Shown here: piece by piece, positions 1 through 64,000 of the stretch | How the letters are laid out: each line of letters begins with the position of its first letter | How positions within the stretch are numbered: position 1 is the first letter of the stretch | DNA from: Thermoplasmata archaeon | GTDB lineage: Archaea; Thermoplasmatota; Thermoplasmata; Methanomassiliicoccales; Methanomethylophilaceae | Direction of reading: 5' to 3' | NCBI GenBank assembly: GCA_015063285.1 | Contig: SUST01000002.1 | Span: 124,001-188,000 of the forward strand | DNA length: 64,000 nucleotides | Made by a program: the position numbers and the translations under genes | Notes under the pieces: generated by a model | Told to the model about the DNA's origin: nothing | Seen by the model: the letters and a program-made list of their open reading frames with translations, nothing else | Database searches by the model: none

Positions 1-53
1 CAGCTGATGCATTTCTGCATCAGTCTGGCGATCTCATCCTCAATCATTCCCAT
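1..53 (-). CDS. Partial CDS, N-terminus only, downstream of mevalonate kinase
   Basis: A frame opens with ATG at 53 and runs off the left edge of the window, encoding MGMIEDEIARLMQKCIS. It begins 5 bp after the mevalonate kinase stop, and a GAGGTG-like ribosome site overlaps that stop. It is therefore probably the next gene of the same minus-strand operon. The 17 visible residues are too few for identification. In archaea an isoprenoid gene is common in this position, but nothing here proves one. Confidence 0.5.
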   Translation of the reverse strand, partial: MGMIEDEIARLMQKCIS

Positions 54-58
54 TCGAT

Positions 59-1036
59 TCACCTCATCATAGGTATGTCCATGGGCTCTCCCTGGGCGAT
101 ACCTGTCTCCATACGGACTCCTTCCGATCCGCTGTTCATGATATAGGGCGTTCCGCCCCTTGACCTGATGGCTTCCGCGACCTTCTCCGGTTCATCGGTA
201 AGCGCTACCATGCAACCTCCTCCTCCGGAACCGGTGAGCTTTGCACCGTAGGAGTATGGGAGCGATGCGTTGACCAGTTTGTTGAGTTCCTTGCAGGATA
301 CGCCGAGGATGGAGAGGAGCTTGTGGTCGTTGGTCATGAGACGGCCCAGTTCCTCCACATCGCCTCTCTTCAGAGCATCATATCCTTCCAATGTGGTGTC
401 TCCCATCTCATCGATGATGTCCGATGCGAAGCTGTTTTTGTCGAAGAATCTTCTGACCTTCGCAACCTGAGGGCCAGTAGGGGCTTTCACGCCGGTGTTG
501 CCTATGACGAACGACAGTTTGGGTACCTTGATATCCGTGACCTTCCAAGTCCTGTCGTTGCGCGAAATCGTCCACAGTTCCTTGGAATCATCCTTGGTGT
601 TGATGGCGATGCCTCCTCCGTGGACACATGCAGATGCATCCATGGGTGAGCCGTTCCCCTGTGCGAACAGTTCCGCACCGTAGGCCTCCTCGACCAAAGC
701 CAATTCCGTCAGCGACTCGCCTCTCTCCGAATGGATGGCTAGGGCCAGTGCTGCTGACAGTGATGCCGACGATCCTAGACCGGAACCGGAAGGGATCTCG
801 CTCACCGTCAGAAAATCCAGGCAGTGGTTGAGGTTCCTTGTCAGGTAATTGAAATGAGGCTGCTTGCTCAGGTCCAGATATTCTCCGTTCAGGCTGTTCT
901 TCTTGCTCCTGCGTACGCTGCATGTTATCCTGCGGTCTGTCGCTAGGACCACGGCCGGTTTGCCATAAACCACTGAATGCTCTCCGAGCACCACGAATTT
1001 CCCGGGAGCAGAGGCAGTGTACCATTCGCTAGACAT
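59..1036 (-). CDS. mvk: Mevalonate kinase
   Basis: GHMP-superfamily kinase of about 325 aa, the usual length. It phosphorylates mevalonate for archaeal isoprenoid lipid synthesis. The substrate loop near residues 12-25 (PGKFVVLGEHSVVYG) and the ATP-binding motif PSGSGLGSSASLSAAL near residue 83 are both present. The C-terminal glycine motif KLTGSGGGGC also fits mevalonate kinase rather than galactokinase. I chose the ATG at 1036 (MSSEWYTASAPGK) over an upstream in-frame start because the latter would read back through the preceding gene. This ATG overlaps the upstream stop by one base, which indicates translational coupling. Confidence 0.93.
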   Translation of the reverse strand: MSSEWYTASAPGKFVVLGEHSVVYGKPAVVLATDRRITCSVRRSKKNSLNGEYLDLSKQPHFNYLTRNLNHCLDFLTVSEIPSGSGLGSSASLSAALALAIHSERGESLTELALVEEAYGAELFAQGNGSPMDASACVHGGGIAINTKDDSKELWTISRNDRTWKVTDIKVPKLSFVIGNTGVKAPTGPQVAKVRRFFDKNSFASDIIDEMGDTTLEGYDALKRGDVEELGRLMTNDHKLLSILGVSCKELNKLVNASLPYSYGAKLTGSGGGGCMVALTDEPEKVAEAIRSRGGTPYIMNSGSEGVRMETGIAQGEPMDIPMMR

Positions 1037-1557
1037 CACTGATTCAATCCGTATTTCCCCATCTCTTCCCTGATGGCATCGTTGGGGTTGCGTCCGTTGA
1101 GAATGGGCTGTGGAATCTCCCACCATCCCTCTTCCATTGCCATGAGCCTCTGTTCAAAGGCATCGTCGGACTCGCCTGGCTGCTGCTCCACTTTGGCGAG
1201 CTCCTTCATGACCGCATCCACAAGGTCAACTTTGAACTTCTGGTTGACAAGATTCATACCGATGAAGGAGTCCAGGCTAGTTGCGACCTCCTCCCTGTAT
1301 TCAGGCTGGAGGCATTCCATGAGCATGTCAAGGATGCCATGCGCTGTTGCCTTGAACACGAAGGACATCTTCGCTTCGACAGGGAGCTTGTCATCGTTGA
1401 GGGTATCCTCGATGAGTCTTTTGCCGAACAGGGTCTCCATTGCGACCGCTCTGTTCGGATTCTTGCCGAACGCATACTCGTTGAGCAGCTCTTCCGGCGA
1501 TTTCTCTTCCTCTTCTCCTCCGAAGAGGCTAGCGTTTGGATCCAATTCTCCTGCCAT
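1036..1557 (-). CDS. Uncharacterised acidic protein, 173 aa
   Basis: I do not recognise a family. The protein is soluble, rich in Glu/Asp and Met, predicted mostly helical, and without cysteine clusters or membrane segments. The N-terminus carries an acidic run (GGEEEEKSPEELLNEY). It sits between an aminotransferase (stop 4 bp upstream of its ATG) and mevalonate kinase (one-base overlap). It is certainly translated as part of this operon, but the context gives no function. Confidence 0.85.
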   Translation of the reverse strand: MAGELDPNASLFGGEEEEKSPEELLNEYAFGKNPNRAVAMETLFGKRLIEDTLNDDKLPVEAKMSFVFKATAHGILDMLMECLQPEYREEVATSLDSFIGMNLVNQKFKVDLVDAVMKELAKVEQQPGESDDAFEQRLMAMEEGWWEIPQPILNGRNPNDAIREEMGKYGLNQ

Positions 1558-1561
1558 CGTA

Positions 1562-2686
1562 TCATCTCAGTTTCTTCATTGTGGATTCGAGGATGTCCAT
1601 CCCCGCGTTGATCTTGGTCTCGTCCGCCGCATAGGAGAACCTCAGGTGGCCCTCCCCGTACTTTCCGAATGCGGATCCCGGTGTGCATATTAGTCCTGCC
1701 TTGACCAGTTCAGCAGCCAGATCGGCAGACTTCATGTCCATGTCGTATGAGGGGAATGCATAGAAGGCCCCCTTGGGAGGCTGAATGCTCATTCCAGGAA
1801 TCTCGTTGATCCTCTTGCATATGAGGTCCCTTCTGGCCCTGTATACCTTCCTGGCGTTGTCAAGGTAAGGGTCTATGTTGGGAAGGGCGTTGAGTATACC
1901 GTACATGGCCGGCATATTGGGGCTGGCGCAAACATGGTACTGCATCTTGATCAGGTATTCCATCATCTTCTTGCTTGCGCAAAGGAATCCCATCCTCCAT
2001 CCTGTGACCGCCATCATCTTGGAGAATCCGCTAGCGACTATGGCCTTGTCCAGTTGGTCCATGAACGAGAGGTGCTTACCCTCATAGATGAACGATTCGT
2101 AGACCTCGTCGGCCATGATGGTTATGTTCTTGTCCGCAGCGATGTCGCAGAGCGCTTTGTAGCTCTCTTCGTTGAGGACCCCTCCTGTGGGATTTGACGG
2201 TGTGGTGACGACGATCATCTTGGTCTTCGGGGTGATCTTCGACTGTATATCGTCGATATCAGGCTGGAAGTCGCCGTCGGTGAGCTTGTACTCGGTGTAG
2301 GTTCCGCCTGCCAGCTGTGCATGCGGCCCGTAAATGACGAATCCGGGGCTGGGGACCAGAACATCGTCCCCGGGATTCACTACGCTCATCGTGATCTCCA
2401 GCAGTGCCGACGATCCACTAGGCGTGATCATGATGTTGTCGCCCGTGATGTCGCCGTATTTCCTGAACCTGTCCGCAACGGCCTGTCTGAGCTGAGGGAT
2501 TCCGGCTGTGGGGCCGTATTTGTTGAGGCCGTCCGATGCCGCTTTGTTCATCCCTTCTATTGCTTCCTTGGGAGGTGCGAGATCGGGCTCGCCAAGACCT
2601 AGGTTGATCGAGTTCGGACCAGCAAGGTCGAACATTTTCCTGATACCCGACATCGGAATGTCGTTTATCCTGTTGGAGATCTGCAT
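1562..2686 (-). CDS. PLP-dependent aminotransferase, class I/II (aspartate aminotransferase fold)
   Basis: A fold-type I aminotransferase of 374 aa. Recognisable parts are the cofactor-binding stretch ITPSGSSALLEI near residue 87, the TTPSNPTGG motif near 160, the MADEVYESF motif near 191, and the lysine of SGFSKMMAVTGWRMGF near 220-232, which should form the Schiff base. The conserved C-terminal arginine is in HLRFSYA. Substrate cannot be fixed from sequence; aspartate or an aromatic/branched amino acid is likely. The promoter is clear: an AT-rich TATA element at about 2704-2718 lies some 25 bp upstream, so the message is probably leaderless. It leads the operon with the acidic protein and mevalonate kinase. 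Confidence 0.9.
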   Translation of the reverse strand: MQISNRINDIPMSGIRKMFDLAGPNSINLGLGEPDLAPPKEAIEGMNKAASDGLNKYGPTAGIPQLRQAVADRFRKYGDITGDNIMITPSGSSALLEITMSVVNPGDDVLVPSPGFVIYGPHAQLAGGTYTEYKLTDGDFQPDIDDIQSKITPKTKMIVVTTPSNPTGGVLNEESYKALCDIAADKNITIMADEVYESFIYEGKHLSFMDQLDKAIVASGFSKMMAVTGWRMGFLCASKKMMEYLIKMQYHVCASPNMPAMYGILNALPNIDPYLDNARKVYRARRDLICKRINEIPGMSIQPPKGAFYAFPSYDMDMKSADLAAELVKAGLICTPGSAFGKYGEGHLRFSYAADETKINAGMDILESTMKKLR

Positions 2687-2703
2687 GTTTGTGGGTCATG
2701 CCT

Positions 2704-2718
2704 TCTATAATAAAATAA
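2704..2718 (-). promoter_or_regulatory. TATA box of the aminotransferase operon
   Basis: The minus strand reads TTATTTTATTATAG about 20-30 bp before the ATG at 2686. This is the expected position for a leaderless archaeal promoter, in a 64-bp gap after the helicase stop. Confidence 0.55.
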
Positions 2719-2750
2719 ATGGCGGGTGCGGAGTCGTATTCAGTGTGTGT

Positions 2751-4892
2751 TCAAAGCTCGAGATCCGCATCCATTTTATCTATGGCGTACTCCCTGACCA
2801 GAAGGGATTCGGGGACGAACTTGTCATACTTACCGAATTTCAATAGGTCCTCGTCGTAGATGAGCGATGTGATGTCCTTGTTCTCAAGATAGTTGTAGAC
2901 CTTGTTGACGATCTGATCCTCTGACAGTTTGGTGCGGATATCGATGTAATAGGGCTGGAAAGCACGAATGCTGTCGGTGCCTATGACCTTCTGCAGGACT
3001 CTGCGGAGGGTGTCGAATTGCTTCGTCCCGAGCCAGGGATATATCCTGAAACCGCCTGTCCTCTCTGAGAACATGCAGGTCATGCCGTTGGACCTGGCCG
3101 TCGCTCTGCTCTCTTCCAAACGTATTCTCGCTGCCTCATCCAGATAGGGGTACTCATCATCGCTCTCGAGAACCTCCAGCATCTTCTTCATGACACGGGT
3201 GTGAGTCGGCGGGGTTCCGGATCTCCACGGATTGCATGCTTCGCCGTCGCATTCCTCCACTTCCACCATGGATCTCTCCTTCGACGCCTTCAAGACCCTC
3301 CAGACACGTCCTGCCAGTTGGATCAGGTCATCTTCCTGGGGCATGTTCTGAATGGATCCGACGGTGCGGCTGTCGCATTTGACCAGCACCTCCTTCTTGG
3401 TGGTGAACACCGAGCAGAAGTCCTTGTTGAAGACGATTCTCTCTGCCTTCTCCCCTATGAGCAATGTCTGGTCCGACATGACCTCGATGTGGCCCAGATT
3501 GACCAGATGCTTGATCATCAGTTTGTACTGTTCTTTGGTGATGTTCCTGAACGGATACATGGTGAGAACATCCGAAACCAGGGAGGAGAACTTCGCTCCG
3601 ATCCCGGGACGGAGGTATTCCATCGTCTGATGATATAGGAGTCCGAAAGGCATCGAATTGTCCTCTGCTGGTTCCGTCCACCCTTCATTCAGGATAAGTT
3701 CCGACATGGCTATGGCCTTGACGAGGCTCATCGATACGCCGTCGAGCGTCGCCCACCATTCCTCTTCATCCTCGTTGCACATTAGCACGAGGTTCTGTCC
3801 GTTCCCTCTCCTTCCGGAGCGCCCCATCCTCTGTACGAGGCCGGAGCACGTGTAGGGAGCATCGATCTGGACGATCTTATCCAAGTCGCCGACATCTATC
3901 CCCAATTCCAGAGTCACAGTGGCCACCGTCGTGTTCTTTACGGACGGATTCTTCAGTTTCTCTTCGGCTATGGTCCTGAGCTCCTTGGATATGCTGCCGT
4001 GATGGATGGTGACTTCGTCAGGGTAACCTTTCCTCTCTGATATGATCCTCAGGGATTTCGCTGTCATCTCGGCACTGTGGCGGCTGTTCGTGAATACGAT
4101 GCAGTTGTTGCCGTGGGTCTCCCTGAACAGGTCCAGGTAATAGGATGTGATCGCTTTCTTCCTGTCAACGCTTTCCGTTTGGGGATCGGGCAGCGGGAAG
4201 TAGTTGTATTTGATGCGAATGTTCCGTCTGTCAGCGTTGTCCTCATAGACGGTGCTCACCCTTCTCCCGGTATCGGCCTTCAGCCATTCTGCGGCTGCTT
4301 CCCTGTTCGCGATGGTGGCTGACAGACCGATCCTTCTAGGTTCGCAATGCGCAAGCACCTCCAACCTTTGAAGGCAGCACAGGAGCTGCAGCCCCCTGTC
4401 GGAATCCATGAACGCATGAACCTCATCGATGATCACGAATCTGAGGTCCCTGAACAGCCTTTCTACCTCATCGGGATGATAGGACAGAATGTTCTGTAGC
4501 GATTCCGGGGTTATCTGGAGTATCCCTCCGGGGTCATCTACCATTCTGTCCTTGGAGGACCTGCTGATGTCTCCGTGCCAACCGGTTATCTTCAGTTCGG
4601 ATTCACCGAGTACCGGACCCATCCTTTCGAACTGGTCGTTGATCAGTGCCTTGAGGGGTCCGACATAAAGTGCGCCTATGCTCTCAGGCGGATTGCTGTA
4701 AAGGGAATCGATGACAGGGAACATCGCCGCTTCGGTCTTTCCGCTGGAAGTCCCTGCGGAGATGAGGATGTGGTCGTCGGTCGAATAGAATGCTTCGAAT
4801 GTCTTGGTCTGGATCTCCCTGAACCCAGACCATCTGCAGTTGTGGACGTATTCCTTGATGAACCACGGCAGTTTCTCGAAGTAATCGCTCAT
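2751..4892 (-). CDS. SF2 DEAD/DEAH-type helicase, BrxHI/Lhr-like
   Basis: A 713-aa superfamily 2 helicase. Motif I is SAGTSSGKT (residues 45-53), motif II is DEVH (156-159), motif III is SAT (191-193), and motif VI is QRMGRSGRRGN near 360. The arrangement, including LELGIDVGDLD before motif VI, matches Lhr-type helicases and the BrxHI helicase of some BREX clusters. It lacks the long Lhr C-terminal extension and has no recognisable Cys cluster. Its ATG overlaps the ATPase gene upstream by 4 bp (ATGA), so the two proteins are translationally coupled and probably act together. It should unwind or translocate on DNA (or RNA) as the effector or remodelling arm of the three-gene operon. The helicase assignment is secure; a role in defence is inference. 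Confidence 0.9.
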   Translation of the reverse strand: MSDYFEKLPWFIKEYVHNCRWSGFREIQTKTFEAFYSTDDHILISAGTSSGKTEAAMFPVIDSLYSNPPESIGALYVGPLKALINDQFERMGPVLGESELKITGWHGDISRSSKDRMVDDPGGILQITPESLQNILSYHPDEVERLFRDLRFVIIDEVHAFMDSDRGLQLLCCLQRLEVLAHCEPRRIGLSATIANREAAAEWLKADTGRRVSTVYEDNADRRNIRIKYNYFPLPDPQTESVDRKKAITSYYLDLFRETHGNNCIVFTNSRHSAEMTAKSLRIISERKGYPDEVTIHHGSISKELRTIAEEKLKNPSVKNTTVATVTLELGIDVGDLDKIVQIDAPYTCSGLVQRMGRSGRRGNGQNLVLMCNEDEEEWWATLDGVSMSLVKAIAMSELILNEGWTEPAEDNSMPFGLLYHQTMEYLRPGIGAKFSSLVSDVLTMYPFRNITKEQYKLMIKHLVNLGHIEVMSDQTLLIGEKAERIVFNKDFCSVFTTKKEVLVKCDSRTVGSIQNMPQEDDLIQLAGRVWRVLKASKERSMVEVEECDGEACNPWRSGTPPTHTRVMKKMLEVLESDDEYPYLDEAARIRLEESRATARSNGMTCMFSERTGGFRIYPWLGTKQFDTLRRVLQKVIGTDSIRAFQPYYIDIRTKLSEDQIVNKVYNYLENKDITSLIYDEDLLKFGKYDKFVPESLLVREYAIDKMDADLEL

Positions 4893-6163
4893 ACCTCGAG
4901 GTCCTCGATGATCTCATCGTCGGGGTTCGCATCGGCATTGACGACCCTGCCCTCTACAAGGTCCAGGAACTGGAGCTCGGAGTTCTGGTGCAGGGTGTCG
5001 AGCAGACTGATAAGGTCCCTGGTGATCTCCCTGGGGGTAAGCATTGTGGACGAAACTACACTGGCCATGACCGTCTTCAGATAGGTCTCAAGCATATCGT
5101 CCGTGATGTTGGACTCGTACTCATACCTCTGCTCGTGAAGGTCCTTGATGGTCTTCAGGAGAACGAAGATCTCCTCATTGGTCAGAGGCTTGAGGTTGAT
5201 GATGGGGCCGAGGTAGTTGTCGAAACCGTTCTCGTAGCGCCCTGCTACCAGCCTTGAGCGGAGCGCCTCATAGCTGTAGAGTCCTCTGTTGGGGTCCTCG
5301 ATGAATTCAGGGGTTCCGCATACATAAATGGACAGATTCTTCGTCTTTCCCTGCATGATGTCGTTGAACATCGTGAGCAGACGCTCATAGTTGTTGGACC
5401 TGGACACCTTGTTCTGCAGCTTGTAGAGGACAACACCTTCGTCGATGAAAACGACGAGACCTTTGAATCCGAGGCATTTGACGATACCTGTCCAGAGTTT
5501 GATGATATCATACCAGTTGCTGTCGTCGATGACCATGTTTGTACCGAGATCCTTCCTGGATTCCTTCTTGAGGTCCAGCTCCCCCTTCAGCCATCTGAGT
5601 GCGGTGATGTCGTCCTTCTCCTCGAGGAAGTCCCTCATGTAGCATACGATGACCCTCATGAAGTCTTGTAAGTTCTGCAGGCTGGAGAGCTCCGCTACGT
5701 CTGTACGCATGGATTTCTCGATGCTCTCAGCGTTGGCGTCCGCCCCCAGTTTCTCCTTGGTGTCCAGGATCCATCCCTGGAGCAGGGATTCGAGGGCACC
5801 GCCGTCGGGTCTGGCCTTGTACGCCATGTTCCTGAGGAGTTCCTTGTATGTGTTGAGGCCCTCCTTCTTGGAGCCGGTAAGCCTCCTGTTGATCGCAAGG
5901 TCTGCATCCATGACGACGAAGCCCTTGTCCATCGCATAGTTGCGTATCATCTGAGTCATGAAGCTCTTACCGTTTCCGAAACGTCCGGAGATGAATCTGA
6001 ATGCTCCTCCGCCTTCGGCCGTGTAATCCAGGTCGTTGACGAATGTCTCGGTCTCTTTCTTCCTTCCCACCGCGATGTATTCAAGACCTCTCCTGGGTAC
6101 GACTCCGGAGGAGAGTGCGTTTATCATGGTGATAAGGGTTCTTTTGGGTACTGTAGCTGTCAT
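4889..6163 (-). CDS. BrxD-like P-loop ATPase (DUF2791 type)
   Basis: A 424-aa AAA/Orc-type ATPase. The Walker A motif is GRFGNGKS (residues 60-67), Walker B is LVVFIDE (about 236-242), and a sensor-like strand SIYVCGTPEF and an arginine-rich SRLV follow near residue 305-320. Length and motif layout match the DUF2791/BrxD ATPases found beside Lhr-like helicases in BREX clusters. The final residues are very acidic. It is the middle gene of the operon: 90 bp after the TerB-N/C gene and overlapping the helicase gene by 4 bp. It probably loads or regulates the helicase. I name the family by motif recollection, not by a search. Confidence 0.8.
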   Translation of the reverse strand: MTATVPKRTLITMINALSSGVVPRRGLEYIAVGRKKETETFVNDLDYTAEGGGAFRFISGRFGNGKSFMTQMIRNYAMDKGFVVMDADLAINRRLTGSKKEGLNTYKELLRNMAYKARPDGGALESLLQGWILDTKEKLGADANAESIEKSMRTDVAELSSLQNLQDFMRVIVCYMRDFLEEKDDITALRWLKGELDLKKESRKDLGTNMVIDDSNWYDIIKLWTGIVKCLGFKGLVVFIDEGVVLYKLQNKVSRSNNYERLLTMFNDIMQGKTKNLSIYVCGTPEFIEDPNRGLYSYEALRSRLVAGRYENGFDNYLGPIINLKPLTNEEIFVLLKTIKDLHEQRYEYESNITDDMLETYLKTVMASVVSSTMLTPREITRDLISLLDTLHQNSELQFLDLVEGRVVNADANPDDEIIEDLEV

Positions 6164-6253
6164 GCAGTTGCTCCTGACTGAAGGGCGAATGGGAAAACGC
6201 GCATATACTACTATCGCTCGCGCGTAACCAAGGGGCGAGATGCTAGGTTTGTC

Positions 6254-8518
6254 TCAAAGACAGGCCTTTAGGTCTGCCAGATATTCTTCGAAGATCTCAC
6301 CGTTCTCGACTATGTTGTCTCCGATGCTGTCCATGGATAGTCCGTTGATTGAGTCTTCCATCCTTGTCATGATCAGGCCGTTCTCCTTGAGATACGATTT
6401 GCCCTTTCCTTCCAGGACAGCCTTGAGATATCCTCTCTGCGAATCATCCATGGCCTGGATCAGACCGCTCCATGAACCGGACGCTTCTTTGACCTCTATG
6501 GGCTTCTCCACAGGTTCTGAGGGTGTCTCATCCTCTTCGGTCTTCATCATCCTCGTAACGTCCCTTAGCGCCTCCTGGGCACCGGTCACGGCATCGCGGT
6601 CGAGCTTGAGGTTGCTGGCCCTCTCCTTGATTTCTGCGATCTCCTTCTCCTCATACCAAGCTGATACGGATCTGGAGAGGATGTCCTTGCAATCCATCCC
6701 GAAAGCTGTGAATTTCGAGACCTTTACTGGCTTTCCCGTCCTCTTCATGCGGACGGCCGAGAAAACATTCTTCGCTATCTCTTTGAGGGAATCGTCGAAG
6801 GCCGCGTTGTAGATGTAGTTGCGGTAGGAGAATCTGGCCTTGCGTATCTCCTTGAAATACTTCAGACCGTCGAACACGGTCATTACTGTGGGAACCTTCT
6901 CGGCATCGCAGAATTCCTCTATGGATGTGCCTTCGGACTGTTTCTGCGCCTGGGCATCTAGAATGACCTTGCAGGTGATCCCCACACAGTCATCGTCGAA
7001 CTCCCTGGTCATGGTCTTGTCGTTAATCCCGGAGAGGAACAGAATGAGGTTCTTGTCCAGTTTGGCATTCATTCCCTTCAGGAACTGCTCGACGGAAAGA
7101 CAGGCGGTGATGTTGGATTCGTAGATCGAAGGCTCGGGTATCGGCAGCTTGTGGACGATGGAGTATTCTAAGCAGGTTTTACCTGTCAGATTCTCCTCGT
7201 CGGCACCGCCGTAGGCATTATGGAGGTTGTATAGCTGGTCGAGGACCTCGTCGGGCTCCTCCTTCACATTGATGAGTTCGCACAGGTAGAGCCACAGGTA
7301 GCCCCAATCGGTCTCACCGTAATTGCCCATCCTCGTCTGGCCTCTCCAATAGACATAGAATTTCCGCTGAGGTTCGGAGAAGGACCTGTAATCGGGATTG
7401 ATGAACCCTGACGGGATGTACTCCTGGCGCTCCTTGATCTCAACATTCCAATTCCTTTCGATATCAGTCTTGAGATGAGGGCTGACATGCTGCTTGGCCG
7501 CATCAGGATCTATGTTGAGTATGGGCTTGGGTTTCTCAGCGGTTCCGTACTGTGCCTCCAGCTTGTTACCCATGTCCACAAGGGCCCTTTCCTTGGAGGA
7601 CATGGAAACCCTTGTGGTCCCGCGCCATTCCTTCGGCACCCTCTCGTATTCCTCGGGACCTTCGGTCATGATCCTGTCGACGATCGCTCTGAACTCCTTG
7701 TTGAACGAGCTGGGCGTGGATGGGCCCTTCTCGCCTATCTCCTTGCACAGCAGCTTCCTGGTGTAGGAGAAGAGTCCAAGCATGAACTCTCCGAAAACCC
7801 CGTCTGTGCGCAGCTTCTCATAGGTTATCTGATAGTCCTTGTCCTTGCCGTATGGGAGGTACAGGAAAACCTTGTACAGTTCGGTGGTTATGCCTTCGGA
7901 ATAGGTCTTAGCGATTCCTTTCCCTGTGTTCTCCATGAGGAAACGGTCTATCGCCGTGAGGCAGTCGTTGAACAGTGTGATGTGGCGGATGTTGTCCACT
8001 CCGTCGGCATGTACCTTCGGCCCTCCGGAGAGGTACCATACCAGTTCCTTCCCGATGCGTCTGGTGGGGAAGGACATGATCTCTGATGTGACCATGAATG
8101 ATCTCACGGAACCCTTGCCCATCCACATGATGGGCAGGTCAAGGTCGTGGACGACCGCATAGTCGAACATGGTCGAAGCGATATCGGTCTGAGGCATTCC
8201 GTGCATCCTCGTGTTGTCGAAGAGCAGCCTGAGCTCTCTCATCCCTTCCTTAGGGTCCATGTCGCTGTTTATGATCTCGATGATGCGAAGCTTGACGTAT
8301 CCTCTGTCGGATTTCAGGCAGTTGCCGCGTGCAAGTTCATCCCTCCAGTACAGGTAATAGGCCTTCTGCTGGCGGTCCATCACGGAATAGTCCGCGTTCT
8401 TGTGTTCGCATTTGACGTATTCGGTCTCTTCGCCATGGCTGTCCTTGTACTGCTCTATCTGGGCGAGCAGATCCTCGACGTCGTAATCGCGTCTTCCTTC
8501 GTAAGGTGTCAATGCCAT
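6254..8518 (-). CDS. TerB-N / TerB-C domain protein with a duplicated TerB-N-like module
   Basis: A 754-aa protein that opens the three-gene operon. Residues 44-130 and 376-462 are clearly related. Each contains a Q-x-x-[AF]-Y-x-Y-W-R core, then G-Y near +17 and E-[IL]-I-N or E-L-I-N, the TerB-N signature, so the TerB-N unit is duplicated. The last ~60 residues (WSGLIQAMDDSQ..., INGLSMDSIGDNIV...) look like TerB-C. An intervening TerB domain is not obvious to me. A longer in-frame opening exists, but it runs into the divergent neighbour. ATG 8518 (MALTPYEGRR) follows an AT-rich promoter and is preferred. TerB-type domains are thought to be adaptor or metal-linked scaffolds. Confidence 0.8.
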   Translation of the reverse strand: MALTPYEGRRDYDVEDLLAQIEQYKDSHGEETEYVKCEHKNADYSVMDRQQKAYYLYWRDELARGNCLKSDRGYVKLRIIEIINSDMDPKEGMRELRLLFDNTRMHGMPQTDIASTMFDYAVVHDLDLPIMWMGKGSVRSFMVTSEIMSFPTRRIGKELVWYLSGGPKVHADGVDNIRHITLFNDCLTAIDRFLMENTGKGIAKTYSEGITTELYKVFLYLPYGKDKDYQITYEKLRTDGVFGEFMLGLFSYTRKLLCKEIGEKGPSTPSSFNKEFRAIVDRIMTEGPEEYERVPKEWRGTTRVSMSSKERALVDMGNKLEAQYGTAEKPKPILNIDPDAAKQHVSPHLKTDIERNWNVEIKERQEYIPSGFINPDYRSFSEPQRKFYVYWRGQTRMGNYGETDWGYLWLYLCELINVKEEPDEVLDQLYNLHNAYGGADEENLTGKTCLEYSIVHKLPIPEPSIYESNITACLSVEQFLKGMNAKLDKNLILFLSGINDKTMTREFDDDCVGITCKVILDAQAQKQSEGTSIEEFCDAEKVPTVMTVFDGLKYFKEIRKARFSYRNYIYNAAFDDSLKEIAKNVFSAVRMKRTGKPVKVSKFTAFGMDCKDILSRSVSAWYEEKEIAEIKERASNLKLDRDAVTGAQEALRDVTRMMKTEEDETPSEPVEKPIEVKEASGSWSGLIQAMDDSQRGYLKAVLEGKGKSYLKENGLIMTRMEDSINGLSMDSIGDNIVENGEIFEEYLADLKACL

Positions 8519-8608
8519 GGACAATAACCTGAGCGGTAATGGGCAAAGAACGATAAAAAAACTGTTAGTCCGCACATATTTTATAGAATCCAGTAGTTCT
8601 TTTTTTGC
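8519..8608. promoter_or_regulatory. Divergent promoter region, TerB operon / DUF1846 gene
   Basis: The 90-bp gap holds two AT-rich elements. On the plus strand ATATTTTATA at about 8576-8585 lies some 25 bp before the ATG at 8609. On the minus strand TTTTTATCG at about 8552-8560 lies some 35 bp before the ATG at 8518. Both genes therefore appear to have their own promoter with little or no leader. Confidence 0.55.
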
Positions 8609-10096
8609 ATGAAGGTCGGATTCGACAACGACATGTATCTTAAAACCCAGTCTGAACACATAAGAGAGCGTATCGAGAAGTTCGGAGGAAAGCTCTATCT
8701 GGAGTTCGGGGGTAAACTTTTCGATGATTATCATGCGTCCCGTGTTCTTCCCGGTTTCATGCCTGACAGTAAGATCAGGATGCTGATGGAGTTCGGTCAG
8801 GACGCCGAAGCTATCATCGTTATCAATGCAGAGGATATTGTCAAGAAGAAGATCCGTAAGGATTTCAGTGTCGGATATGATTCCGAGGTCTTCAGACTCG
8901 TCGACATGTTCACCGACAGGGGAATCAACGTCTGCGGTTTGGTCATCACCCACTTCAACGGGCAGTCCGAAGCGGAGGCATTCCAGAAGAAGGCCGAATC
9001 GAACGGGCTGAAGGTGTACAGGCACTATCTGATAGACGGATACCCTTCCAATGTCGAATTGATCGCATCCGACAACGGTTTCGGAAAGGACGAGTTCGTG
9101 CCTACGACAAAACCTCTGGTTGTCGTTACTGCACCCGGTCCCGGAAGCGGAAAGATGGCAGTATGCCTTTCTCAGCTGTATAACGAGAAGAAGAGGGGTG
9201 TGTCCGCAGGATATGCGAAGTTCGAGACCTTCCCGATTTGGAACATCCCGCTGAAGCATCCGGTGAACATCGCCTATGAGGCCGCAACGGTGGATCTGGC
9301 GGATGTGAACATGATCGACCCGTACCATCTGGATGCATATGGTGTGACCACTGTCAACTACAACAGGGATATCGAGATCTTCCCGGTCGTCAACGCTATA
9401 CTGGAAGGGGTTCTTGGAGCCTCTCCATACAAGTCCCCGACAGACATGGGAGTGAATATGGCGGGGAACTGTATCGTGGATGACGAGGTCGTCAGGAAAG
9501 CGGCGAACTATGAGATCATCAGACGTTACTATTCGACCCTTAGGGACCGCAGGGAGGGAAGGGCTTCTGCCGAGACCCTCCTGAAATCCGAGATTTACAT
9601 GAAAAATGCCGACATCACTCCCGAGTACCGTAAGACGGTGGCAACAGTCAAGAAGGTCATGACCGAGACCGAAAGGCCAGTGGTCGCTGCCGAGCTCGAT
9701 GATGGAAGCGTCGTCACGGGAAAGGCAACGCCTCTGACAACCGCATCATCTTCATTGCTGCTCAACATGCTGAAGGAGCTTGCCGGCATAGACGACTCCG
9801 TGATGCTGATCTCCAAGGAAGTCATAGAATCCGTCCATAACCTGAAGGTCAATAATCTGGGATACAAGAATCCCCGTATGCACTTGGATGAGATGCTGAT
9901 TGCATTGTCCATCATCGCCAGGACTGACGAGAATGCCGCAAAGGCGTTCGCGATGCTCCCCAAGCTCAGAGGATGCGATGTGCATTCATCTGTCATCCTC
10001 TCCCCTGTGGACGAAGGCGTCTACAAGAAGCTAGGAATGAGCACGTCGTCAGAGCCTGAGCATCAGACCAAATGTCTCTTCCATGAGAGTTTCTGA
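8609..10096 (+). CDS. DUF1846 family protein
   Basis: A 495-aa protein whose start (MKVGFDNDMYLKTQSEHIRE) and segments such as LYLEFGGKLFDDYHASRVLPGF and the glycine-rich VVTAPGPGSGKMAVCLSQLY near 172 are typical of DUF1846. That family is widespread in Firmicutes and some methanogens and has an unassigned nucleotide- or cofactor-binding fold. The glycine-rich stretch resembles a P-loop. It is transcribed alone from its own TATA promoter, and HtpG converges on it from the other side. No pathway can be inferred from its neighbours. Confidence 0.85.
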   Translation: MKVGFDNDMYLKTQSEHIRERIEKFGGKLYLEFGGKLFDDYHASRVLPGFMPDSKIRMLMEFGQDAEAIIVINAEDIVKKKIRKDFSVGYDSEVFRLVDMFTDRGINVCGLVITHFNGQSEAEAFQKKAESNGLKVYRHYLIDGYPSNVELIASDNGFGKDEFVPTTKPLVVVTAPGPGSGKMAVCLSQLYNEKKRGVSAGYAKFETFPIWNIPLKHPVNIAYEAATVDLADVNMIDPYHLDAYGVTTVNYNRDIEIFPVVNAILEGVLGASPYKSPTDMGVNMAGNCIVDDEVVRKAANYEIIRRYYSTLRDRREGRASAETLLKSEIYMKNADITPEYRKTVATVKKVMTETERPVVAAELDDGSVVTGKATPLTTASSSLLLNMLKELAGIDDSVMLISKEVIESVHNLKVNNLGYKNPRMHLDEMLIALSIIARTDENAAKAFAMLPKLRGCDVHSSVILSPVDEGVYKKLGMSTSSEPEHQTKCLFHESF

Positions 10097-10102
10097 ATCG
10101 AT

Positions 10103-10138
10103 ATGAAAAAAGACGGCAGGGGGAAAACCCCCTCTGCC
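10103..10138 (-). terminator. Hairpin plus T-run terminating htpG
   Basis: Immediately after the htpG stop the minus strand reads GGCAGAGGGGG-TTTT-CCCCCTGCC, then GTC and six T residues. It resembles an intrinsic terminator, and it lies between two convergent genes. Confidence 0.6.
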
Positions 10139-10139
10139 A

Positions 10140-12047
10140 TCAGAACAGTTTGAAAACGTTCTCGGAGTATCCGAGCATGTCCTCGACAGGCATTCCTGCC
10201 ATCAGGAGGGCCTGGTCCAGCATGATCGATGCCATGGACTTCGCCTTGTCCTTGTCATCTTCGTATGCCTTCTTCAGGGATTCGAAAGCAGGGTGGTTGG
10301 GATTGATCTCCAGGACACGTTTGGCCTTGACTCCCTGCTCGGGCGATCCCGGGATGTTCGCGAAGTACTTCTCCATCTCGAAGGACACATCGCCCTCAGA
10401 GCTCAGACAGACCGCGTGAGTCTTTAGCTTCCTGGAGAGCACGACGTTGTCCACCTTGTCTCCCAGAGACTCTTTGATGAACTGCAGAAGGTCTTTGGAT
10501 TCCTCTTCCTTCGCTTCGGCCTCTTTCTTCTCCTCTTCGGTTCCGAGGTCCAGGTCGTTGCTGTTGATGTTGCAGAATTCCTTCTCGTTGTAGTTCCTGA
10601 GGGTCCTGAGCGTGAACTCATCCAGTTCCTCGGTCAGACAGATGATGTCATAGCCCTTGTCGCGTACCTGCTCTGCCTGAGGCAGCTGTTTGGCCCTTGC
10701 GACGCTCTCTGCTGTGGCGTAGTAGATCTTCTCCTGGCCTTCCTTCATGTCGGCAACGTATTCGCTGAGCGTGATGGGCTTGTCCTTCTCCATCGAGTGG
10801 AACATGATCAGGTCCTTGAGCAGGTCGGCCTTGGCTCCCCAGCCTTCGACGATTCCGTATTTGAGCTGAGGTCCGAAGTTCTTGTGGAACGATTCATACG
10901 TCTCCCTGTCCTCTTTGAGTATCCTCTCGAGGTCGTTCTTGATCTTCTTCTCGAGGTTGCTCCTGATCATCGAGAGCTGACGGTCGTGCTGCAGCATCTC
11001 CCTGGAGATGTTCAGAGAGAGGTCGGGTGAATCGACGACTCCCTTCACGAACCTGAAGCAGTCGGGCAGGAGGTCCTTGCACTTGTCCATGATCATGACT
11101 CCGGACGAGTACAGCTGGAGTCCGGGTTCGAACTCCCTGCTGTAGAAGTTGTAGGGCGCTACCTTGGGGATGAACAGCATCGCCTTGTAGCTGACGGTTC
11201 CCTCAGCATTCACGCGGATGACCGAAATGGGCTCCTCGTAGTCGTGGAACTTCTCTTTGTAGAATGCTTTGCAGTCCTCATCGGTGACCGAGGCCTTATC
11301 CCTCTGCCAGATCGGCACCATGCTGTTGACGACGGTATCCTCCAGATGAGTCTTCCACTCCTTCTTGGGAGTGCCATCCTCGTTCTTCTCGCCGGTCTCC
11401 TCCATCTCTCCCTTCTCGAGGGTCATGTGGATAGGCCAGCGGACATAGTCCGAGTACTTCTTGATGAGGTCCTCGATGGTGTATTCGCTGAGGTAGTTGC
11501 TGAACGTCTCGTTCTCGTCATCCTCGCGGATGTGCATGATGACATCGGTTCCGTAGGAACCCCTCTCGCATTCCTTGATGGTGTATCCGTCGGCACCCTC
11601 GCTGGTCCATTTCCAGGCCTGGTCCTCTCCGTACTTCTTGGAGATGACGGTGACCTTATCTGAAACGAGGAACGAGGAGTAGAAACCGACACCGAACTGT
11701 CCGATGATGTCGATGTCTTTACCTTCTTCAATTTCCTTCTTGAAGTCCAGGGAGCCACTGTGTGCGATGACTCCGAGATTTGCGTCCATGTCATCCTTGG
11801 ACATTCCTATTCCGTTGTCCGAGACTGTGACCGTTCCCGCTTCCTTGTCGATCTTGACGTCGATGCGGAAGTCCTCCCTTGCCACGGGCACGTCCGATTC
11901 TGTGATGGATTTGTAATGGAGCTTGTCGATCGCATCAGATGCGTTGGAGATGATCTCCCTCAGGAAGATCTCCCTGTGGGTGTATATCGAGTTGATCATC
12001 AGATCGAGAAGCTGCTTGGATTCTGCCTTGAATTGTTTCTTTGCCAT
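10140..12047 (-). CDS. htpG: Molecular chaperone HtpG (Hsp90)
   Basis: A full-length 635-aa Hsp90. The N-terminal GHKL ATPase has REIISNASDAIDK near residue 32, VSDNGIGM near 78 and GQFGVGFYSSF near 115. The middle domain carries the SLNISREMLQ motif near 350, and a dimerisation domain closes the protein. It lacks a C-terminal MEEVD, as expected for bacterial HtpG. HtpG refolds and holds client proteins in the cytosol. Most archaea have no Hsp90, so this gene probably came from bacteria. It is monocistronic, with AT-rich sequence upstream (about 12085-12105) and a hairpin terminator downstream. Confidence 0.96.
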   Translation of the reverse strand: MAKKQFKAESKQLLDLMINSIYTHREIFLREIISNASDAIDKLHYKSITESDVPVAREDFRIDVKIDKEAGTVTVSDNGIGMSKDDMDANLGVIAHSGSLDFKKEIEEGKDIDIIGQFGVGFYSSFLVSDKVTVISKKYGEDQAWKWTSEGADGYTIKECERGSYGTDVIMHIREDDENETFSNYLSEYTIEDLIKKYSDYVRWPIHMTLEKGEMEETGEKNEDGTPKKEWKTHLEDTVVNSMVPIWQRDKASVTDEDCKAFYKEKFHDYEEPISVIRVNAEGTVSYKAMLFIPKVAPYNFYSREFEPGLQLYSSGVMIMDKCKDLLPDCFRFVKGVVDSPDLSLNISREMLQHDRQLSMIRSNLEKKIKNDLERILKEDRETYESFHKNFGPQLKYGIVEGWGAKADLLKDLIMFHSMEKDKPITLSEYVADMKEGQEKIYYATAESVARAKQLPQAEQVRDKGYDIICLTEELDEFTLRTLRNYNEKEFCNINSNDLDLGTEEEKKEAEAKEEESKDLLQFIKESLGDKVDNVVLSRKLKTHAVCLSSEGDVSFEMEKYFANIPGSPEQGVKAKRVLEINPNHPAFESLKKAYEDDKDKAKSMASIMLDQALLMAGMPVEDMLGYSENVFKLF

Positions 12048-12237
12048 TTCAAGAACCCTCTGATTCGTTATTAGGGTGAATGAGTGTTAGAACTTCTATA
12101 AAATAGTTATGAAATGGGATTCGATTGTCCCGGAGGTTGAAATTAGACAGTTCCAGGAATGCCGCAGATTCTTGTTTATCTACGAGGGTAAGAGTTCTAT
12201 AAGCAGACTGATATGTCTTGGTGCTCGGAGGAATAGA

Positions 12238-14202
12238 ATGGTATTGGGATTGGGCATAGACACCGGCGGAACATACACCGATTCTGTCGTCATCGACACG
12301 GAGACGAAGGAGATAATATGTCGCTCTAAGGCCCTCACCACCCGTGACGATCTCATCAAGGGTATCGTCGCCTCGCTCAAAGGTCTGTCGAAGACCGACG
12401 GAATCTCTATTGTATCGCTTTCCTCAACTCTGGCGACGAATTCCATCGTGGAAGGAAAGAGCTGCCGTGTCGGGCTCATTGTCCTCGGAAAGAAGTTCGG
12501 CCACACCGTGAACATAGCGAACTACGCTTACATAGATGCACAGCTGGACCTCAAAGGAAGGACCGTCAAGAAGCTCAATATGGAAGAGGCCAAGGCCGCT
12601 GTGGAATCTATGCGCGGGAAGGTCGATGTCCTTGCAATCGTAGGGTACATGAGTGTCCGCAACCCCAGCCATGAGGAGACCGTCAAAGGGCTCGCCGAAA
12701 GGATGTTGGGCATACCCGTGGTATGCGCCCACGATCTCACTTCGAAATTGGGTTTCGAACAGAGGGCGAACACTGCCATCATCAATGCTGGGCTTATCCC
12801 TACTATCATAGACCTCATCAAAGCTGTGACGAAGGCCCTCGAGGACATGGGGATCAAAGCTCCTCTGATGATAGTCAAGGGCGATGGCTCGATCATGAAT
12901 TCCGCCACAGCAATCAAGAGGCCTATCGAGACCATCATGTCAGGTCCCGCATCCAGTCTTACCAGCGCCATGGTCTTCACAGGTATCCACGATGCCCTCA
13001 TAGCGGATATCGGAGGAACCACTACCGACCTTGGAATCATCCACGGAGGTTTCGTCCGCACATTGGACACAGGCGCTCTGGTGGGCGGTCACAGGACAAG
13101 GGTCCGTGCAGCAGACGTTAGCACATACGGAATGGGCGGGGACAGCCGCATATCCGTGGAGAAATCCAAGCTCGTGCTCTCAACTATCAGGATAATCCCG
13201 ATATGCATAGCGGCATCCAGATGGCCGGAAGTTAGGGAGTGGATTTCTAATCTGAAGAATCTTGATTCATCGCCGTCCGATGCCATAGCCGATTGTGAAT
13301 TGTACACAAGGGCATCCAACATGGAATTGTCATATCTCACCGAATGCGACAGGAGATTCCTCAAGCTCATCGAGGAGAGGCCCTACTCTGTCAGGGAGGC
13401 CTCAGAGGTATTGGAGATACCTTTCGACAGATTCTGCCTCAGAGATCTGGAGTCGGAAGGATACGTGACCCGCATCGGTATCACACCTACAGATATCCTG
13501 GCTGCAGAGGGGACTTACAACGAGTATGACACGGGATCTTCCAGGAAGGCGGTCGAGCTCCTTTCGAAGAAGGCCGAAATGGATGCAGATGTCTTTATCC
13601 AGAAAGCTAAGGAAGCGATCGTTCAGAAGATCTCCAGATGTGTGATGGATCACATGATCAGGGCGGAGACGGGAAAGGACGAGCTGTCCAAATCCGATCA
13701 TGCGATGATAGAGGAGATCCTCCGCGATACCAAGGAATACGACGTGGGATTCAGGTTGAAGATGCCCATCGTGGGTATCGGAGCACCGGTAGGAGCATGG
13801 CTTCCTAAAGTTGCAGAAACCCTGAACACGGAACTGATCCTTCCCGAGAACTATGATGTCGGTAATGCAATCGGAGCCATCTCCAGTTCTGTGACCGAGG
13901 TCGTCGAGCTGTCGGTACGTGCTGCTTTCCAGGACTTCTCGGAAGATCCGGAATGCACCGTGTACAACGGGGAGACGGCCTTCGAATTCTCCGACAAGGA
14001 GGAGGCGCTGGAATTCGCCATCGAGGAGGCGACGAGGATCGCTACGGCAAGGGCGATAGAGTCCGGAGCGGCCGAAGTTTCCATTGAGAAGAAGATAGAT
14101 CAGACGCTCATCGATGTAGAAGGTAACGGGAAGAAGGTCTTCCGCGGAGCAACTGTCATCGTCAGGGCTTCGGGTAAGCCCATGATGCATTGGTTCGACT
14201 AA
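12238..14202 (+). CDS. Hydantoinase/oxoprolinase family protein (HyuA-like)
   Basis: A 654-aa ASKHA-fold protein. The N-terminus GLGIDTGGTYTDSVVID is the phosphate-1 motif, and LIADIGGTTTDLGII near residue 254 is the phosphate-2 motif. STLATNSIVEGK is also typical of hydantoinase A. The family includes ATP-dependent 5-oxoprolinase and N-methylhydantoinase subunits. There is no adjacent HyuB, so the substrate is open. The region after residue ~340 diverges from classical HyuA. I take ATG 12238 because the sequence becomes family-like at MVLGLGIDTGG; upstream in-frame residues look like leader with a TATA-like CTATAA at about 12197. Confidence 0.8.
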   Translation: MVLGLGIDTGGTYTDSVVIDTETKEIICRSKALTTRDDLIKGIVASLKGLSKTDGISIVSLSSTLATNSIVEGKSCRVGLIVLGKKFGHTVNIANYAYIDAQLDLKGRTVKKLNMEEAKAAVESMRGKVDVLAIVGYMSVRNPSHEETVKGLAERMLGIPVVCAHDLTSKLGFEQRANTAIINAGLIPTIIDLIKAVTKALEDMGIKAPLMIVKGDGSIMNSATAIKRPIETIMSGPASSLTSAMVFTGIHDALIADIGGTTTDLGIIHGGFVRTLDTGALVGGHRTRVRAADVSTYGMGGDSRISVEKSKLVLSTIRIIPICIAASRWPEVREWISNLKNLDSSPSDAIADCELYTRASNMELSYLTECDRRFLKLIEERPYSVREASEVLEIPFDRFCLRDLESEGYVTRIGITPTDILAAEGTYNEYDTGSSRKAVELLSKKAEMDADVFIQKAKEAIVQKISRCVMDHMIRAETGKDELSKSDHAMIEEILRDTKEYDVGFRLKMPIVGIGAPVGAWLPKVAETLNTELILPENYDVGNAIGAISSSVTEVVELSVRAAFQDFSEDPECTVYNGETAFEFSDKEEALEFAIEEATRIATARAIESGAAEVSIEKKIDQTLIDVEGNGKKVFRGATVIVRASGKPMMHWFD

Positions 14203-14246
14203 TCGAATATCTTATTTACGAACAGACTTTCGGCGGCATAGGTAAT

Positions 14247-15428
14247 ATGAGATTGTCCGATGGCGTGTTGGTGGCTTTGATAATCATGCTGAGCATGTTC
14301 GCTCCGCTGGCCACCGATATGTTCCTGCCGGCGTTGGACGAGATGATCGAATACTTCGGTACCGACGAATCCACGTTCAGCATGGCCCTTTACATGTTCA
14401 TGCTCTTCCTGGCGATAGGCATTCTTTTCCTTGGCCCGGTCAGCGATAAGTACGGAAGGAGATCGGTATTGCTCGGTTCCCTCGCACTGTTCATCGCGGC
14501 AAGTTTCCTCTGCAGCACGGTGGATTCGATCGAGCTCATGATCGTATGCAGGATACTTCAGGCGATAGGTGCCGGGGGTGCCATGACATGCGCTGTTGCC
14601 CTCATCAGGGATTGTTTCGATGGAAAGAGGAGGACAAAGGTCCTGATGATCGTAGCGGTCATCGGAGTCCTCGGCCCGGTCATCGCTCCGGTATTGGGGC
14701 AGACTCTGATATGGGTGCTGGATTGGAGAGCGACGTTCTGGGCACCAGCTATAGTCGCAGGAATCTGTGCTCTGATATCACTGACGATCCCGGCGGACAT
14801 TCCTAAGGAGAGATACAAGGGCTCCATAACAGGTGCCGTAGCGACGATGATCCCGATTCTCAAGAACGGCGATTTCAGAAGATTCGCCATCATGATGAAT
14901 ATGGTGGCGTTCTGTATCCTAGCTTATGTGTCCGTTTCCGAATACATCTACAAAGAGAAGGGATTCGATGTAGGGGATGCATACTCATTCTATCTGGCCG
15001 GAGCGATGATCACAGGAGTTCTCCTCATGCTGGTCATCGAGAGGTTCCATCTAAGCAACAAGGCACACCTTGTCGTGATGTTCGCACTCGCCCTCACAGC
15101 TGTGGTGATCCTTTGGACTGTAGGAGGAGAAGGCCCTATGATATTCTTCTGCGGCATCGTTCCGATCATCGCATGTTCCTCTGTCGCGCGTTCGTTCGGT
15201 TTCAACATCCTCCTGGCGCAGGATGTGGGGAACTCGGGTGCGATATCCTCCGTTCTGAATTTCGTTCATTTCATGTTCGCCACGGCAGGAATGGTCGTAG
15301 TTGTCCATCTTCCATTCTCTAATTACATCGAGAGTGTGGCCTTCTGCTTCACGCTGTTCCTGATAGTATACGGCGCCCTTTGGGCGATAATGCTGGTAAG
15401 GGGAACAACACTGAAAGGCTTAGAGTAA
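14247..15428 (+). CDS. MFS transporter, Bcr/CflA-like drug efflux
   Basis: A 393-aa inner-membrane protein with about 12 hydrophobic segments. It carries motif A (GPVSDKYGRRS) after the second segment and a motif-C-like VLGPVIAPVLGQ stretch in the fifth, as in drug:H+ antiporters of the Bcr/CflA group. It should export a small toxic compound using the proton gradient. The ATG at 14247 gives a normal MFS N-terminus; a TTG further upstream would only add residues that overlap the preceding gene. It lies 44 bp after the hydantoinase-like gene and may be co-transcribed with it. Confidence 0.88.
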   Translation: MRLSDGVLVALIIMLSMFAPLATDMFLPALDEMIEYFGTDESTFSMALYMFMLFLAIGILFLGPVSDKYGRRSVLLGSLALFIAASFLCSTVDSIELMIVCRILQAIGAGGAMTCAVALIRDCFDGKRRTKVLMIVAVIGVLGPVIAPVLGQTLIWVLDWRATFWAPAIVAGICALISLTIPADIPKERYKGSITGAVATMIPILKNGDFRRFAIMMNMVAFCILAYVSVSEYIYKEKGFDVGDAYSFYLAGAMITGVLLMLVIERFHLSNKAHLVVMFALALTAVVILWTVGGEGPMIFFCGIVPIIACSSVARSFGFNILLAQDVGNSGAISSVLNFVHFMFATAGMVVVVHLPFSNYIESVAFCFTLFLIVYGALWAIMLVRGTTLKGLE

Positions 15429-15437
15429 AAGGAAAAA

Positions 15438-15456
15438 GGGGCTATCGCCCCGTTTT
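15438..15456. terminator. Bidirectional hairpin terminator, MFS / top6A
   Basis: GGGGC-TATC-GCCCC (15438-15451) is flanked by A5 on the left and T4 on the right, so it can end transcripts from both convergent genes. Confidence 0.6.
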
Positions 15457-15460
15457 ATGA

Positions 15461-16552
15461 TCAGATTACACCCATGTCGGTGAGCTTCTCAGGGAGATAG
15501 GTGCCTGTCGCGTATTCCAGACCGTATTTGGCCAGAGCTTGCTGTTCAGCCTTCTTCCCCATGTGAAGCATGGCCTGGATCTCGTTCACCCAGTACTCGT
15601 CCGCGAACCTGGGGTCCGAGAGCTCTGCGTTCAGAGCGCCGATGTCCTTGTCCGAGAGCTTGTCGGTGGGCAGGTCGTAGTTCAGAATATCGGAAGGTGT
15701 GATTCCTATGAACTGTGCCGTCGGGGTTGCAAGGTACTCAGAGATGTGAGCGGTCTTGATAGCTCCGTATGCGACCGATGCGTAGATCCTGAAAGACCAT
15801 GGGTCTCCGTCGGTGAACACGGTGACGGGGAGGTTGAACTCCTCGTTGAGCCTCTTGATCAGACGCCTGGTGGACCTCGCGGGCTGTCCTGAGAGGTGGA
15901 CCAGTGCACAGTTGTACTGTTCGGGGAACCCGTTCTCGATGAGACGGGCGAACATTCCTCCTGTCTCGATTGCCATAATGAACTTGACGTTCCCGGGTTT
16001 AATCTGGAAGGTGTCGTTCTCGACCTTGTACGGGACCGCGAATCCGGTCTCGGGGACATCGTCGATACAGTTGTTTGTCTTCCATGTTCCCTTGGTGGTG
16101 ATCGTCGTGAAGTTCAGGTCTCCGTAGACGTGCGCTCCGGATTCCTCGGGACGGAGTTTGAAGTCCTCCCTCATGCACCCAGTGATCGTCTCCAGGTCTT
16201 CTGCCAGAAGGTTGCTCTCATCCTGTGTGTGGAACTTGGCGTTATGCCATCCTTCTGAGATGTAGTACATCTCCCTTAAGGTGGACGATTTCCCTTCTCT
16301 GATCATCTCGTTGATGAAATCGGTGGTGTATGCGGTCCTGAGCATGGAGACCGCTCCCTGGACTGTCTTCGCGGTACGTGCGGTCTTGAGATCCCCGTAT
16401 GTCCAGACATTGTGCCTGGAATCGAATTCGATGTTCTTCTTGGACCTCATGGGGAGGTTCATAGAGGGGATGTCTCCTCTGTCGAGCTGATCGTAGATGT
16501 TCGATATGACGTCGGTCAGACTGTCCAACGCTACCTTCTGTCTGTCATTCAT
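15461..16552 (-). CDS. top6A: DNA topoisomerase VI subunit A
   Basis: A 363-aa Spo11/Top6A protein. The catalytic tyrosine is in REMYYISEGW near residue 100, and the Toprim metal site includes the MAIETGG glutamate and VFTDGDPWSFRIY (the DxD pair) near 250. It cleaves DNA as the transesterase subunit of the archaeal type IIB topoisomerase and decatenates and relaxes DNA. ATG 16552 (MNDRQKVALDSL) is chosen. It overlaps the end of top6B by 8 bp, and a longer frame upstream would read through top6B with a basic tail untypical of Top6A. Confidence 0.96.
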   Translation of the reverse strand: MNDRQKVALDSLTDVISNIYDQLDRGDIPSMNLPMRSKKNIEFDSRHNVWTYGDLKTARTAKTVQGAVSMLRTAYTTDFINEMIREGKSSTLREMYYISEGWHNAKFHTQDESNLLAEDLETITGCMREDFKLRPEESGAHVYGDLNFTTITTKGTWKTNNCIDDVPETGFAVPYKVENDTFQIKPGNVKFIMAIETGGMFARLIENGFPEQYNCALVHLSGQPARSTRRLIKRLNEEFNLPVTVFTDGDPWSFRIYASVAYGAIKTAHISEYLATPTAQFIGITPSDILNYDLPTDKLSDKDIGALNAELSDPRFADEYWVNEIQAMLHMGKKAEQQALAKYGLEYATGTYLPEKLTDMGVI

Positions 16553-18572
16553 CGTCAAGGTCTTCCGCCTCCTGTGTATCCTCTTCGTCCTCGGGGACAA
16601 GGTCGTCCTCCGATGTCTGGACTATGTCCAGTCCCTTTATTCCCCAGTCTCCCGGGAGCATCTCCGCACCCATGACTATCACGGGGTTCAGTCCGGAGAA
16701 GTAAATGTCGTCCGCATCGAAGGTGTCCGCCATCTCTCCTGTGAGCTCGAACGAGACCTTGGTGGATGTCGATGGTGCGAGATCCTTGATCTCCCAGTTC
16801 GCCTTTCCTTCATCGTTCATGTCCAGGAAGTAATCTCCTGAGAAGAGGGAGAGGTTGACGGCCTCTTTCGGGACCTGTGCGTGCAGCCTTATGCTGCGCG
16901 GCTGAGTGGTGTAGTTGTAAACGGTGTATGTGATCGTGCGGAGCTTCTTGTTCTGTTTCTTGACCTCGGGCTCCACCCAGACAACGTTCATGATCTTCGT
17001 GATGGTCCTGCTGAGGTCAGGCACAGGTTTGTTGAGGTGGGTAGCGACCTTCGTTGCCATGTCCGGGAGGATCTCCTGGACGATCTCGAATTTGGCATGG
17101 GTCTTGTTCTTCCTCTCCTGCTTGTTCAGGTGGCTCTTGAGGTTCCTGGCGCACAGCCTCAGTGCGAGCCCTATCTCGCTGGAAAGCTCCGGGAACGATG
17201 CGACAGCCTCTTTTCCTTCAGATGTGAATGGGACCTTCGTGGATGCGACATGGACCAGGATGATGGCGGGTCCGTACGGGATTCCCTTTCCTCCCCTCTG
17301 TTCCAATCCGTATCTTCTCCAGTCCATCTCGGAGATGGCCTTCGTGATCGCACAGTCCCCCTGCTTGAACAGGAGAGGTACACGGTTGGCGAACCTGTAT
17401 ATCTGGACCTGGCTGTCCGCAGGGATGTCTCCTCCGTAGACGATACCGGCCTCTACGACGAACGGGTTTCCGTTCACCGCTTTGGGCGCACGGGTGACGG
17501 GTGTCGCATAGTATTCGGGCCTGAGACCGTCCAGGACGTGCATCAGTCCCTTCTTGATCAGGGTGTCGCCGATGGGCGAGAGACAATCCGTCGGAGGGGC
17601 CATGATCTTGACCTTCGTGATGGCGTCGAGGATTGCGATCGCCTCCTCTCTGGTCAGCTTATCGGGTTTTTTCCCTCCGTCCACTCCGGAGATCTCGAAT
17701 ATCTCGCTGGCCAGCCTGTCGGTGATCCTGGAGAAGTCGCTCTTCATGAACGCTTTCAGGGTCTTTTGCTGAGTCTTGCCGGCGTATTTGATCAGGTCTC
17801 CGATCTCCATCCCTTCCGGATGGGGCTTGATCTCCTTCGGTCTCGGAGGCATGATGTCCGTTGCCCTCTCGAACACTGTCTTGGTGTTATCAGGGTCGTA
17901 GAATGTGATTTGGGCATGGGGGTTGACGATCGCAGTCTCCTTCAGGTACTCGAAGATCGACTGCTTTCCGGTGATGTACCTTCCTTTGGTGGTGTACTCG
18001 ATGCGGGTTCCGTGCTCCTTGCCTTCCCATGTGAATGCCTTATCGTTGGTGATGACAGGTCTGTTGGTCTTCGTGTCGATGAAGATGTCCATCTGCCATG
18101 CGACCTCGTCCTCGCCCTCTATCTTGGACATGGCATGTGCCGGCTTTCCTGTGGTGATGTTACCGTACATGATGGTGGCGGAGATTCCTATTCCCTGCTG
18201 TCCCCTGGACTGTCTGAGGGCGTGGAATCTGGATCCGTAGAGGAGCCTTCCGAAGACGTTCGGCATGGCCTTATGCGTGATACCTGTTCCGTTATCCTCG
18301 ATGGAGACTCTGTAATCCTCATCATTGAGCCTTTCGATCCTGACGGTGATCTCCGGAAGGATGTTGGCTTCCTCACAGTTGTCCAGTGAGTTATCCACAG
18401 CTTCCTTGATTCCCATGAGGAGGGATTTCGATCTTGAGTCGAAACCAAGGATCTGCTTGTTCTTCTCGAAGAATTCGGTGACTGAGATCTCCTGCTGCTT
18501 CGATTCCAACTTATGTGCTGTCGCAGTCTTCTTTTCTGCGGGCTTATCTTTAACGTCTTTGTCTGAGGGCAT
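16545..18572 (-). CDS. top6B: DNA topoisomerase VI subunit B
   Basis: A 675-aa GHKL-type ATPase subunit. The ATP-site motifs are GIKEAVDNSLDNCEE near residue 52, IEDNGTGI near 95 and SRGQQGIGISAT near 125. A helix-2-turn-helix and a transducer domain follow, then an immunoglobulin-like C-terminal extension (SIRLHAQVP... STKVSFELTG) and an acidic tail. ATP-driven dimerisation of B gates DNA passage through the break made by A. It overlaps top6A by 8 bp, the usual operon order B-A. The N-terminal Lys-rich leader (about 20 aa) is probably disordered. Confidence 0.96.
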   Translation of the reverse strand: MPSDKDVKDKPAEKKTATAHKLESKQQEISVTEFFEKNKQILGFDSRSKSLLMGIKEAVDNSLDNCEEANILPEITVRIERLNDEDYRVSIEDNGTGITHKAMPNVFGRLLYGSRFHALRQSRGQQGIGISATIMYGNITTGKPAHAMSKIEGEDEVAWQMDIFIDTKTNRPVITNDKAFTWEGKEHGTRIEYTTKGRYITGKQSIFEYLKETAIVNPHAQITFYDPDNTKTVFERATDIMPPRPKEIKPHPEGMEIGDLIKYAGKTQQKTLKAFMKSDFSRITDRLASEIFEISGVDGGKKPDKLTREEAIAILDAITKVKIMAPPTDCLSPIGDTLIKKGLMHVLDGLRPEYYATPVTRAPKAVNGNPFVVEAGIVYGGDIPADSQVQIYRFANRVPLLFKQGDCAITKAISEMDWRRYGLEQRGGKGIPYGPAIILVHVASTKVPFTSEGKEAVASFPELSSEIGLALRLCARNLKSHLNKQERKNKTHAKFEIVQEILPDMATKVATHLNKPVPDLSRTITKIMNVVWVEPEVKKQNKKLRTITYTVYNYTTQPRSIRLHAQVPKEAVNLSLFSGDYFLDMNDEGKANWEIKDLAPSTSTKVSFELTGEMADTFDADDIYFSGLNPVIVMGAEMLPGDWGIKGLDIVQTSEDDLVPEDEEDTQEAEDLDDE

Positions 18573-18661
18573 CCGCTGAAGTCATGATTATTCTCGGTTT
18601 TAACGGTTGCGCGATAATAGCCGTGCGGTTCGATCGGAATTGGTTATAAAAGGGATAAAAG

Positions 18662-18686
18662 CCCCCTGTTGCCAGGGGGTTTGAAG
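18662..18686 (-). terminator. Hairpin terminator of the zinc-ribbon membrane gene
   Basis: CCCCCTG-TTGC-CAGGGGG at 18662-18679 lies just after the minus-strand stop at 18689 and is followed on that strand by GGCTTTTAT. Confidence 0.5.
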
Positions 18687-18688
18687 TT

Positions 18689-19801
18689 TCATTCCTCGTC
18701 TTCGTCGAATTCTGCACCGCAGTAGGGGCATCTCTTCGCGTTGGCGGGGACCTCTTTTCCGCACTCGGAGCACTCGAAGGTCTCGCTGGACGAATCGACT
18801 GTTCCGTCAGCATGCTGGATGACGGTCTCCTCGCCCTCGTCGAACTTGGCTCCGCACTTGGGGCAGACCTTTGCATCGATGGGGACCTCGGTTCCGCACT
18901 CGGAGCACTCGAAGAAGTCCTTCTTGTGGAGCACCTTGACATCCTCGGGGACCTCGATGGGTGCACCGCACTTCCTGCAGGTGATCTCACCGGGCAGGAC
19001 CATGGTTCCGCACTCCTTGCACTTGCTGTATCCCTCAGGATAGAGCCTTCCCTCAGCCTCCATCTTGTCGCGTGCCTTCCTGGCGCTGCGTCTCATGATC
19101 TCGGAGAAGATCAGCATGACGAAGTACATCAGACCGACCAGGAGCATGGTGTATCCCGCTCCCATGAAGTTCTTCTGCATCATGTCTCCGCTGGATACTC
19201 CCGTGTCGAACTGGAATCTGTAGAACTGTTTGTAGGTCTCTCCTCCGTCATCGGAGACTCCGACAAACAGAACGACATAGTCATTGGGGACGACCTGCGG
19301 CGTGGCCGTATACTTGCCGTCGCTATAGGTCATACCAGTCTCGTAGACAAAAGCGGAACTGTTGATCGCAGTACCGTAGGCGATCATTGTTACGGTGGAG
19401 GTCTCTACCTTCAGATCGAGATCGGACCTTGATGATTCGACGGTCATGACACCGGTCGAGACGTTGTAGTAGACATCCTTGATGTCGCTGTCGCCTCCTG
19501 TGACCTTAACCTCTACGGTCGTGGCCGATCCCATGTATGCGAATGTACCGATCAGAAGCATGGCCACTATGAATACAGCACCTATGATCGCTTTGATCTT
19601 GGGAGATGCCACACCAGTGATGTGCGGGACCATGTACAGTACGACTGCTATGACGAGGAACCCGATGCAGCTCAAAGCCAGATTCAGGCATGTCAGAACA
19701 GCCGCACCGGCGAAACCTCCGGCAATGGCCAGCCATTGTTTTTGTGTAAGTCCTTTGAACTCCTCGATCAAGGAGACCTTGGACTCTGCGTTTTCTGTCA
19801 T
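18689..19801 (-). CDS. Membrane protein with three C-terminal zinc ribbons
   Basis: A 370-aa protein of unknown function. Three hydrophobic segments lie between about residues 24 and 90, then comes an extracytoplasmic beta-rich region (about 90-205), then one more membrane segment near 215-235. The cytoplasmic tail has three CxxC-x(n)-CxxC zinc ribbons (CKECG...CRKCG, CSECG...CPKCG, CSECG...CPYCG) separated by acidic linkers. The repeated ribbons suggest internal duplication. The outside domain could be a sensor and the ribbons a protein- or nucleic-acid-binding tail, but this is inference. It is monocistronic and divergent from the next gene. Confidence 0.85.
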   Translation of the reverse strand: MTENAESKVSLIEEFKGLTQKQWLAIAGGFAGAAVLTCLNLALSCIGFLVIAVVLYMVPHITGVASPKIKAIIGAVFIVAMLLIGTFAYMGSATTVEVKVTGGDSDIKDVYYNVSTGVMTVESSRSDLDLKVETSTVTMIAYGTAINSSAFVYETGMTYSDGKYTATPQVVPNDYVVLFVGVSDDGGETYKQFYRFQFDTGVSSGDMMQKNFMGAGYTMLLVGLMYFVMLIFSEIMRRSARKARDKMEAEGRLYPEGYSKCKECGTMVLPGEITCRKCGAPIEVPEDVKVLHKKDFFECSECGTEVPIDAKVCPKCGAKFDEGEETVIQHADGTVDSSSETFECSECGKEVPANAKRCPYCGAEFDEDEE

Positions 19802-19861
19802 TGGCCCACGGTATCGCGCGCGTTGATATAAGGATACCTTTAAACGGTGATTGTCCTACGT

Positions 19862-21892
19862 ATGGACATGACCATACTATTGACGGGCTGTCCATTCTGC
19901 AGTTCCAACTTCATGCTGCTCAACACCGAGCTCTCGAAAGGCGAGTGCGTGGTGTGCGGTAAGGACCAGAAGTTCACACCAGAACAGATTTCCGAGGCAG
20001 AGACCAACAGGGACAGGCTGTCGGAGAAATACCTCAGCCGCTTGGAGAAGGCCTACAACGACAGGGACCAGGAGAAGATGGCATCCCTGGCCGAGGAGGT
20101 TGCCAATGCAGGCATCTCGTCATGGTATGCATGGTTTTGCGTGGGATGGTCCGACCTGCAGGAAGGCAAGATCGGTTCCGCTTTCGATGATTTCAAACTC
20201 GCGGCGCTGTTCATCGAGGAAGAGGATTTCGACGAGTTCTACGAGCTTGCGATGGATGCGGTCCTGGATTCGATAGAGAAGGCGGCAAAGGAGGATAAGA
20301 ACTGGAGCACGGAGGACACCACCCTGGTGGACTTTACCGGAACCCTGTTCGAACGCTTCGAGCATCTGTGCGAGATGGATTTCATGTGCGATCTGATGCT
20401 CAGGCTCGGAACCCTGTCCGATTCTCTGGAATCGGCCGGCATGGGTGCATCGCTGATCAAGGAGATCATGATGATCATCATGGATTACATGTCTGGCAAC
20501 ACCTACGTCGTAGATCATCAGACGCTTCTCAACAATGCGAAGTCATCTATCGATTCGATCGACGCCCAGATGCAGACCATGGCCCAGGACGGGTCCATGG
20601 CACCCAACATCGTGAAGATATGGGGCCCCGGTTTCAGCGAGTTCGTGCAGATGCTCCTGGACGGAGAGGACGCTATGGCAGCGACTTATTCCGACGAGGA
20701 GTTGCTCACGCTGTGCGACTACTGGGGGGTCAACGATTACGAGGACGTGTTCGGCCTTCTCCAGAACGCTTTCGAGTTCCATCTCGGCTATATCATGTCG
20801 GGCAAGCGCAACAAGGGCATCCTGAAGAAGAGGGATAAGGCTCTCAAGGACTATCAGGAGGCTTTCAAGAGACCGCTGGTCGAGGGAATCGCATCGGATG
20901 TTGAAACAGGCGATCTGGACTATGACAGGATATGTCCGGACTGCGGAAAGTATCTCAAGGCCGACGAGAACGGTCTGATGACTTGCGAATGCGGTTTCAA
21001 GAGCAGGATCGTCACTGACGATATCGACAGCCTTCCGGAGAATGTGCCCGAGCTTATCTTGATAGGGAGGAAGGCATTCCAGGACAGGGATCCGAGAATG
21101 CTCAACAACGTGGGGGAGAGGATCCTGGAGTTCGAGGAGGGCAATTGGTACGGATTTTTCGCATTGGCGGAATCATGTCTCCTCGATCAGCAGCTGTGCG
21201 AGGCCATAATGCTGCTGGCGCAGGCCTGCGAGCATCTCCCCGAAAAGGACAGGAAGGAGTTCCGCGACGGAGCGGTCGAGGAGCTGGGAAGAGCATTGAC
21301 GGAGATCAACGATCCCGATCAGAACATGGTGTCGATATTCGCCACCACATTCTACGAGGCCCTTGACAACTCCCCTGCGAAGGAATGCGGCATACCGATG
21401 GCCCTGATCCGCAGGATGGCAAAGGGGGATTACGACACATCGCTGAAGGGTCTGACCGCTACACTGATGATCGACCCGACACTCAATCATGAGATCCATT
21501 CCAACACCAGCCTGAGATACCTTAAATCCGTCTCCGAGGAAATCCTCGTTCTCCTTGATCGCGTGGATGAAGGTATGAACGGCATCAAGAAGGACGAATC
21601 CGGAATGAAGGACGATGTAACGACATACTCCAAGACCATGCACGACCTTCTGTCATACATGATCGCAGGTATCGACGGCCGTATAGGTTCTTCTAGCGAG
21701 GAGAAGGTCGGATATATGGCCGGCCAGTGGGCCGCCGATAAGGAATCCTATGATGGGCTGGCAGACGGTCTCTTCGAGGCGTTCTGCTTCGATCCGGATG
21801 CTGCGTATAAGCCCAATTCCAATGCTATAATGAAGTCCAAGCATGGCATCGACCGCTATCTGGATGCCTACATGAAGACTAAGTCAATTTGA
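19862..21892 (+). CDS. Uncharacterised zinc-ribbon, helical-repeat protein
   Basis: A 676-aa soluble protein I do not recognise. An N-terminal zinc ribbon (CPFC...CVVCG, near residues 12-37) is followed by long helical stretches suggesting TPR-like repeats. A second ribbon (CPDCGKY...CECG) lies near 360-385, with helical sequence repeating after it. The two halves (ribbon plus helices) look like an ancient duplication. I use ATG 19862 because a GGTGAT ribosome site (about 19845-19850) precedes it. It is divergent from the zinc-ribbon membrane gene, 60 bp apart; shared ribbons make a functional link possible. Confidence 0.75.
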   Translation: MDMTILLTGCPFCSSNFMLLNTELSKGECVVCGKDQKFTPEQISEAETNRDRLSEKYLSRLEKAYNDRDQEKMASLAEEVANAGISSWYAWFCVGWSDLQEGKIGSAFDDFKLAALFIEEEDFDEFYELAMDAVLDSIEKAAKEDKNWSTEDTTLVDFTGTLFERFEHLCEMDFMCDLMLRLGTLSDSLESAGMGASLIKEIMMIIMDYMSGNTYVVDHQTLLNNAKSSIDSIDAQMQTMAQDGSMAPNIVKIWGPGFSEFVQMLLDGEDAMAATYSDEELLTLCDYWGVNDYEDVFGLLQNAFEFHLGYIMSGKRNKGILKKRDKALKDYQEAFKRPLVEGIASDVETGDLDYDRICPDCGKYLKADENGLMTCECGFKSRIVTDDIDSLPENVPELILIGRKAFQDRDPRMLNNVGERILEFEEGNWYGFFALAESCLLDQQLCEAIMLLAQACEHLPEKDRKEFRDGAVEELGRALTEINDPDQNMVSIFATTFYEALDNSPAKECGIPMALIRRMAKGDYDTSLKGLTATLMIDPTLNHEIHSNTSLRYLKSVSEEILVLLDRVDEGMNGIKKDESGMKDDVTTYSKTMHDLLSYMIAGIDGRIGSSSEEKVGYMAGQWAADKESYDGLADGLFEAFCFDPDAAYKPNSNAIMKSKHGIDRYLDAYMKTKSI

Positions 21893-21923
21893 AATAGGGG
21901 TTTACCATCAGAGCGTATGTCAT

Positions 21924-23030
21924 ATGGCGACCATCGAGGAGCAGATCAAGGAGTTGGAGGAGCAGATCTCCAAGACCAAATACAACAAGGCTACCGAAGG
22001 TCACATTGGTAAACTCAAGGCGAAGATCGCACGTCTCAACGAGGAAGAGGAGAAGAGGCGTGCGTCCAAGGGTGGGAACACCAAAGGATTCTACGTCAAG
22101 AAGGCAGGTAACGCCACAGTTGCATTGGTGGGATTCCCCTCAGTGGGAAAATCCACTCTTCTCAATCAGCTCACCGGTGCCAAATCCGAGGTCGGAGCAT
22201 ACCACTTCACCACTCTGGATGTCGTTCCCGGAGTCATGGTGTACAACCATGCCAAGATTCAGATTCTCGATATGCCCGGACTCATCAAGGATGCTTCCCG
22301 CGGTAAGGGTAGGGGAAGGGAGGTAATCGCAGCCGCAAGGTCAGCTGACGTCATCCTCTTGGTGGTCGACATTTTCAATCCTAACATGAATGTACTGTTC
22401 AAAGAACTGTACAACGCAGCTATCCGTCTCAACCAGACCAAGCCCGACGTGGTCATCACTCGTTCGGATCAGGGAGGAATCCTTGTCAAGCCGACGGTGA
22501 AGCTCACCAAGATCACGCCAGAGATCATCAAGGACATGACCGCGGCTTACGGGCACATCAACGCTACAGTCGTTGTCCGTGAGGACATAGATGTCGAGCA
22601 GATGCTGGACGTGCTGGCAGGCAACAGGGTTTACATTAAGGCCATCATGGCGATCAACAAGGTCGATCTTGCCAAGCCCGGACAGCTCGAGGAGGTCCTT
22701 GAGATGCACAAGCAGTTCCGCTGTGTCCCTGTATCTGCAGCAACGGGATACGGCATGGAGGAACTGAAACAGGCCATGTATGACACCATCGACATGATAC
22801 GCATCTATCTGAAGCCTCAGGGTCAGGAAGCGGATCTGGATGTTCCCCTCATCGTCAAGCGCGGGAACACCGTGGGAGATGTCTGTGAGCTGATCCACAG
22901 GGATTTCAAGAACAATTTCAGATACGCCATGATCTGGGGGGACAGCGCAAAGTTCCCCGGTCAGACTGTCGGATTGGACCACAAGGTGATGGACAAGGAT
23001 ATTCTGTGCATCATCGTGAAAAGGACCTGA
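21924..23030 (+). CDS. DRG-family developmentally regulated GTP-binding protein
   Basis: A 368-aa Obg/DRG GTPase. An N-terminal helical hairpin is followed by G1 GFPSVGKST near residue 70, G3 DMPG near 115 and G4 NKVD near 245. A C-terminal TGS domain begins near 290. The conserved HFTTLDVVPGVM motif marks it as DRG rather than Obg or YchF. It is thought to act on ribosomes during translation. This gene is present in nearly all archaea. It lies 31 bp after the zinc-ribbon helical gene and may share its transcript. Confidence 0.94.
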   Translation: MATIEEQIKELEEQISKTKYNKATEGHIGKLKAKIARLNEEEEKRRASKGGNTKGFYVKKAGNATVALVGFPSVGKSTLLNQLTGAKSEVGAYHFTTLDVVPGVMVYNHAKIQILDMPGLIKDASRGKGRGREVIAAARSADVILLVVDIFNPNMNVLFKELYNAAIRLNQTKPDVVITRSDQGGILVKPTVKLTKITPEIIKDMTAAYGHINATVVVREDIDVEQMLDVLAGNRVYIKAIMAINKVDLAKPGQLEEVLEMHKQFRCVPVSAATGYGMEELKQAMYDTIDMIRIYLKPQGQEADLDVPLIVKRGNTVGDVCELIHRDFKNNFRYAMIWGDSAKFPGQTVGLDHKVMDKDILCIIVKRT

Positions 23031-23087
23031 TTTCTATTATTTTTGATGTCTTTGAAACAGGTCAATTTGATTCAATAATGTAAAGGC

Positions 23088-23111
23088 GGAGCCCGTCTTT
23101 CGACGGACTCC
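23088..23111. terminator. Hairpin between convergent drg and MFS genes
   Basis: GGAGCCCGTC-TTTC-GACGGACTCC, with one unpaired position, lies midway between the two stops; no strong T-run is seen. Confidence 0.4.
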
Positions 23112-23121
23112 GGTTTATGCA

Positions 23122-24588
23122 TCACTCTTCGGAGCGGTTCTCGAGATCGTATTTCTTCAAGGAGTATGCGACGACTGCCAGTATTACCGATATGGCGGCC
23201 ATGATCAGCACCACGAACATGAAACCGTCGTTCAGCGAGTCTGCCATGTACGTGATGTTGTCGGACATATGCTTCGCGATCTCGGTCAGGACCTGGTCCG
23301 CTGTGGAGATGTCGATGATCCCGGGCACGTAGTTCTCGCGGATGACGCTGTTTATGTACGAACCGACCACCGCATTACCTGCAATGATTCCGATCATACG
23401 CACCGCCATCAGGTTTCCTGTGTGCTGTCCCATATCCTTCTTGGGAATCACGCGCTGCAAGGAGATGATGATCTCCGTGACGATCATTCCCAGTCCGAAT
23501 CCGAACATGAACAGGGAGAATCCGAACCAGAATTCGCTCTCAGAGGCGAAGAAATGCGTTATCACCAAAGCGATGGCCACGAAGATCGCTCCCGTTGTTA
23601 CCCACGGTTTCACCCCGGTCTTGGTAACCATCCTGCAGCCTAGCAGCGAGGGTATTCCGGCACCGAGGATGAGCAGAACGAAGTTGAAGCTTGCCTCGTA
23701 GATATCAAAGTTAAAGTAGGTCAGATACAGCTTGAAGTAATACTGGATGAGTCCGAGTCCGCACACACTGAACAGGAACATTAGGACTATCAGTTTCTTC
23801 TCGAAGCTGCTGATGCCGACAGGGATGGCCGGGTTCTCGGACCTCTTGGAATGCCATAATGTGATGATCAGGACCGCGATGATGGCGGCTATCATGACAT
23901 ATGACGGGATGCTGAGAAGGTTGTAATCCACGTCTACCGACTGTGTGTAGTAAGCCGCCAATCCGAACAGGATCGTGACAAGTAGCAGGTTGATTTTGTC
24001 CAAAGGCGTCTCTGATCCATTGTCCTCAGGCAGAAGCCTCCAGGCCATCAGGGTACCGATGAGCATCAGCACGGCGAGGAGTATGAATCCAGCCCTCCAA
24101 TTGAAGTTATCTGTAAGGAAGTATCCTGCGGCGGATGCGAAAAGGGATCCGATGGCGAATGCCGCTGTCATGAGCTCATGGCATTTACCTCTTTCATCCG
24201 GTCCATAGTATCTTCCTACTGCGGTGAATCCGAGCCCCAGCACGATTCCTCCGCCGATTCCCTGCAGGAATCTGAACGCTATGAGCATCTCGACGTTGAC
24301 GGATACAATGGAGAGAATGGAGCCCAGTATGAAGATTATCGGACCTACGAGAAGTACACGTTTGACTCCCCAGCGGTCTGCGAGCTTAGCACCCAGAGGG
24401 ATGACGGCCACTTCCGAAATGATGTATGCGGGGATTAAGCGCACAACGTTGTCGGATTCGGGGAGGTCCGCGACGCTCCATGATATTCCGAACCTCATGA
24501 ACATCCATCCGGCAGCTATGCAGAGCATGCATATCGCCAGACCCCACATTCCGATTGCGCGGTTCCTTGCTTCGACGGTCATGCTCAT
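23122..24588 (-). CDS. MFS transporter, EmrB/QacA-like
   Basis: A 488-aa multidrug-type permease with roughly 14 hydrophobic segments and motif A (GAKLADRWGVKRV) after the second. A motif-C-like GIGGGIVLGLGFTAVG occurs in the fourth or fifth. It should be a proton-driven exporter in the cytoplasmic membrane. The ATG overlaps the end of the upstream secreted-protein gene by 4 bp, so the two are coupled. That suggests the surface protein may be a partner in transport, which is inference from context. Confidence 0.87.
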   Translation of the reverse strand: MSMTVEARNRAIGMWGLAICMLCIAAGWMFMRFGISWSVADLPESDNVVRLIPAYIISEVAVIPLGAKLADRWGVKRVLLVGPIIFILGSILSIVSVNVEMLIAFRFLQGIGGGIVLGLGFTAVGRYYGPDERGKCHELMTAAFAIGSLFASAAGYFLTDNFNWRAGFILLAVLMLIGTLMAWRLLPEDNGSETPLDKINLLLVTILFGLAAYYTQSVDVDYNLLSIPSYVMIAAIIAVLIITLWHSKRSENPAIPVGISSFEKKLIVLMFLFSVCGLGLIQYYFKLYLTYFNFDIYEASFNFVLLILGAGIPSLLGCRMVTKTGVKPWVTTGAIFVAIALVITHFFASESEFWFGFSLFMFGFGLGMIVTEIIISLQRVIPKKDMGQHTGNLMAVRMIGIIAGNAVVGSYINSVIRENYVPGIIDISTADQVLTEIAKHMSDNITYMADSLNDGFMFVVLIMAAISVILAVVAYSLKKYDLENRSEE

Positions 24589-25958
24589 ATCTTACCCCTC
24601 CACATGAGGAAAGTGGCAGCGCATGCCGCTATCACGATTATTACGGCCAGGACGATGAATACGAGCGGGATGTCCGTTTCGTATTCTTCGTTCATGATAA
24701 TGATTTCATTCACCGCATTCTGAATCGTACTGCATTCTTCCTGTTTCTTCTGATCATCGGTGATGTCGGGCATCTCTACGTGTCCGAGTCCGATGATGAT
24801 CAGTGCGGCCTTGATGATTCCCTTGGCCTCTTTGGAGATGAGGCTATCAGGGATCAGATCTATGATCTTCCCTGCTTCGAACGAGTAGCCTTCCAAAGGA
24901 TAGCTGATGTCGACCGTGGTATCGTTTCTCTTGACCTTGAACAATACATAGGGGTTTCCCAGTTCATCGGTTTCGTTCGATACAGTGACGTCGCCTGTGA
25001 ATGTGATGTCATGGACCGTCTTTCCAGTCAGGGATTTGATCGTGTCGAAGATATCCAGTTTCCTGTCCGTAGAGGTCAGGATGTTCAGGATCAGCTCAGG
25101 TATGGCCTTGGATATCTTTCCGCCTTCTCCGATGACCTTTTTGATCAAGGGCCAAAGGTCGTTGACGAGATCGGACGAGACGACGGATCTCTCCACATGC
25201 TCCGTGATCATGGGGTTGCATGTCCACTCACCATCGCCCAGGACCTTCAGGTCGTCGATGTCCAGTGTAATCTGGAAGTCTCCGTAGACGTTGCTGAGTG
25301 AATGATATTTCTCATAGTCGATGGTGATGCCGACGAGGTTATCGTCATCGTCCGTGAGGTCTGCAATCTTCATGTCGCCGTCAAGTTCCGTGTACAGCAT
25401 GGGGAAGAACGCGATGTATGCGTCCTCCATCTCTCCGGTCTCTGTGTTGATATCAGTCATTAGCGCCAGGTCCAAGGTCATTCCCAGAACGACCTCGTTG
25501 CTGATCTTATGATCCTCAGTGCTGCCGTCGATGAACACTCTCTTGAGGAAATCCTCGGCACTCTCCCCGTCGTTGATGAGATATGTGCCTGCAGCCGGGA
25601 ATTTTCCTTCCGCCACCAGATCGACGGACAAGGTGAAGTATCCCGATAGCCTGTCGACGATGGTCCTGTGTCCATCTTCATCATGGATGTCCCTCGTCAT
25701 TGCGAACTTCGATTCCAGTTCCGGGTCAAAGGTGACATCGTAGTCCATGGTCTTCGCAAGATCCTCGACAAGCTCCTTCAGGGTCTTCCCCGTGATGAGT
25801 TTGAGGATCTCATCGATCTCGCTAAGGTCGATCCCGGTGGTCGCACCATATATCTGGTCGTTACCTGCACCATCTCCGTCAGCCTCCGTCAGCGGGAGTC
25901 CGGAGAATAGCATGATCGCCACAATCGAGACTGCTAAGGCAGCCTTTTCATAATTCAT
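24585..25958 (-). CDS. Predicted surface/secreted protein with C-terminal membrane anchor
   Basis: A 457-aa protein with an N-terminal signal-like segment (MNYEKAALAVSIVAIMLFSG, then LPLTEADG) and a C-terminal membrane helix (LVFIVLAVIIVIAACAATFL) followed by WRGKI. The body is therefore outside the cell. The extracellular part is acidic and beta-rich without motifs I recognise. It may be a lipid-binding or pump-associated protein. It is coupled (ATGA overlap) to the downstream MFS transporter. I chose ATG 25958 because it immediately precedes the signal segment; upstream in-frame sequence overlaps the MATE gene. Confidence 0.72.
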   Translation of the reverse strand: MNYEKAALAVSIVAIMLFSGLPLTEADGDGAGNDQIYGATTGIDLSEIDEILKLITGKTLKELVEDLAKTMDYDVTFDPELESKFAMTRDIHDEDGHRTIVDRLSGYFTLSVDLVAEGKFPAAGTYLINDGESAEDFLKRVFIDGSTEDHKISNEVVLGMTLDLALMTDINTETGEMEDAYIAFFPMLYTELDGDMKIADLTDDDDNLVGITIDYEKYHSLSNVYGDFQITLDIDDLKVLGDGEWTCNPMITEHVERSVVSSDLVNDLWPLIKKVIGEGGKISKAIPELILNILTSTDRKLDIFDTIKSLTGKTVHDITFTGDVTVSNETDELGNPYVLFKVKRNDTTVDISYPLEGYSFEAGKIIDLIPDSLISKEAKGIIKAALIIIGLGHVEMPDITDDQKKQEECSTIQNAVNEIIIMNEEYETDIPLVFIVLAVIIVIAACAATFLMWRGKI

Positions 25959-26002
25959 AGGTTGCAATACAATCCCGTTAATAATAACGCGCGTCACGAT
26001 GG

Positions 26003-27361
26003 TCAAGGATTGAGAATCATTCTCGTTACCTGTCTGTCCGTGAACATAGTCATCAGGAATATGGATGCCGCCCCGATTATGTGTCCGAACACCAGGGCCC
26101 ATGCGACGGCTGTCAGCTCAGGCTGCTGGATGGCGATATAGAAGAACGTTATCAGGACCGCGTTCCTCCAGAGAGCAATTATCAGGGAGCGGTTTGGGTG
26201 ACCCATGGCCTGCATATAGCCCGAGCACAGGGGAGTGAAGGCGAAGAATCCGATGTAAAGGCACATCACTCTGAGCATATCTACCATCTCCGGTCTGTTG
26301 TCCAGCATCTCGCCGGAATACGAGAAGATGTAGAGGAACTGTTCGGGGAAGAGCTCGACTATCGCTGCAAGAATCACCACAATGAGGATACCTCTTGTAA
26401 ATGCAAATCTGAACGATTCCCTCATGCGCTTGGCGTCCTTCTGTCCCAATGCAGATGATGCCACGGGGACCAATGCGGATCCGATCGCTATAGCAGGAAT
26501 CACGATCAGGTTCATCAGATTGTCAGGGACCGAATACACGGTGAGTGCATGGGAGCCTGCGGCCGCCATGAGCACGATGTAGTTCAGGACGGCGTCCATG
26601 AAGTACATCACTGTGTACTCCAGCATCTGTGGGATTCCTGCGACCATCAGCATGCGCATGCATTCTCCGTCGTAACGGAGATTCTGTTTGGAGATAGGCA
26701 GATAGGTCCTCTTTCCGATTATCAGAAGCGTACCGATGATGGCCGATGCTATTGTAGCGATGACTGTGGCCACCGCAGCACCCTGAAGCCCCATGTCCAA
26801 CAGGTAGATGAGAATCGGATCCAGGACAATGTTGACCACTGCCTGGACGGCCATGAGCATCATGGAATACTGGGTGGCGCCCTGGCCGTTGAGTATGCCC
26901 CCGACCACACCGTTGTAGACGATCAGTATTGTGAATATCGAGTATGGGAGCATGTAGTCGCAGGCCAGCGGCAGGATGTTCTCCTTGCCTATCAAAGAAA
27001 GAAGTCCATCCTGTCCGAATATGAGGATGGGTGTCATGACTATTCCGAACACGATGGTGAAAATCACTGCCTGGACCGCTGAGCTGGATGCCTTTGATTT
27101 GTTGTCCGCACCAATCATCCTGGAGATCACGGCCGACACCCCTACTCCGAATCCGCTTCCGAGTCCGACTATGGTCATATAGACCGGCATGACCAGAGCG
27201 ATTGCGGACATGGCATCATCACCGAGCCCGGAGCACCAAGCACGGTCGGCAAGGACATTGATCTGCGAGACCAGCAGAGATATGACTATTGGTATAGCTA
27301 AAGTGACGATTGCCTTCCTGGGGTTCCCCAGGAGTATCGATACCCTCTCCTCCGCGGTCAT
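26003..27361 (-). CDS. MATE family efflux transporter
   Basis: A 452-aa membrane protein with about 12 segments arranged as two related halves (RAWCSGLGDDAMSAIAL in the first; DAVLNYIVLMAAAGSHAL in the second). It matches Na+- or H+-coupled multidrug/toxin extrusion proteins, DinF/NorM-like. It should export cationic or other small molecules. The gene is 44 bp upstream of the surface protein gene on the same strand, so MATE, surface protein and MFS may form one export cluster. It is distinct from the MATE pump at 44.0-45.4 kb, to which it is clearly related. Confidence 0.9.
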   Translation of the reverse strand: MTAEERVSILLGNPRKAIVTLAIPIVISLLVSQINVLADRAWCSGLGDDAMSAIALVMPVYMTIVGLGSGFGVGVSAVISRMIGADNKSKASSSAVQAVIFTIVFGIVMTPILIFGQDGLLSLIGKENILPLACDYMLPYSIFTILIVYNGVVGGILNGQGATQYSMMLMAVQAVVNIVLDPILIYLLDMGLQGAAVATVIATIASAIIGTLLIIGKRTYLPISKQNLRYDGECMRMLMVAGIPQMLEYTVMYFMDAVLNYIVLMAAAGSHALTVYSVPDNLMNLIVIPAIAIGSALVPVASSALGQKDAKRMRESFRFAFTRGILIVVILAAIVELFPEQFLYIFSYSGEMLDNRPEMVDMLRVMCLYIGFFAFTPLCSGYMQAMGHPNRSLIIALWRNAVLITFFYIAIQQPELTAVAWALVFGHIIGAASIFLMTMFTDRQVTRMILNP

Positions 27362-27413
27362 GGTCTCTCCATCGGGGAGCGGTTAATAAACAATATCATG
27401 AAAAACGAAAGGT

Positions 27414-27436
27414 GCCGGGGTTTGCCCCGGCTTTAT
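27414..27436 (-). terminator. Hairpin terminator of nhaC
   Basis: GCCGGGG-TTTG-CCCCGGC at 27414-27431. On the minus strand it is followed by CACC and TTTCGTTTTT, directly downstream of the nhaC stop. Confidence 0.55.
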
Positions 27437-27445
27437 TGTGGTTTA

Positions 27446-29104
27446 TCAGCTTAATTCGCTGTATTCCTTTCTCCTGATGAATACCCTGAGTACTAGGAGC
27501 ACTCCGATAATCAGTGCAATTCCGACAAGAAGAGGGATCCAGGGACTCTGCATCACTCCAGCCAGGATGAAACAGACTGCAGAGACGGCAGCCACTGTCA
27601 GAGCATACGGGAACTGAGTGTTCACGTGTGTGATCAGATCGCATTCAGCACCGGTACTGGCCATGATGGTGGTATCGGAAATGGGTGAGCAGTGGTCTCC
27701 GAACACGGCTCCCGCCATACATGCGGACATGCTGATGACCATCATGGTCGGGTCGGTGAGGAACAGGGCCATACAGATTGGGATCAGGATACCGAAAGTT
27801 CCCCATGAGGTTCCGGTAGCGAATGCCAAGAACATACCTACGACGAACACGATGAACGGGATGATGAATTCGACACCGGATCCGTAACTCTGCACCAGGT
27901 CTGCGACGAACAGATCCGCTCCCATCAGGTCAATGGTTCCCTTCAGGGTCCAAGCAAGGATAAGGATCATGATCGCAGGGAACATGGCCTTGAATCCCTC
28001 AGGTATGGATGCCCATACATCATCGAATACGATGACCTTCCTGTAGTAGTAGAAGGCAAGGGTGAACATGAATGCGAAGAATGCTCCGAGCGGGAGTCCG
28101 ACGGTAGCATCACAGTTGCTGAGCATGCTGTAGAAGTCAGTACCGCCGTACAGGTATCCGGTGAAGAGCATTCCGAGGACACAGAACACAACAAGGATGA
28201 CGATTGGGACGACAAGGTCCGTGACAGTTCCCTTGTGGTCGCTGATATCGGTATCCTCTATGCTGTCCGCGCGTCCGTCAGAGAATAGGTCTCCTCTCTC
28301 CTTCGCATTCTTCTCGTACTTTCTCATCGGTCCGTAGTCGAACTTCAGCAGGACGATAACGATGATGAAAACGATGGTCAGAAGCGCATAGAAGTTGTAG
28401 GGAATTGTGCTGACGAAGGTCTCGAAAGCCCCCTTGTCCGCGATGTATCCTGAAACGGCTGCGGCCCATGAGGAAACGGGTGCGATGATACAGATGGGTG
28501 CCGCTGTCGCGTCGATGAGGTATGCGAGCTTGGCACGAGACACGTTGTATTCATCGGTAACGGGTTTCATCACAGTACCGACGGTAAGGCAGTTGAAGTA
28601 ATCATCAATGAAGATGATGCATCCGAAGAGCATGGTCATCAGCTGCGACTGCTCGCGGGTCTTCAGTTTCTCCCTGGACCAGTTGGCCAAAGCCGCAGTT
28701 CCTCCAGCCCTCCTCATCAGGAACACGAATGCTCCGAGGATGATCAGGAAGGCACAGATACCTATGTTTCCGAGACTGCCGAGAGTCGCGGCCAATCCTT
28801 GGATGTTGTCATCCAGGTTTCCTGTGAAAAGGGCCATGAATGCAACTTCGATGTCCAGCTGGGAATAGATGATCACTCCTGCAACTATTCCGCAGAACAG
28901 GGCAGTATACACTCTTCTTGTAATCAATGCAAGTCCTATAGCGATAACAGGTGCTGCCAGACTCCATAGCATATACGAATCGCCGTTGTGATCATCATCG
29001 ATGTAGATCGACTCTATTTCCGGTGGGAAAATGGCCACAAGTGCGATTACTACAGCCAGGACGGCAACTACTGTGATTGCTGTCGTTTTTGTAGAAGCCA
29101 CCAT
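27446..29104 (-). CDS. nhaC: Na+/H+ antiporter, NhaC family
   Basis: A 552-aa ion-transporter-superfamily protein with about 12 hydrophobic segments. Signature stretches are IIFIDDYFNCLTVGTVMKP near residue 183 and FATGTSWGTFGILIPI near 420, followed by GDHCSPISDTTI with the conserved Asp/His. It exchanges Na+ for H+ to hold cytoplasmic pH and sodium. An SD-like GAGGAAG lies about 8 bp before the ATG. A TATA-like element is at about 29145-29153, and three direct GATATTCGTA repeats lie further upstream, suggesting regulated expression. Confidence 0.92.
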   Translation of the reverse strand: MVASTKTTAITVVAVLAVVIALVAIFPPEIESIYIDDDHNGDSYMLWSLAAPVIAIGLALITRRVYTALFCGIVAGVIIYSQLDIEVAFMALFTGNLDDNIQGLAATLGSLGNIGICAFLIILGAFVFLMRRAGGTAALANWSREKLKTREQSQLMTMLFGCIIFIDDYFNCLTVGTVMKPVTDEYNVSRAKLAYLIDATAAPICIIAPVSSWAAAVSGYIADKGAFETFVSTIPYNFYALLTIVFIIVIVLLKFDYGPMRKYEKNAKERGDLFSDGRADSIEDTDISDHKGTVTDLVVPIVILVVFCVLGMLFTGYLYGGTDFYSMLSNCDATVGLPLGAFFAFMFTLAFYYYRKVIVFDDVWASIPEGFKAMFPAIMILILAWTLKGTIDLMGADLFVADLVQSYGSGVEFIIPFIVFVVGMFLAFATGTSWGTFGILIPICMALFLTDPTMMVISMSACMAGAVFGDHCSPISDTTIMASTGAECDLITHVNTQFPYALTVAAVSAVCFILAGVMQSPWIPLLVGIALIIGVLLVLRVFIRRKEYSELS

Positions 29105-29144
29105 AACAATACTTCCTCGAGTGAAGTGTAATTGTGCTGGCCAT

Positions 29145-29153
29145 GTTTTAATG
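29145..29153 (-). promoter_or_regulatory. nhaC TATA-like element
   Basis: The minus strand has CATTAAAAC about 41-49 bp before the nhaC start, which would leave a leader of about 20 nt that includes the ribosome site. Confidence 0.4.
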
Positions 29154-29171
29154 ATTGTTGCACATCAATTC

Positions 29172-29232
29172 GATATTCGTAAAATTGATTCTGATATTCG
29201 TAGAAAACTAAGTACATTCAATGATATTCGTA
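29172..29232. repeat. Three direct repeats of GATATTCGTA upstream of nhaC
   Basis: Identical 10-mers occur at 29172-29181, 29193-29202 and 29223-29232, with start-to-start spacing of 21 and 30 bp (two and three helical turns). A shorter inverted match, TTACGAA, follows at 29261-29267. They lie 20-80 bp upstream of the nhaC TATA-like element, in a gap otherwise empty of genes (29105-29286). This geometry suits a regulator binding one face of the DNA. Confidence 0.65.
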
Positions 29233-29286
29233 TTCTAAGACTGCCATTGCAAATAGTTAGTTACGAAGTGGTAAAAGATGGAAAAA

Positions 29287-29309
29287 TGCCGGGTTTCCCC
29301 GGCAGAATT
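29287..29309 (-). terminator. Hairpin terminator of thrS
   Basis: TGCCGGG-TTTC-CCCGGCA at 29287-29304; on the minus strand it is followed by five T residues. Confidence 0.55.
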
Positions 29310-29317
29310 GTTTTGGA

Positions 29318-31072
29318 TCAGACTCTGTCGTTGATCTCTTTCTGGACGTCAGCGATGAAGTCGTCCAGCTTGACGGTTCCCTGGTCTCCGCCATCCCTTT
29401 TCCTGACGGTTACGACGGTACCATCCTGGACCTCAGTCTCTCCGAGGACCAGCATGTACGGGACCTTCTGCAGCTGAGCCTCACGGATCTTGTATCCGAT
29501 CTTCTCACCCCTGTTGTCCAGCTTTGCCCTGATGCCGGCGGCCTTGAGCTTGTTGTAGACCTGCTCGGCATAATCGAAGGATTTCTCCGAAACGGACAGC
29601 ACTCTGACCTGCACGGGTGCGAGCCAGGTGGGGAACTTTCCTCCGTAGTGCTCGATGAGGATTCCCATGAACCTGTCGATGGATCCGTAGATGACACGGT
29701 GGATCATGATCGGCCTGTGCTTCTCTCCGTCGGCACCGATGTAGTTGAGATCGAACCTCTGCGGGAGCTGGAAGTCCAGCTGGATGGTTCCGCACTGCCA
29801 GGTCCTTCCAAGAGAGTCCTCCACGTGGAAGTCGATCTTGGGTCCGTAGAATGCTCCGTCACCCTCGTGGATAGCATATTCTCTTCCGAGGGAATCCAGA
29901 GCCTGCTTGAGACCGTTGGTGGCCATCTCCCACTCCTCGTCGGTTCCCATGGAGTTCTCGGGCCTGGTGGAGAGTTCGATGTGGTAGTTGAAACCGAATT
30001 TGCTGTAGACCTCGTCGACGAGCCTGACGACTCCGGCGATCTCCTGGGGGATCTGCTCGGGGGTCATGAATATATGGGCATCGTCCTGGGTGAAGCACCT
30101 TACCCTGAACAGACCGTGCAGGGTTCCGGACCTCTCGTGCCTGTGGACGGTACCGAGCTCTCCCATCCTGAGGGGCAGCTCCTTGTACGAGTGGTTCTCG
30201 TTCTTGTAAACGAGGATGCATCCAGGACAGTTCATCGGCTTGATGCAGTGGATCTGGTCGTCGATGACGGTGGTGTACATGTTCTCCTTGTAGTGGTCCC
30301 AGTGACCGGACCTCAGCCAGAGCTGCTGGTCGAGGATCATGGGGGTGGAGATCTCATGGTAGTTTTCCCTGGTGTGGAGCTCCCTCCAGTATTCGATGAG
30401 GGTGTTCCTGAGAATCATTCCCTTCGGGAGGTAGAACGGGAATCCCTGTCCCTCCTCCATGATGGCGAAGAGTCCGAGTTCCTTTCCGAGCTTCCTGTGG
30501 TCCCTCTTCTTGGCCTCCTCGAGCATGGTGAGGTACTTCTCCAGGGATTCTTTGGATTCCCATGCGGTTCCGTAGATACGGGAGAGCATCTTGTTCTTTT
30601 CGTCCCCTCTCCAGTAGGCTCCCGCAATGGATGTGAGCTTGAACGCTTTGACCGCTTTGGTGTAAAGTGCGTGCGGTCCCGCACACAGGTCTACGAATTC
30701 TCCCTGCTTGTAGAAGCTGATCCTGGCATCCTGGGGCAGATCGACCACCAGCTGCACCTTGTAGATCTCTCCTTTCGATTTCAGATAGTCGATGGCCTCC
30801 TGTCTGGACATCGTGTAGGTCTCGAGCTTCAGGTTCTCCTTGACTATCTTCTTCATCTCTGCTTCGATCTTCTCAAGGTCCTCGGGAACGAAACCGCCTT
30901 CCTTGTCGAAATCGTAGTAGAATCCGTCTTCAATCGCTGGTCCGATGGCGAGCTTGGTCCCGGGGTAGATCCTCTGGACAGCCTGAGCCATCACGTGGGC
31001 AGCGGTGTGCCTGATGACCTTAAGCTCATCTTCGCACTCATTGACGCTGCCGTCGTTGTACAAAGCTTTCAT
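29318..31072 (-). CDS. thrS: Threonyl-tRNA synthetase, bacterial type lacking TGS domain
   Basis: A class II synthetase of about 584 aa that charges tRNA-Thr. The N2 editing domain begins almost at once (HTAAHVMAQAV near residue 20; CAGPHALYT near 125), so the N-terminal TGS domain of standard bacterial ThrRS (about 60 aa) is missing. Catalytic-core motifs follow: the zinc-site KPMNCPGC near 283, motif 2 RMGELGTVHRHERSG near 305-319, and motif 3 and the anticodon-binding domain at the end. The D-aminoacyl-tRNA-deacylase-like N-terminal domain common in archaeal ThrRS is not there. I chose ATG 31072 because GTGAT precedes it at SD distance; an in-frame ATG at 31099 would add nine residues. Confidence 0.92.
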   Translation of the reverse strand: MKALYNDGSVNECEDELKVIRHTAAHVMAQAVQRIYPGTKLAIGPAIEDGFYYDFDKEGGFVPEDLEKIEAEMKKIVKENLKLETYTMSRQEAIDYLKSKGEIYKVQLVVDLPQDARISFYKQGEFVDLCAGPHALYTKAVKAFKLTSIAGAYWRGDEKNKMLSRIYGTAWESKESLEKYLTMLEEAKKRDHRKLGKELGLFAIMEEGQGFPFYLPKGMILRNTLIEYWRELHTRENYHEISTPMILDQQLWLRSGHWDHYKENMYTTVIDDQIHCIKPMNCPGCILVYKNENHSYKELPLRMGELGTVHRHERSGTLHGLFRVRCFTQDDAHIFMTPEQIPQEIAGVVRLVDEVYSKFGFNYHIELSTRPENSMGTDEEWEMATNGLKQALDSLGREYAIHEGDGAFYGPKIDFHVEDSLGRTWQCGTIQLDFQLPQRFDLNYIGADGEKHRPIMIHRVIYGSIDRFMGILIEHYGGKFPTWLAPVQVRVLSVSEKSFDYAEQVYNKLKAAGIRAKLDNRGEKIGYKIREAQLQKVPYMLVLGETEVQDGTVVTVRKRDGGDQGTVKLDDFIADVQKEINDRV

Positions 31073-31151
31073 GTTAATCACTTTCTTACCCGTCGACATA
31101 CGTACGCCGGCTGGGATTGTTTTAGGTGAAGGGTGGGTATGCTTTCTCTAT

Positions 31152-31162
31152 TTTATAGGTTG
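31152..31162 (-). promoter_or_regulatory. thrS TATA box
   Basis: The minus strand reads CCTATAAAATAG, about 80 bp before ATG 31072 and about 55 bp before ATG 31099, leaving a leader of some 30-60 nt. Confidence 0.45.
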
Positions 31163-31277
31163 CTATCGGGAGAACGGTTTTTGTGACATTCCAAACAGTG
31201 TTATGTCGGGCATTATTAATGTCAGTAAAGAGTTGCATCATACATCCAACATAGGGGGTGTCTAGCTGAGGTCCATC

Positions 31278-33008
31278 TTGCGTTTCCTGACATTGAAACA
31301 TTGGCTGCTGATAGCGGTCATGGCAGGATTCGTAGCATTGCAGGTGTGGATGGATCTGGAGATCCCCGGATATATGACGAAGATCACCGTCCTGCTCAAC
31401 AACGGCAGCCCTCCGGAAGCTATTTTCGAAGAGGGGTTGGGCATGATCCTCTGCTCCATCGGCAGTGTGATCTGCTCGATAAGTGCTGGAGGGGTTGCCG
31501 CATATGTTGCATCCGAATATGCGAAGATTCTTCGCAAGGAGCAGTTCAAGAAAGTCCAGTCGTTTTCCCCTGAGGAGATGAGCAGGTTCAACATCTACAG
31601 TCTGATCACCCGTTCTACCAATGATGTGACCCAAGTTCAGAACGCCGTTGCGAGGACCTCTCAGCTCATCGTGAAGGTTCCCGTGATGGTCTACATAGCG
31701 CTCACGAAGGTGGCCACAGGCAGCTGGGAATGGACCGAGGTCACTGCAATAGGTATCGCTGCGATCATCATCGTCCAGTCCTTCATGCTGTTCTATGTGA
31801 TCCCCAGATACAGGAAGGTACAGTGGTTCACCGATGACATGAACCGTACCGTCCGCGAGGGGATGTCCGGAGTAAGGGTCATCCGTGCATTCAATGCAGA
31901 GGAGTATCAGAACAAGAAGGCCGACGATGCCAATGACGCACTGACCGAGAACAACCTCTATGCCTCTCGTCTGCTGGCCTTCACACGTCCGTTCAACGGG
32001 GTGGTCCAGAACATCCTCACTGTCATGATCTATCTCTTGGGAGCCGGTATCATCATGGCTGCGGCGACCGAGGAGGATGCTCTCGCGGTGTTCTCCAACA
32101 TGGTCGTGTTCTCATCGTACATCCTGTATGTGGTATCGTCCTTCATCCTGCTAGCCCATGTGGCCATGGGATTGCCCAGGGCACTGGTTTCAGCCCGCCG
32201 TATCAATGATGTCATCAGTACAGACATCACCGTCGTCAACGGGAGCAGGACACAATCGGAGGACACGGATGTATGCATCTCCTTCAGGAATGTCTCCTTC
32301 GCATACCCTGACAGTTCCGGGGATACGCTGACCGACATCTCATTCGACGTGAAGCGCGGAGAGACTGTGGCGGTAATCGGGCAGACAGGTTCTGGAAAGA
32401 CATCATTGGTCAATCTGATTCCGCGTCTATTCGACACAACAGGAGGTTCGGTCTATGTGGATGGAGTCGATGTAAGGGAATACGATCTTGATGCATTGCG
32501 TTCCAAGATAGGTTATGCGACTCAGAAGCCGATGCTGTTCTCAGGTACAGCCGGATTCAATATAGGCTATGGATGCAAGGATGTCACCGATGAACAGATG
32601 ATGGAGGCAGCACGTGCAGCGTGCATAGACAGCTATCTCGATTCCAATGAGGGGCTGGACACCGTCATAGAGCAATTGGGTGCGAATCTGTCAGGAGGAC
32701 AGAAGCAGCGTATCTCCATCGCCCGTGCGGTGTGCAAGAAACCAGAGATCTACATCTTCGACGATACCTTCTCTGCTCTGGATTTCAAGACGGATCTGAA
32801 GGTGCGCAGCAATCTGAAGAGGATCACGGATAAGGCCACCACGGTCATCGTATCGCAGAGGATAAGCACCATCGCTGATGCCGACAGGATCATAGTGATC
32901 TCCGACGGAAGGATAGTCGGGTCCGGCAGGCATGATGAGCTGATGAGGGATTGCGACATCTACAAGGAGATGGCGAAGATCCAAGAGTTCGGAGAGGAGG
33001 GGCAATGA
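31278..33008 (+). CDS. ABC exporter half-transporter 1 (heterodimer, degenerate catalytic site)
   Basis: A 576-aa type IV ABC half-transporter: six membrane segments (to about residue 300) fused to an ATPase. Walker A is GQTGSGKT, the signature is LSGGQ and Walker B is IYIFDD followed by TFSALD. Aspartate replaces the catalytic glutamate after Walker B, as in the degenerate half of heterodimeric exporters (TM287/288, BmrCD). It begins with TTG at 31278, preceded by GAGGT at SD distance; an in-frame TAG at 31263 limits upstream alternatives. The next gene overlaps by 4 bp and encodes its partner. Likely drug or lipid export. Confidence 0.9.
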   Translation: MRFLTLKHWLLIAVMAGFVALQVWMDLEIPGYMTKITVLLNNGSPPEAIFEEGLGMILCSIGSVICSISAGGVAAYVASEYAKILRKEQFKKVQSFSPEEMSRFNIYSLITRSTNDVTQVQNAVARTSQLIVKVPVMVYIALTKVATGSWEWTEVTAIGIAAIIIVQSFMLFYVIPRYRKVQWFTDDMNRTVREGMSGVRVIRAFNAEEYQNKKADDANDALTENNLYASRLLAFTRPFNGVVQNILTVMIYLLGAGIIMAAATEEDALAVFSNMVVFSSYILYVVSSFILLAHVAMGLPRALVSARRINDVISTDITVVNGSRTQSEDTDVCISFRNVSFAYPDSSGDTLTDISFDVKRGETVAVIGQTGSGKTSLVNLIPRLFDTTGGSVYVDGVDVREYDLDALRSKIGYATQKPMLFSGTAGFNIGYGCKDVTDEQMMEAARAACIDSYLDSNEGLDTVIEQLGANLSGGQKQRISIARAVCKKPEIYIFDDTFSALDFKTDLKVRSNLKRITDKATTVIVSQRISTIADADRIIVISDGRIVGSGRHDELMRDCDIYKEMAKIQEFGEEGQ

Positions 33009-34795
33009 GCATGTCAGGCACCCCGGGTATGGGCTCATCCAAGAAGCCCGATAACTTCAAGGAAGCTTGGATCAACATATTCCATTACATCAAGCGCTAC
33101 CGCTTGCTGTTCATATTGACGGCGGTATGTTCCGCTATAGCATCGGGTCTGGCGCTGTTCGGCCCATATCTCCTCAGCGAGATGACTGACCTAATCCATG
33201 ATGGTCTGACATCCGAGATGGATATCGATGAGATCTGGAGGATCGGTTACATCCTCATAGGGATTTACGCGGTCAGCGGATTGCTGACGTTCTTCGAGAA
33301 CTATATGATGGCGACCGTCTCGCAGAGATGCGCACAGATGCTCCGCAGGGACATATCGAGGAAGATGAACAGCATCCCGCTGTATTACTTCGACAGGTCC
33401 TCCAAAGGGGATGTGATGAGCCGTGTCACCAATGATGTGGATACTCTTGGGATGTCCCTCAATCAGTGCATAGGTTCTCTGGTCACGGCAATCACCACGC
33501 TCGTGATATCGTTCATCCTTATGGCGATACTCGACATCCCCCTGACCCTGCTGTCGGTGGTGATAGCGGTTGCCGGATTCATAATAATCAAATCCATCGC
33601 GAAGCGCACCCAGAAGTACTTCAGGTCCCAGCAGAAGAGCCTCGGTGCGATGAACGGTCTCGTCGAGGAGCAGTACACCGGGCACACAGTAGTTTCCATC
33701 TATGCAGGACAGAAGGAAGCTATGGAAAGGTTCGACAGGATCAATGAGGAATTGGGCCGTACGGCTTTCAGGTCTCAGTTCCTCGGAGGCATATCAAGTC
33801 ACCTGAGCGGGCTCATAAGCAACATCGGATACGTTCTGATATGCGTGTCCGGTGCCATGCTCTATATGGACGGCATCATCTCGTTCGGGGTCATCGTCGC
33901 GTTCATGATCTATGTCAAGCTGTTCACCGGTGCCTTCAGTCAGATATCGGGAGCGATTGTGAGCATGCAATCCGTTGCAGCCGCAGCTGAACGCGTGTTC
34001 ATATTCCTCGGATACGAAGAGATGTCCAAGGAGGAAGAGACGGTCGACATGGATCGCGCCAAGGGCGAAGTGGAATTCAGGGACGTCTGCTTCGGCTATT
34101 CTCCAGACAAGGAGATCATCCATGACCTATCCTTGAAGGTGGAACCCGGTCAGAAGATCGCCATAGTCGGGCAGACGGGTGCCGGTAAGACCACCATGAT
34201 CAACCTGCTTATGAGGTTCTACGAAGTGGATTCCGGAGACATACTCATCGACGGCATCTCGGTGAGGGACCTCACCCGTCAGCAGGTACGCAACCTGTTC
34301 GGTATGGTGCTCCAGGAGACATGGATGTTCGAGGGCACGCTGAGAGAGAACATAGTCTTCAACAGGACCGACGTGAAGGACGAGGATCTCGACAGGGTAT
34401 GTGAAGCGGTAGGGCTGCATCATTTCATATCGTCGCTGCCCAACGGATATGATACGAAGATAAGCGACAACGATTCGATGTCCGTCGGCCAGAGGCAGCA
34501 GATCGCTATCGCCAGAGCGATGATCGACAACCCATCCATGATAATCTTGGATGAGGCGACAAGCTCTGTGGATCCACTCACTGAAAGGTTGATCAAGCAG
34601 GCAACCGACCGCATGATGGTAGGCCGCACCTCGTTCATAATCGCCCATAGGCTTTCCACCATAATCGACGCGGACCTTATCCTGGTCATGAAGGACGGAA
34701 GCATAGTCCAGACAGGAACCCATGAAGAGCTAGTGGCCAGTGAAGGTACATACAGGGAATTATACTACAGTCAGTTCGATATCGAGGACGAATGA
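33005..34795 (+). CDS. ABC exporter half-transporter 2 (heterodimer, catalytic partner)
   Basis: A 596-aa half-transporter with six membrane segments and a C-terminal ATPase. Walker A is GQTGAGKT, Walker B is IILDE with the catalytic glutamate, but the signature is MSVGQ rather than LSGGQ. In the heterodimer this gives one canonical ATP site (Walker motifs of this protein with LSGGQ of its partner) and one degenerate site. ATG 33005 overlaps the upstream stop by 4 bp (ATGA), so stoichiometric translation is expected. An upstream in-frame ATG inside the partner gene is not used here because it would encode a soluble extension. Confidence 0.92.
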   Translation: MSMSGTPGMGSSKKPDNFKEAWINIFHYIKRYRLLFILTAVCSAIASGLALFGPYLLSEMTDLIHDGLTSEMDIDEIWRIGYILIGIYAVSGLLTFFENYMMATVSQRCAQMLRRDISRKMNSIPLYYFDRSSKGDVMSRVTNDVDTLGMSLNQCIGSLVTAITTLVISFILMAILDIPLTLLSVVIAVAGFIIIKSIAKRTQKYFRSQQKSLGAMNGLVEEQYTGHTVVSIYAGQKEAMERFDRINEELGRTAFRSQFLGGISSHLSGLISNIGYVLICVSGAMLYMDGIISFGVIVAFMIYVKLFTGAFSQISGAIVSMQSVAAAAERVFIFLGYEEMSKEEETVDMDRAKGEVEFRDVCFGYSPDKEIIHDLSLKVEPGQKIAIVGQTGAGKTTMINLLMRFYEVDSGDILIDGISVRDLTRQQVRNLFGMVLQETWMFEGTLRENIVFNRTDVKDEDLDRVCEAVGLHHFISSLPNGYDTKISDNDSMSVGQRQQIAIARAMIDNPSMIILDEATSSVDPLTERLIKQATDRMMVGRTSFIIAHRLSTIIDADLILVMKDGSIVQTGTHEELVASEGTYRELYYSQFDIEDE

Positions 34796-34855
34796 TTCGT
34801 CTATCACGAAACGACCGGACATATGTTTATTTTACTGTTCAACTATAACGGATTC

Positions 34856-35299
34856 ATGGACCCTTTCACGATATCCTGTATACTCCTCGTCGTAGGTGCA
34901 TTATTCCTCATCTACGAGGCATTCGCACCCGGAGGATTTCTGGTAATCCCTGGCATCGTCCTGCTAGTACTGGGGGCAATTGGACTCTTTTGGCCCGACG
35001 TCCTCATGAGCATATGGGCACCGATAATCGCATTGATAGTCGCAGTACCTGTGACGATACTGACGCTCAAATTCTATCAGCATCTGGCGAAACCGGAGCC
35101 GCCGACAACTACTGTCGCGGAATCATTGGTCGGTAGGAGCGGAACGGTCGTCGTTCCTACTGAATCCGGGAATATGAAAGGCAAGGTCAAGATCGGCGGA
35201 GATCTGTGGTCCGCCACCTCCGACGAACCCCTCGAAGAGGGCGCAGAGGTAACAGTCGAGAGCAGTGAGGGCGTTCACGTCCATGTCCGCAGGAAATGA
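34856..35299 (+). CDS. NfeD-like membrane protein
   Basis: A 147-aa protein with two or three hydrophobic segments in the first 75 residues (ISCILLVVGALFLIYEAF, VIPGIVLLVLGAIGLF, IIALIVAVPVTILTL) and a C-terminal OB-fold-like domain (LVGRSGTVVV...). This is the short NfeD form without a protease domain. NfeD partners stomatin-like SPFH proteins in membrane quality control. The SPFH gene follows after 10 bp, which supports the call. ATG 34856 was chosen because a TATA-like TGTTTATTTT at 34824-34833 lies about 25-30 bp upstream. Confidence 0.85.
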   Translation: MDPFTISCILLVVGALFLIYEAFAPGGFLVIPGIVLLVLGAIGLFWPDVLMSIWAPIIALIVAVPVTILTLKFYQHLAKPEPPTTTVAESLVGRSGTVVVPTESGNMKGKVKIGGDLWSATSDEPLEEGAEVTVESSEGVHVHVRRK

Positions 35300-35309
35300 G
35301 GTGAAACGA

Positions 35310-36377
35310 ATGGATGAAATCATCATAATCCTGACGGCCGTCGTCATAGTGGCGGTCGTCCTGGTCGCAGTCAGCGGTATCAAGATCGTCAAGCCGTACG
35401 AGCAGGCGATCTATATGAGGCTGGGAAAGTTCGTCAGGGTCCTGAACCAGGGACTCAACGTTGTGTTCCCCCTCATCAATGAAGTCGTGAAGATGGACCT
35501 CCGTACCGAGGTGCTCGACGTTCCCAAGCAGGAGGTCATCACAAAGGACAACTCTCCTGTGGATGTCGATGCGGTCATCTACATCAAGGTAACCGATCCG
35601 AAGAATGCCTTCTTCGAGGTCACCAACTACAGGTTCGCCACCGTGAACCTCGCTCAGACCACGCTCAGATCCATCATAGGGGACATGGAGCTGGATGAGA
35701 TCCTTTCCTCCAGAGAGAAGATCAACGTCAGTCTGAGGGACATCCTCGACGAGAACACCGACAAGTGGGGTGTGAAGATCGAGGCCGTAGAGATCAGGGA
35801 GGTCAACCCTGCAAGGAAGGTCAAGGACTCGATGGAGGAGCAGACCTCGGCGGAGAGGAAGAGGCGTGCCGCCATCCTGGAGGCTGACGGTCAGAAGAGG
35901 GCTGCAATCCTCGAGGCAGAGGGAAAGAAGAGGTCCCGTATCCTGGAAGCAGAAGGTCTGAGGCAGTCGATGATCCTCGAAGCGGAAGGTAAGAGACTCG
36001 CCACCATCCTGGAAGGACAGGGAGAGGCACAGAAGCTGAGGATAATGGCCGTCGGTGCCGCATCCATGGATTCCAAGGCAATGTCCGTTCTTTCCATGCA
36101 GACCCTGCAGAAGGTCGGTGAGGGAGAATCATCCAAGATATTCTTCCCGCTGGAGGTCACCAAGCTGATCGAAGGCGTGTCTGAATACATGGGAACCGCC
36201 AAGAACGTTCCCGACAGGGAAGTGTCCGACGTGGACTCCATCCGTAAGGCCGTCGGCGATCCCGATGACATCCTCGGACCGATCCCGACCATCGAGGAGA
36301 TCAACGAGGAGACATCCAAGGCCGCCAGGGTAAAGGAAGAGATCGACGACGACATAATTCCGGACGAGAAGATCTGA
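35310..36377 (+). CDS. SPFH/stomatin-prohibitin family membrane protein
   Basis: A 355-aa protein with an N-terminal membrane anchor (about residues 3-22) and an SPFH domain (KIVKPYEQAIYMRLGKFVRVLNQGL onward). A charged helical region follows at about 170-240, and the acidic C-terminus is probably disordered. The helical part contains five near-perfect 11-residue repeats of the pattern R-x-A-I-L-E-A-E-G-x-K. SPFH proteins oligomerise into membrane rings that organise microdomains and control proteases. A GAGGTG ribosome site precedes ATG 35310. It is the second gene of the NfeD-SPFH operon and ends at a strong hairpin. Confidence 0.93.
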   Translation: MDEIIIILTAVVIVAVVLVAVSGIKIVKPYEQAIYMRLGKFVRVLNQGLNVVFPLINEVVKMDLRTEVLDVPKQEVITKDNSPVDVDAVIYIKVTDPKNAFFEVTNYRFATVNLAQTTLRSIIGDMELDEILSSREKINVSLRDILDENTDKWGVKIEAVEIREVNPARKVKDSMEEQTSAERKRRAAILEADGQKRAAILEAEGKKRSRILEAEGLRQSMILEAEGKRLATILEGQGEAQKLRIMAVGAASMDSKAMSVLSMQTLQKVGEGESSKIFFPLEVTKLIEGVSEYMGTAKNVPDREVSDVDSIRKAVGDPDDILGPIPTIEEINEETSKAARVKEEIDDDIIPDEKI

Positions 36378-36384
36378 AACAACA

Positions 36385-36406
36385 GGGGGCATAGCCCCCT
36401 TCTTTC
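36385..36406 (+). terminator. Hairpin terminator of the NfeD-SPFH operon
   Basis: GGGGGC-ATA-GCCCCC (36385-36399) is followed by TTCTTTC. Confidence 0.6.
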
Positions 36407-36461
36407 ATTCTGCAGTTTTTGTGCATAATTGTTTTTATATCGTTCCAATAATCCACGGCAC

Positions 36462-37706
36462 ATGATTCAGTGTCCGCGCGGTACAAGGGATTTCCTCCCT
36501 GATGAGATGGAGAAACGCAGGTTCTATGAGAACAGGCTCAGACATACCGCACAGACATTCGGTTTCAGGGAGATCGAGACCCCTATCTTCGAGGATGCGG
36601 AACTCTTCATCCTCAGGTCCGGACCCAATGTCCTCAAGGAGCTCTACGCTTTCAAGGACAAAGGGGACAGGGACATCGCGCTCCGTCCGGAGATGACGGC
36701 GCCTGCCATCAGGATGTTCGTCAACGGTATGAGCAACGATCCCAAACCGATCAAGATATTCTATTTCGGACAGTGCTTCAGATACGAGAGGCCTCAGAGC
36801 GGAAGGTACAGAGAGTTCTTCCAGTTCGGAGCGGAGCTGATAGGTTCCGCAACTCCCGAGACCGATGCGGAGGTCATCTGCATGGCAGCGTCCATGATCA
36901 AGGAGCTCGGTCTGAAGGATTACAAGATTCACATCGGACATATCGGAGTACTCAGGCAGGCCATTGCAGATGCCGGAGTCCCTAAAGAGAGGACAGCGGA
37001 AGTCCTTCAGAAACTCGACAAGAAGCTATACGACGAGGCACGCCCTCTCTTGGAGGACATGGGTGTAAAGGCCGATGTCATCGATGCAATCTTCACTCTC
37101 ACCGAGACCGTTGGGGGAACAGAGGTTCTCACAAAGGTCCCCGGAGAGGCAGGCGATTATCTCAGGCAGGTGACCGCCTACATGCACGCCATGGGTGTGG
37201 ATAACTTCGATATCGATCTCGGAGTCGTGCGTGGCCTTGATTACTATACAGGAATGGTCTTCGAGGCAGAGGCGCCCGCTCTAGGAGCGGAGAAGCAGAT
37301 CTGCGGCGGAGGTTCGTACACCCTGTCGGAGCTGTTCGGAGGGGAGAAGGTGTTCTCCACCGGATTCGCGATAGGATTCGACAGGATCCTGCTTGCCATC
37401 GAAAAGGAGGGACAGGTCTACGAGCCCAAGGGGATCGATGCATATGTCGTACCCGTATCCGATGATGTCAGGCTGAAGTCTGCTGAAATCGTTGCCTCTC
37501 TCCGCGCTGCAGGCGTCGCTTCAGACATCGACATCATGGGGCGCAAGATGGCAAAGGCCATGAAGTATGCTTCTGCAATCAGGGCGAAGTACGCGGTGAT
37601 AGTCGGAGCCAAGGAGCTTGAGGAGGATTCTGTCACTCTCAGGGATATGACTTCCGGTGAACAGAAGTTAGTGAAGATCAAAGAGTTGGTCGATTCCATC
37701 CGGTGA
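36462..37706 (+). CDS. hisS: Histidyl-tRNA synthetase
   Basis: A 414-aa class II synthetase. Motif 1 region GTRDFLPDEM is at the start. Motif 2 is FRYERPQSGRYREFFQFGAE near residue 110. The HisA motif VRGLDYYTGMVFE is near 258 and motif 3 FAIGFDRILLAIE near 305. The C-terminal anticodon-binding domain starts near 325. It charges tRNA-His. ATG 36462 is preceded by a TATA element (TTTTTATAT at 36432-36440), consistent with a leaderless or very short leader. An extra 11 residues upstream are possible but lack family similarity. Confidence 0.95.
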   Translation: MIQCPRGTRDFLPDEMEKRRFYENRLRHTAQTFGFREIETPIFEDAELFILRSGPNVLKELYAFKDKGDRDIALRPEMTAPAIRMFVNGMSNDPKPIKIFYFGQCFRYERPQSGRYREFFQFGAELIGSATPETDAEVICMAASMIKELGLKDYKIHIGHIGVLRQAIADAGVPKERTAEVLQKLDKKLYDEARPLLEDMGVKADVIDAIFTLTETVGGTEVLTKVPGEAGDYLRQVTAYMHAMGVDNFDIDLGVVRGLDYYTGMVFEAEAPALGAEKQICGGGSYTLSELFGGEKVFSTGFAIGFDRILLAIEKEGQVYEPKGIDAYVVPVSDDVRLKSAEIVASLRAAGVASDIDIMGRKMAKAMKYASAIRAKYAVIVGAKELEEDSVTLRDMTSGEQKLVKIKELVDSIR

Positions 37707-37708
37707 AA

Positions 37709-37741
37709 TAATTTAAGAATTCCGTAACATTCACCTGTGAA
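37709..37741 (+). promoter_or_regulatory. Promoter and small inverted repeat before the methyltransferase-HTH gene
   Basis: A TATA-like TAATTTAAG at about 37709-37717 is followed by TTCAC-CT-GTGAA (37730-37741). That inverted repeat lies near the expected transcription start, where a repressor would act. The gene downstream carries its own HTH domain, so autoregulation is plausible. Confidence 0.4.
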
Positions 37742-37775
37742 AAGGTAATAATACGTTCGTAAAGATTCCAATACC

Positions 37776-38906
37776 ATGACAATGGCCGATCGTGTCGTAT
37801 CTAGCACCGATGGCGATGATAAGGATAAGGTAATAGATTTTTGGGATCGTTATTCGAAACCGTTCAGTGATTACACCCGTGAAACCCTACAATATAATGA
37901 TTGGGTTGGAAAGAAGATATCTCTTCTTTTCCCAGACATTAACAACCTCAGGGTCGCCGATATCGGTACAGGTGCCGGATTCATGGCGATATCGTTGGCA
38001 CAATTGGGTCACGATGTTGTTGCCACAGATGTCAGTGAGAAGATGCTCGAGGAAGCAAGAAAGAATGCCGATGAATATGGTGTGAATATCGATTTTAGGC
38101 TTGATGACATAGAGCATACCAAATTGGAAAAGGAACACTTCGACATCGTGATACTCAGAGATGTGATCTTCAACATTAAGCACATCAGGGGAGCGTCATT
38201 TGAAGTCATAGGGCTGATCCGTCCAGGAGGGTACTTGTTCGTGGCAGATGGGAACTATTTTCTCCATTGTCATGATGAGGATTATCTTCACAGACATGAT
38301 TATTATTACGTTCGTGACAGGAAGAGCGAGTATCAAAAGATGACAGAAATGTCCGATTCATCTTATAGGGAATTGGAGGATACTGTCAAATCGTTCGAGG
38401 TCAATACTGTATGTCGGCCGTATGCAGATCTGCTTCTCTTAACTAGGTTTGGATTGGAGAACATAACCATCACTTGTAATGATCCGGACGAGTATCAGAG
38501 GCTGACCGAGTATGGTTGGGTAAAGGTCCCGTTTAGGTATACGCTTGTAGGTCAGAAACCATATGATGATAGTCAATCTGGTTTTATTAACGGTCATTTC
38601 ATTGAAAACATTTTCAAAGAAAAGGAAATGGTTGTAGAGAATCTCTCCAAGGTGTTCGATGCGTTATCCAACCCTGACAGGGTGAAAATTCTCAGTGTTC
38701 TTATCGAGGGTCCGGCAAATGTCGGAAAAATCTCTAAAGCGGTCAAACTTTCCGAGAAGATGACCTCATATCATCTGACTCTGATGAAGGATATTGGCAT
38801 CGTAAATAGTGAGAAAAATGGGAGGGAAGTCATATACTCCCACACAGACATGCCAGCAGTTCTGACTCTATTTAAAATCGCCTTCGAGATTTCATCGCAT
38901 CATTGA
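37776..38906 (+). CDS. SAM methyltransferase fused to a C-terminal ArsR-type helix-turn-helix
   Basis: A 376-aa two-part protein. Residues about 1-270 are a class I methyltransferase: motif I is VADIGTGAGFMA (60-71), then VVATDVS and the acidic loop DIVILRDVIFN. Residues about 285-376 are a winged helix-turn-helix (ALSNPDRVKILSVLIEG... SEKMTSYHLTLMKDIGIV... REVIYSH) of ArsR type, without the metal-binding CVC motif. The HTH is C-terminal, the reverse of most ArsR-methyltransferase fusions I know. It heads a FecBCD locus, so it may sense the imported compound or its methylated product. The methyl acceptor is unknown. ATG at 37776 or 37782 are both possible. Confidence 0.88.
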   Translation: MTMADRVVSSTDGDDKDKVIDFWDRYSKPFSDYTRETLQYNDWVGKKISLLFPDINNLRVADIGTGAGFMAISLAQLGHDVVATDVSEKMLEEARKNADEYGVNIDFRLDDIEHTKLEKEHFDIVILRDVIFNIKHIRGASFEVIGLIRPGGYLFVADGNYFLHCHDEDYLHRHDYYYVRDRKSEYQKMTEMSDSSYRELEDTVKSFEVNTVCRPYADLLLLTRFGLENITITCNDPDEYQRLTEYGWVKVPFRYTLVGQKPYDDSQSGFINGHFIENIFKEKEMVVENLSKVFDALSNPDRVKILSVLIEGPANVGKISKAVKLSEKMTSYHLTLMKDIGIVNSEKNGREVIYSHTDMPAVLTLFKIAFEISSHH

Positions 38907-38948
38907 TTGTCCAAATATTTTTGGGATGTTATGTTGTCGAACTGTCTG

Positions 38949-39000
38949 TTTTAAATATGGTTCGTTAAAATCATCGTTTGGATTATTCATCCAACGGTGA
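38949..39000 (+). promoter_or_regulatory. Promoter and ribosome site of the locus A binding-protein gene
   Basis: TTTTAAATA at 38949-38957 fits a TATA box, and GGTGAT at 38995-39000 is an SD site 4 bp before ATG 39005. The leader ATCCAACGGTGATATA resembles that of the paralogous gene at 62297 (ATCCAAGTGATATT), suggesting common ancestry of both leaders. Confidence 0.5.
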
Positions 39001-39004
39001 TATA

Positions 39005-40381
39005 ATGGAAAATCAGAAAACAGTGCTCATCGTGGCAATCGTGGCGATAGTAGCCATCGTCGCTGTGGGCGCATTCATCTTAATGAATAACAATGGGAAC
39101 GGAGGAGGGGATGTTGACCCGGACGATTACCTTACACCTAACTCTGGTAATGCAAAGGTGACTTCAATAGACACAAAACTTCTCGTATTCGGAAATGCGA
39201 ACAACGACGTCTATCTCAACAAGGAAGATGTGACTTTTATTCAGAACATTGTTGACGGAAAGACTAAATGGGATAAAAAGGCCAACCCTCTCGCCGACAC
39301 TAACGCTGATGGCGAGATCACAGACAAGGATGTAGGTCTTCTCAAAGAGTTCCTCGACAACAATAAGGCTCCCATGTTCTATCTCAACTCGCTTCTTGAG
39401 ACCAAGAAGATTCAGTTCCCGCTTACAGGAAATATCGTTATTTCACAGTACATCGATGCCGATATGCTGAAAATCTGTGGAAAATACGATCTGATTACTG
39501 CTAGTACTGATGATTCAATTACACCTAATGAGGATGTTTATCCTGGTTCGTCCAAGTGGAAGAATGTCGGCGGATATCCGTACGATTACGAGAGGGTAGT
39601 AGCCTCTGGTGTAAGTATTACCCTTGGGCAGGATTACAATTATGATGAGACTTTCGACAGACTCGTAGAGAATGGATACTCCTCTTACAGGCTCGACACT
39701 GTTAAGCTGTATGAGGGAAGGTACATGAACAACATCGATGCTGTCAATTGTACCGTCACACTAGGAGCTCTCTTCGGAAGCTTCAATGTATCTACCTACA
39801 AAGAATACCTAAATTATGTTGCCAACATTAACGAAATCGTTGAGAAGGCAACCTCGGGTATTACTACCTCCAAGAGCTATTCTTTGGTCCTTTCCCACGC
39901 TACTACTTCGCCTGCTGACATGGGAATAGACAACAGGTCTTCTGGACTGAAAAACTACTCTGATGTTGACATGGCAGAAAGCCTGAAGATGACCCCCTCC
40001 TATCCAGTCGGAGCTGAGGGATACATAAGAGGATTGACCATTGAGGACATTCTCAAGTACAATCCTGACGTAATCTTCATCGAGGAATCCAACGGTTCCC
40101 AGACATACGATGATTTCCATGCAAAGGTTAACGAGATCGCTGGATGGTTCAAGTCATCCGGATACAAAGGTACCATTATTGGTATACATTGGAGTGTCTG
40201 CGGAAGCTCTGCTTTCGTAGCCGCACTGCCCCTTTTGGCAGTTTATACATACGGGACCAGCGTTTACAGCGAAGATTCTGCATGGCAGGATTTGGCGACC
40301 TATTATAACAGCTTCCTCGGAGGAGATTACACCGTAGATGAATTGAAGCATTCGATCTACGGGCCTTTCAAAGTTCAGTAA
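39005..40381 (+). CDS. Membrane-anchored FecB/BtuF-like binding protein with dockerin-type domain (locus A)
   Basis: A 458-aa extracytoplasmic substrate-binding protein. An N-terminal hydrophobic segment (about residues 7-27) acts as anchor; no lipobox is seen. Residues about 55-115 form a dockerin-like pair of EF-hand-type calcium loops (VFGNANNDVYLNKED, ADTNADGEITDKD). The rest is a periplasmic-binding-protein-2 domain of the siderophore/cobalamin type. It should capture a metal complex or corrinoid outside the cell and deliver it to the FecCD permease that follows 60 bp later. The dockerin may bind a surface scaffold or stabilise the protein. The ligand is not predictable. Confidence 0.87.
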   Translation: MENQKTVLIVAIVAIVAIVAVGAFILMNNNGNGGGDVDPDDYLTPNSGNAKVTSIDTKLLVFGNANNDVYLNKEDVTFIQNIVDGKTKWDKKANPLADTNADGEITDKDVGLLKEFLDNNKAPMFYLNSLLETKKIQFPLTGNIVISQYIDADMLKICGKYDLITASTDDSITPNEDVYPGSSKWKNVGGYPYDYERVVASGVSITLGQDYNYDETFDRLVENGYSSYRLDTVKLYEGRYMNNIDAVNCTVTLGALFGSFNVSTYKEYLNYVANINEIVEKATSGITTSKSYSLVLSHATTSPADMGIDNRSSGLKNYSDVDMAESLKMTPSYPVGAEGYIRGLTIEDILKYNPDVIFIEESNGSQTYDDFHAKVNEIAGWFKSSGYKGTIIGIHWSVCGSSAFVAALPLLAVYTYGTSVYSEDSAWQDLATYYNSFLGGDYTVDELKHSIYGPFKVQ

Positions 40382-40400
40382 TCACTTGGATAAACCTTTT

Positions 40401-40419
40401 CCCCCTCTTCATGAGGGGG
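40401..40419 (+). terminator. Intercistronic hairpin between binding-protein and permease genes
   Basis: CCCCCTC-TTCAT-GAGGGGG lies between the two cistrons, without a T-run after it. It may attenuate or protect the upstream message, giving more binding protein than permease. Confidence 0.45.
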
Positions 40420-40440
40420 TCTATAAACGGATGTGTGCAA

Positions 40441-41586
40441 ATGAAATTCATCGATGATATAAGCGAGGATCCGCTGATAGCCAGGCCTCTGGTCAATGTG
40501 GTCAGGAAGTGGTCCTCAAACGAAGAAGAAGATGAACCGGGATTCAAGAAGCAGATGATGGATTATCATCGTACCCTTAAAAGACGCTTAGTTTTCATCC
40601 TTCTTTGTGTCGCGATCATGGTGATAGCTGCGGGATATGCGGTCGCATACGGTCCTTTGGATATAAGCTTCATAGACACATACATTACGATTTGGAACCA
40701 CATAATAGGGAATATTACGGATACCGGGATGGATTACATAATCATAACTGTCAGATCTCCAAGAATAGTTGCCGGAATAATCGGAGGCATAGGTCTGGCA
40801 GTATGTGGTGTCGTCATGCAGAGCGTTCTTAGGAACCCCTTGGCAGATCCGTATACGACGGGAGTCTCCTCGGGAGCAGGATTCGGAGCGACCTTGGCTA
40901 TAACCGCTGGTTTTTCAGTTGTCAGCAAGACGCCGACCATTATTCTGGCATTCCTGTTCTCCATGTTGCCGACACTAGCCATCATCCTAATGTCGAGGCA
41001 CAAATCCTCTTCGTCACCAACGGTTATGATCATGTTCGGTATCGGACTAATGTACATATTCAACGCATTTACCACAGTGATGATGTTGTGGTCTAACCCA
41101 GATGACCTTGCAGCAGTCTATCAGTGGCAGGTTGGAAGCCTTGCAAAGGTCACGTGGGATGACATTCCATATATGCTTGCTCTGGTAATACCTGGAACAC
41201 TTTTGGTCCAATTCATGGCAGGCAAACTCAACGTATTGGCCACAGGGGACGATAATGCAAAGGCATTAGGGCTTAACCCGCATCGCACTAGGATTCTCTT
41301 ATTGGCACTCACCGGCCTGATATCGGCGGCAGTCGTTAGTTTTACCGGAATTATAGGTTTCGTCGGTCTAGTGACCCCACACATTGTTAGGATATTCATA
41401 GGTGCGGACAACAGGTACCTTATCCCCGCATCAGCACTTTTCGGTGGCATGTTGATGGTAGTGGCAGATCTGCTTGGAAGATGCGTGATCCCGGATGCCA
41501 CGCTCCCTGTAGGGGTGGTCATGGCGTTCGTCGGAGGCCCAACCTTCATATGGCTGCTGATGAGGAAAGGAAACAAGGCATGGTGA
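40441..41586 (+). CDS. FecCD-type ABC permease (locus A)
   Basis: A 381-aa permease of the BtuC/FecCD family with about ten membrane segments after a soluble N-terminus of about 50 residues. The family signature ITVRSPRIVAGIIGGIGLAVCGVVMQSVLRNPLADPYTTGVSSGAG near residues 103-145 is very clear, as is the GFVGLVTPHIVRIFIG coupling region near 305. It homodimerises to form the channel. ATG 40441 is 60 bp after the binding-protein stop. A longer in-frame start at 40411 falls in the intercistronic hairpin and is less likely. Confidence 0.94.
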   Translation: MKFIDDISEDPLIARPLVNVVRKWSSNEEEDEPGFKKQMMDYHRTLKRRLVFILLCVAIMVIAAGYAVAYGPLDISFIDTYITIWNHIIGNITDTGMDYIIITVRSPRIVAGIIGGIGLAVCGVVMQSVLRNPLADPYTTGVSSGAGFGATLAITAGFSVVSKTPTIILAFLFSMLPTLAIILMSRHKSSSSPTVMIMFGIGLMYIFNAFTTVMMLWSNPDDLAAVYQWQVGSLAKVTWDDIPYMLALVIPGTLLVQFMAGKLNVLATGDDNAKALGLNPHRTRILLLALTGLISAAVVSFTGIIGFVGLVTPHIVRIFIGADNRYLIPASALFGGMLMVVADLLGRCVIPDATLPVGVVMAFVGGPTFIWLLMRKGNKAW

Positions 41587-41590
41587 TATC

Positions 41591-42598
41591 ATGGGATTCA
41601 AAGATTGGAAACTGGAGCTCAAGAATGCCTTCAAAGAGGATGAGGACATACAGTCCGAACTCGCTGAGATTGTTATGAAGAATGTTTCTTTTGGATACGA
41701 GCCAGAGAATCCTGTCATAACAGATATTAATTTGACACTGAATGAGCCTGGGCTGTACTGTATCGTCGGCCCTAACGGGGTGGGGAAATCCACTTTGATC
41801 AAGTGCATGTGCAAAATTCAGGATCTTACTGAAGGCGATGTTACGATAAATGGGCGCAGCATTAGGGCTATGAGTCACAAGGACGTCTCCAAGTACATCG
41901 GATATGTGCCGGTATCAACAGGTGACGTATTCTCTATGTCTGTTCTCGAGACCATACTGGTCGGGTGCCAAAGCAAGAATTCAGATGAATCAAAGATGAA
42001 GGCTGTGTACAAGAGCATGAGCCTACTGAACATCAACGATCTCGCTTCGAAGAATTTCGGCGAATTATCCGCTGGGCAGCACCAGAAGGTTGCCATAGCT
42101 AGAGGCATCGTACAGAAGCCTAAGATATTGATCTTGGATGAACCCACGGCGAATCTGGATGTCAAATATCAGGTGTATGTGACGGAATTGTTACGTGCAC
42201 TGGCAGAGCATGAGAAGATGATGGTGTTGATGATCAGTCACGATCTAAACATGTCCGCGAAGTACGCACATAAGGTCATAATGATGTCTAGGCCCGGAGT
42301 CATCTATAAGATAGGAGATCCCGAGGAGGTCTTGACTAAAGAGAACATCGAAGCGGTATACGGAGTGTACTGTAAGATTCTGCATGATGATGAATTCGGT
42401 GTACCCATAGTGGTTCTTGGACAATCCATGATGGATGAGGAAGGGAATCTTGTGGGCGAAAACAGTAAAAATGCAATGGAGGAATTGGAAAATGGTAGGG
42501 AAAGAAGCAGGGAAATCAACGCTAAAGTTCTGGGGCGAATCGGCCAGAGGATACAAAGAGGGCGTGAAGAAAGAGCTCGAGAGCAAGAACATAAGTGA
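41591..42598 (+). CDS. FecE-type ABC ATPase with C-terminal extension (locus A)
   Basis: A 335-aa ATPase. Walker A GPNGVGKST is near residue 61, the signature LSAGQHQKVAIARG near 158 and Walker B ILILDEP near 177. The usual FecE is about 255-270 aa, so this carries an extra charged tail of about 65 residues ending RGREERAREQEHK. The tail is encoded mostly in the 107 bp that overlap the following methyltransferase gene in another frame. The tail may be dispensable, or the overlap may couple the two proteins. Four bp separate it from the permease stop. Confidence 0.92.
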   Translation: MGFKDWKLELKNAFKEDEDIQSELAEIVMKNVSFGYEPENPVITDINLTLNEPGLYCIVGPNGVGKSTLIKCMCKIQDLTEGDVTINGRSIRAMSHKDVSKYIGYVPVSTGDVFSMSVLETILVGCQSKNSDESKMKAVYKSMSLLNINDLASKNFGELSAGQHQKVAIARGIVQKPKILILDEPTANLDVKYQVYVTELLRALAEHEKMMVLMISHDLNMSAKYAHKVIMMSRPGVIYKIGDPEEVLTKENIEAVYGVYCKILHDDEFGVPIVVLGQSMMDEEGNLVGENSKNAMEELENGRERSREINAKVLGRIGQRIQRGREERAREQEHK

Positions 42599-43970
42599 TA
42601 AGTGGATCAAGAAGATTCTCGAGAATGCTCCCGATAAGGATAAGCTCAGAATTCTCGATATCGGTTGTGGCCCTGGATTCTTCACTATCAACTTCAGCAA
42701 ACTCGGGCATGATGTTACGGGAATCGACATCAGCCGCGAGATGGTGATGGTAGCAAAGGAGAATGCCGAAGAACAGGGTTTGACATGTGACTTCAAGGTA
42801 ATGAACGCTAATACATTGGAATTCCCTGACAACACATTCGATCTGATCATCAACAGAGTCGTCACATGGACGCTGCCCGATCTCTACGAGTGCTACCGTG
42901 AATGGAGGAGGGTATTGGCTCCAAACGGTCGTCTCATCGTCTTCGATGCCAACCATTACGCCAACATTTTCGACGAGGAAAGGGCAAAGAAGATGAGACT
43001 GATGATGCGTCAGCACATTCTGGATGGAAAGGAACCCTTCACTGATCATTTCGATTTCCACGTCAGGTGGAATTACTGGGGGGACTGCCCTATGATTGGA
43101 ACTCCCAGGCCCAAATGGGACAGGAACATGCTCTACAAGCTATGCTTCGTGAACATCTACACCGAGGAGAATCTCTTCGGGGATATGGAAGGGAGCGGGA
43201 CAGCAGAGCCTATGTTCATGATCAGAGCGGAGAAGCCCAGTCAGGAAGAGGAAAACGAATTCATAGTCAATGAGTATTGGAACGCTATCGCTGGTTGCGT
43301 GAGCGCCAGAGCGGTGCAGATGCTCTCAAACGGTCTTGCGGAGAAGTATGCGGACGCCATCGCTTCCAAGATTCCCGCAGGTTCCAAAGTCCTGGACCTG
43401 GGAACGGGATCAGGTGTTGTGGCCATCTCTCTCGCGAAGAAAGGATTCAAGGTCACAGGAGTGGATCGTGCGTTCGCTATGATCGATTTGGCGAAGCTCA
43501 CGGCGCAGGAGCAGAAGGTCGATGTAGAGTTTATCGAGGCCGATGCTGAATGCACCGGACTCGACGAAGGTTCGTTCGATGCAGTGATTCTCAGGAATGT
43601 CGTATGGAACTCATTCCACCCCGAGAACATACTGAATGAGGCCGAGCGTCTTCTCAAGAAAGGAGGCACATTGATCATTACCGATGGTAACTGGCAAGCG
43701 GATGTTGGTGATTGGGAGAATGCGAATCCCAAGTCCGATGTGTTCCCTAACTGCAAGAAGCGTGACCTAGGGCTCGGAGCTTATGACGTCATCAACGTCT
43801 ACTATAACAGGCTCCCCTTGAATCTCGAGAGAAGACCTTCCTGGGATGACAAGAAGCTGAAGGCCGACGGCATGACTGTCGAGGTCTGCGAGAAATTCGA
43901 TGATCCCATGATCACAGAGGATCTCAAGCCGATACTCAAGAGCGGATTCATAGTAGTGGCTAAGAAATGA
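42492..43970 (+). CDS. Tandem double-domain SAM methyltransferase (locus A, first paralog)
   Basis: A 492-aa protein with two class I methyltransferase domains. Domain 1 has ILDIGCGPGFFTI (residues 54-66) and VTGIDIS; domain 2 has VLDLGTGSGVVAI (about 301-313) and VTGVDRA. Each is preceded by an FWGESARGYKE/EYWNAIAG-like helix, so the protein arose by duplication. A conserved RPKWDRNML segment ends domain 1. Such tandem architecture suggests successive methylations or one active and one substrate-binding domain. ATG 42492 is preceded by GGAGG at SD distance. It overlaps the ATPase gene by 107 bp, placing it firmly in the import operon. A hairpin follows its stop. Confidence 0.88.
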   Translation: MVGKEAGKSTLKFWGESARGYKEGVKKELESKNISDKWIKKILENAPDKDKLRILDIGCGPGFFTINFSKLGHDVTGIDISREMVMVAKENAEEQGLTCDFKVMNANTLEFPDNTFDLIINRVVTWTLPDLYECYREWRRVLAPNGRLIVFDANHYANIFDEERAKKMRLMMRQHILDGKEPFTDHFDFHVRWNYWGDCPMIGTPRPKWDRNMLYKLCFVNIYTEENLFGDMEGSGTAEPMFMIRAEKPSQEEENEFIVNEYWNAIAGCVSARAVQMLSNGLAEKYADAIASKIPAGSKVLDLGTGSGVVAISLAKKGFKVTGVDRAFAMIDLAKLTAQEQKVDVEFIEADAECTGLDEGSFDAVILRNVVWNSFHPENILNEAERLLKKGGTLIITDGNWQADVGDWENANPKSDVFPNCKKRDLGLGAYDVINVYYNRLPLNLERRPSWDDKKLKADGMTVEVCEKFDDPMITEDLKPILKSGFIVVAKK

Positions 43971-43978
43971 ACTATCCA

Positions 43979-44000
43979 GCCGTCCGAGTCATCGGACGGC
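43979..44000 (+). terminator. Hairpin after the double methyltransferase gene
   Basis: GCCGTCCGA-GTCA-TCGGACGGC lies just after the stop and is followed by TTACCCTTTT. The MATE gene begins 22 bp later, so termination may be partial. Confidence 0.5.
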
Positions 44001-44022
44001 TTACCCTTTTCGAAGGGATCTG

Positions 44023-45399
44023 ATGGTAGAGGAAACAGAGAACATTAGCATAATGGGTACCAACCCCGCGAAAGCCATCAGGACAATGTCCATTCCCCTG
44101 ATGTTCGCTTTCTTGCTAGCCAGCGTTCAATTGTATATAGATTCGTTCTGGTGCGCAGGTCTGGGCCCCGATCCGAACTCCGCCATAACGCTGGCTGGGC
44201 CTATATATTGGATAATCCTGGATGTGGGAGCGGGTCTGGGTGTTGGTGCATCTACGGCAATATCCCGTGCACTGGGTGCTAAGAACTATGCCCGTGTGAA
44301 CAGTTTGGCATCCCAGATCATCGTCCTGATGGTTCTGGTCTCTATCGTGCTGTCATTTATCCTGTTCCTTGTATCCGAACCGCTGATCTCATTCATGAGC
44401 GGAGGGAAGAATGTTGACCTCAGTATGGAGTATCTGATTCCATATCTCGTCTGCAGCCCGTTCCTGATGTTGAACGGAATCATCTTAGGAATGCTGAGGG
44501 CCGAAGGGGAGGCCAGACGCTCGTCAGCTCTTTCCATATTCGCATCCTTAATCAATATTATCATGGATCCTATCCTGATCTATGTTCTCGATCTTGGTCT
44601 CTTCGGTGCTGCTTGGGCTACATGTCTGTCATTCATCGTTACCACAGTGATTGGGCTGTGGTGGTATCTTCGCGGCAGACTGTTCATCAAACCTTCATTC
44701 AGGAACTTCCATTTCATAAAGGAGCAGATTTGGGATATCTGCAGGGTCGGAATACCTCATTCCTTGGAGCTTGCGGTCATACCCATGCTGATGATGCCCC
44801 AGAACTCTCTGGTCGTCGCTGTGGGAGGGACGGATGGAATGATTACCTACAGTCTCCCATACCGTTACATCTCCATTGCAATGGTGCCGGCACAGGCCAT
44901 AGCAGCCGCCATGATTCCCGTCGCATCTTACTCTATAGGAAGAGGGGACAGGGAGAATGTCATGTTCAGTTTCAAATACTCCGCCAAGCTGATAGCACTT
45001 ATCAGTATCCTTCTGACGATAGTCCTTATGATATTCGCGGATCCGTTCGCTTGGGCGTTCACATACACTGACGATATGGCGCAGTTCAGGGATGAGATAG
45101 CGATGGTGATCAGGATCTATGCTCTGGTCCTGATCACGATAACCGGAATACACCTGTGCTCATCGATACTGCAGACTCTATGCTATTCTCAGCTCGCTAC
45201 TGTTACGATGTTCATCAGGGAGATAATATTCCTGGTCTTGTTCTACATCTCGACTTTCTTCGATATGACTGCAATCTACTGGTCACTCGACATAGCAGAG
45301 ACGGCAGGCGCATTGCTGATGGTTGCATGCGTACTATATGCATTGAAAAAGACCATACCTAAGTCAGGAATAGTTATGGAAAGATTCAACTCTGTTTGA
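44023..45399 (+). CDS. MATE family efflux transporter (locus A)
   Basis: A 458-aa membrane exporter of the MATE/DinF type with about 12 segments; the first half has SFWCAGLGPDPNSAITL and the second MLMMPQNSLVVAVGG. An AGGGATCT ribosome site precedes its ATG. It lies 52 bp after the double methyltransferase and 2 bp from the convergent second double methyltransferase. It is therefore a natural candidate to export a methylated product or a detoxified ligand made by the locus. Its paralog is at 26.0-27.4 kb. Confidence 0.9.
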   Translation: MVEETENISIMGTNPAKAIRTMSIPLMFAFLLASVQLYIDSFWCAGLGPDPNSAITLAGPIYWIILDVGAGLGVGASTAISRALGAKNYARVNSLASQIIVLMVLVSIVLSFILFLVSEPLISFMSGGKNVDLSMEYLIPYLVCSPFLMLNGIILGMLRAEGEARRSSALSIFASLINIIMDPILIYVLDLGLFGAAWATCLSFIVTTVIGLWWYLRGRLFIKPSFRNFHFIKEQIWDICRVGIPHSLELAVIPMLMMPQNSLVVAVGGTDGMITYSLPYRYISIAMVPAQAIAAAMIPVASYSIGRGDRENVMFSFKYSAKLIALISILLTIVLMIFADPFAWAFTYTDDMAQFRDEIAMVIRIYALVLITITGIHLCSSILQTLCYSQLATVTMFIREIIFLVLFYISTFFDMTAIYWSLDIAETAGALLMVACVLYALKKTIPKSGIVMERFNSV

Positions 45400-45401
45400 T
45401 C

Positions 45402-46877
45402 TCAAGTTTTCTTGAATACAGAGATGAAACTGCTTCCGACTATCTCGCGGATGCTCCTGTCGATCTGCATGTCATCGAAAGTGCTGCTTTCCACCAATAC
45501 CATCCCAAGGCCTTGGCATTTGGAAATCTCCCATTCGGGACGGCATTTGATCGTGAGCGGTAGACTGCGGAATACGGGATCGATGACATCCGTTCCGCCG
45601 AAACCAGTCTCCCCAGATCTGATGCGGACCCCGTCATCGTTGAGTGTAGGACGTTTGGTAGACAGTTTGGAAATCCAGTCAGAATCGATAATGGCTAGGA
45701 CACCGTCTTTATTCAGGACTCTGAATGCCTCTTTCAACACCTTTTCGGGTTCATCGAACGCCCACAGGCTGTTACGGATGACAATAGAATCGAAATGATT
45801 GTCATCGAACGGAATCTCACAGGCATCCGCCATGATAAACTTAGCGTTCGATGCGACCTCCGATGCACATCTTTTGGCTTCCTTAATCATTTCTTTGGAT
45901 GAATCGATGCCTATCGCTTCAAATCCTTTAGAATCTGCTGCTATTGTCAGGAATCCGGCTCCGCAGGCCAGATCCAGAAGTTTGCCTTTACGGATGAGTA
46001 TCTCCAGATTGGCGAAATACTCTTTCCCTCTGCCATTTTTACACAGCCTGTGACATTTGCCGCTGTCAAACGGGGCTACACCATTCCAGTATTCATCTAT
46101 GAGCATTTTTCTCTCATCATCTTTCGATGGTTTCTCCGCACATATCAAGAACAGAGGAGCCGCATCTTCTGGATTCGGCATCCTGTCCAATTCTGTTCCG
46201 ATCAGGCAGCCGGTGCAAGTGACGATGTTGCGATATCTCAGCTTGATCAACATGTTGCGGTCCCATTGCGGACGAGGCATCCCCAGCATCGGGCGTGATT
46301 CCATGTATGAATTGCGGAACATGAAGCCAGTGTTTACAGAACCGGAATCCACTCCTGCGATTTTCATTTCACGAATGAGCTCCCTGAACACCCTGTCATG
46401 TTCTGGATCGAAGAAATTCCAGTTAAAGTTGGAATCAAAGACAAGTACGCGCCCGCCTGGCGAGAGCACTCTTCTCCATTCCTTGTAGCAATCCATCATG
46501 TTTGGAATCGTCCAGGTCACATTACGATTGATAATGAGGTCGAATGAATTGGAATCGAATAACAGGTTGTCGGCGTTCATTGGATGGAAATCGCATTTGA
46601 TCCCGAAGTCATGCGCATTCTTTTCGGCCTGTTTCAGCATTCCTATGCTCAGGTCGATACCGGTGACGTCATGGCCATCCATTGCCAAAGAGATGGCGAA
46701 AAAACCAGGGCCAGTTCCGATGTCAAGAACTCTAAGTTTCTCTTTTTTGGGGGCATATCTGTAGATAAGTTCCATCCATAGGTCTTTATCCTTAGATTTG
46801 AGCTGTTCCCTGACCAATTCGCTGTACTCTTCTGCAGCAGAGTCCCATGCCTCCATGGTTGTGGATTCCTCGTCCAT
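45402..46877 (-). CDS. Tandem double-domain SAM methyltransferase (locus A, second paralog, convergent)
   Basis: A 491-aa paralog of the protein at 42492. Domain 1 has VLDIGTGPGFFAI (about 50-62) and VTGIDLS; domain 2 has LLDLACGAGFLTI (about 299-311) and AIGIDSS. The RPQWDRNML segment after domain 1 and the MLIDEYWNGVAP start of domain 2 mirror the first paralog. It is transcribed from the opposite strand and ends 2 bp from the MATE stop, with no long spacer. The TATA-like TAATAATC about 30 bp upstream (46902-46912) suggests a leaderless message. Two diverged tandem enzymes in one locus suggest different acceptors. Confidence 0.88.
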   Translation of the reverse strand: MDEESTTMEAWDSAAEEYSELVREQLKSKDKDLWMELIYRYAPKKEKLRVLDIGTGPGFFAISLAMDGHDVTGIDLSIGMLKQAEKNAHDFGIKCDFHPMNADNLLFDSNSFDLIINRNVTWTIPNMMDCYKEWRRVLSPGGRVLVFDSNFNWNFFDPEHDRVFRELIREMKIAGVDSGSVNTGFMFRNSYMESRPMLGMPRPQWDRNMLIKLRYRNIVTCTGCLIGTELDRMPNPEDAAPLFLICAEKPSKDDERKMLIDEYWNGVAPFDSGKCHRLCKNGRGKEYFANLEILIRKGKLLDLACGAGFLTIAADSKGFEAIGIDSSKEMIKEAKRCASEVASNAKFIMADACEIPFDDNHFDSIVIRNSLWAFDEPEKVLKEAFRVLNKDGVLAIIDSDWISKLSTKRPTLNDDGVRIRSGETGFGGTDVIDPVFRSLPLTIKCRPEWEISKCQGLGMVLVESSTFDDMQIDRSIREIVGSSFISVFKKT

Positions 46878-46899
46878 TCGATAGCCTCATTTCATACTT

Positions 46900-46914
46900 T
46901 CCAGATGATTATTA
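46900..46914 (-). promoter_or_regulatory. TATA-like element of the second double methyltransferase
   Basis: The minus strand reads CTTTTAATAATCATC some 25-35 bp before the ATG at 46877. Confidence 0.4.
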
Positions 46915-47009
46915 AAAGGCTGAGCACGAGGCGGAAAACAATCTAAAAAAGATTGGATAGTTCCTCAATATCTAGGGCCATCAGTAGATGGATCGGATCA
47001 CCCTAACGC

Positions 47010-47408
47010 TCAATGTCTATCCATTTCCTCATTCAAAAGGAAATCAGCACGGGGTATGAGCTCTTCAGATCTGCGTACATTGCGGAACCTCACCTTAGGG
47101 ATCATCGAGGACAGATTCTTAGCATCGTCATAGAGTGCCTTCATGTCAGGATTCTTGACCTTGTATTCTCCGTTCATCTGTCTGATGACCAGTTGGGAAT
47201 CCATGACGAACTCTGCTTCGGTACCTTTCAGGTCCAGGATCTTTGCGATACCGGCTATGAGCCCTCTGTACTCGGCATAATTGTTAGTGTGGATCCCGAG
47301 ATACTCTGCATGCTCGTGTACGACCTCGCCGTCCTCCACGACAACGATCGCGTATGCGGACTTCCCCGGATTCCCTCTGGAGCCTCCGTCGGAGTATACA
47401 GTGAACAT
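47010..47408 (-). CDS. rnhA: Ribonuclease HI
   Basis: A 132-aa RNase H1-fold protein that cleaves RNA in RNA:DNA hybrids. The catalytic residues are visible: the first aspartate in VYSDGGSRGNPG, a glutamate in NYAEYRGL, an aspartate in FVMDSQLVIRQ, and a final Asp in IPRADFLLN. It is shorter than E. coli RNase HI and lacks the basic protrusion, as in archaeal/Gram-positive types. The ATG overlaps the panD stop by one base, so the two form a small operon. Confidence 0.92.
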   Translation of the reverse strand: MFTVYSDGGSRGNPGKSAYAIVVVEDGEVVHEHAEYLGIHTNNYAEYRGLIAGIAKILDLKGTEAEFVMDSQLVIRQMNGEYKVKNPDMKALYDDAKNLSSMIPKVRFRNVRRSEELIPRADFLLNEEMDRH

Positions 47409-47755
47409 CAGTACACCAGTTCCCTTGAGACCCTGTTCTTCTCATCGACAAGAATGACGTTTGCCTTGATGGGCCGGTCGGTGAGTTCGAATCCCATGAT
47501 GATGACCCTGTCTCCTTCTTTGCAGAGGTGTGCTGCAGCGCCGTTTATGGCGATGATGCCCGAATCACGTTTGCCCGGAAGGATGTATGTCTCGAAGCGG
47601 TTCCCGTTGTTCACATCAGCGATGAGGACCTTCTCTCCGTTCCACATTCCCGCTTTCTCGAGGAGAGCCTCATCTATGGTGATGCTTCCCTCGTAATCGA
47701 GGCGGGTTTCGGTGACGGTGGCCCTATGGATCTTGCTGCGGAGCAACCAACGCAT
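47408..47755 (-). CDS. panD: Aspartate 1-decarboxylase, pyruvoyl type
   Basis: A 115-aa PanD that makes beta-alanine for coenzyme A. The N-terminus RSKIHRATVTETRLDYEGSITID is diagnostic: Gly-Ser (near residues 23-24) is the self-cleavage site that yields the pyruvoyl group. Most archaea use a PLP-dependent decarboxylase instead, so a pyruvoyl PanD here suggests transfer from bacteria. ATG 47755 (MRWLLRSKIH) matches known N-termini; an ATG at 47785 would add ten residues and is closer to the promoter, so either is possible. It is coupled to rnhA downstream. Confidence 0.88.
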   Translation of the reverse strand: MRWLLRSKIHRATVTETRLDYEGSITIDEALLEKAGMWNGEKVLIADVNNGNRFETYILPGKRDSGIIAINGAAAHLCKEGDRVIIMGFELTDRPIKANVILVDEKNRVSRELVY

Positions 47756-47817
47756 ATTTCTCGATACATCCGCATCGTTTATCATAGTGTCGGTGGTATG
47801 GTCAGTAACACTTTGAC

Positions 47818-47842
47818 AATATAGATTATTAATTTATATACT
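47818..47842 (-). promoter_or_regulatory. panD-rnhA promoter
   Basis: A strongly AT-rich stretch, TATATAAATTAATAATCTATA on the minus strand, lies about 35-55 bp upstream of the two possible panD starts and fits an archaeal TATA box. Confidence 0.5.
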
Positions 47843-47960
47843 GAGAAAATGCGGCAACGGCCATCCGAAAATAATGGACAAAGGCACCGCCCGGAAAGAG
47901 AACCTTAACGGCATCGGATGTCAGAAGAACACAATTCTTAGTCGAAAGAAAAAAGATGAG

Positions 47961-48033
47961 CGCCCTGGACGGAATTTGAATCCGTGTCGAAGCCTCGACA
48001 GGGCTTCATGATAGGCCGCTACACTACCAGGGC
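47961..48033 (-). tRNA. tRNA-Asp (anticodon GUC)
   Basis: The minus strand folds as a standard cloverleaf. The acceptor stem is GCCCTGG/CCAGGGC with discriminator G. The anticodon stem AAGCC/GGCTT holds the loop CTGTCGA, so the anticodon is GTC. The T arm is ACGGA-TTCAAAT-TCCGT. Length is 73 nt, no intron is seen and CCA is not encoded. An AT-rich TTAAATATGAATCC element on the minus strand, about 20-30 bp upstream, could be its promoter. Confidence 0.95.
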
Positions 48034-48095
48034 AACAATCCAGAGTATAATGGATTCATATTTAACCGTTTGGGGAGCATGATAGAACCACATCC

Positions 48096-48563
48096 ATGGG
48101 GCTAGCAGGGAGACTGCTGGGAAGTGGTCTTTTATCCTCATCAGTAGATGCAGATTTCATGCCATTAGGGGATCCTCACGGAGCGAATTTCGAATACACG
48201 GTGGAAGGTCTGCCGGAATCGGTCCATGTATGCACAGTCCCCGTCAGGGATGTTTCCAGGGCGTTGGGATTTTACAAGGACATTCTGCACATGGAGGTCC
48301 TATCAGAGGATGACAGGGAAGCGTATCTCATCAGACGGGACTGCAGGATCATCCTCAAAAGGTCAGATGCTGTGGGCGTCGATACAGGACTCTATTTCGG
48401 TGTGGATTCTCCGTATAACACGCGCAGGCGTTTGATCGACGAGGGAGTGATCTTCGCACAGGAGCCCAAGCGCGGACCGTTCGGCACATTCTGTTCGATT
48501 CGCGATGATGACGGGAACGTCATCCATCTGATAGAGAGGAATGCGGATTTTAAAAAGGAATGA
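48096..48563 (+). CDS. VOC superfamily protein (glyoxalase/bleomycin-resistance type)
   Basis: A 155-aa protein whose residues from about 42 onward are a VOC domain: VHVCTVPVRDVSRALGFYKDILHMEV at the start and FCSIRDDDGNVIHLIER at the end, with the terminal Glu likely a metal ligand. Function within the superfamily (isomerase, dioxygenase or binding protein) is open. The first 40 residues look unrelated and less conserved; starts at 48096 or 48159 (MPLGDPHGANFEY) are both possible. A TATA-like CATATTTAA lies at 48057-48065. It is monocistronic. Confidence 0.78.
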   Translation: MGLAGRLLGSGLLSSSVDADFMPLGDPHGANFEYTVEGLPESVHVCTVPVRDVSRALGFYKDILHMEVLSEDDREAYLIRRDCRIILKRSDAVGVDTGLYFGVDSPYNTRRRLIDEGVIFAQEPKRGPFGTFCSIRDDDGNVIHLIERNADFKKE

Positions 48564-48576
48564 GGGGTCTCCCCCT
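48562..48576. terminator. Short hairpin between VOC and suf genes
   Basis: GAGGGG-TCT-CCCCTC lies at the convergent stops and is followed on the plus strand by GATTTCAGTTT. Confidence 0.4.
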
Positions 48577-48587
48577 CGATTTCAGTT

Positions 48588-49793
48588 TCAGTCCCCGAGG
48601 TTGGCCTTGGCGATGGCCTCATCCAGTTCCTTCTGGAGTTCTGGGGGCAGTCCGTTGATGGAACCGCCGGAGAGGAATCCCTTGACGATCATGCTGACCG
48701 CCTCATCCTCGCTGAGTCCTCTGGACATCAGGTACTCGATCTGATCCCTTGCGACCTTACCGACAGCCGCCTCATGTGTCATCTCGACATCTGCGATATG
48801 GGCTTCCAGCTCGGGGATGGCAAGAGTCGTTCCTCCATCCTTCAGGATGATGCTCCTGCATTCGAGGTGTCCCTTGGATTCTGGTGCGTTACCGACCATG
48901 CGTCCTCTGGCGCACATCTTTCCGCCCATCGAGATGGACCTGCTCATGATCTCGGCCCTGGATTTCCTTCCGTTGAGGTTGACCATTCCGCCCGTGTCTA
49001 TGTCCGAGCTCTCGTGAGCTATGCACATCGTGTTGTATGTGGCCGAGGAGTTGTCTCCGAGTGTCGCCACAGGGAAGCTCTGGAGAGTTCCGACAGGGTT
49101 CAGGATGACGTAGTTGTTGGTGTAATGGCTGTTCTTACCTACGATACAGTTGGTCCTGGGGCGGACTCCCGTCTGCTTCCCCCAGCTGTGGATCATGCTG
49201 AATGTCAGGCTGGAGTTGTCTCCGATGTAGATCTCGGATACGCCGACATGCAGGGCATCGTTTGCATGGTGGGCGGTTGAGCATCCCGTGATCATCTCCA
49301 GTGATGCATCGTCCTCGACGATGATGATGTTGTGGAGATTCTGAATGGACTTGTTCTTGTTCAGAAGCATGCAGGTCTGGAGAGGATACTTGATGTGGTA
49401 TCCGGATTTCACCCTGACGAAGTAACCGTCCCCGTCCTCGAGGTAGGTCTTCGCGGTGTACTTGTCCTTGGTGGGGTCCATAGCCTTCCAGTAATAGTCC
49501 TTCAGACCATCGTATTTCTTCACGGCCTCTGCTGTGCTCATGAGCTCCAGACCCTCCTGCACCTTGGGGGAGCAGTGGCTGGGCTTGTTGTCGATGAACA
49601 TCAGCGTACCGGAGCGGTCCATCTCGTCTGCGACGATTCCGACGTTCTCCATGTATCTTTTGTAGTCGGAGCTCTCAAGGTCGTCGACTTTGATCTGGTC
49701 GTCCGCTCTCTCCTCGTAGTGTTCGAGGTCGATGTCCTTTCCGTAGGCGGCCTGCTTCTTGAGTGCCTCTTTGACGGTATCGCTGTTCGGCAT
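48588..49793 (-). CDS. sufB: Fe-S cluster scaffold SufB (SufB/SufD family)
   Basis: A 401-aa beta-helix protein of the SufB/SufD family. The ECRSI cysteine near residue 312 and THEAA glutamate near 340 correspond to the cluster-assembly residues of SufB, so I favour SufB over SufD. It lacks the long N-terminal region of bacterial SufB. With SufC alone and no SufD, SufS, SufU or SufE nearby, this is the minimal SufBC scaffold seen in methanogens. It matters here because the window encodes several Fe-S proteins. The sufC stop lies 4 bp upstream of its ATG. Confidence 0.9.
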   Translation of the reverse strand: MPNSDTVKEALKKQAAYGKDIDLEHYEERADDQIKVDDLESSDYKRYMENVGIVADEMDRSGTLMFIDNKPSHCSPKVQEGLELMSTAEAVKKYDGLKDYYWKAMDPTKDKYTAKTYLEDGDGYFVRVKSGYHIKYPLQTCMLLNKNKSIQNLHNIIIVEDDASLEMITGCSTAHHANDALHVGVSEIYIGDNSSLTFSMIHSWGKQTGVRPRTNCIVGKNSHYTNNYVILNPVGTLQSFPVATLGDNSSATYNTMCIAHESSDIDTGGMVNLNGRKSRAEIMSRSISMGGKMCARGRMVGNAPESKGHLECRSIILKDGGTTLAIPELEAHIADVEMTHEAAVGKVARDQIEYLMSRGLSEDEAVSMIVKGFLSGGSINGLPPELQKELDEAIAKANLGD

Positions 49794-49797
49794 CTCT

Positions 49798-50514
49798 TCA
49801 CTCTCCGTAGCCGTGTTCCCTGATCTCTTTCAGGAGTTCCATCGGGTCGCCCACACGGTCGACGACTCCGTTCTTCATCACATAACCGTACTTCGCACCG
49901 ATGTAATCCATGATTTGACCGGTGTGAGTGATGACCAATGACGACACATGCCTTCCGGTACTGTCCCTTCCCTCTTCCAGGATGTCGTGGACCTTCCTTC
50001 CGATCAGGTCGATGCTCTCTAGATCGACTCCGGATTCAGGTTCGTCCAAAAGGAGCAACTCGGGGCTCTGCGCTGTGAGCTGCAGGAGCTCGGACCTCTT
50101 GATCTCTCCGCCGGAGAAACCGACGTTGATCTCCCTGTCCATGAACTTCTCCATCCTGAACCTGTCGGCCTCGGCGATCGCCTTATCCGCATCGTTGGCT
50201 GTGGCGCGCAAGAGATCCCCGAGTTTGACTCCGTAGATGTTCGGAGGCCTCTGCATCATCATGCCGATTCCCATTTTGGCACGCTCGTCGACAGGCATAT
50301 CTGTGATGTTCTTGCCCTTGAACAGGATCTCTCCCTGCGTGACCTTGATGGTGCTGTAACCCATGATGCTGGCCAGAAGAGTGGATTTACCACTGCCGTT
50401 GGGTCCGAAGAGTATACTGGTCTCGCCCTCCTTCACAGTGAGGTTGACTCCTTTGAGGATCTCCCTTCCGCCTGCTTCTACATGGAGGTCGACGATGTTC
50501 AGCATGTCAGTCAT
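49798..50514 (-). CDS. sufC: Fe-S cluster assembly ATPase SufC
   Basis: A 238-aa ABC-type ATPase. Walker A FGPNGSGKST is near residue 35, the family-specific signature FSGGEIKRSELLQL near 140, and Walker B LLLLDEPESGVD near 162. SufC powers conformational change in the SufB scaffold. I chose ATG 50514 (MTDMLNIVDLHVEAGG) because the preceding in-frame sequence has no SufC similarity. An AT-rich TATATATT at about 50550-50557, some 35-40 bp upstream, could be its promoter. Confidence 0.94.
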   Translation of the reverse strand: MTDMLNIVDLHVEAGGREILKGVNLTVKEGETSILFGPNGSGKSTLLASIMGYSTIKVTQGEILFKGKNITDMPVDERAKMGIGMMMQRPPNIYGVKLGDLLRATANDADKAIAEADRFRMEKFMDREINVGFSGGEIKRSELLQLTAQSPELLLLDEPESGVDLESIDLIGRKVHDILEEGRDSTGRHVSSLVITHTGQIMDYIGAKYGYVMKNGVVDRVGDPMELLKEIREHGYGE

Positions 50515-50682
50515 TTGTTCACCTTGAATGCTTTCCTCGAATGAGTGGACATATATATTGCGTGCGCCCGACGACCGCGCATATTTCGAAGAATCGGGGG
50601 TGCTTTGCTCCTTCTCAAGCACTATATTGCTATTTTGGGGTACCGGCCAACAATTATGTAGTCACCGTCCGATGCGGAGCGC

Positions 50683-51261
50683 ATGAAAGTCATCGCCATC
50701 AACGGCAGTCCCCGCCCGATTGGGAACACGAGCAACATCCTGCACGACGTACAGGACCTCTTCGAGAGGGAAGGCATCGAGATGGAGATGATCTGCGTCT
50801 ACGACTACCATTTCATGAACTGCAACGTCTGTCTGACCTGCGAGATTCGCGGGGACGGAAGATGTCAGGACGAGGACGACGGGCTGAATGACATCCTCGA
50901 CAAGCTCAGGGAGGCGGATGCGGTATTGATCGCTTCGCCGACCTATTCCAATGCATGTCCTAGTGTTCTTCAGACGTTCCTCGAAAGGGCCTCCCTGGTC
51001 TACGAAAAAGGAGATCTGGGTCTTAACGGCAAAGTAGGCGGGGCGATAGCCGTTTGCGGTCACGACGGAGGTTCGATCGTCTATAACCAATTGGTCGATT
51101 TCCTGCTCCGCAACGGCATGTCGGTGTGCGGGTCAAATCCCCTGCCGATTGTACATGCATTGAATTCTCCTCAATACGAGGATGACAAACAAGGGATGAA
51201 AGGGGTGCATGCCCTGGTGAGGAACATGACCTCCCTCATCCTGAAGCTGAACGGCTACTGA
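50683..51261 (+). CDS. Iron-sulfur flavoprotein (NADPH-dependent FMN reductase family)
   Basis: A 192-aa flavodoxin-fold protein. The FMN phosphate loop is INGSPRPIGNTSN (residues 5-17), and the Fe-S motif is CNVCLTC followed by a cysteine seven residues later (near 47-61). This is the compact four-cysteine motif of Isf-type proteins. SPTYSNACPSVLQTFLERA near 87 is the second flavin loop. Isf passes electrons from ferredoxin in methanogens. It lies beside the nitrogenase-like locus, but the cysteine-rich gene between them converges on it stop to stop, so a functional tie is only possible. Confidence 0.9.
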   Translation: MKVIAINGSPRPIGNTSNILHDVQDLFEREGIEMEMICVYDYHFMNCNVCLTCEIRGDGRCQDEDDGLNDILDKLREADAVLIASPTYSNACPSVLQTFLERASLVYEKGDLGLNGKVGGAIAVCGHDGGSIVYNQLVDFLLRNGMSVCGSNPLPIVHALNSPQYEDDKQGMKGVHALVRNMTSLILKLNGY

Positions 51262-51984
51262 TCAGAAGAAATACCAGCCGCAACCTTCCGCTATGGATAT
51301 CTTGGCGACGGCTTCCATCCTGTCCACGGGTCCGCCGTAGCGGTTTACGTAGACTTTTCCTTCCTTCGGAAGGGCATCCCTCAGGATAGCGACTTCTTTC
51401 AGAAGAGCCTCCGCGTCAGCGGGTGTGAACTTCTTCTGAGCCTTGGCGCTCTGGGGTGCGGATGCTGTGATCGGACAGTTGTATTTGGCAGCGATCTCCG
51501 GGAGTTTGCTGGTGTCGGGTCCGAATGCGCCTATGCATCCACGGCCCTTATCCCACGACAGAGGGCATTTAGCGCAGAGTTCGTTCATCTCATCGAACTC
51601 GAGCTGATCCCAGCCGGTTATGACATCGTCCTTGTCGCATGCCTTCAGGACCTCATCCTTCCTTCCGTCCGAGAGCCCTTCCATGGGGATCCATCCGGTG
51701 CATACCTTCTGGGCCAGCGGTTTGAGCAGTTTGATGTCCTCCTCTTTCTTGACCTTGGTCATATAGACGGCATCGGTCTCCTCATTGATCCTGTTTCTTT
51801 TGATGAAGGCTTCCCAGTCGCCAACGGCCTTCTTGGCCTTATCCAATTCGACGATCTCCTCATATTCTGCGATGTCTTCGAATCCCTTATCGCTCTTGAC
51901 ATGAGCTCTGATTATTGTTGACCTCAAATCCCTGCAAGAAGCGTTCTTGGCTTCCATTTCACATATCCCGATGTTTATCCCCAT
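51262..51984 (-). CDS. Uncharacterised cysteine-rich protein beside the nitrogenase-like genes
   Basis: A 240-aa soluble protein I cannot place. Cysteines cluster in NELCAKCPLSWDKGRGC (CxxC followed by a third Cys), plus CTGWIP, YNCPIT and a C-terminal GCGWYFF. An Fe-S cluster or metal site is plausible. It lies divergently from the NifH-NifD fusion (173-bp shared promoter region) and converges with the flavoprotein gene with no gap between stops. TTTATCAT, about 40 bp upstream on its strand, could be the TATA box. It could be an electron-transfer or maturation partner of the reductase. Confidence 0.8.
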   Translation of the reverse strand: MGINIGICEMEAKNASCRDLRSTIIRAHVKSDKGFEDIAEYEEIVELDKAKKAVGDWEAFIKRNRINEETDAVYMTKVKKEEDIKLLKPLAQKVCTGWIPMEGLSDGRKDEVLKACDKDDVITGWDQLEFDEMNELCAKCPLSWDKGRGCIGAFGPDTSKLPEIAAKYNCPITASAPQSAKAQKKFTPADAEALLKEVAILRDALPKEGKVYVNRYGGPVDRMEAVAKISIAEGCGWYFF

Positions 51985-52107
51985 CAGTTAGCCTCCAAAG
52001 ATGTGGTATAGGTTTCTATGATAAAGAGTGTTCCTATTCTCAGTCGGAATTCTTACGTATTATCGCTGTTAATTCGAGTGTTTTATCCTTCAATCCAGAG
52101 TATAGAA

Positions 52108-52122
52108 TGGACGTAGCGTCCA
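52108..52122. promoter_or_regulatory. Perfect inverted repeat TGGACG-TAG-CGTCCA (operator candidate)
   Basis: A 6-3-6 perfect inverted repeat ends 2 bp before a TATA-like GCTATTTATC (about 52125-52132). It overlaps the transcription-factor-B region of the nitrogenase-like promoter. A protein bound there would block initiation. It lies in the divergent region shared with the cysteine-rich gene. Confidence 0.6.
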
Positions 52123-52124
52123 AT

Positions 52125-52133
52125 GCTATTTAT
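52125..52133 (+). promoter_or_regulatory. TATA box of the nitrogenase-like genes
   Basis: GCTATTTATC, about 25-32 bp before ATG 52158; the message would be leaderless or nearly so. Confidence 0.5.
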
Positions 52134-52157
52134 CGTTCGGTAATGATTCCTGTTTTG

Positions 52158-54311
52158 ATGCCGATGTATCAGCTCGCATTGTACGGAAAGGGCGGTATTG
52201 GGAAATCGACCATGGCTGCCAACATGTCGGTCGCCCTGGCAAGGAAAGGCAAGAGGATCATGCAGGTAGGATGCGATCCAAAGCACGATTCTACCAGGTT
52301 GCTCCTCAATGGTAAGGCGCAGCCGACCGTACTCGATTATGTCCGCAACACCCCTATCGGCAAAAGGAAACTGGAAGATCTCATAATGACAGGTACGGAC
52401 GGGGTCCTTTGCACCGAGGCAGGAGGTCCTGAGCCCGGTATCGGCTGTGCCGGACGCGGTATCCTGACAACATTCGATACCCTGAAGAAGCTGGGTGCGG
52501 ACGAATTGGATGTCGACATGAAGATCTACGATGTTCTCGGGGATGTGGTCTGTGGAGGATTCGCTGTTCCGCTCAGAGGCGAATATGCTGACGGGATTAT
52601 TCTGGTCACATCAGGCGAATTCATGGCGATGTATGCTGCCAACAATATCATGAAAGGTCTCGGGAACTTCGATACGGGCTCTCCTCGTTTGATCGGTATC
52701 ATACTCAATTCGCGCGGAGTTGAAGGCGAGGAGGAGCTGGTCAGGAGATTCGCATCCGCAACAGGTACGGAGGTAATCGCGGTCATTCCCAGGGACGGGC
52801 TCTTTGCCGAAGCGGAAGGGAACGGACATACCGTCAGAGAGATGTTCCCTGATTCCAAGATATCAGAGTCTATCGATTCTATAGCACAGAGGATCATCGA
52901 TGTTTCGGAAGGGAAGAGGGATTGCGTCTATCCCAAACCATTGAACGATGACCAGCTTTCGGATCTGGCCGCTGGAAGGGAGATACGTTCGGGAGAGCCG
53001 CCGGCACCGACACGAGATTCTTGCGGCGGATGCGGAGGATGCAAGAGGTCGATCAAGGACTCTCGCATCATGATGTCATGTGCCGCGTACGGTGCCCTTT
53101 CTGCATACATGAAGGTAAGGGATTACGCCGTAGTGCTGCACGGACCTGAGAGCTGCCTGTACTTCATGGATACGTCCAGGAGCAAGGCGATAGTGGAGCT
53201 CTATGACAAAGACATATTCCCGACCGTGCCCACACACAACATAAGGTGCACAATGATGGACGACGCCGTCTCCATCTTCGGAGGCGTGAAGTATCTGGAG
53301 AAGGCACTTCTGGATACTATAGCTGATGGCCACACGAGGATCGCTGTCATCACTACATGCATGCCGGGAATAATCGGGGACGATTGCATTAGCGTCATAG
53401 ACAGGATCATGAAACAGAATCCCGGGGTGGAGATTCAATACGTGCCTGCCGACGGAGACATATGCGGCGAATATACGGACGGATTCATGATGGCTGTCTC
53501 CAACATTGTACAGGATATCGACCTGGATGTAAAACCGGAGAAGAGTCTGGTGAATCTCATAGGTACGTCTTTCTTTGATCTGCATACAAAGAAGCATACC
53601 GAGGAATTGGACAGGATGCTCGGGAGTTTCGGACTGAAGGTCAACTGCAGATTCCTGGACGAGACCGAGTATGAGAAAGTGAAGAACTTCTGCCGTGCGT
53701 CGACAGATATGCTTATCACGGATACTGCGAACAACAGGGAAATCTATGAGCACATCCGCCATCGTACCGGAAGGGAACTCCTTCAGATACCTCTGCCGGT
53801 AGGATTGTATGATTACGAGGAATGGCTGGACCGTATCGGGAAGCTCGTCGGCATGGACAAGGAGGCCAAGGAGGAGATCGCCCGTGTAGAAGCCGAGTAC
53901 GATTCCTTCGTTAAGGATCACAGGTCCCGTTTTGAGGGCAAGAGGATCATAATCATCAACAAACTGTCCTTCAACGTGGATTGGCTGATAGACATCCTGA
54001 TTGATCTGGGAGCGGAACTTCCGCTCATCGCTGCTCAGCCGAGCGCTAGACGGAAGAAGATCGAGTTTGTGTCACGTCATATGGACATGATAACCACAGA
54101 ATACGATACCGATCGCTTCGTGGAGGACATAAGGGCTCTGAAACCAGATCTTATAATCTCCGATATCGCAAGGCAGAACGAAGGGATACGCTTCGCCAGA
54201 GTGGGAAAGATAGGTCTCGGTGTCAGGCCCACCCTTGAATACGCGGAGTATCTGGAGAACATCATTCGTCTTCCCGAGGAGGAGGGCTGGAAGAGGGGGA
54301 GTCTAGAATGA
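52158..54311 (+). CDS. NifH-NifD fusion: nitrogenase-like Fe protein joined to a D-type subunit
   Basis: A 717-aa natural fusion. Residues 1-~260 are a complete NifH-type reductase: P-loop KGGIGKS (11-17), and both 4Fe-4S cysteines, Cys97 (GPEPGIGCAGRG) and Cys132 (DVVCGGFAVPLR). These numbers equal those of A. vinelandii NifH if the start is MPMYQ, which supports ATG 52158. A linker carries CGGCGGC (289-295). Residues ~300-717 are NifD-like with Cys308 (SCAAYGA), Cys333 (HGPESC) and Cys401 (TTCMPGIIGDD), matching the three P-cluster ligands. The catalytic Cys that ligates FeMo-co is not seen. It should be an ATP-driven reductase. It overlaps the K-like gene by 4 bp. Confidence 0.9.
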   Translation: MPMYQLALYGKGGIGKSTMAANMSVALARKGKRIMQVGCDPKHDSTRLLLNGKAQPTVLDYVRNTPIGKRKLEDLIMTGTDGVLCTEAGGPEPGIGCAGRGILTTFDTLKKLGADELDVDMKIYDVLGDVVCGGFAVPLRGEYADGIILVTSGEFMAMYAANNIMKGLGNFDTGSPRLIGIILNSRGVEGEEELVRRFASATGTEVIAVIPRDGLFAEAEGNGHTVREMFPDSKISESIDSIAQRIIDVSEGKRDCVYPKPLNDDQLSDLAAGREIRSGEPPAPTRDSCGGCGGCKRSIKDSRIMMSCAAYGALSAYMKVRDYAVVLHGPESCLYFMDTSRSKAIVELYDKDIFPTVPTHNIRCTMMDDAVSIFGGVKYLEKALLDTIADGHTRIAVITTCMPGIIGDDCISVIDRIMKQNPGVEIQYVPADGDICGEYTDGFMMAVSNIVQDIDLDVKPEKSLVNLIGTSFFDLHTKKHTEELDRMLGSFGLKVNCRFLDETEYEKVKNFCRASTDMLITDTANNREIYEHIRHRTGRELLQIPLPVGLYDYEEWLDRIGKLVGMDKEAKEEIARVEAEYDSFVKDHRSRFEGKRIIIINKLSFNVDWLIDILIDLGAELPLIAAQPSARRKKIEFVSRHMDMITTEYDTDRFVEDIRALKPDLIISDIARQNEGIRFARVGKIGLGVRPTLEYAEYLENIIRLPEEEGWKRGSLE

Positions 54312-55582
54312 AGAGGACGTTGCCCGACGGATTCGTAGGTGCTGTGATGGCGGTAGAGAGCATCTCCGATGCAGTCGCATTCCTTCATGGTCCCGGAGGA
54401 TGCAGAGTAAGATTCATGGTCTACTCCAGCGCAGTATTCCCGAGGATCAGGCTTGAGGAGAACGACAGCTACTTCATTCCGTACTTCTGCGGATATCCAA
54501 GGGTCCCCGCTACATATCTGGACGAATACGATTACATCAACGGAGCCTACTATAAGTTGGAGGAGGGTCTTCCTATTGTGGACAGCAAGGATCCCGGTCT
54601 GATAGTCATAATAAATTCGCCCGGTGCCGCGCTCATCGGCGATAACCATGAACGTGCGATCAGAGAAGCAGGTCTGGAGGACAGGGCCATATTCATGGAC
54701 GAATCATTGGTCTCCATACCCATGACGCAAGGCTACGACCATACTTTGCTGGAGATAATGAAGCATCTTAACCCGGTCAAGGAGAGGACTGACAAGGACA
54801 CTGTCAATCTGATCGGCATGACCGTAATGGACAAGGATTTCAAGGCCGCCATAGACGAGATGACGGAGAACATAGAATTCATGGGATTGAAAGTAAGATG
54901 CGTCCCGGGTGCTGGAGCGGATCTTGATGGTCTCAAGGATTCGGTCAATTCTGAGTACTGCGTGGTGGTATGTCCGGAAGCATGTCAGGACCTTTCTGAA
55001 TACTATCGGTCTAAAGGTCTGAAGATAATACGTTCGGAAGCTGGGGCGCCTGTGGGATTCGATGCCACCGAGGCTTTCTACAGGAAGATAGCCGAGGTCA
55101 CAGGCAAGGATGCATCGATCCCGATCTCGAAAGTCTCCAAGGCGAGGGACACGATCTATCAGAAGTTCGTAGGTATGAGGTATAACGCCCTCCGCATCAA
55201 AGGGTTGAAGTTCTCTGCGGCAGGCATCGCATCGGTCGTCAGACCCCTGTCGGAATGGCTGTACAGCTATCTTGCGGTAGCACCGGTGGCCGTTGATGTC
55301 GATCCCGGTGCGGATCAGTCGGAATCCGAGAAGCTCAAGCAGTTCCTTGAATCGGTTGATTACGGGCAATCCTTTGGAGTCGAACCTAAGGTCGGTTCGG
55401 ACATAGTTCTCTGCGAAGGCATCACAGCTACAACGATGAGGCTCAACGGCGAATGCAAGATAGGTATACCGATAGGTCACTCCTCAATGGGCCTAGACGA
55501 TGTGATCCCCCGTCCGATTTACGGCATCCAGGGTGCTTTGTACATCCTCGATGAGATACTCCACGGTGTCCGCAGTTCCTGA
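54308..55582 (+). CDS. NifK/BchB/BchZ-like subunit of the nitrogenase-like complex
   Basis: A 424-aa partner of the fusion protein, coupled by ATGA overlap. Only one P-cluster-type cysteine is clear: Cys32 in LHGPGGCRVRF, the equivalent of the single BchZ cysteine or the BchB aspartate. The position of the second (INSPGAALIGD) has Ser/Pro instead of Cys, and the first is absent. Extra cysteines such as Cys61 (YFCGYP) are unassigned. With the three D-type cysteines, this gives a four-ligand 4Fe-4S site at the subunit interface, as in chlorophyllide reductase. The protein is shorter than NifK. Function as a substrate-binding or catalytic subunit is inferred. Confidence 0.85.
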   Translation: MKRTLPDGFVGAVMAVESISDAVAFLHGPGGCRVRFMVYSSAVFPRIRLEENDSYFIPYFCGYPRVPATYLDEYDYINGAYYKLEEGLPIVDSKDPGLIVIINSPGAALIGDNHERAIREAGLEDRAIFMDESLVSIPMTQGYDHTLLEIMKHLNPVKERTDKDTVNLIGMTVMDKDFKAAIDEMTENIEFMGLKVRCVPGAGADLDGLKDSVNSEYCVVVCPEACQDLSEYYRSKGLKIIRSEAGAPVGFDATEAFYRKIAEVTGKDASIPISKVSKARDTIYQKFVGMRYNALRIKGLKFSAAGIASVVRPLSEWLYSYLAVAPVAVDVDPGADQSESEKLKQFLESVDYGQSFGVEPKVGSDIVLCEGITATTMRLNGECKIGIPIGHSSMGLDDVIPRPIYGIQGALYILDEILHGVRSS

Positions 55583-56359
55583 TCAAACCTTCCTGGTCTT
55601 CAGCAGGTAGTAGTCCAAGGCGAAGAACGCTATTCCGAATGCGATCAATACGACCAAGGATATCCATGGGAAGTCCGGGATCGCATCCGGCAGACAAGCT
55701 GCCCTTATCATGAGACTGGAGTGAGTGAGCGGCAGACAGTACAGTATGGCCTGGAATACGATATTCAGGGAGTCGACTGAGAAGAACGTTCCGCACAGGA
55801 ATGTCATCGGGAGGATGACCAGGCTGTTGAATGTTGCCATGCTCGCATGTGATTTCGCAATCAATGCAGCTGCCATTCCCAACATGGAGAATACGACGCA
55901 GCTCAGGATCACGCATATGACAGCTAAAGGTGTGAGGGCGAGATCCGGGGCCAGGAATAGTCCTAGAGCGTACATCACGAAGCACCCTAGGATCCCTCTT
56001 ATGAATCCGAGCATGCTCTTGCCGAAGATGATGGCAGCGTTACTGAGCGGGCACATCATCATCTCGTCGAAGCTCCTGTAGTAGAGTCTCTGAACGTTGA
56101 TTCTTGCCGATGTGGATGAGAATGACGAGGACATCGAGGTCAGGGCCATGATACCAGGGATGACGAATGCAATGTAAGAGACCCCTATCTCCGTTTCTCC
56201 GGACCTGAGTCCGTACCCGAAGGCGATTAGGTACAGCAGAGGAGTCATGATAGTCATTATCAGTGTATTCCAGAAGGTGTGCTTCAGATACATGATGTCC
56301 GACCAAGCTACATGATACACTTGGTGGAAGAAGTCTGTATTTCTGACGTATTCGGTCAT
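55583..56359 (-). CDS. ABC-2 type exporter permease
   Basis: A 258-aa permease with about six membrane segments and the ABC-2 signature region (LPMTFLCGTFFSVDSLNIVFQAILYCLPLTHSS near residue 190). It pairs with the ATPase gene upstream by a 4-bp overlap. Its stop is immediately next to the stop of the NifK-like gene (TGATCA shared junction), so the two operons converge with no gap. The pair likely exports lipid, drug or a cofactor-related compound. It could equally be an unrelated drug pump. Confidence 0.9.
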   Translation of the reverse strand: MTEYVRNTDFFHQVYHVAWSDIMYLKHTFWNTLIMTIMTPLLYLIAFGYGLRSGETEIGVSYIAFVIPGIMALTSMSSSFSSTSARINVQRLYYRSFDEMMMCPLSNAAIIFGKSMLGFIRGILGCFVMYALGLFLAPDLALTPLAVICVILSCVVFSMLGMAAALIAKSHASMATFNSLVILPMTFLCGTFFSVDSLNIVFQAILYCLPLTHSSLMIRAACLPDAIPDFPWISLVVLIAFGIAFFALDYYLLKTRKV

Positions 56360-57213
56360 CTCTGATCACCTACCGATTTACCGGTGAGCTCAACGAAGAC
56401 GTCCTCCAGGGTCGTCCTCCTCATGACGGCGTCCTCTAGCTTATTGTCTGTAACATACTGCTGGGCATCATGCATCGAATTGAAGTACTTGTACACGGTC
56501 TTCTTCCCTTCCAGGTTCTCTACGCACATCTTTCCCGTCCTGTCAATCAGCGCTCTCGGGGTATCCAATGCGATGATCTTTCCGCGATCTATGATGCCGA
56601 CCCTGTCGCATAGGACCTGAGCCTCTTCGATGTAGTGGGTGGTGAGGACGATGGTGGTCCCAGTGGCATTCAGTCTCTTCACGACATCCCAGAGCAGACG
56701 CCTCGCGTTGATGTCAAGACCTGTCGTGGGTTCGTCCAGGAACAGGACCTTGGGCTGATGGAGCATCGCGCACACGATGGCCGCCCTCTTCTTCCATCCC
56801 CCCGATAATGAATCGACGGGCTTGTCCAGATATTCCCCCAATCCGAAGTATTCAGTGAGTTCAGAGATCCTCTCGTCCCTTTCCTTTTTGCCCATGCCGT
56901 GATACATCGCATGTGAGATCATGTTCTCGCGGATGGTGAGATCCTTATCAAGGGAGATCTGCTGCTGTATGACTCCGATGTACTGCTTCGCATGAGTCTG
57001 GTCCTTGATGATATCAACACCGTTCACCAGGACCTGTCCAGAAGTGATGTTGGTGAGCGTGGAGATGCATCTTACGGTGGTTGTTTTTCCTGCACCGTTG
57101 GGGCCCAGGAAACCGAACAGCTCACCGTCATGCACGGAGAATGATATCCCGTCAACGGCCGTCTTGTCCCCGTACTTCTTCACGAGATTGTTTATCTCTA
57201 TCACATCGCCCAT
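56356..57213 (-). CDS. ABC-2 exporter ATPase (CcmA/DrrA-like)
   Basis: A 285-aa ATPase. Walker A GPNGAGKTT is near residue 37, the signature LSGGWKKRAAIVCAML near 139 and Walker B VLFLDEP near 160. A C-terminal domain of DrrA type follows (VENLEGKKTVYKYF... TLEDVFVELTG). In the signature the usual Gln of LSGGQ is Trp, common in this subfamily. ATG 57213 (MGDVIEINNLVKKYG) has a TATA-like GTTATATCC about 25-30 bp upstream (57237-57245). It forms a two-gene operon with the permease. Confidence 0.92.
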   Translation of the reverse strand: MGDVIEINNLVKKYGDKTAVDGISFSVHDGELFGFLGPNGAGKTTTVRCISTLTNITSGQVLVNGVDIIKDQTHAKQYIGVIQQQISLDKDLTIRENMISHAMYHGMGKKERDERISELTEYFGLGEYLDKPVDSLSGGWKKRAAIVCAMLHQPKVLFLDEPTTGLDINARRLLWDVVKRLNATGTTIVLTTHYIEEAQVLCDRVGIIDRGKIIALDTPRALIDRTGKMCVENLEGKKTVYKYFNSMHDAQQYVTDNKLEDAVMRRTTLEDVFVELTGKSVGDQR

Positions 57214-57294
57214 TATGCTCACTTCAGATGAATGGTAGGATATAACCCCCAGAACTCTATTTGAGCATATCGTCGTTAGGGAGACCTAATTTAC

Positions 57295-57903
57295 TTAGAG
57301 GATTCTGCCATCCCTTCCGATGACAGTCTCTTCGAGCGGTATGTTCTTTCCAGAAGCTTCGATAGAAGCGTGCACAATTCTGGTCAGTTGACTGCAGCAA
57401 GGGACTTCCATCCTTATGACCTTGATCTTTTCGATTGGGTTCTCTTTTAAGATCTCTGTCAATTTGTCAAATCTTGCTCTGTCATCGAGTTTGGGGCATC
57501 CTATGATCAAAGGATCGTTTCCGACGAATTGCTGTTTGAAGTTGTCGACCTTGAAGGCGGTACAGTCTGCTCCAACAACCAATGTATCTTTGAGGAAGTC
57601 CGATTTGGGCGATACGAGAGCAAGTTGGATCGGCCACTGTACTCCAGGGGCAGACATCATGTTTGGACCATTCATCACAATTGGTTGGATTAATGGAGTT
57701 ACCATCGAAGCAGATGGGACATCCACGAAAGAAATCGCATCCTGTGGACATGCGGGAAGACAATCTCCCATCCCGTCACAGTAATTGGGCCTGACAAGCT
57801 TGGCCTTGCCGTTTACAAGGGCAAGTGCGCCTTCATGGCATGCTTCTATGCAAAGCCCGCATCCATCGCATTTGGATTCATCGATCTTTATCGTCTTGGC
57901 CAT
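57295..57903 (-). CDS. 2[4Fe-4S] ferredoxin-domain protein with cysteine-containing C-terminal domain
   Basis: A 202-aa protein. Residues 1-65 hold two CxxCxxCxxxC-type motifs (CDGCGLCIEAC; CDGMGDCLPAC, which has the variant spacing C-x3-G-x-C), so an 8Fe-type ferredoxin is likely. The C-terminal domain carries single cysteines in GADCTAF, IIGCPKLDD and EVPCCSQL. Proteins of this build act as electron carriers beside Hcp or other redox enzymes. It has its own TATA (TTTAAATCC, about 57921-57929). It could feed electrons to the NifH part of the nearby fusion. That link is inference from proximity. Confidence 0.87.
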   Translation of the reverse strand: MAKTIKIDESKCDGCGLCIEACHEGALALVNGKAKLVRPNYCDGMGDCLPACPQDAISFVDVPSASMVTPLIQPIVMNGPNMMSAPGVQWPIQLALVSPKSDFLKDTLVVGADCTAFKVDNFKQQFVGNDPLIIGCPKLDDRARFDKLTEILKENPIEKIKVIRMEVPCCSQLTRIVHASIEASGKNIPLEETVIGRDGRIL

Positions 57904-57954
57904 GCATATAGATTAAAATTTGGGATTTAAACGGGTCGGTATCTGAACAGAAAC

Positions 57955-58722
57955 TCAGAGTGCCCCTTCCCTCAGGATGACGTGTGGGCGCCCTTCATCC
58001 TCGATGATACTGCACTTGACATCATAAACGGTTTCTATATTCTCCTTTGTTATAACATCCTCAGGCTTGCCTGTGGCGAATATCTTTCCGTCCTTCATCA
58101 TGATGATGCTGTCCGCATATTTCGCTGCAATGTTCAGGTCGTGGCATATCATTATTACAAGGACGCCGTCCTCGTGAGAGATGTCACGGAGGAGCTTGGT
58201 GACACCTAGCTGATGTTTCACATCCAGGTTTGCAGTAGGTTCATCTAGAAGGAGGATCTCGGGCTGCTGCACAAGACCGCGGGCCAACATAACCTTCTGA
58301 TGTTGTCCTGCACTCAGTTCGTTGAATTTTGAATCTGCCAGGTCGTCTATGCCTAGGCGCTTCAGCATGGAATATACAATCCTCACATCATCTCTTGTTG
58401 CTTTCCAGTTGCTATGGGGATGGCGTCCGAGGAGAACGGCGTCTACTACACTCATGGGGAAGATATCGGACGATGCATACGGGACATACCCGACCTTCTG
58501 GGCCATCTCCTTCATGCGGTAATCATAAGAGTCTTTCCCGTCTATGAATACATGCCCTTCTGGTTTAAGGATACGATCAATACAGTAAATCAGAGTGGAT
58601 TTACCGACCCCGTTAGGTCCAAGGATTGCAACAAGCTGTGCCCCTTCGTATTCTGCGGAGATGCCTTCTAGGACTTTCTTGCTCGGATAGGAAAATCCAA
58701 CACCATTGAGTTTTAATTCCAT
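57955..58722 (-). CDS. FecE-type ABC ATPase (locus B)
   Basis: A 255-aa ATPase of normal length. Walker A GPNGVGKST near residue 37, signature LSAGQHQKVMLARG near 135 and Walker B ILLLDEP near 154. It matches the locus A ATPase closely (for instance LSAGQHQKV, PTANLDVK) but lacks the long tail. It energises uptake of a siderophore, cobalamin or similar complex. It is the last gene of the minus-strand operon, 24 bp after the first permease. Confidence 0.93.
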   Translation of the reverse strand: MELKLNGVGFSYPSKKVLEGISAEYEGAQLVAILGPNGVGKSTLIYCIDRILKPEGHVFIDGKDSYDYRMKEMAQKVGYVPYASSDIFPMSVVDAVLLGRHPHSNWKATRDDVRIVYSMLKRLGIDDLADSKFNELSAGQHQKVMLARGLVQQPEILLLDEPTANLDVKHQLGVTKLLRDISHEDGVLVIMICHDLNIAAKYADSIIMMKDGKIFATGKPEDVITKENIETVYDVKCSIIEDEGRPHVILREGAL

Positions 58723-58746
58723 AATTATTCCTCGTTTTTACGATTC

Positions 58747-59814
58747 TTATCTTCCCCATCCGCCCGTCCTTATTTTGAACAGGAAATAAAGGAATACGGG
58801 GCTTCCAATTAATGCTGTTACTGCTCCTACAGGAAGACCGGCACCGAATGACCTGGCAAGAGTATCTGCTGCAACCAGAAGGAAAGCGCCGGTTATTGCT
58901 GAACATGGGATCAGTGCGTTTGTTCTCGAACCTACAAGTAGTCTCGAAATATGGGGGACGACCAGTCCTACGAATCCGATGGATCCTGAAAAACTGACGG
59001 CGATGGAGGTGCACGCCGATACGATGACCATGCAGACGAGCCTGGTCCTTTTCGGATTCGTTCCCAGGGAGATCGCCATGTTGTCTCCGGCCGACATAAC
59101 ATCTAGTTTCTTAGAATGGGTAACTGTCAGAATCAGAAGTATTACTACTGAAAGAATGAGCAGAGGTATCGCTCCCCAAGTCACTTTGGAGACTGATCCG
59201 ATGCTCCATTCTATGATTTGCTGAAGAACTTCCGGTTCCGCATTATATTTCAGAACCATGGTAAACGCGGAGAAAATATACATCATTGCGATTCCGATGA
59301 GGATCAGCATTGTCGGGGTTGTTTTCCTTTTTACCGATATCGCTATCATCATAGCGCAGGGAATCATGGAGAAAACGAATGCGTTGAAGACTAGTCCTGA
59401 ATTGTCCGGAAGAGGTAGCAGTATGATTCCGAGTGTCAAACTGATGGTTACACCGAAAAGTGCCGCCGATGAGATTCCTGTGGTATATGGGTCTGCTAAC
59501 GGGTTGCGCACGCAGTACTGCATGATAGCTCCACTAACTCCAAGAATGCATCCTATAAAGGCGGCACCGATAACTCTAGGAAGTGTACCTTCGAATATTA
59601 GAGTGTCCCTTATGCGCTCATAATAGTTGCTGGGCTCAATCCCCTGAAGATGTTTGATAATTACTTCCCAGGATTCTGCGAAAGATATTCCAAAAGACAA
59701 CACACTTACCGAGTATGCCGATATTGCTATGGTGATGATCACTACGGTCAGGATCGCAATCCATCTCCTTCTAGATCTGGCCATATAACGGTCTTCTGCT
59801 TCTTCACCATACAT
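58747..59814 (-). CDS. FecCD-type ABC permease, second subunit (locus B)
   Basis: A 355-aa BtuC/FecCD permease. The signature LPRVIGAAFIGCILGVSGAIMQYCVRNPLADPYTTGISSAA occurs near residues 74-115, and GFVGLVVPHISRLLVG near 280. It overlaps the other permease gene by 11 bp. Locus B therefore has two different permease genes, so a heterodimeric channel is probable, unlike the single permease of locus A. Confidence 0.92.
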   Translation of the reverse strand: MYGEEAEDRYMARSRRRWIAILTVVIITIAISAYSVSVLSFGISFAESWEVIIKHLQGIEPSNYYERIRDTLIFEGTLPRVIGAAFIGCILGVSGAIMQYCVRNPLADPYTTGISSAALFGVTISLTLGIILLPLPDNSGLVFNAFVFSMIPCAMMIAISVKRKTTPTMLILIGIAMMYIFSAFTMVLKYNAEPEVLQQIIEWSIGSVSKVTWGAIPLLILSVVILLILTVTHSKKLDVMSAGDNMAISLGTNPKRTRLVCMVIVSACTSIAVSFSGSIGFVGLVVPHISRLLVGSRTNALIPCSAITGAFLLVAADTLARSFGAGLPVGAVTALIGSPVFLYFLFKIRTGGWGR

Positions 59815-60913
59815 AGGAATTCTTCCTAATTATCAAGTAGAGGAAAATCGGAGCACCTATCAGCGAAAGTGCAGCACCGATTGGTATGTTGTCGTAATCA
59901 GAGACTGCTCTGCATCCCATGTCCGCCAAGAGCATCAGAAGTATGGCGAGGCAGGATGCTGCGGGAATCACATAGCGGTTATCTGAACCAATCACCATGC
60001 GCACTATGTGAGGCGTTACCAGACCTACAAAACCAATAACACCCGCACAGCCCACGATGGCACCAACGATAAACGCTATGGCAACCAAGCAGATGATACG
60101 TAGATTATCTGGATCGACACCGAGACTTGTAGCGCTAGCATCGCCTAGAGACAAGAGGTTGAGTTGTTTGGACAGGAATGTGACAACTAATGAACCTACG
60201 GTCACGAAGAGGATTACGACCGGAAGAACATCCCAACCCACGGAACTCAGTGTTCCTGTTTGCCATGTGTAGATCACAGTTAGGGTCTCCGCGTCCACTG
60301 TGACAAGCAGGAATGTGTTTAGTGAGTTGAACAAATATGATAGGGCCACTCCTGCTAGGATCAGTGTTGAGGGTGATGACCTTGTCTTAGGAGACAGAAG
60401 AACAACCACAGCCATCGGAATCAAAGAAAATAGGAAAGATAAGATGACAATAGTTAGGCTGTCTCCATAATTGATAGAAAGGCCGATTACGACCGCTACC
60501 GCCAGACCTAAACAGGCTCCGGATGACACTCCGACCGTGTAGGGGTCCGCTAAAGGATTGTTCATTAGACTCTGCATTGATGCTCCTGCTATCGCCAATC
60601 CGATAGCGGCAACCACTGTGAATAACATCCTGGGGAGGGAGTTTCCCCAGATGTATGTGTCATCGAACCATTCCTTTGTGTAGATCTCATATTCTACGCC
60701 ACATAGGTGGTTATAGATCACTTCGAGGACTTCGATGAAGCTCAAGTGACGGCCATTGACTGTCATAGAGAAAATAGCAACCACAATTGTTGCTAAAATC
60801 ATTAATAAAAGGATAAGGAGTTTGTTCCTGGCAGAAGAGATGTAGCCTTCTGCCAGGTCGTCTTCGGATTCTATGTAGTTGTTAACTTTCGATTCTATAG
60901 ACTCCTCAGACAT
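59804..60913 (-). CDS. FecCD-type ABC permease, first subunit (locus B)
   Basis: A 369-aa permease with a charged N-terminus of about 30 residues before the first membrane helix. The signature LPRMLFTVVAAIGLAIAGASMQSLMNNPLADPYTVGVSSGA lies near residues 92-132 and GFVGLVTPHIVRMVIG near 295. It lies 7 bp downstream of the binding-protein stop and should pair with the neighbouring permease. It resembles the locus A permease more than its own partner does, as judged by the AGASMQS... and VTPHIVR segments. Confidence 0.92.
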   Translation of the reverse strand: MSEESIESKVNNYIESEDDLAEGYISSARNKLLILLLMILATIVVAIFSMTVNGRHLSFIEVLEVIYNHLCGVEYEIYTKEWFDDTYIWGNSLPRMLFTVVAAIGLAIAGASMQSLMNNPLADPYTVGVSSGACLGLAVAVVIGLSINYGDSLTIVILSFLFSLIPMAVVVLLSPKTRSSPSTLILAGVALSYLFNSLNTFLLVTVDAETLTVIYTWQTGTLSSVGWDVLPVVILFVTVGSLVVTFLSKQLNLLSLGDASATSLGVDPDNLRIICLVAIAFIVGAIVGCAGVIGFVGLVTPHIVRMVIGSDNRYVIPAASCLAILLMLLADMGCRAVSDYDNIPIGAALSLIGAPIFLYLIIRKNSYVW

Positions 60914-60920
60914 TTCGAAT

Positions 60921-62297
60921 TCACATCGCTTCGATATCAGATTGGCTCAAGACGAAGTCCAGTTCACTGACCTTATAGAGGCCCCCCATGAACTTGTCGA
61001 CGAATTCCTGGTGGAGTTTGTCTGCATCTTCGAAAGAGTACACATCTGGGTAGAGAATAGCGGCAGTGTACAGGACACGAGCCACAATCGGCATATCTCC
61101 AGATGTGTGCCAAACATTCTTGGACTCATAGGCCTTGAAGTTTTTGAAGTAACCAAGTTGTTTCTGCATTTCTTCGGTATTCCAATTTGCCGAATCATCA
61201 TACCATGAAGCTTTCAAGAATCCTGAGCCCGTCCTGTATGCAATTATGACGTCTCCTTGATACTTATCTTCGTATACACGTGAATCGTACCTAGAATCGC
61301 TCTGATCGAAGTATATGGTGGATCCAGCATCTGACCAGATGGGGTAGATGGCTCCTGCTTGAGTGAGGTAGGCGGTGTAGTCAGAGGATGGCCCAGATAG
61401 ATATGTGTAGTATGCGGTACCGGTTGCCTTGACCTTTTCAGTGACCTTGTCTGTCTTTTTTGCGAGGTCCTTGTAGACTTTGGTGGTCCACTCAGCTACT
61501 TCCTGTGCTGCAGTATCCTTCTGGAAGAGGAATCCGATCAGCAAGAGCGCGGAACAGTAGTCATCGGGGTCGGGTGTGGCATGCTCCAGCCTTACGACAT
61601 CAAGGTTGTATCTCTCTTCTAATTCCTTCTCAGAGAGTCCCTTCTTTCCGTCGAGGTAACCCTTGTTATCTGCAGTAAGGACGCAGGTGGTTCCGGGATT
61701 TGCCTCAAGGCACCCTACTAGAGGTGTCTCGTCGATGTACATGGTACTGGAACCAAGTGAGGGCATTGCTGCATAATCGGGCCAAATGATCTTGTCTGGA
61801 GGAGAACCGGAGGAGTAGTTAATTCCAACGATGTTTTCCTTAATTCCAGTTATCTGATACATGATGAGCGCGTTTGCTGCACCGTTGGCTATCGTCTTAG
61901 ATACCGGCCACTTGGTGGATGCAACATATGTTCCGCTCGGATAAGTAGTAGTGTCCGTTGTGTGGTTCAGGTGGTAGATCTTAGTGTTGTATCCTTTGAG
62001 GATTGCATTGACCTGTTCCAAATCATCTTGGTCGACCTTTCCGTCAAAGTTGGCATCTGCAAGAGGATACTTCTCGAGTGTGTAGCCATCCTCGCCTTTG
62101 ATAATCTTGTTGATGACTGTCTTGTCAGCCTCGTCGATCTTGTAGTCGTTGTCGGCGTTTCCGTAGACTTCGAGTGCGGCATCAATGCTCGCGCCTTTGT
62201 TAGATCCGTTGTTGAAGATCATGAAGGCGGCGATACCTGCCACGACCAGAACGAGGACAACAACGACAGCAATGATTTTAGTCGTGTTCTCATTCAT
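60921..62297 (-). CDS. Membrane-anchored FecB/BtuF-like binding protein with dockerin-type domain (locus B)
   Basis: A 458-aa paralog of the locus A protein with identical length and plan: N-terminal anchor (about 8-28), dockerin-like EF-hand pair (VYGNADNDYKIDEAD and ADANFDGKVDQDD, about 43-100), then a periplasmic-binding-protein-2 domain. Sequence outside the calcium loops is strongly diverged, so ligands probably differ. It starts the operon of two permeases and an ATPase. It has no lipobox. The ATCCAAGTGATATT leader before the ATG resembles that of the locus A gene. Confidence 0.87.
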   Translation of the reverse strand: MNENTTKIIAVVVVLVLVVAGIAAFMIFNNGSNKGASIDAALEVYGNADNDYKIDEADKTVINKIIKGEDGYTLEKYPLADANFDGKVDQDDLEQVNAILKGYNTKIYHLNHTTDTTTYPSGTYVASTKWPVSKTIANGAANALIMYQITGIKENIVGINYSSGSPPDKIIWPDYAAMPSLGSSTMYIDETPLVGCLEANPGTTCVLTADNKGYLDGKKGLSEKELEERYNLDVVRLEHATPDPDDYCSALLLIGFLFQKDTAAQEVAEWTTKVYKDLAKKTDKVTEKVKATGTAYYTYLSGPSSDYTAYLTQAGAIYPIWSDAGSTIYFDQSDSRYDSRVYEDKYQGDVIIAYRTGSGFLKASWYDDSANWNTEEMQKQLGYFKNFKAYESKNVWHTSGDMPIVARVLYTAAILYPDVYSFEDADKLHQEFVDKFMGGLYKVSELDFVLSQSDIEAM

Positions 62298-62548
62298 AAT
62301 ATCACTTGGATAGATATTCCAGCACCATATTGGAAGAAGATGTATTTACGATTGGCGCTATAAACTAGTTAAGAGTAGGTTATAAATAGGAAATTGTGTC
62401 CGTTTAGTAATTATTCTCTGAAACAGATAAAGTTGCGTTACCAGTATTCAGTTTTTGATAGTATTAAACTTACTTAATGAAGGGCGAAATGATAAACAGT
62501 TGGCTTATATCTCCTATGGCCATTATCCTCCAGCAGTGAGGTGTAATT
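62298..62548. promoter_or_regulatory. Divergent AT-rich intergenic region between locus B importer and chelatase genes
   Basis: This 251-bp gap is AT-rich with several TATA-like elements: on the minus strand TTTATAACC near 62378-62386 and TTTATAGCG near 62355-62363; on the plus strand GTATTAAACTTAC near 62460. A palindrome AACTAGTT lies at 62363-62370. A GAGGTG ribosome site lies just before the chelatase ATG. I see no gene or hairpin riboswitch here. Confidence 0.45.
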
Positions 62549-63574
62549 ATGGACAAACTTCTCTTCCCGTTCGTTTCCATAGTTGGTCAGGAGGACATGA
62601 AAAAGGCCCTTCTCCTCAACATAGTCGATCCAAGCATCGGAGGCGCCCTTCTGAAAGGTGAGAAGGGTACAGCAAAATCCACGACGGTTCGTTCTCTGGC
62701 GCAGATACTTCCTTTCAGAGAGACCGTGGAGGGATGCCCCTTCAATTGCGATCCAAACAAGCCCGATACCCTCTGTCCTGAATGTGCTGAGAAGGTCAAA
62801 CAGGGCAAACAGCTGCAGGTCGCTAAGAACCGTATGAGGGTCGTGGAGCTCCCTCTGAGCGCTACGGAGGATCGTGTAGCAGGAACCTTGGACATCGAAC
62901 ATGTCCTGAAGACCGGTGAGAAGAAGTTCGAACCGGGAGTATTGGCGCAGGCCAACGGGAACCTGCTGTATGTGGACGAGGTCAATCTCCTGGACGATCA
63001 CATCGTCGATCTGCTTTTGGACTCCGCGGCAATGGGAGTCAACTATGTCGAAAGGGAAGGAGTTTCTTTCGCCCACGCCGCACGTTTCATCCTGGTCGGG
63101 ACCATGAACCCTGAGGAAGGGGAGCTTAGACCACAGCTCTTAGACAGGTTCGGATTGTCCGTGGATGTCAAAGGCGACAAGGATATGGATGTCCGCATGG
63201 AAGTCGTGAAGAGGAGGGTCGCATTCGACATGGATCCCGCCCAGTACACCAAATCCTGCAAGGACGAATCAGATAAGCTCATGGAGAGGCTCACACAGGC
63301 CCGTGAGAATGTCTTCAAGGTCTCTGCCGATGATTCCATCATCAAGGCTATTGTAACGATCACTACCTCGTTCGGAATCGACGGTCATAGAGCAGACATT
63401 ACGATGCTGAAGGCAGCCAAGGCCAATGCTGCGCTGGAAGGCAGGAAAGAGGTCACCAAGGATGACCTCAGGGCGGTGGCGGCACTTGTGCTGTCCCATC
63501 GCATGAGGCGCAGGCCTTTCGAGGAGGCCGCGTTCGATACGGAGGAACTCGAGAGATGCCTCCAGTCTATCTGA
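62549..63574 (+). CDS. BchI/ChlI-like AAA+ subunit of a Mg/Co/Ni-chelatase-type enzyme
   Basis: A 341-aa AAA+ ATPase of the magnesium-chelatase I family. The P-loop GEKGTAKS is at 37-44, a cysteine-bearing insert (CPFNCDPNKPDTLCPEC) near 62-80, Walker B LLYVDEVNLLDDHIVD near 143, and the sensor motif GTMNPEEGELRPQLLDRFGL near 185. It works as a hexameric motor for a tetrapyrrole chelatase. The catalytic H/CobN-type subunit is not in view. In methanogens such subunits support cobalt or nickel tetrapyrrole chelation. It overlaps the following D-type gene by 19 bp. Confidence 0.94.
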   Translation: MDKLLFPFVSIVGQEDMKKALLLNIVDPSIGGALLKGEKGTAKSTTVRSLAQILPFRETVEGCPFNCDPNKPDTLCPECAEKVKQGKQLQVAKNRMRVVELPLSATEDRVAGTLDIEHVLKTGEKKFEPGVLAQANGNLLYVDEVNLLDDHIVDLLLDSAAMGVNYVEREGVSFAHAARFILVGTMNPEEGELRPQLLDRFGLSVDVKGDKDMDVRMEVVKRRVAFDMDPAQYTKSCKDESDKLMERLTQARENVFKVSADDSIIKAIVTITTSFGIDGHRADITMLKAAKANAALEGRKEVTKDDLRAVAALVLSHRMRRRPFEEAAFDTEELERCLQSI

Positions 63575-64000
63575 GGGCGTTCCCGTTCTCAGCGGTCCTC
63601 GGCATGGATGATGCCAAGAGGGCCATGCAATGCATCCTGGTGAACCCTAACCTCAGAACGGTGATGATAAGGGGCGGACAGGGAACAGCGAAGACCGTTC
63701 TGGCAAGGTCCGTTGGCCGTATCTCGGGGAAGAGTATAATCAACGTTCCCGTCAACGTCTCCGAGGAACAGCTGTTCGGCGGAATGGATATCGATAGGAC
63801 CATAAAATCGGGCAAGGCAGTGATGCAGCCGGGGATATTGTCCAGGGCGGATGGGAACATCCTTTACGTGGACGATGTAAATCTGATGGATCAGAGGATG
63901 CTGCTTTCGCTTTTGAACGCGGTCATTGACGGAAGTGTGGTGCTGGAGAGGGAGGGCATCTCTGCGGAATACGCTGTGGACACGGTATTGATCGCAACCA
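63556..64000 (+). CDS. BchD/ChlD-like chelatase subunit, truncated by window end
   Basis: The frame starts with ATG 63556 (MPPVYLRAFPFSAVLGMDD), 19 bp inside the I-subunit gene, and runs 148 codons to the window edge. It shows P-loop RGGQGTAKT near residue 39, Walker B ILYVDDVNLMDQRML near 99 and the LEREGIS segment shared with the I subunit. The D subunit normally adds an acidic linker and a C-terminal integrin-I/VWA domain, which would lie outside the window. It pairs with BchI to drive chelatase. Coupling by overlap supports a single operon. Confidence 0.87.
   Translation, partial: MPPVYLRAFPFSAVLGMDDAKRAMQCILVNPNLRTVMIRGGQGTAKTVLARSVGRISGKSIINVPVNVSEEQLFGGMDIDRTIKSGKAVMQPGILSRADGNILYVDDVNLMDQRMLLSLLNAVIDGSVVLEREGISAEYAVDTVLIAT

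Follow-up and report, generated by a model that had tools for sequence, protein, structure and literature searches.

What links methyltransferases to the cargo of a metal-chelate-type importer is the question raised by one locus in the genome (1.79 Mb) of a gut-type methanogenic archaeon. Within the window, the whole 64,000-nucleotide stretch of DNA that was analysed, seven open frames between positions 37776 and 46877 encode three methyltransferases (MT1, MT2, and MT3, with five methyltransferase domains), the FecB, FecC, and ATPase components of an importer, and a MATE exporter. A sequence-only reading of these genes had proposed a loop of import, methylation, and export acting on a metal ligand, a corrinoid, or metal or metalloid ions.

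Gene content and insertion of the island

Domains were called by comparing the island proteins to Pfam and NCBIfam profiles and their cut-offs. The first gene, MT1 (37776..38906, plus strand), joins a methyltransferase domain (PF08241, 66.6 bits) to a C-terminal ArsR-type HTH (PF01022, 40.3 bits vs a cut-off of 22; NF033788, 64.6 vs 55). It is followed on the same strand by a FecB-type substrate-binding protein (SBP; 39005..40381), a FecC permease (40411..41586; PF01032, 294.3 bits vs 26.5), the importer ATPase (41591..42598; PF00005, 109.2 bits), the tandem methyltransferase MT2 (42513..43970; two PF08241 stretches, with RPKWD and RPSWD), and the MATE exporter (44023..45399; TIGR00797, 159.7 bits vs 147.4). 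The open reading frame of MT2 opens at 42435 and overlaps the ATPase gene. The last gene, MT3 (45402..46877, minus strand), is again a tandem methyltransferase with two PF08241 stretches (RPQWD and RPEWE). The sequence-only reading was thereby borne out, including the three methyltransferase genes with five domains (motif I was present in each of the five), the MATE pump, and the shared direction of all genes but the last. The methanobactin MbnM model was not reached by the MATE protein (37.5 bits vs 285). Among the seven island genes, no opine dehydrogenase, nicotianamine-synthase-like enzyme, or ligand-assembly gene besides the methyltransferases was found; no Nik or Lar gene lies in the island, and Lar genes occur elsewhere in the same genome (L204).

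The membrane-anchored FecB was assigned from its operon position, its 50-57% identity to syntenic homologues, and a profile match to siderophore-type SBPs. Its start is most likely the ATG at 39005 and not the TTG at 38978 given in the list of open reading frames. Searched alone, the window FecB had no Pfam match at 0.001, and the dockerin-like double EF-hand within it (39200..39355, plus strand) scored 17.4 bits on PF00404 (cut-off 22.9). A profile built from 16 FecB homologues matched both siderophore-type SBPs (best E 3.5e-20) and solved dockerins (best E 1.2e-6), with a duplicated calcium-loop motif, and D-x-N-x-D-G was invariant across the 16 rows. The earlier description of a complete dockerin-type FecBCD importer therefore stands for the FecB-FecC-ATPase set, and its dockerin label stands for the 16-row profile but not for the single sequence. 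Dockerin-like SBPs are common to FecB proteins of the genus and also occur at FecCD loci without a methyltransferase, which rules out the EF-hand SBP as a mark of methyltransferase loci. The source genome carries 14 FecCD genes, and among the FecCD loci examined only that of the window and L049 have a methyltransferase.

The island is a discrete insertion, mobile and conserved. It occupies the gap between hisS and rnhA (37707..47009), which is 9.3 kb here, about 250 bp in one relative (G011), and roughly 10-60 bp in five others (G006, G018, G024, G008, and G022). When these six empty sites were compared to the window by blastn, the alignment broke at 37678-37685 and resumed at 47009-47020. In other members of the genus the same gap is filled by other genes. 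Island GC is 0.43-0.49, vs about 0.51-0.55 across most of the remaining window. The gene set recurs syntenically in five relatives (G024, G026, G029, G025, and G017), with MT2 identities of 79% in G024 and 65-67% in the other four. Since G024 carries the same cluster at a different genomic site, the cassette has moved. This recurrent synteny in five relatives, together with the discrete insertion, indicates that the grouping of the genes is more than chance.

The methyltransferase family and its neighbours

The window methyltransferases belong to a class I family that has its own signature (R-x3-W and R-P-x-W-D) and no family name. In an alignment of 56 domains from the window, the order, bacteria, and Methanosarcina (numbered according to the single-domain member of Gilliamella, L061), the residues W20, R127, W131, D157, R211, P212, and D215 were invariant outside the SAM-site residues, and W214 was conserved in at least 90% of the domains. 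The whole RPxWD signature is present in MT2a, MT2b, and MT3a, and reads RPEWE in MT3b. In MT1 it is partly lost (RDVIF and RPYAD, with the tryptophans gone), and across the aligned MT-HTH homologues the MT1 HTH has no conserved Cys/His metal site. On account of the lost tryptophans and an HTH free of conserved metal ligands, MT1 is probably a regulator that senses ligand or SAM rather than an enzyme.

The domains were not all close to housekeeping methyltransferases. The L061 protein stayed below the cut-off of every NCBIfam model, and the sole exceedance by a window methyltransferase domain set, that of the UbiG model on MT2 (127 vs 103), is a score summed over two domains. AlphaFold models of MT2 (pLDDT 80.7) and of the L061 methyltransferase (pLDDT 95.9) showed a generic class I fold with tied Z values of 18-21, and the structure matches of these two proteins gave no substrate clue. 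Searches of open-access papers on the RPxWD family and its metal link turned up no description of it, and no DNA match was found in E. coli genomes. A phage role was rejected (the viral matches were 34 weak ones, the best with E 3e-11 over a fragment, and none was close), as was a defence role (PADLOC matches corresponded to generic methyltransferase or HTH folds).

Gene neighbourhoods were collected from a scan of named genomes, from which 80 loci were retained: one from the genus (L058), 39 from outside the order (L059-L097), and 40 controls (L098-L137). L058 comes from the genome of Methanomassiliicoccaceae archaeon UBA71 and has 250 exact 60-mers in common with L196 of G027 across the 15 kb that were compared. 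Outside the order, 33 of the 39 loci carry the RPxWD signature, and a NikABCDE-type or FecBCD component lies within 4 kb at 23 of them, vs at 2 of the 40 controls, which are more distant methyltransferases, mostly actinobacterial and not taxon-matched (Fisher p 5e-9). The 23 comprise 20 loci with NikA, NikB, or NikC and five with FecC, two loci having both. Without the signature filter, an importer component was nearby at 26 of 39 loci.

Three signature loci adjoin nickel-pincer (Lar) genes. The gene order is LarA-like, MFS, LarC, LarE, LarB, methyltransferase, NikABCDE in Gilliamella (L061); methyltransferase, LarB, LarC, LarE in Parasutterella (L083); and methyltransferase, LarC, methyltransferase, SBP, FecC, ATPase, methyltransferase in a Lachnospiraceae member (L078). 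The Gilliamella NikA (609 bits vs 393) could be aligned over its full length to its E. coli counterpart, and it retains R97, R137, and H416, positions that we take to have a role in the E. coli protein. The NikA at L059 resembles it by motif, and most other partners do not. In Proteus mirabilis (L217), the methyltransferase gene directly precedes NikABCDE. The Nik genes of this species have been reported as PMI2943-PMI2947 in a paper whose main text does not contain the word "methyltransferase" (PMC5484520).

Within the order, FecCD was present within 4 kb at 33 of 40 fetched signature loci, and for six of the seven others the contig is short or ends nearby. Several of the order loci read fecB, methyltransferase, fecC, ATPase, with a divergent MT-HTH gene. 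A MATE gene was present at 8 of the 11 fetched loci with tandem methyltransferases (L038-L048) vs 2 of the 29 others in the order, and most loci with a single methyltransferase have no exporter. On a tree of 65 FecC proteins, the methyltransferase label needed 14 changes, at least 10 of them forced by well-supported branches; the partnership has therefore formed or broken repeatedly.

The methyltransferases of a NikABCDE-NikR cluster from the same order (L200) and of L092 do not carry the RPxWD signature. They are therefore sister enzymes only, which support the theme and not the family. Three Rfam scans of 27 loci returned scattered cobalamin, molybdenum, and other riboswitch matches. A cobalamin riboswitch lies between a methyltransferase gene and nikB at L092 only, and a molybdenum riboswitch lies beside FecC at L065. 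NikR boxes of known types were not enriched at the loci.

A shared palindrome and the proposed acquisition unit

A sequence with two mismatches to the palindrome ATTGGA-N7-TCCAAT (TTTGGATTATTCATCCAAC, 38977..38995) ends 9 bp before the FecB start at 39005, and the syntenic locus of G024 (L038) carries an exact copy in the same place. With up to one mismatch, the palindrome occurred 24 times in 637 kb of loci, vs 0-2 times in five mononucleotide shuffles, and the spacer of seven was specific (0-5 sites for other spacers from 3 to 12). With up to two mismatches it was found at 18 of 32 FecB starts (mean 0.38 and maximum 2 in 200 shuffles) and at 1 of 38 FecC starts. Against the reversed pattern, counts were 21 vs 1 in the source genome (one mismatch) and 82 vs 4 in 30 genomes of the genus (exact). 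Across the window as a whole, at up to three mismatches, there was no enrichment (41 sites vs 35 expected).

The same palindrome lies upstream of cbiM, a cobalt ECF gene, in 10 of 20 genomes (shuffle mean 0.6, maximum 3), and CbiM exceeds the cut-off of the cobalt CbiM model. It also lies 99-113 bp before nrdJ, which encodes a B12-dependent reductase, in three genomes (G000, G011, and G022). At NikR loci its occurrence was not convincing (4 of 20 vs a shuffle mean of 1.2 and maximum of 4). From these positions the palindrome is a probable operator, and it offers a candidate DNA site defining a metal regulon of the archaeal genus.

Judged by gene neighbourhoods, the link of the family to nickel and cobalt appears well supported. 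The nickel side consists of Lar and NikA, and the cobalt side of CbiM, NrdJ, and the L092 cobalamin riboswitch; the archaeal evidence leans toward cobalt and the bacterial evidence toward nickel. Because the family joins two unrelated importer types that share nickel/cobalt-chelate cargo, its enzymes are suggested to act on a chelating ligand. This is the best supported of the three options offered by the sequence-only reading, with NikABCDE, Lar, and CbiM recurring as neighbours or by way of the palindrome.

Our best explanation, which taken in full we hold at somewhat less than even confidence, is that the island is a mobile unit for the acquisition of nickel or cobalt chelates. FecB, which is attached to the membrane and bears the dockerin-like EF-hand domain, would work with FecC and the ATPase to import a small metal chelate. 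MT2 and MT3 would draw on SAM to make or alter a small organic ligand. In its finished or metal-free form this ligand would leave the cell through the MATE protein, closing a metallophore cycle, and FecBCD would recover it once loaded with metal. MT1 would sense ligand or SAM and tune the cluster, and a genome-wide regulator acting at ATTGGA-N7-TCCAAT would switch FecB together with the cobalt ECF transporter. As MATE is tied to tandem methyltransferases, the simplest cycle would run from completion of the ligand by the methyltransferases through export by MATE to recovery by FecBCD. The import-methylate-export loop first proposed has accordingly held up as a recurring gene partnership, while its chemistry and direction, like the identity of the ligand and the choice between nickel and cobalt, are parts of the model that we infer.

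The same genes could instead serve release after import, in which a foreign chelate of host, dietary, or microbial origin is methylated at its donor atoms, the metal is freed, and the spent ligand is expelled by MATE. The minimal conserved unit would fit, being an importer and a methyltransferase with neither exporter nor biosynthetic genes, as would the diversity of the FecB ligand domains (of the 15 further rows in the alignment, 13 share 17-27% identity with that of the window), which might be expected for varied foreign ligands. However, MATE tracks tandem methyltransferases rather than the importer in general, and we know of no precedent for demetallation by methylation; we consider this explanation unlikely.

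A serious rival is a corrinoid system, with a BtuFCD-type importer and methyltransferases that modify cobamides after uptake, or the compounds into which these break down. The expanded permeases of the order have been interpreted as BtuC, that is, as B12 uptake, in the account of Xie et al. 2024 (PMC10804542), and the palindrome common to the upstream regions of CbiM and NrdJ would suit such a system. The window permease, however, scored 212.3 bits on the BtuC equivalog model NF003001 (cut-off 334), and the model for corrinoid-protein-associated methyltransferases (CpaM, NF043040) was not reached (150.5 bits for MT2 and 113, vs 180). The B12-uptake reading is further weakened by the partnerships of the family with NikABCDE (20 of the 33 signature loci from outside the order), which to our knowledge does not carry corrinoids, and with Lar (three loci). 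We give it the same low probability as release after import.

Less probable again is that the methyltransferases modify a target other than the cargo (a protein, a tRNA, or a membrane component) and keep company with importers for regulatory or historical reasons. Outside the order, 10 of the 33 loci with the signature have no importer of either type nearby, and two plasmid-borne Selenomonas members sit among unrelated neighbours without metal-transport genes. Against this stand the family's repeated re-association with importers of two unrelated families and the placement of the methyltransferase gene between fecB and fecC at several loci.

Detoxification, in which metal or metalloid ions are methylated and the product is exported by MATE, is very improbable: it would account for the ArsR-type HTH fused to MT1 and for the pump, but the ArsM model NF008823 gave 98.6 and 89.3 bits vs a cut-off of 263, the 56 aligned family members share no invariant cysteine, the MT1 HTH has no conserved metal ligands, and high-affinity import runs in the wrong direction; methylation of arsenic or other metalloids was therefore abandoned as an option.

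Comparison with known systems

Gut methylotrophic methanogens have a strong dependence on nickel, for F430, and on cobalt, for corrinoid proteins. Their metal acquisition is poorly known, and FecCD permeases are usually read as B12 uptake, as in the account of PMC10804542. The recurrence of the family beside nickel/cobalt uptake genes in very different microbes points to an undescribed handling of scarce metals. Metal-chelate uptake is itself of a known kind, and a new metallophore class is a real chance. It is possible, although we regard it as doubtful, that gut bacteria and methanogens share an undescribed class of nickel/cobalt metallophores whose ligand is built or matured by RPxWD SAM methyltransferases and which is served by the unrelated NikABCDE and FecBCD importers; in the genus, such a system would be carried by mobile islands and included in an ATTGGA-N7-TCCAAT metal regulon. 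Family genes in culturable bacteria provide a concrete handle, as product and substrate can be sought by metabolomics.

Staphylopine-type (Cnt) systems combine SAM-using enzymes with an exporter and an importer. The proposed unit resembles them in this metallophore logic, and some importers beside family genes in bacteria score on NikA/CntA models. Unlike Cnt systems, the island lacks genes for an opine dehydrogenase, an epimerase, or a CntL-like enzyme, its enzymes belong to another class I family, and its importer is FecBCD and not of the Opp/Nik type. The tandem phosphoethanolamine methyltransferases (PMT) of plants and nematodes also have two class I domains per chain and were the top Foldseek match of MT2, but identity to MT2 is 14%, the fold is generic, and we know of no link of these enzymes to metals. 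BtuFCD cobamide importers share the permease family (PF01032) with the island, which differs from them in a permease under the BtuC equivalog cut-offs, a dockerin-like EF-hand SBP, and a methyltransferase partner. NiuBDE of Helicobacter pylori, a nickel importer of the FecBCD family, provides a precedent for nickel import by such proteins, but no methyltransferase or MATE partner is mentioned in the part of that report consulted here (PMC5140060). Clusters of NikABCDE with LarB, LarC, and LarE differ from the window island, which has neither Nik nor Lar genes, and are like it in containing the same methyltransferase family (L061, L083, and L078).

FecCD gene numbers and genomic settings

FecCD permease genes were strongly multiplied in the archaeal genus of the window (g1), with 2 to 43 genes per genome (E ≤ 1e-20) as compared to 0 to 9 in the other examined families of the order. 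The highest number was found in a relative of the window's source genome (G001, 43 genes); the source genome itself carries 14. A second FecBCD locus was located within the window (58774-60790), where two FecCD permease genes are accompanied by a substrate-binding protein with an EF-hand motif. This locus lies within GC-poor DNA (0.47) and contains no methyltransferase gene.

The gene content of the gap between hisS and rnhA, which holds the island in the window, varied among six relatives (G013, G015, G001, G017, G023, and G014; loci L259-L264), and the gap resembles an insertion hotspot.

Palindrome sites and nickel-pincer genes

An exact ATTGGA-N7-TCCAAT site, the candidate operator, was found at the start of a gene adjoining NikR (L281 7140-8567), the 476-aa product of which had no match in Pfam or NCBIfam. 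The palindrome was also present upstream of an MntP-type manganese efflux gene (L276 / L282 15008). Clustered homologues of LarC, LarB, and LarE were identified in the source genome (L204 7263-9954), and of 60 genomes, 29 carried LarC (PF01969); the genus of the window accounts for 26 of these 29.

Unusual FecB and MT-HTH frames

At three loci with tandem methyltransferases, the neighbouring FecB frame was unusually extended and contained two or three copies of the EF-hand motif (L039 8775-12722, L042 10275-13658, and L047 10124-13999); these frames apparently consist of repeated substrate-binding proteins. MT-HTH gene alignments from four genomes (G006, G010, G011, and G012) each contained one in-frame TAG, which could be subject to readthrough, as pyrrolysine is a known feature of this order (Methanomassiliicoccales), or else could end the frame.

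Follow-up and report, generated by a model that had tools for sequence, protein, structure and literature searches.

A nitrogenase-like NifH-NifD fusion with a K-like partner tracks a CobN-type chelatase in Methanomassiliicoccales and is a candidate tetrapyrrole reductase

Introduction

Some of the most demanding reductions in biology are catalyzed by nitrogenase-like enzymes, several clades of which have no assigned function. Three of these enzymes act on tetrapyrroles. Chlorophyllide reductase (COR, BchXYZ) has an Fe protein and a heterodimer, with three cluster cysteines on the D side and one on the K side, and a class I chelatase (ChlI/ChlD/ChlH) is part of its pathway. DPOR (BchLNB) uses Asp36 of BchB as a cluster ligand. 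CfbCD is an ATP-driven tetrapyrrole reductase of methanogens that is paired with a chelatase, and CfbD is a single subunit that forms a homodimer.

Dos Santos et al. (2012, PMC3464626) noted a nifH-nifE fusion, followed by a nifN-like gene, across Archaea, Firmicutes and Deltaproteobacteria, and Borrel et al. (2014, PMC4153887) mentioned a 'fused nifH/nifE' of Ca. M. intestinalis. The genes described here have the same architecture. The proximity of nitrogenase-like genes to ABC transporters had been remarked on as well. The fusion itself appeared as 'data not shown', and neither a chelatase, CbiZ or co-occurrence link nor a function was given; we found no report of a fusion-chelatase link in the literature. 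The bare fusion is already known, and the new observation is that the family, which is carried by gut methanogens, tracks a CobN-type cobaltochelatase.

Results

Organization of the HD and K genes

The window analyzed here is a stretch of 64,000 nucleotides. The fused gene (to be referred to as HD) is a single open reading frame of 717 residues at positions 52158-54311 of the plus strand. The true start may be the ATG at 52164, judging from the start point of close relatives (MYQ..). The chain matches Fer4_NifH (4.7e-91) and then Oxidored_nitro (6.3e-56) in Pfam. The NifH-like ATPase domain (residues 1-270, 52158-52967, plus strand) contains the 4Fe-4S ligands C97 (52446-52448) and C132 (52551-52553). 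The NifD/E-like domain (residues ~300-717, 53079-54308, plus strand) contains the cluster ligands C308 (53079-53081), C333 (53154-53156) and C401 (53358-53360). The partner gene K (54308-55582, plus strand; Oxidored_nitro, 2.8e-37) overlaps the end of HD by ATGA. Its product is NifK/BchB-like and has just one cluster cysteine, C32 (54401-54403). The preliminary description of this locus had placed NifH and NifD in one polypeptide and listed these same six cysteines, and it was correct on both points.

Related fusions are present in 36 of 60 relatives, with up to about a dozen in a genome. Most of the 58 HD loci sampled consist of one uninterrupted frame of about 700-750 residues, with 25-80% identity, and a few (L050, L066 and L075) are split. 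As the single frames come from many independent assemblies, a sequencing error or a lost stop codon is excluded. Nor is the fusion peculiar to this locus, given this spread and the brief mentions of 2012 and 2014. Across the family, the distances for D and K are correlated (0.96). A search of plasmids found no fusion, and matched only an unfused relative from Treponema and reference operons.

Conservation of the cluster ligands

The cysteines are nearly invariant in the family alignment. C97, C132, C333 and C401 are found in all 53 HD members and C308 in 52 of them, while C32 is found in all 51 K members. The other two P-cluster cysteines of NifK have no conserved equivalent in K, which bears out the earlier claim of a single retained cysteine. 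C32 is aligned with Asp36 of BchB, and the phmmer match at this position is the cysteine of the D36C mutant (3aet). On these alignments, the predicted interface site takes three cysteines from D and one from K, the ligand pattern of chlorophyllide reductase. At the columns of the FeMo-cofactor ligands, NifD C275 and H442, no conserved Cys or His is observed. HDK combines a NifH that has both cluster cysteines and a NifD/K-type component, as do the nitrogenase-like (group IV-type) two-component reductases.

Comparison with other nitrogenase-like enzymes

In the trees, H, D and K form one clade each, outside the Nif/Vnf, DPOR/COR, CfbCD and Mar-like references, the last being a Chlorohelix locus (L088) identified by gene context only. 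The deep placement, including the relation to BchY/BchZ, is uncertain due to long branches. HD scores far below the NCBIfam nifH and nifD cut-offs. The best scores for D are with the NifD/VnfD/NifE models, and the best sequence match for K is BchB (55 bits). AlphaFold models from seven input sequences have low mean pLDDT (60 for HD and 53 for K), and Foldseek with these low-confidence models finds nitrogenase-type folds, with VnfD/NifD/NifE nearest on the D side and BchB and Mar on the K side.

As had been proposed, HDK is not a nitrogenase of the NifHDK or VnfDK type: the FeMo-cofactor Cys and His are absent, K has one cluster cysteine, and the clades are outside NIF/VNF.

The likeness to COR extends to the Fe protein, the heterodimer, the 3+1 cysteines and the association with a chelatase. 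On the other hand, H and D are unfused in COR, BchX lacks the Cys85 equivalent, and the clades are separate. Neither D nor K groups with BchNB or BchYZ with good support, and the 'chlorophyllide-reductase-style' label therefore applies to the ligand pattern only. To our knowledge, the host organism does not synthesize chlorophyll. K is most similar to BchB of DPOR, and one 4Fe-4S cluster at the D-K interface would be expected in both enzymes. However, DPOR is unfused, is in a separate clade, and has an Asp at the position that is Cys in every K.

CfbCD resembles HDK as a methanogen tetrapyrrole reductase with a chelatase partner. However, its single CfbD subunit contrasts with D plus K, and CfbD forms a distinct clade (support 100/100). 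The preliminary description had listed CfbCD as an alternative and advised a search for separate genes. Such a locus is present on contig C18 of the same genome, which groups a CfbC-type H gene with CfbD and copies of cfbA. HDK is therefore not the (sole) F430 enzyme.

Genetic context in the window

Upstream of HD are a SufB/D Fe-S assembly protein (48588-49793, minus strand; PF01458, 9.1e-45) and a SufC ATPase (49798-50622, minus strand), the latter assigned by sequence and by position beside SufB. Each is seen at 14 of the 58 loci. They are followed by a flavodoxin-like FMN reductase (50683-51261, plus strand; PF03358, 3.6e-27; 21/58 loci), a possible electron supply, and by a 240-residue protein with no Pfam match (51262-51984, minus strand) that is conserved at 18/58 loci.

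Downstream of K are the permease (55583-56359, minus strand; PF01061, 3.9e-17; 25/58 loci) and ATPase (56356-57222, minus strand) of an ABC-2 type exporter, and a 2x[4Fe-4S] ferredoxin-like protein (57295-57903, minus strand), a possible electron donor. Next is an importer, all on the minus strand, with a BtuD/haem-type ATPase (57955-58722; best NCBIfam match a haem ABC ATPase, below cut-off), two FecCD/BtuC permeases (58747-59814 and 59804-60913), and a BtuF-like substrate-binding protein (60921-62297; PF01497, 4.3e-5, below the Pfam cut-off). A ChlI/BchI-type chelatase ATPase (62549-63574, plus strand; TIGR02030, 432 bits with a cut-off of 467; TIGR02442, 491 bits with a cut-off of 779) and the start of a ChlD-type subunit (63556-64000, plus strand), which continues past the window end, complete the stretch. 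A CobN gene follows ChlD outside the window (about G000:C2:189438-193175), such that importer, ChlI, ChlD and CobN are located immediately downstream of HDK in this genome. An Rfam search found tRNAs and no riboswitch.

This CobN is CobN-type (TIGR02257, 932 bits; cut-off 822). It belongs to the HmuS/CobN/ChlH superfamily, in which HmuS-type proteins can strip the metal from haem in gut anaerobes (PMC12583661). Unlike HmuS, it is CobN-like by score (723 bits versus 379 bits HmuS-like) and has ChlI and ChlD partners.

Association with CobN and importers across genomes

CobN is present in 32 of 36 fusion-bearing Methanomassiliicoccales genomes and in none of the 20 without the fusion, with a raw Fisher p of 1.4e-11, a value that overstates independence because the genomes are related. 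The association is repeated within four genera (g1, g12, g15 and g20). It is not absolute, as four fusion-bearing genomes (G033, G040, G304 and G178) have no CobN. With a distance limit of 15 kb, set ahead of counting, CobN is found near 12 of 37 HD copies (2.6 expected), and several more pairs are at 15.1-19 kb. Many HD copies have no chelatase gene nearby, for which draft contigs account only in part. CbiD is found in 19 of 20 fusion genomes, so the lack of an anaerobic B12 route does not account for CobN; a place for it in ordinary B12 synthesis is unlikely.

Genes for BtuCD/FecCD importers, ABC-2 exporters and ChlI/ChlD are found in clusters with HD copies, and CbiZ joins them at some loci. 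A FecCD permease is within 11 kb of 40 of the 58 copies (about 17% expected), and up to 31 such permeases are found in fusion-bearing genomes. Three loci (L059, L061 and L064) have the full operon BtuF-BtuC-BtuD-CbiZ-ChlI-ChlD-HD-K, with CobN and an exporter alongside. Siderophores are carried by FecCD importers as well, which is a caveat to a tetrapyrrole reading.

Discussion

Proposed function of HDK

The co-occurrence with CobN and the adjacency of CobN and the importer suggest that HDK reduces a ring-shaped metal cofactor obtained by scavenging, and not N2. We favor, with a probability of about 0.6, an ATP-driven [4Fe-4S] enzyme that reduces a tetrapyrrole after its import or during its remodelling, and the presence of CbiZ in some clusters makes a corrinoid-like substrate possible. 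The earlier proposal of a tetrapyrrole substrate, still putative, gains strong support from the co-occurrence and clustering of HDK with CobN/ChlI/ChlD, a B12/haem-type importer and CbiZ.

In the proposed mechanism, the H part would dimerize on one [4Fe-4S] cluster, held by C97 and C132, and hydrolyze ATP. Low-potential electrons would pass from H to the [4Fe-4S] cluster held by the D and K cysteines, which would reduce the bound organic substrate. The candidate tetrapyrrole would enter through the BtuFCD/FecCD-type importer and be handled by the CobN-ChlI-ChlD chelatase, in a route of salvage or remodelling that is distinct from both the F430 and the de novo B12 pathways.

A complete and hitherto undescribed salvage pathway for metallo-tetrapyrroles (corrinoids, haem or chlorophyll breakdown products) in gut methanogens can be imagined, though we think it rather unlikely in this full form. 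It would comprise BtuFCD-type import, reduction by HDK, re- or de-metallation by CobN-ChlI-ChlD, and export of the ring, spent or finished, by the ABC-2 pair. If true, it would give a function to the HD-fusion clade and to the orphan archaeal CobN proteins. Salvage of corrinoids or haem by HDK would also matter for gut competition over metals and B12 and for the methane that livestock emit.

Other explanations

HDK might instead reduce a ferric siderophore, or a different metal complex, after import and free the metal in the cytoplasm, with FecCD and Suf serving iron acquisition and CobN being a mere neighbor in a metal regulon. The FecCD importers, among the commonest neighbors and numerous in these genomes, and the Suf genes at 14/58 loci are consistent with this, and metal transport coupled to cofactor assembly was suggested in 2012 (PMC3464626). 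It leaves unexplained the CobN distribution (32/36 versus 0/20) and CbiZ in the same operon, and we consider it improbable.

It is similarly doubtful that HDK leaves the ring unchanged and, in the manner of ATP-driven activases, brings the metal within a corrinoid or another tetrapyrrole down to a low oxidation state, as from Co(II) to Co(I), in preparation for adenosylation, dealkylation or demetallation. The genetic context would be the same as for ring reduction. That activating enzymes use ATP to reduce corrinoid cobalt is established (PMC6739815), and the ATP-driven MCR activation complex provides a precedent for reducing a tetrapyrrole metal at the expense of ATP (PMC12176620). In comparison, the characterized nitrogenase-like tetrapyrrole enzymes, DPOR, COR and CfbCD, reduce the ring (PMC7242693).

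A NifEN-like maturase or scaffold, which assembles a metallocluster for, or delivers it to, another enzyme, would fit the D scores with NifD/VnfD/NifE and the frequently adjacent Suf genes. It is very unlikely, as there is no nifB or radical-SAM neighbor within the window, K lacks two of the three P-cluster cysteines, and this genome has no NifDK-type client other than CfbD.

Methylthio-alkane reductase (Mar) and isethionate reductase (Isr), enzymes of sulfur assimilation, are also group IV nitrogenase-like relatives (PMC11423573, PMC12552129), but such an identity for HDK is rejected as most improbable, since the cysteine patterns differ (one in IsrD and three in IsrK; full 3+3 P-cluster ligands in Mar), the Mar-like reference from Chlorohelix does not fall within the HDK clades, and no sulfonate or O-acetylhomoserine genes are near the window locus.

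The linker between H and D

The H and D domains are connected by a linker (52968-53078, plus strand) of 36 residues, counted to C308, and its length is 25-59 residues across the family. The fusion had been described as fixing the Fe protein to its acceptor. The linker does tie the two together, but Fe-protein cycling need not stop. The covalent tether would raise the local concentration of the Fe protein, and its length would still permit docking and release. This natural tether provides a ready system for asking whether an Fe protein has to dissociate from its partner from one electron transfer to the next. The linker also contains a CxxCxxC motif (C289/C292/C295), of which C289 is present in 30 and C292 in 26 of the 53 family members.

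Structure of the fusion and its family

The HD gene (positions 52158-54311 of the window, forward strand) encodes a fused protein of 717 residues, in which a NifH-type domain (H; Pfam, 4.7e-91) precedes one of NifD/E type (D; 6.3e-56). It has an ATGA overlap with the gene for the 424-residue NifK/BchB-type partner, K (54308-55582, forward strand; Pfam, 2.8e-37). The window (G000:C2:124001-188000) is part of a draft genome of 1.79 Mb (97% complete), whose close relatives are Methanomassiliicoccales from gut and rumen.

Of 60 related genomes, 36 contain relatives of the D part, many in several copies (about a dozen at most), and nearly all of these copies are a single open frame of about 700-750 residues. 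Matches at E ≤ 1e-15 in a phylum-wide sample of 293 genomes (23 genomes) are confined to the same order. The possibility, raised in the preliminary description, that a sequencing error had removed a stop codon is excluded, because the fusion recurs as single frames in these relatives, with an interdomain linker of 25 to 59 residues (measured to the first D cysteine). The HDK family is real and well conserved. Its fusion architecture is already on record: Dos Santos et al. (2012; PMC3464626) mentioned nifH-nifE fusions with nifN-like genes after them, as well as ABC transporters that neighbor some nitrogenase-like genes, and Borrel et al. (2014; PMC4153887) mentioned a fused nifH/nifE.

Cluster ligands and phylogeny

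Every cysteine named in the preliminary description is found at its position. In the family alignments, Cys97 and Cys132 of H are each present in 53/53 sequences, Cys308 of D in 52/53, Cys333 and Cys401 of D each in 53/53, and Cys32 of K in 51/51. The last is aligned with Asp36 of BchB, and in phmmer its counterpart is the mutant Cys in the D36C structure 3aet. This 3+1 Cys pattern, common to HDK and COR (BchXYZ) as judged from two aligned BchYZ sets and established knowledge, predicts one [4Fe-4S] cluster per D-K interface.

The H domains form one clade in the tree (97/94), as do D (100/100) and K (100/99). These clades stand apart from the nitrogenase (NIF/VNF), DPOR (BchLNB), COR, methylthio-alkane reductase (Mar)-like, CfbCD and Treponema references; these references are few and have long branches, which leaves the deep order uncertain. 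The distances for D and K have a correlation of 0.96, as expected for obligate partners.

In agreement with the preliminary description, HDK is not a nitrogenase. It lies outside the NIF/VNF clades, the remaining two NifK cluster cysteines have no conserved counterpart in the K alignment, and neither of the two NifD FeMo-cofactor ligands has one in the D alignment. A role as the F430-synthesis enzyme, CfbCD, is ruled out by a separate cfb locus on contig C18 of the same genome, where a CfbC-type H gene sits between two CfbA-like chelatase genes, alongside MurF-like and CfbD genes. The lack of a separate cfb copy was part of a refuting condition set in the preliminary description, and the proposal is thus not refuted by this check.

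The H gene of this cfb locus (L085:3432-4253) groups with Treponema H and not with other CfbC (99/97), and its C-terminal end is CxxCxxC; these features suggest a replaced CfbC.

Coupling to the CobN chelatase

Of the 36 tested genomes with the fusion, 32 have CobN, compared to none of the 20 that lack it (raw Fisher p 1.4e-11, with related genomes not independent); all of these genomes are at least 87% complete by listed estimates. The contrast repeats within four genera (g1, g12, g15 and g20). The fusion occurs without CobN in four genomes (G033, G040, G304 and G178). CobN is located within 15 kb of HD in 12 of 37 copies, compared to 2.6 expected. The anaerobic B12 synthesis marker CbiD is found in 19/20 fusion genomes, which means that ordinary B12 does not require CobN. 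CbiZ occurs widely (26/28), with extra copies in several fusion genomes, some of which adjoin CobN or HDK.

The neighborhoods of 58 loci were annotated with profiles built for this analysis. Of these loci, 40 have a FecCD permease at a distance of 11 kb or less (chance, about 17%). Other neighbors are a BtuF-like protein (39 loci), an ABC-2 exporter permease (25), CobN (15), Suf genes (14) and CbiZ (6). At L059, L061 and L064, which belong to three genomes from a different family, the genes form one unidirectional run, BtuF-BtuC-BtuD-CbiZ-ChlI-ChlD-HD-K, and the run is adjoined by CobN, a pair of ABC-2 exporter genes and a hydrolase of the isochorismatase family. After HDK in the window's genome come an ABC-2 pair, a ferredoxin, the importer, ChlI, ChlD and, directly beyond the window end, CobN. 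This CobN scores 932 bits, above the 822-bit cut-off of the CobN equivalog, and the solved CobN is a closer match to it than either ChlH or HmuS.

Methanogen CobN proteins have been described as having unclear functions and no cob-gene association (2025 HmuS paper; PMC12583661), and the role of chlD as unclear in archaea that have the anaerobic B12 pathway (2022 study; PMC9227772). No paper on a fusion-CobN link was found in a search mostly without subscription papers and preprints, and the chelatase coupling of HDK appears to be new. With it, the tetrapyrrole hypothesis can be put to the test.

The region 38978-46877 of the window holds a second FecCD importer, on either side of which are large proteins that carry two SAM-methyltransferase domains; such proteins are seen near some HDK copies as well. 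There are 3 to 31 FecCD importer permeases per genome (14 in that of the window), an unusually high number for archaeal genomes this small.

Possible mechanism

Beside the observed gene structure, invariant ligands, separate family, linkage and co-occurrence, a mechanism may be proposed. The tethered Fe protein would drive ATP-dependent electron transfer to the [4Fe-4S] cluster at the 3+1-Cys site, which would pass electrons to a tetrapyrrole, imported or remodeled in concert with CobN-ChlI-ChlD. In some clusters only, the presence of CbiZ suggests corrinoids as the substrate class. By analogy with class I chelatase biochemistry, the presence of ChlI and ChlD would favor ATP-driven metal insertion; the CobN/ChlH superfamily can remove metal as well, as in HmuS (PMC12583661).

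Other nitrogenase-like sets and in-frame TAG codons

Plasmid pTS1 of Treponema saccharophilum carries, at 87-93 kb (L087/L120), an unfused H-D-K set, adjoined by an importer of the BtuFCD type and by a gene for an isochorismatase-type cysteine hydrolase; the 46 kb examined around it contain no CobN. The first cluster Cys of its D is replaced by His. Separate NifHDKEN-like and Mar-like sets are found in addition to the fusion in some genomes of another family of the Methanomassiliicoccales (G055:C1:236-252 kb and G057:C24; L106-L108).

The ChlD gene adjoining HDK (L084:3557-5437, or G000:C2:187556-189436; window start 63556) has two in-frame TAG codons in a Gln/Glu/Pro-rich linker, and read through them the protein is of normal size (about 626 residues). 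TAG may be read as pyrrolysine in this genome, because PylB is present. One or two in-frame TAG codons are also found in CobN genes (G000:C4:104925-108230, G018:C4:174190, G030:C1:49066, G008:C38:9483 and G196:C1:1098715), and one in some HD copies (G006:C1:1531315).
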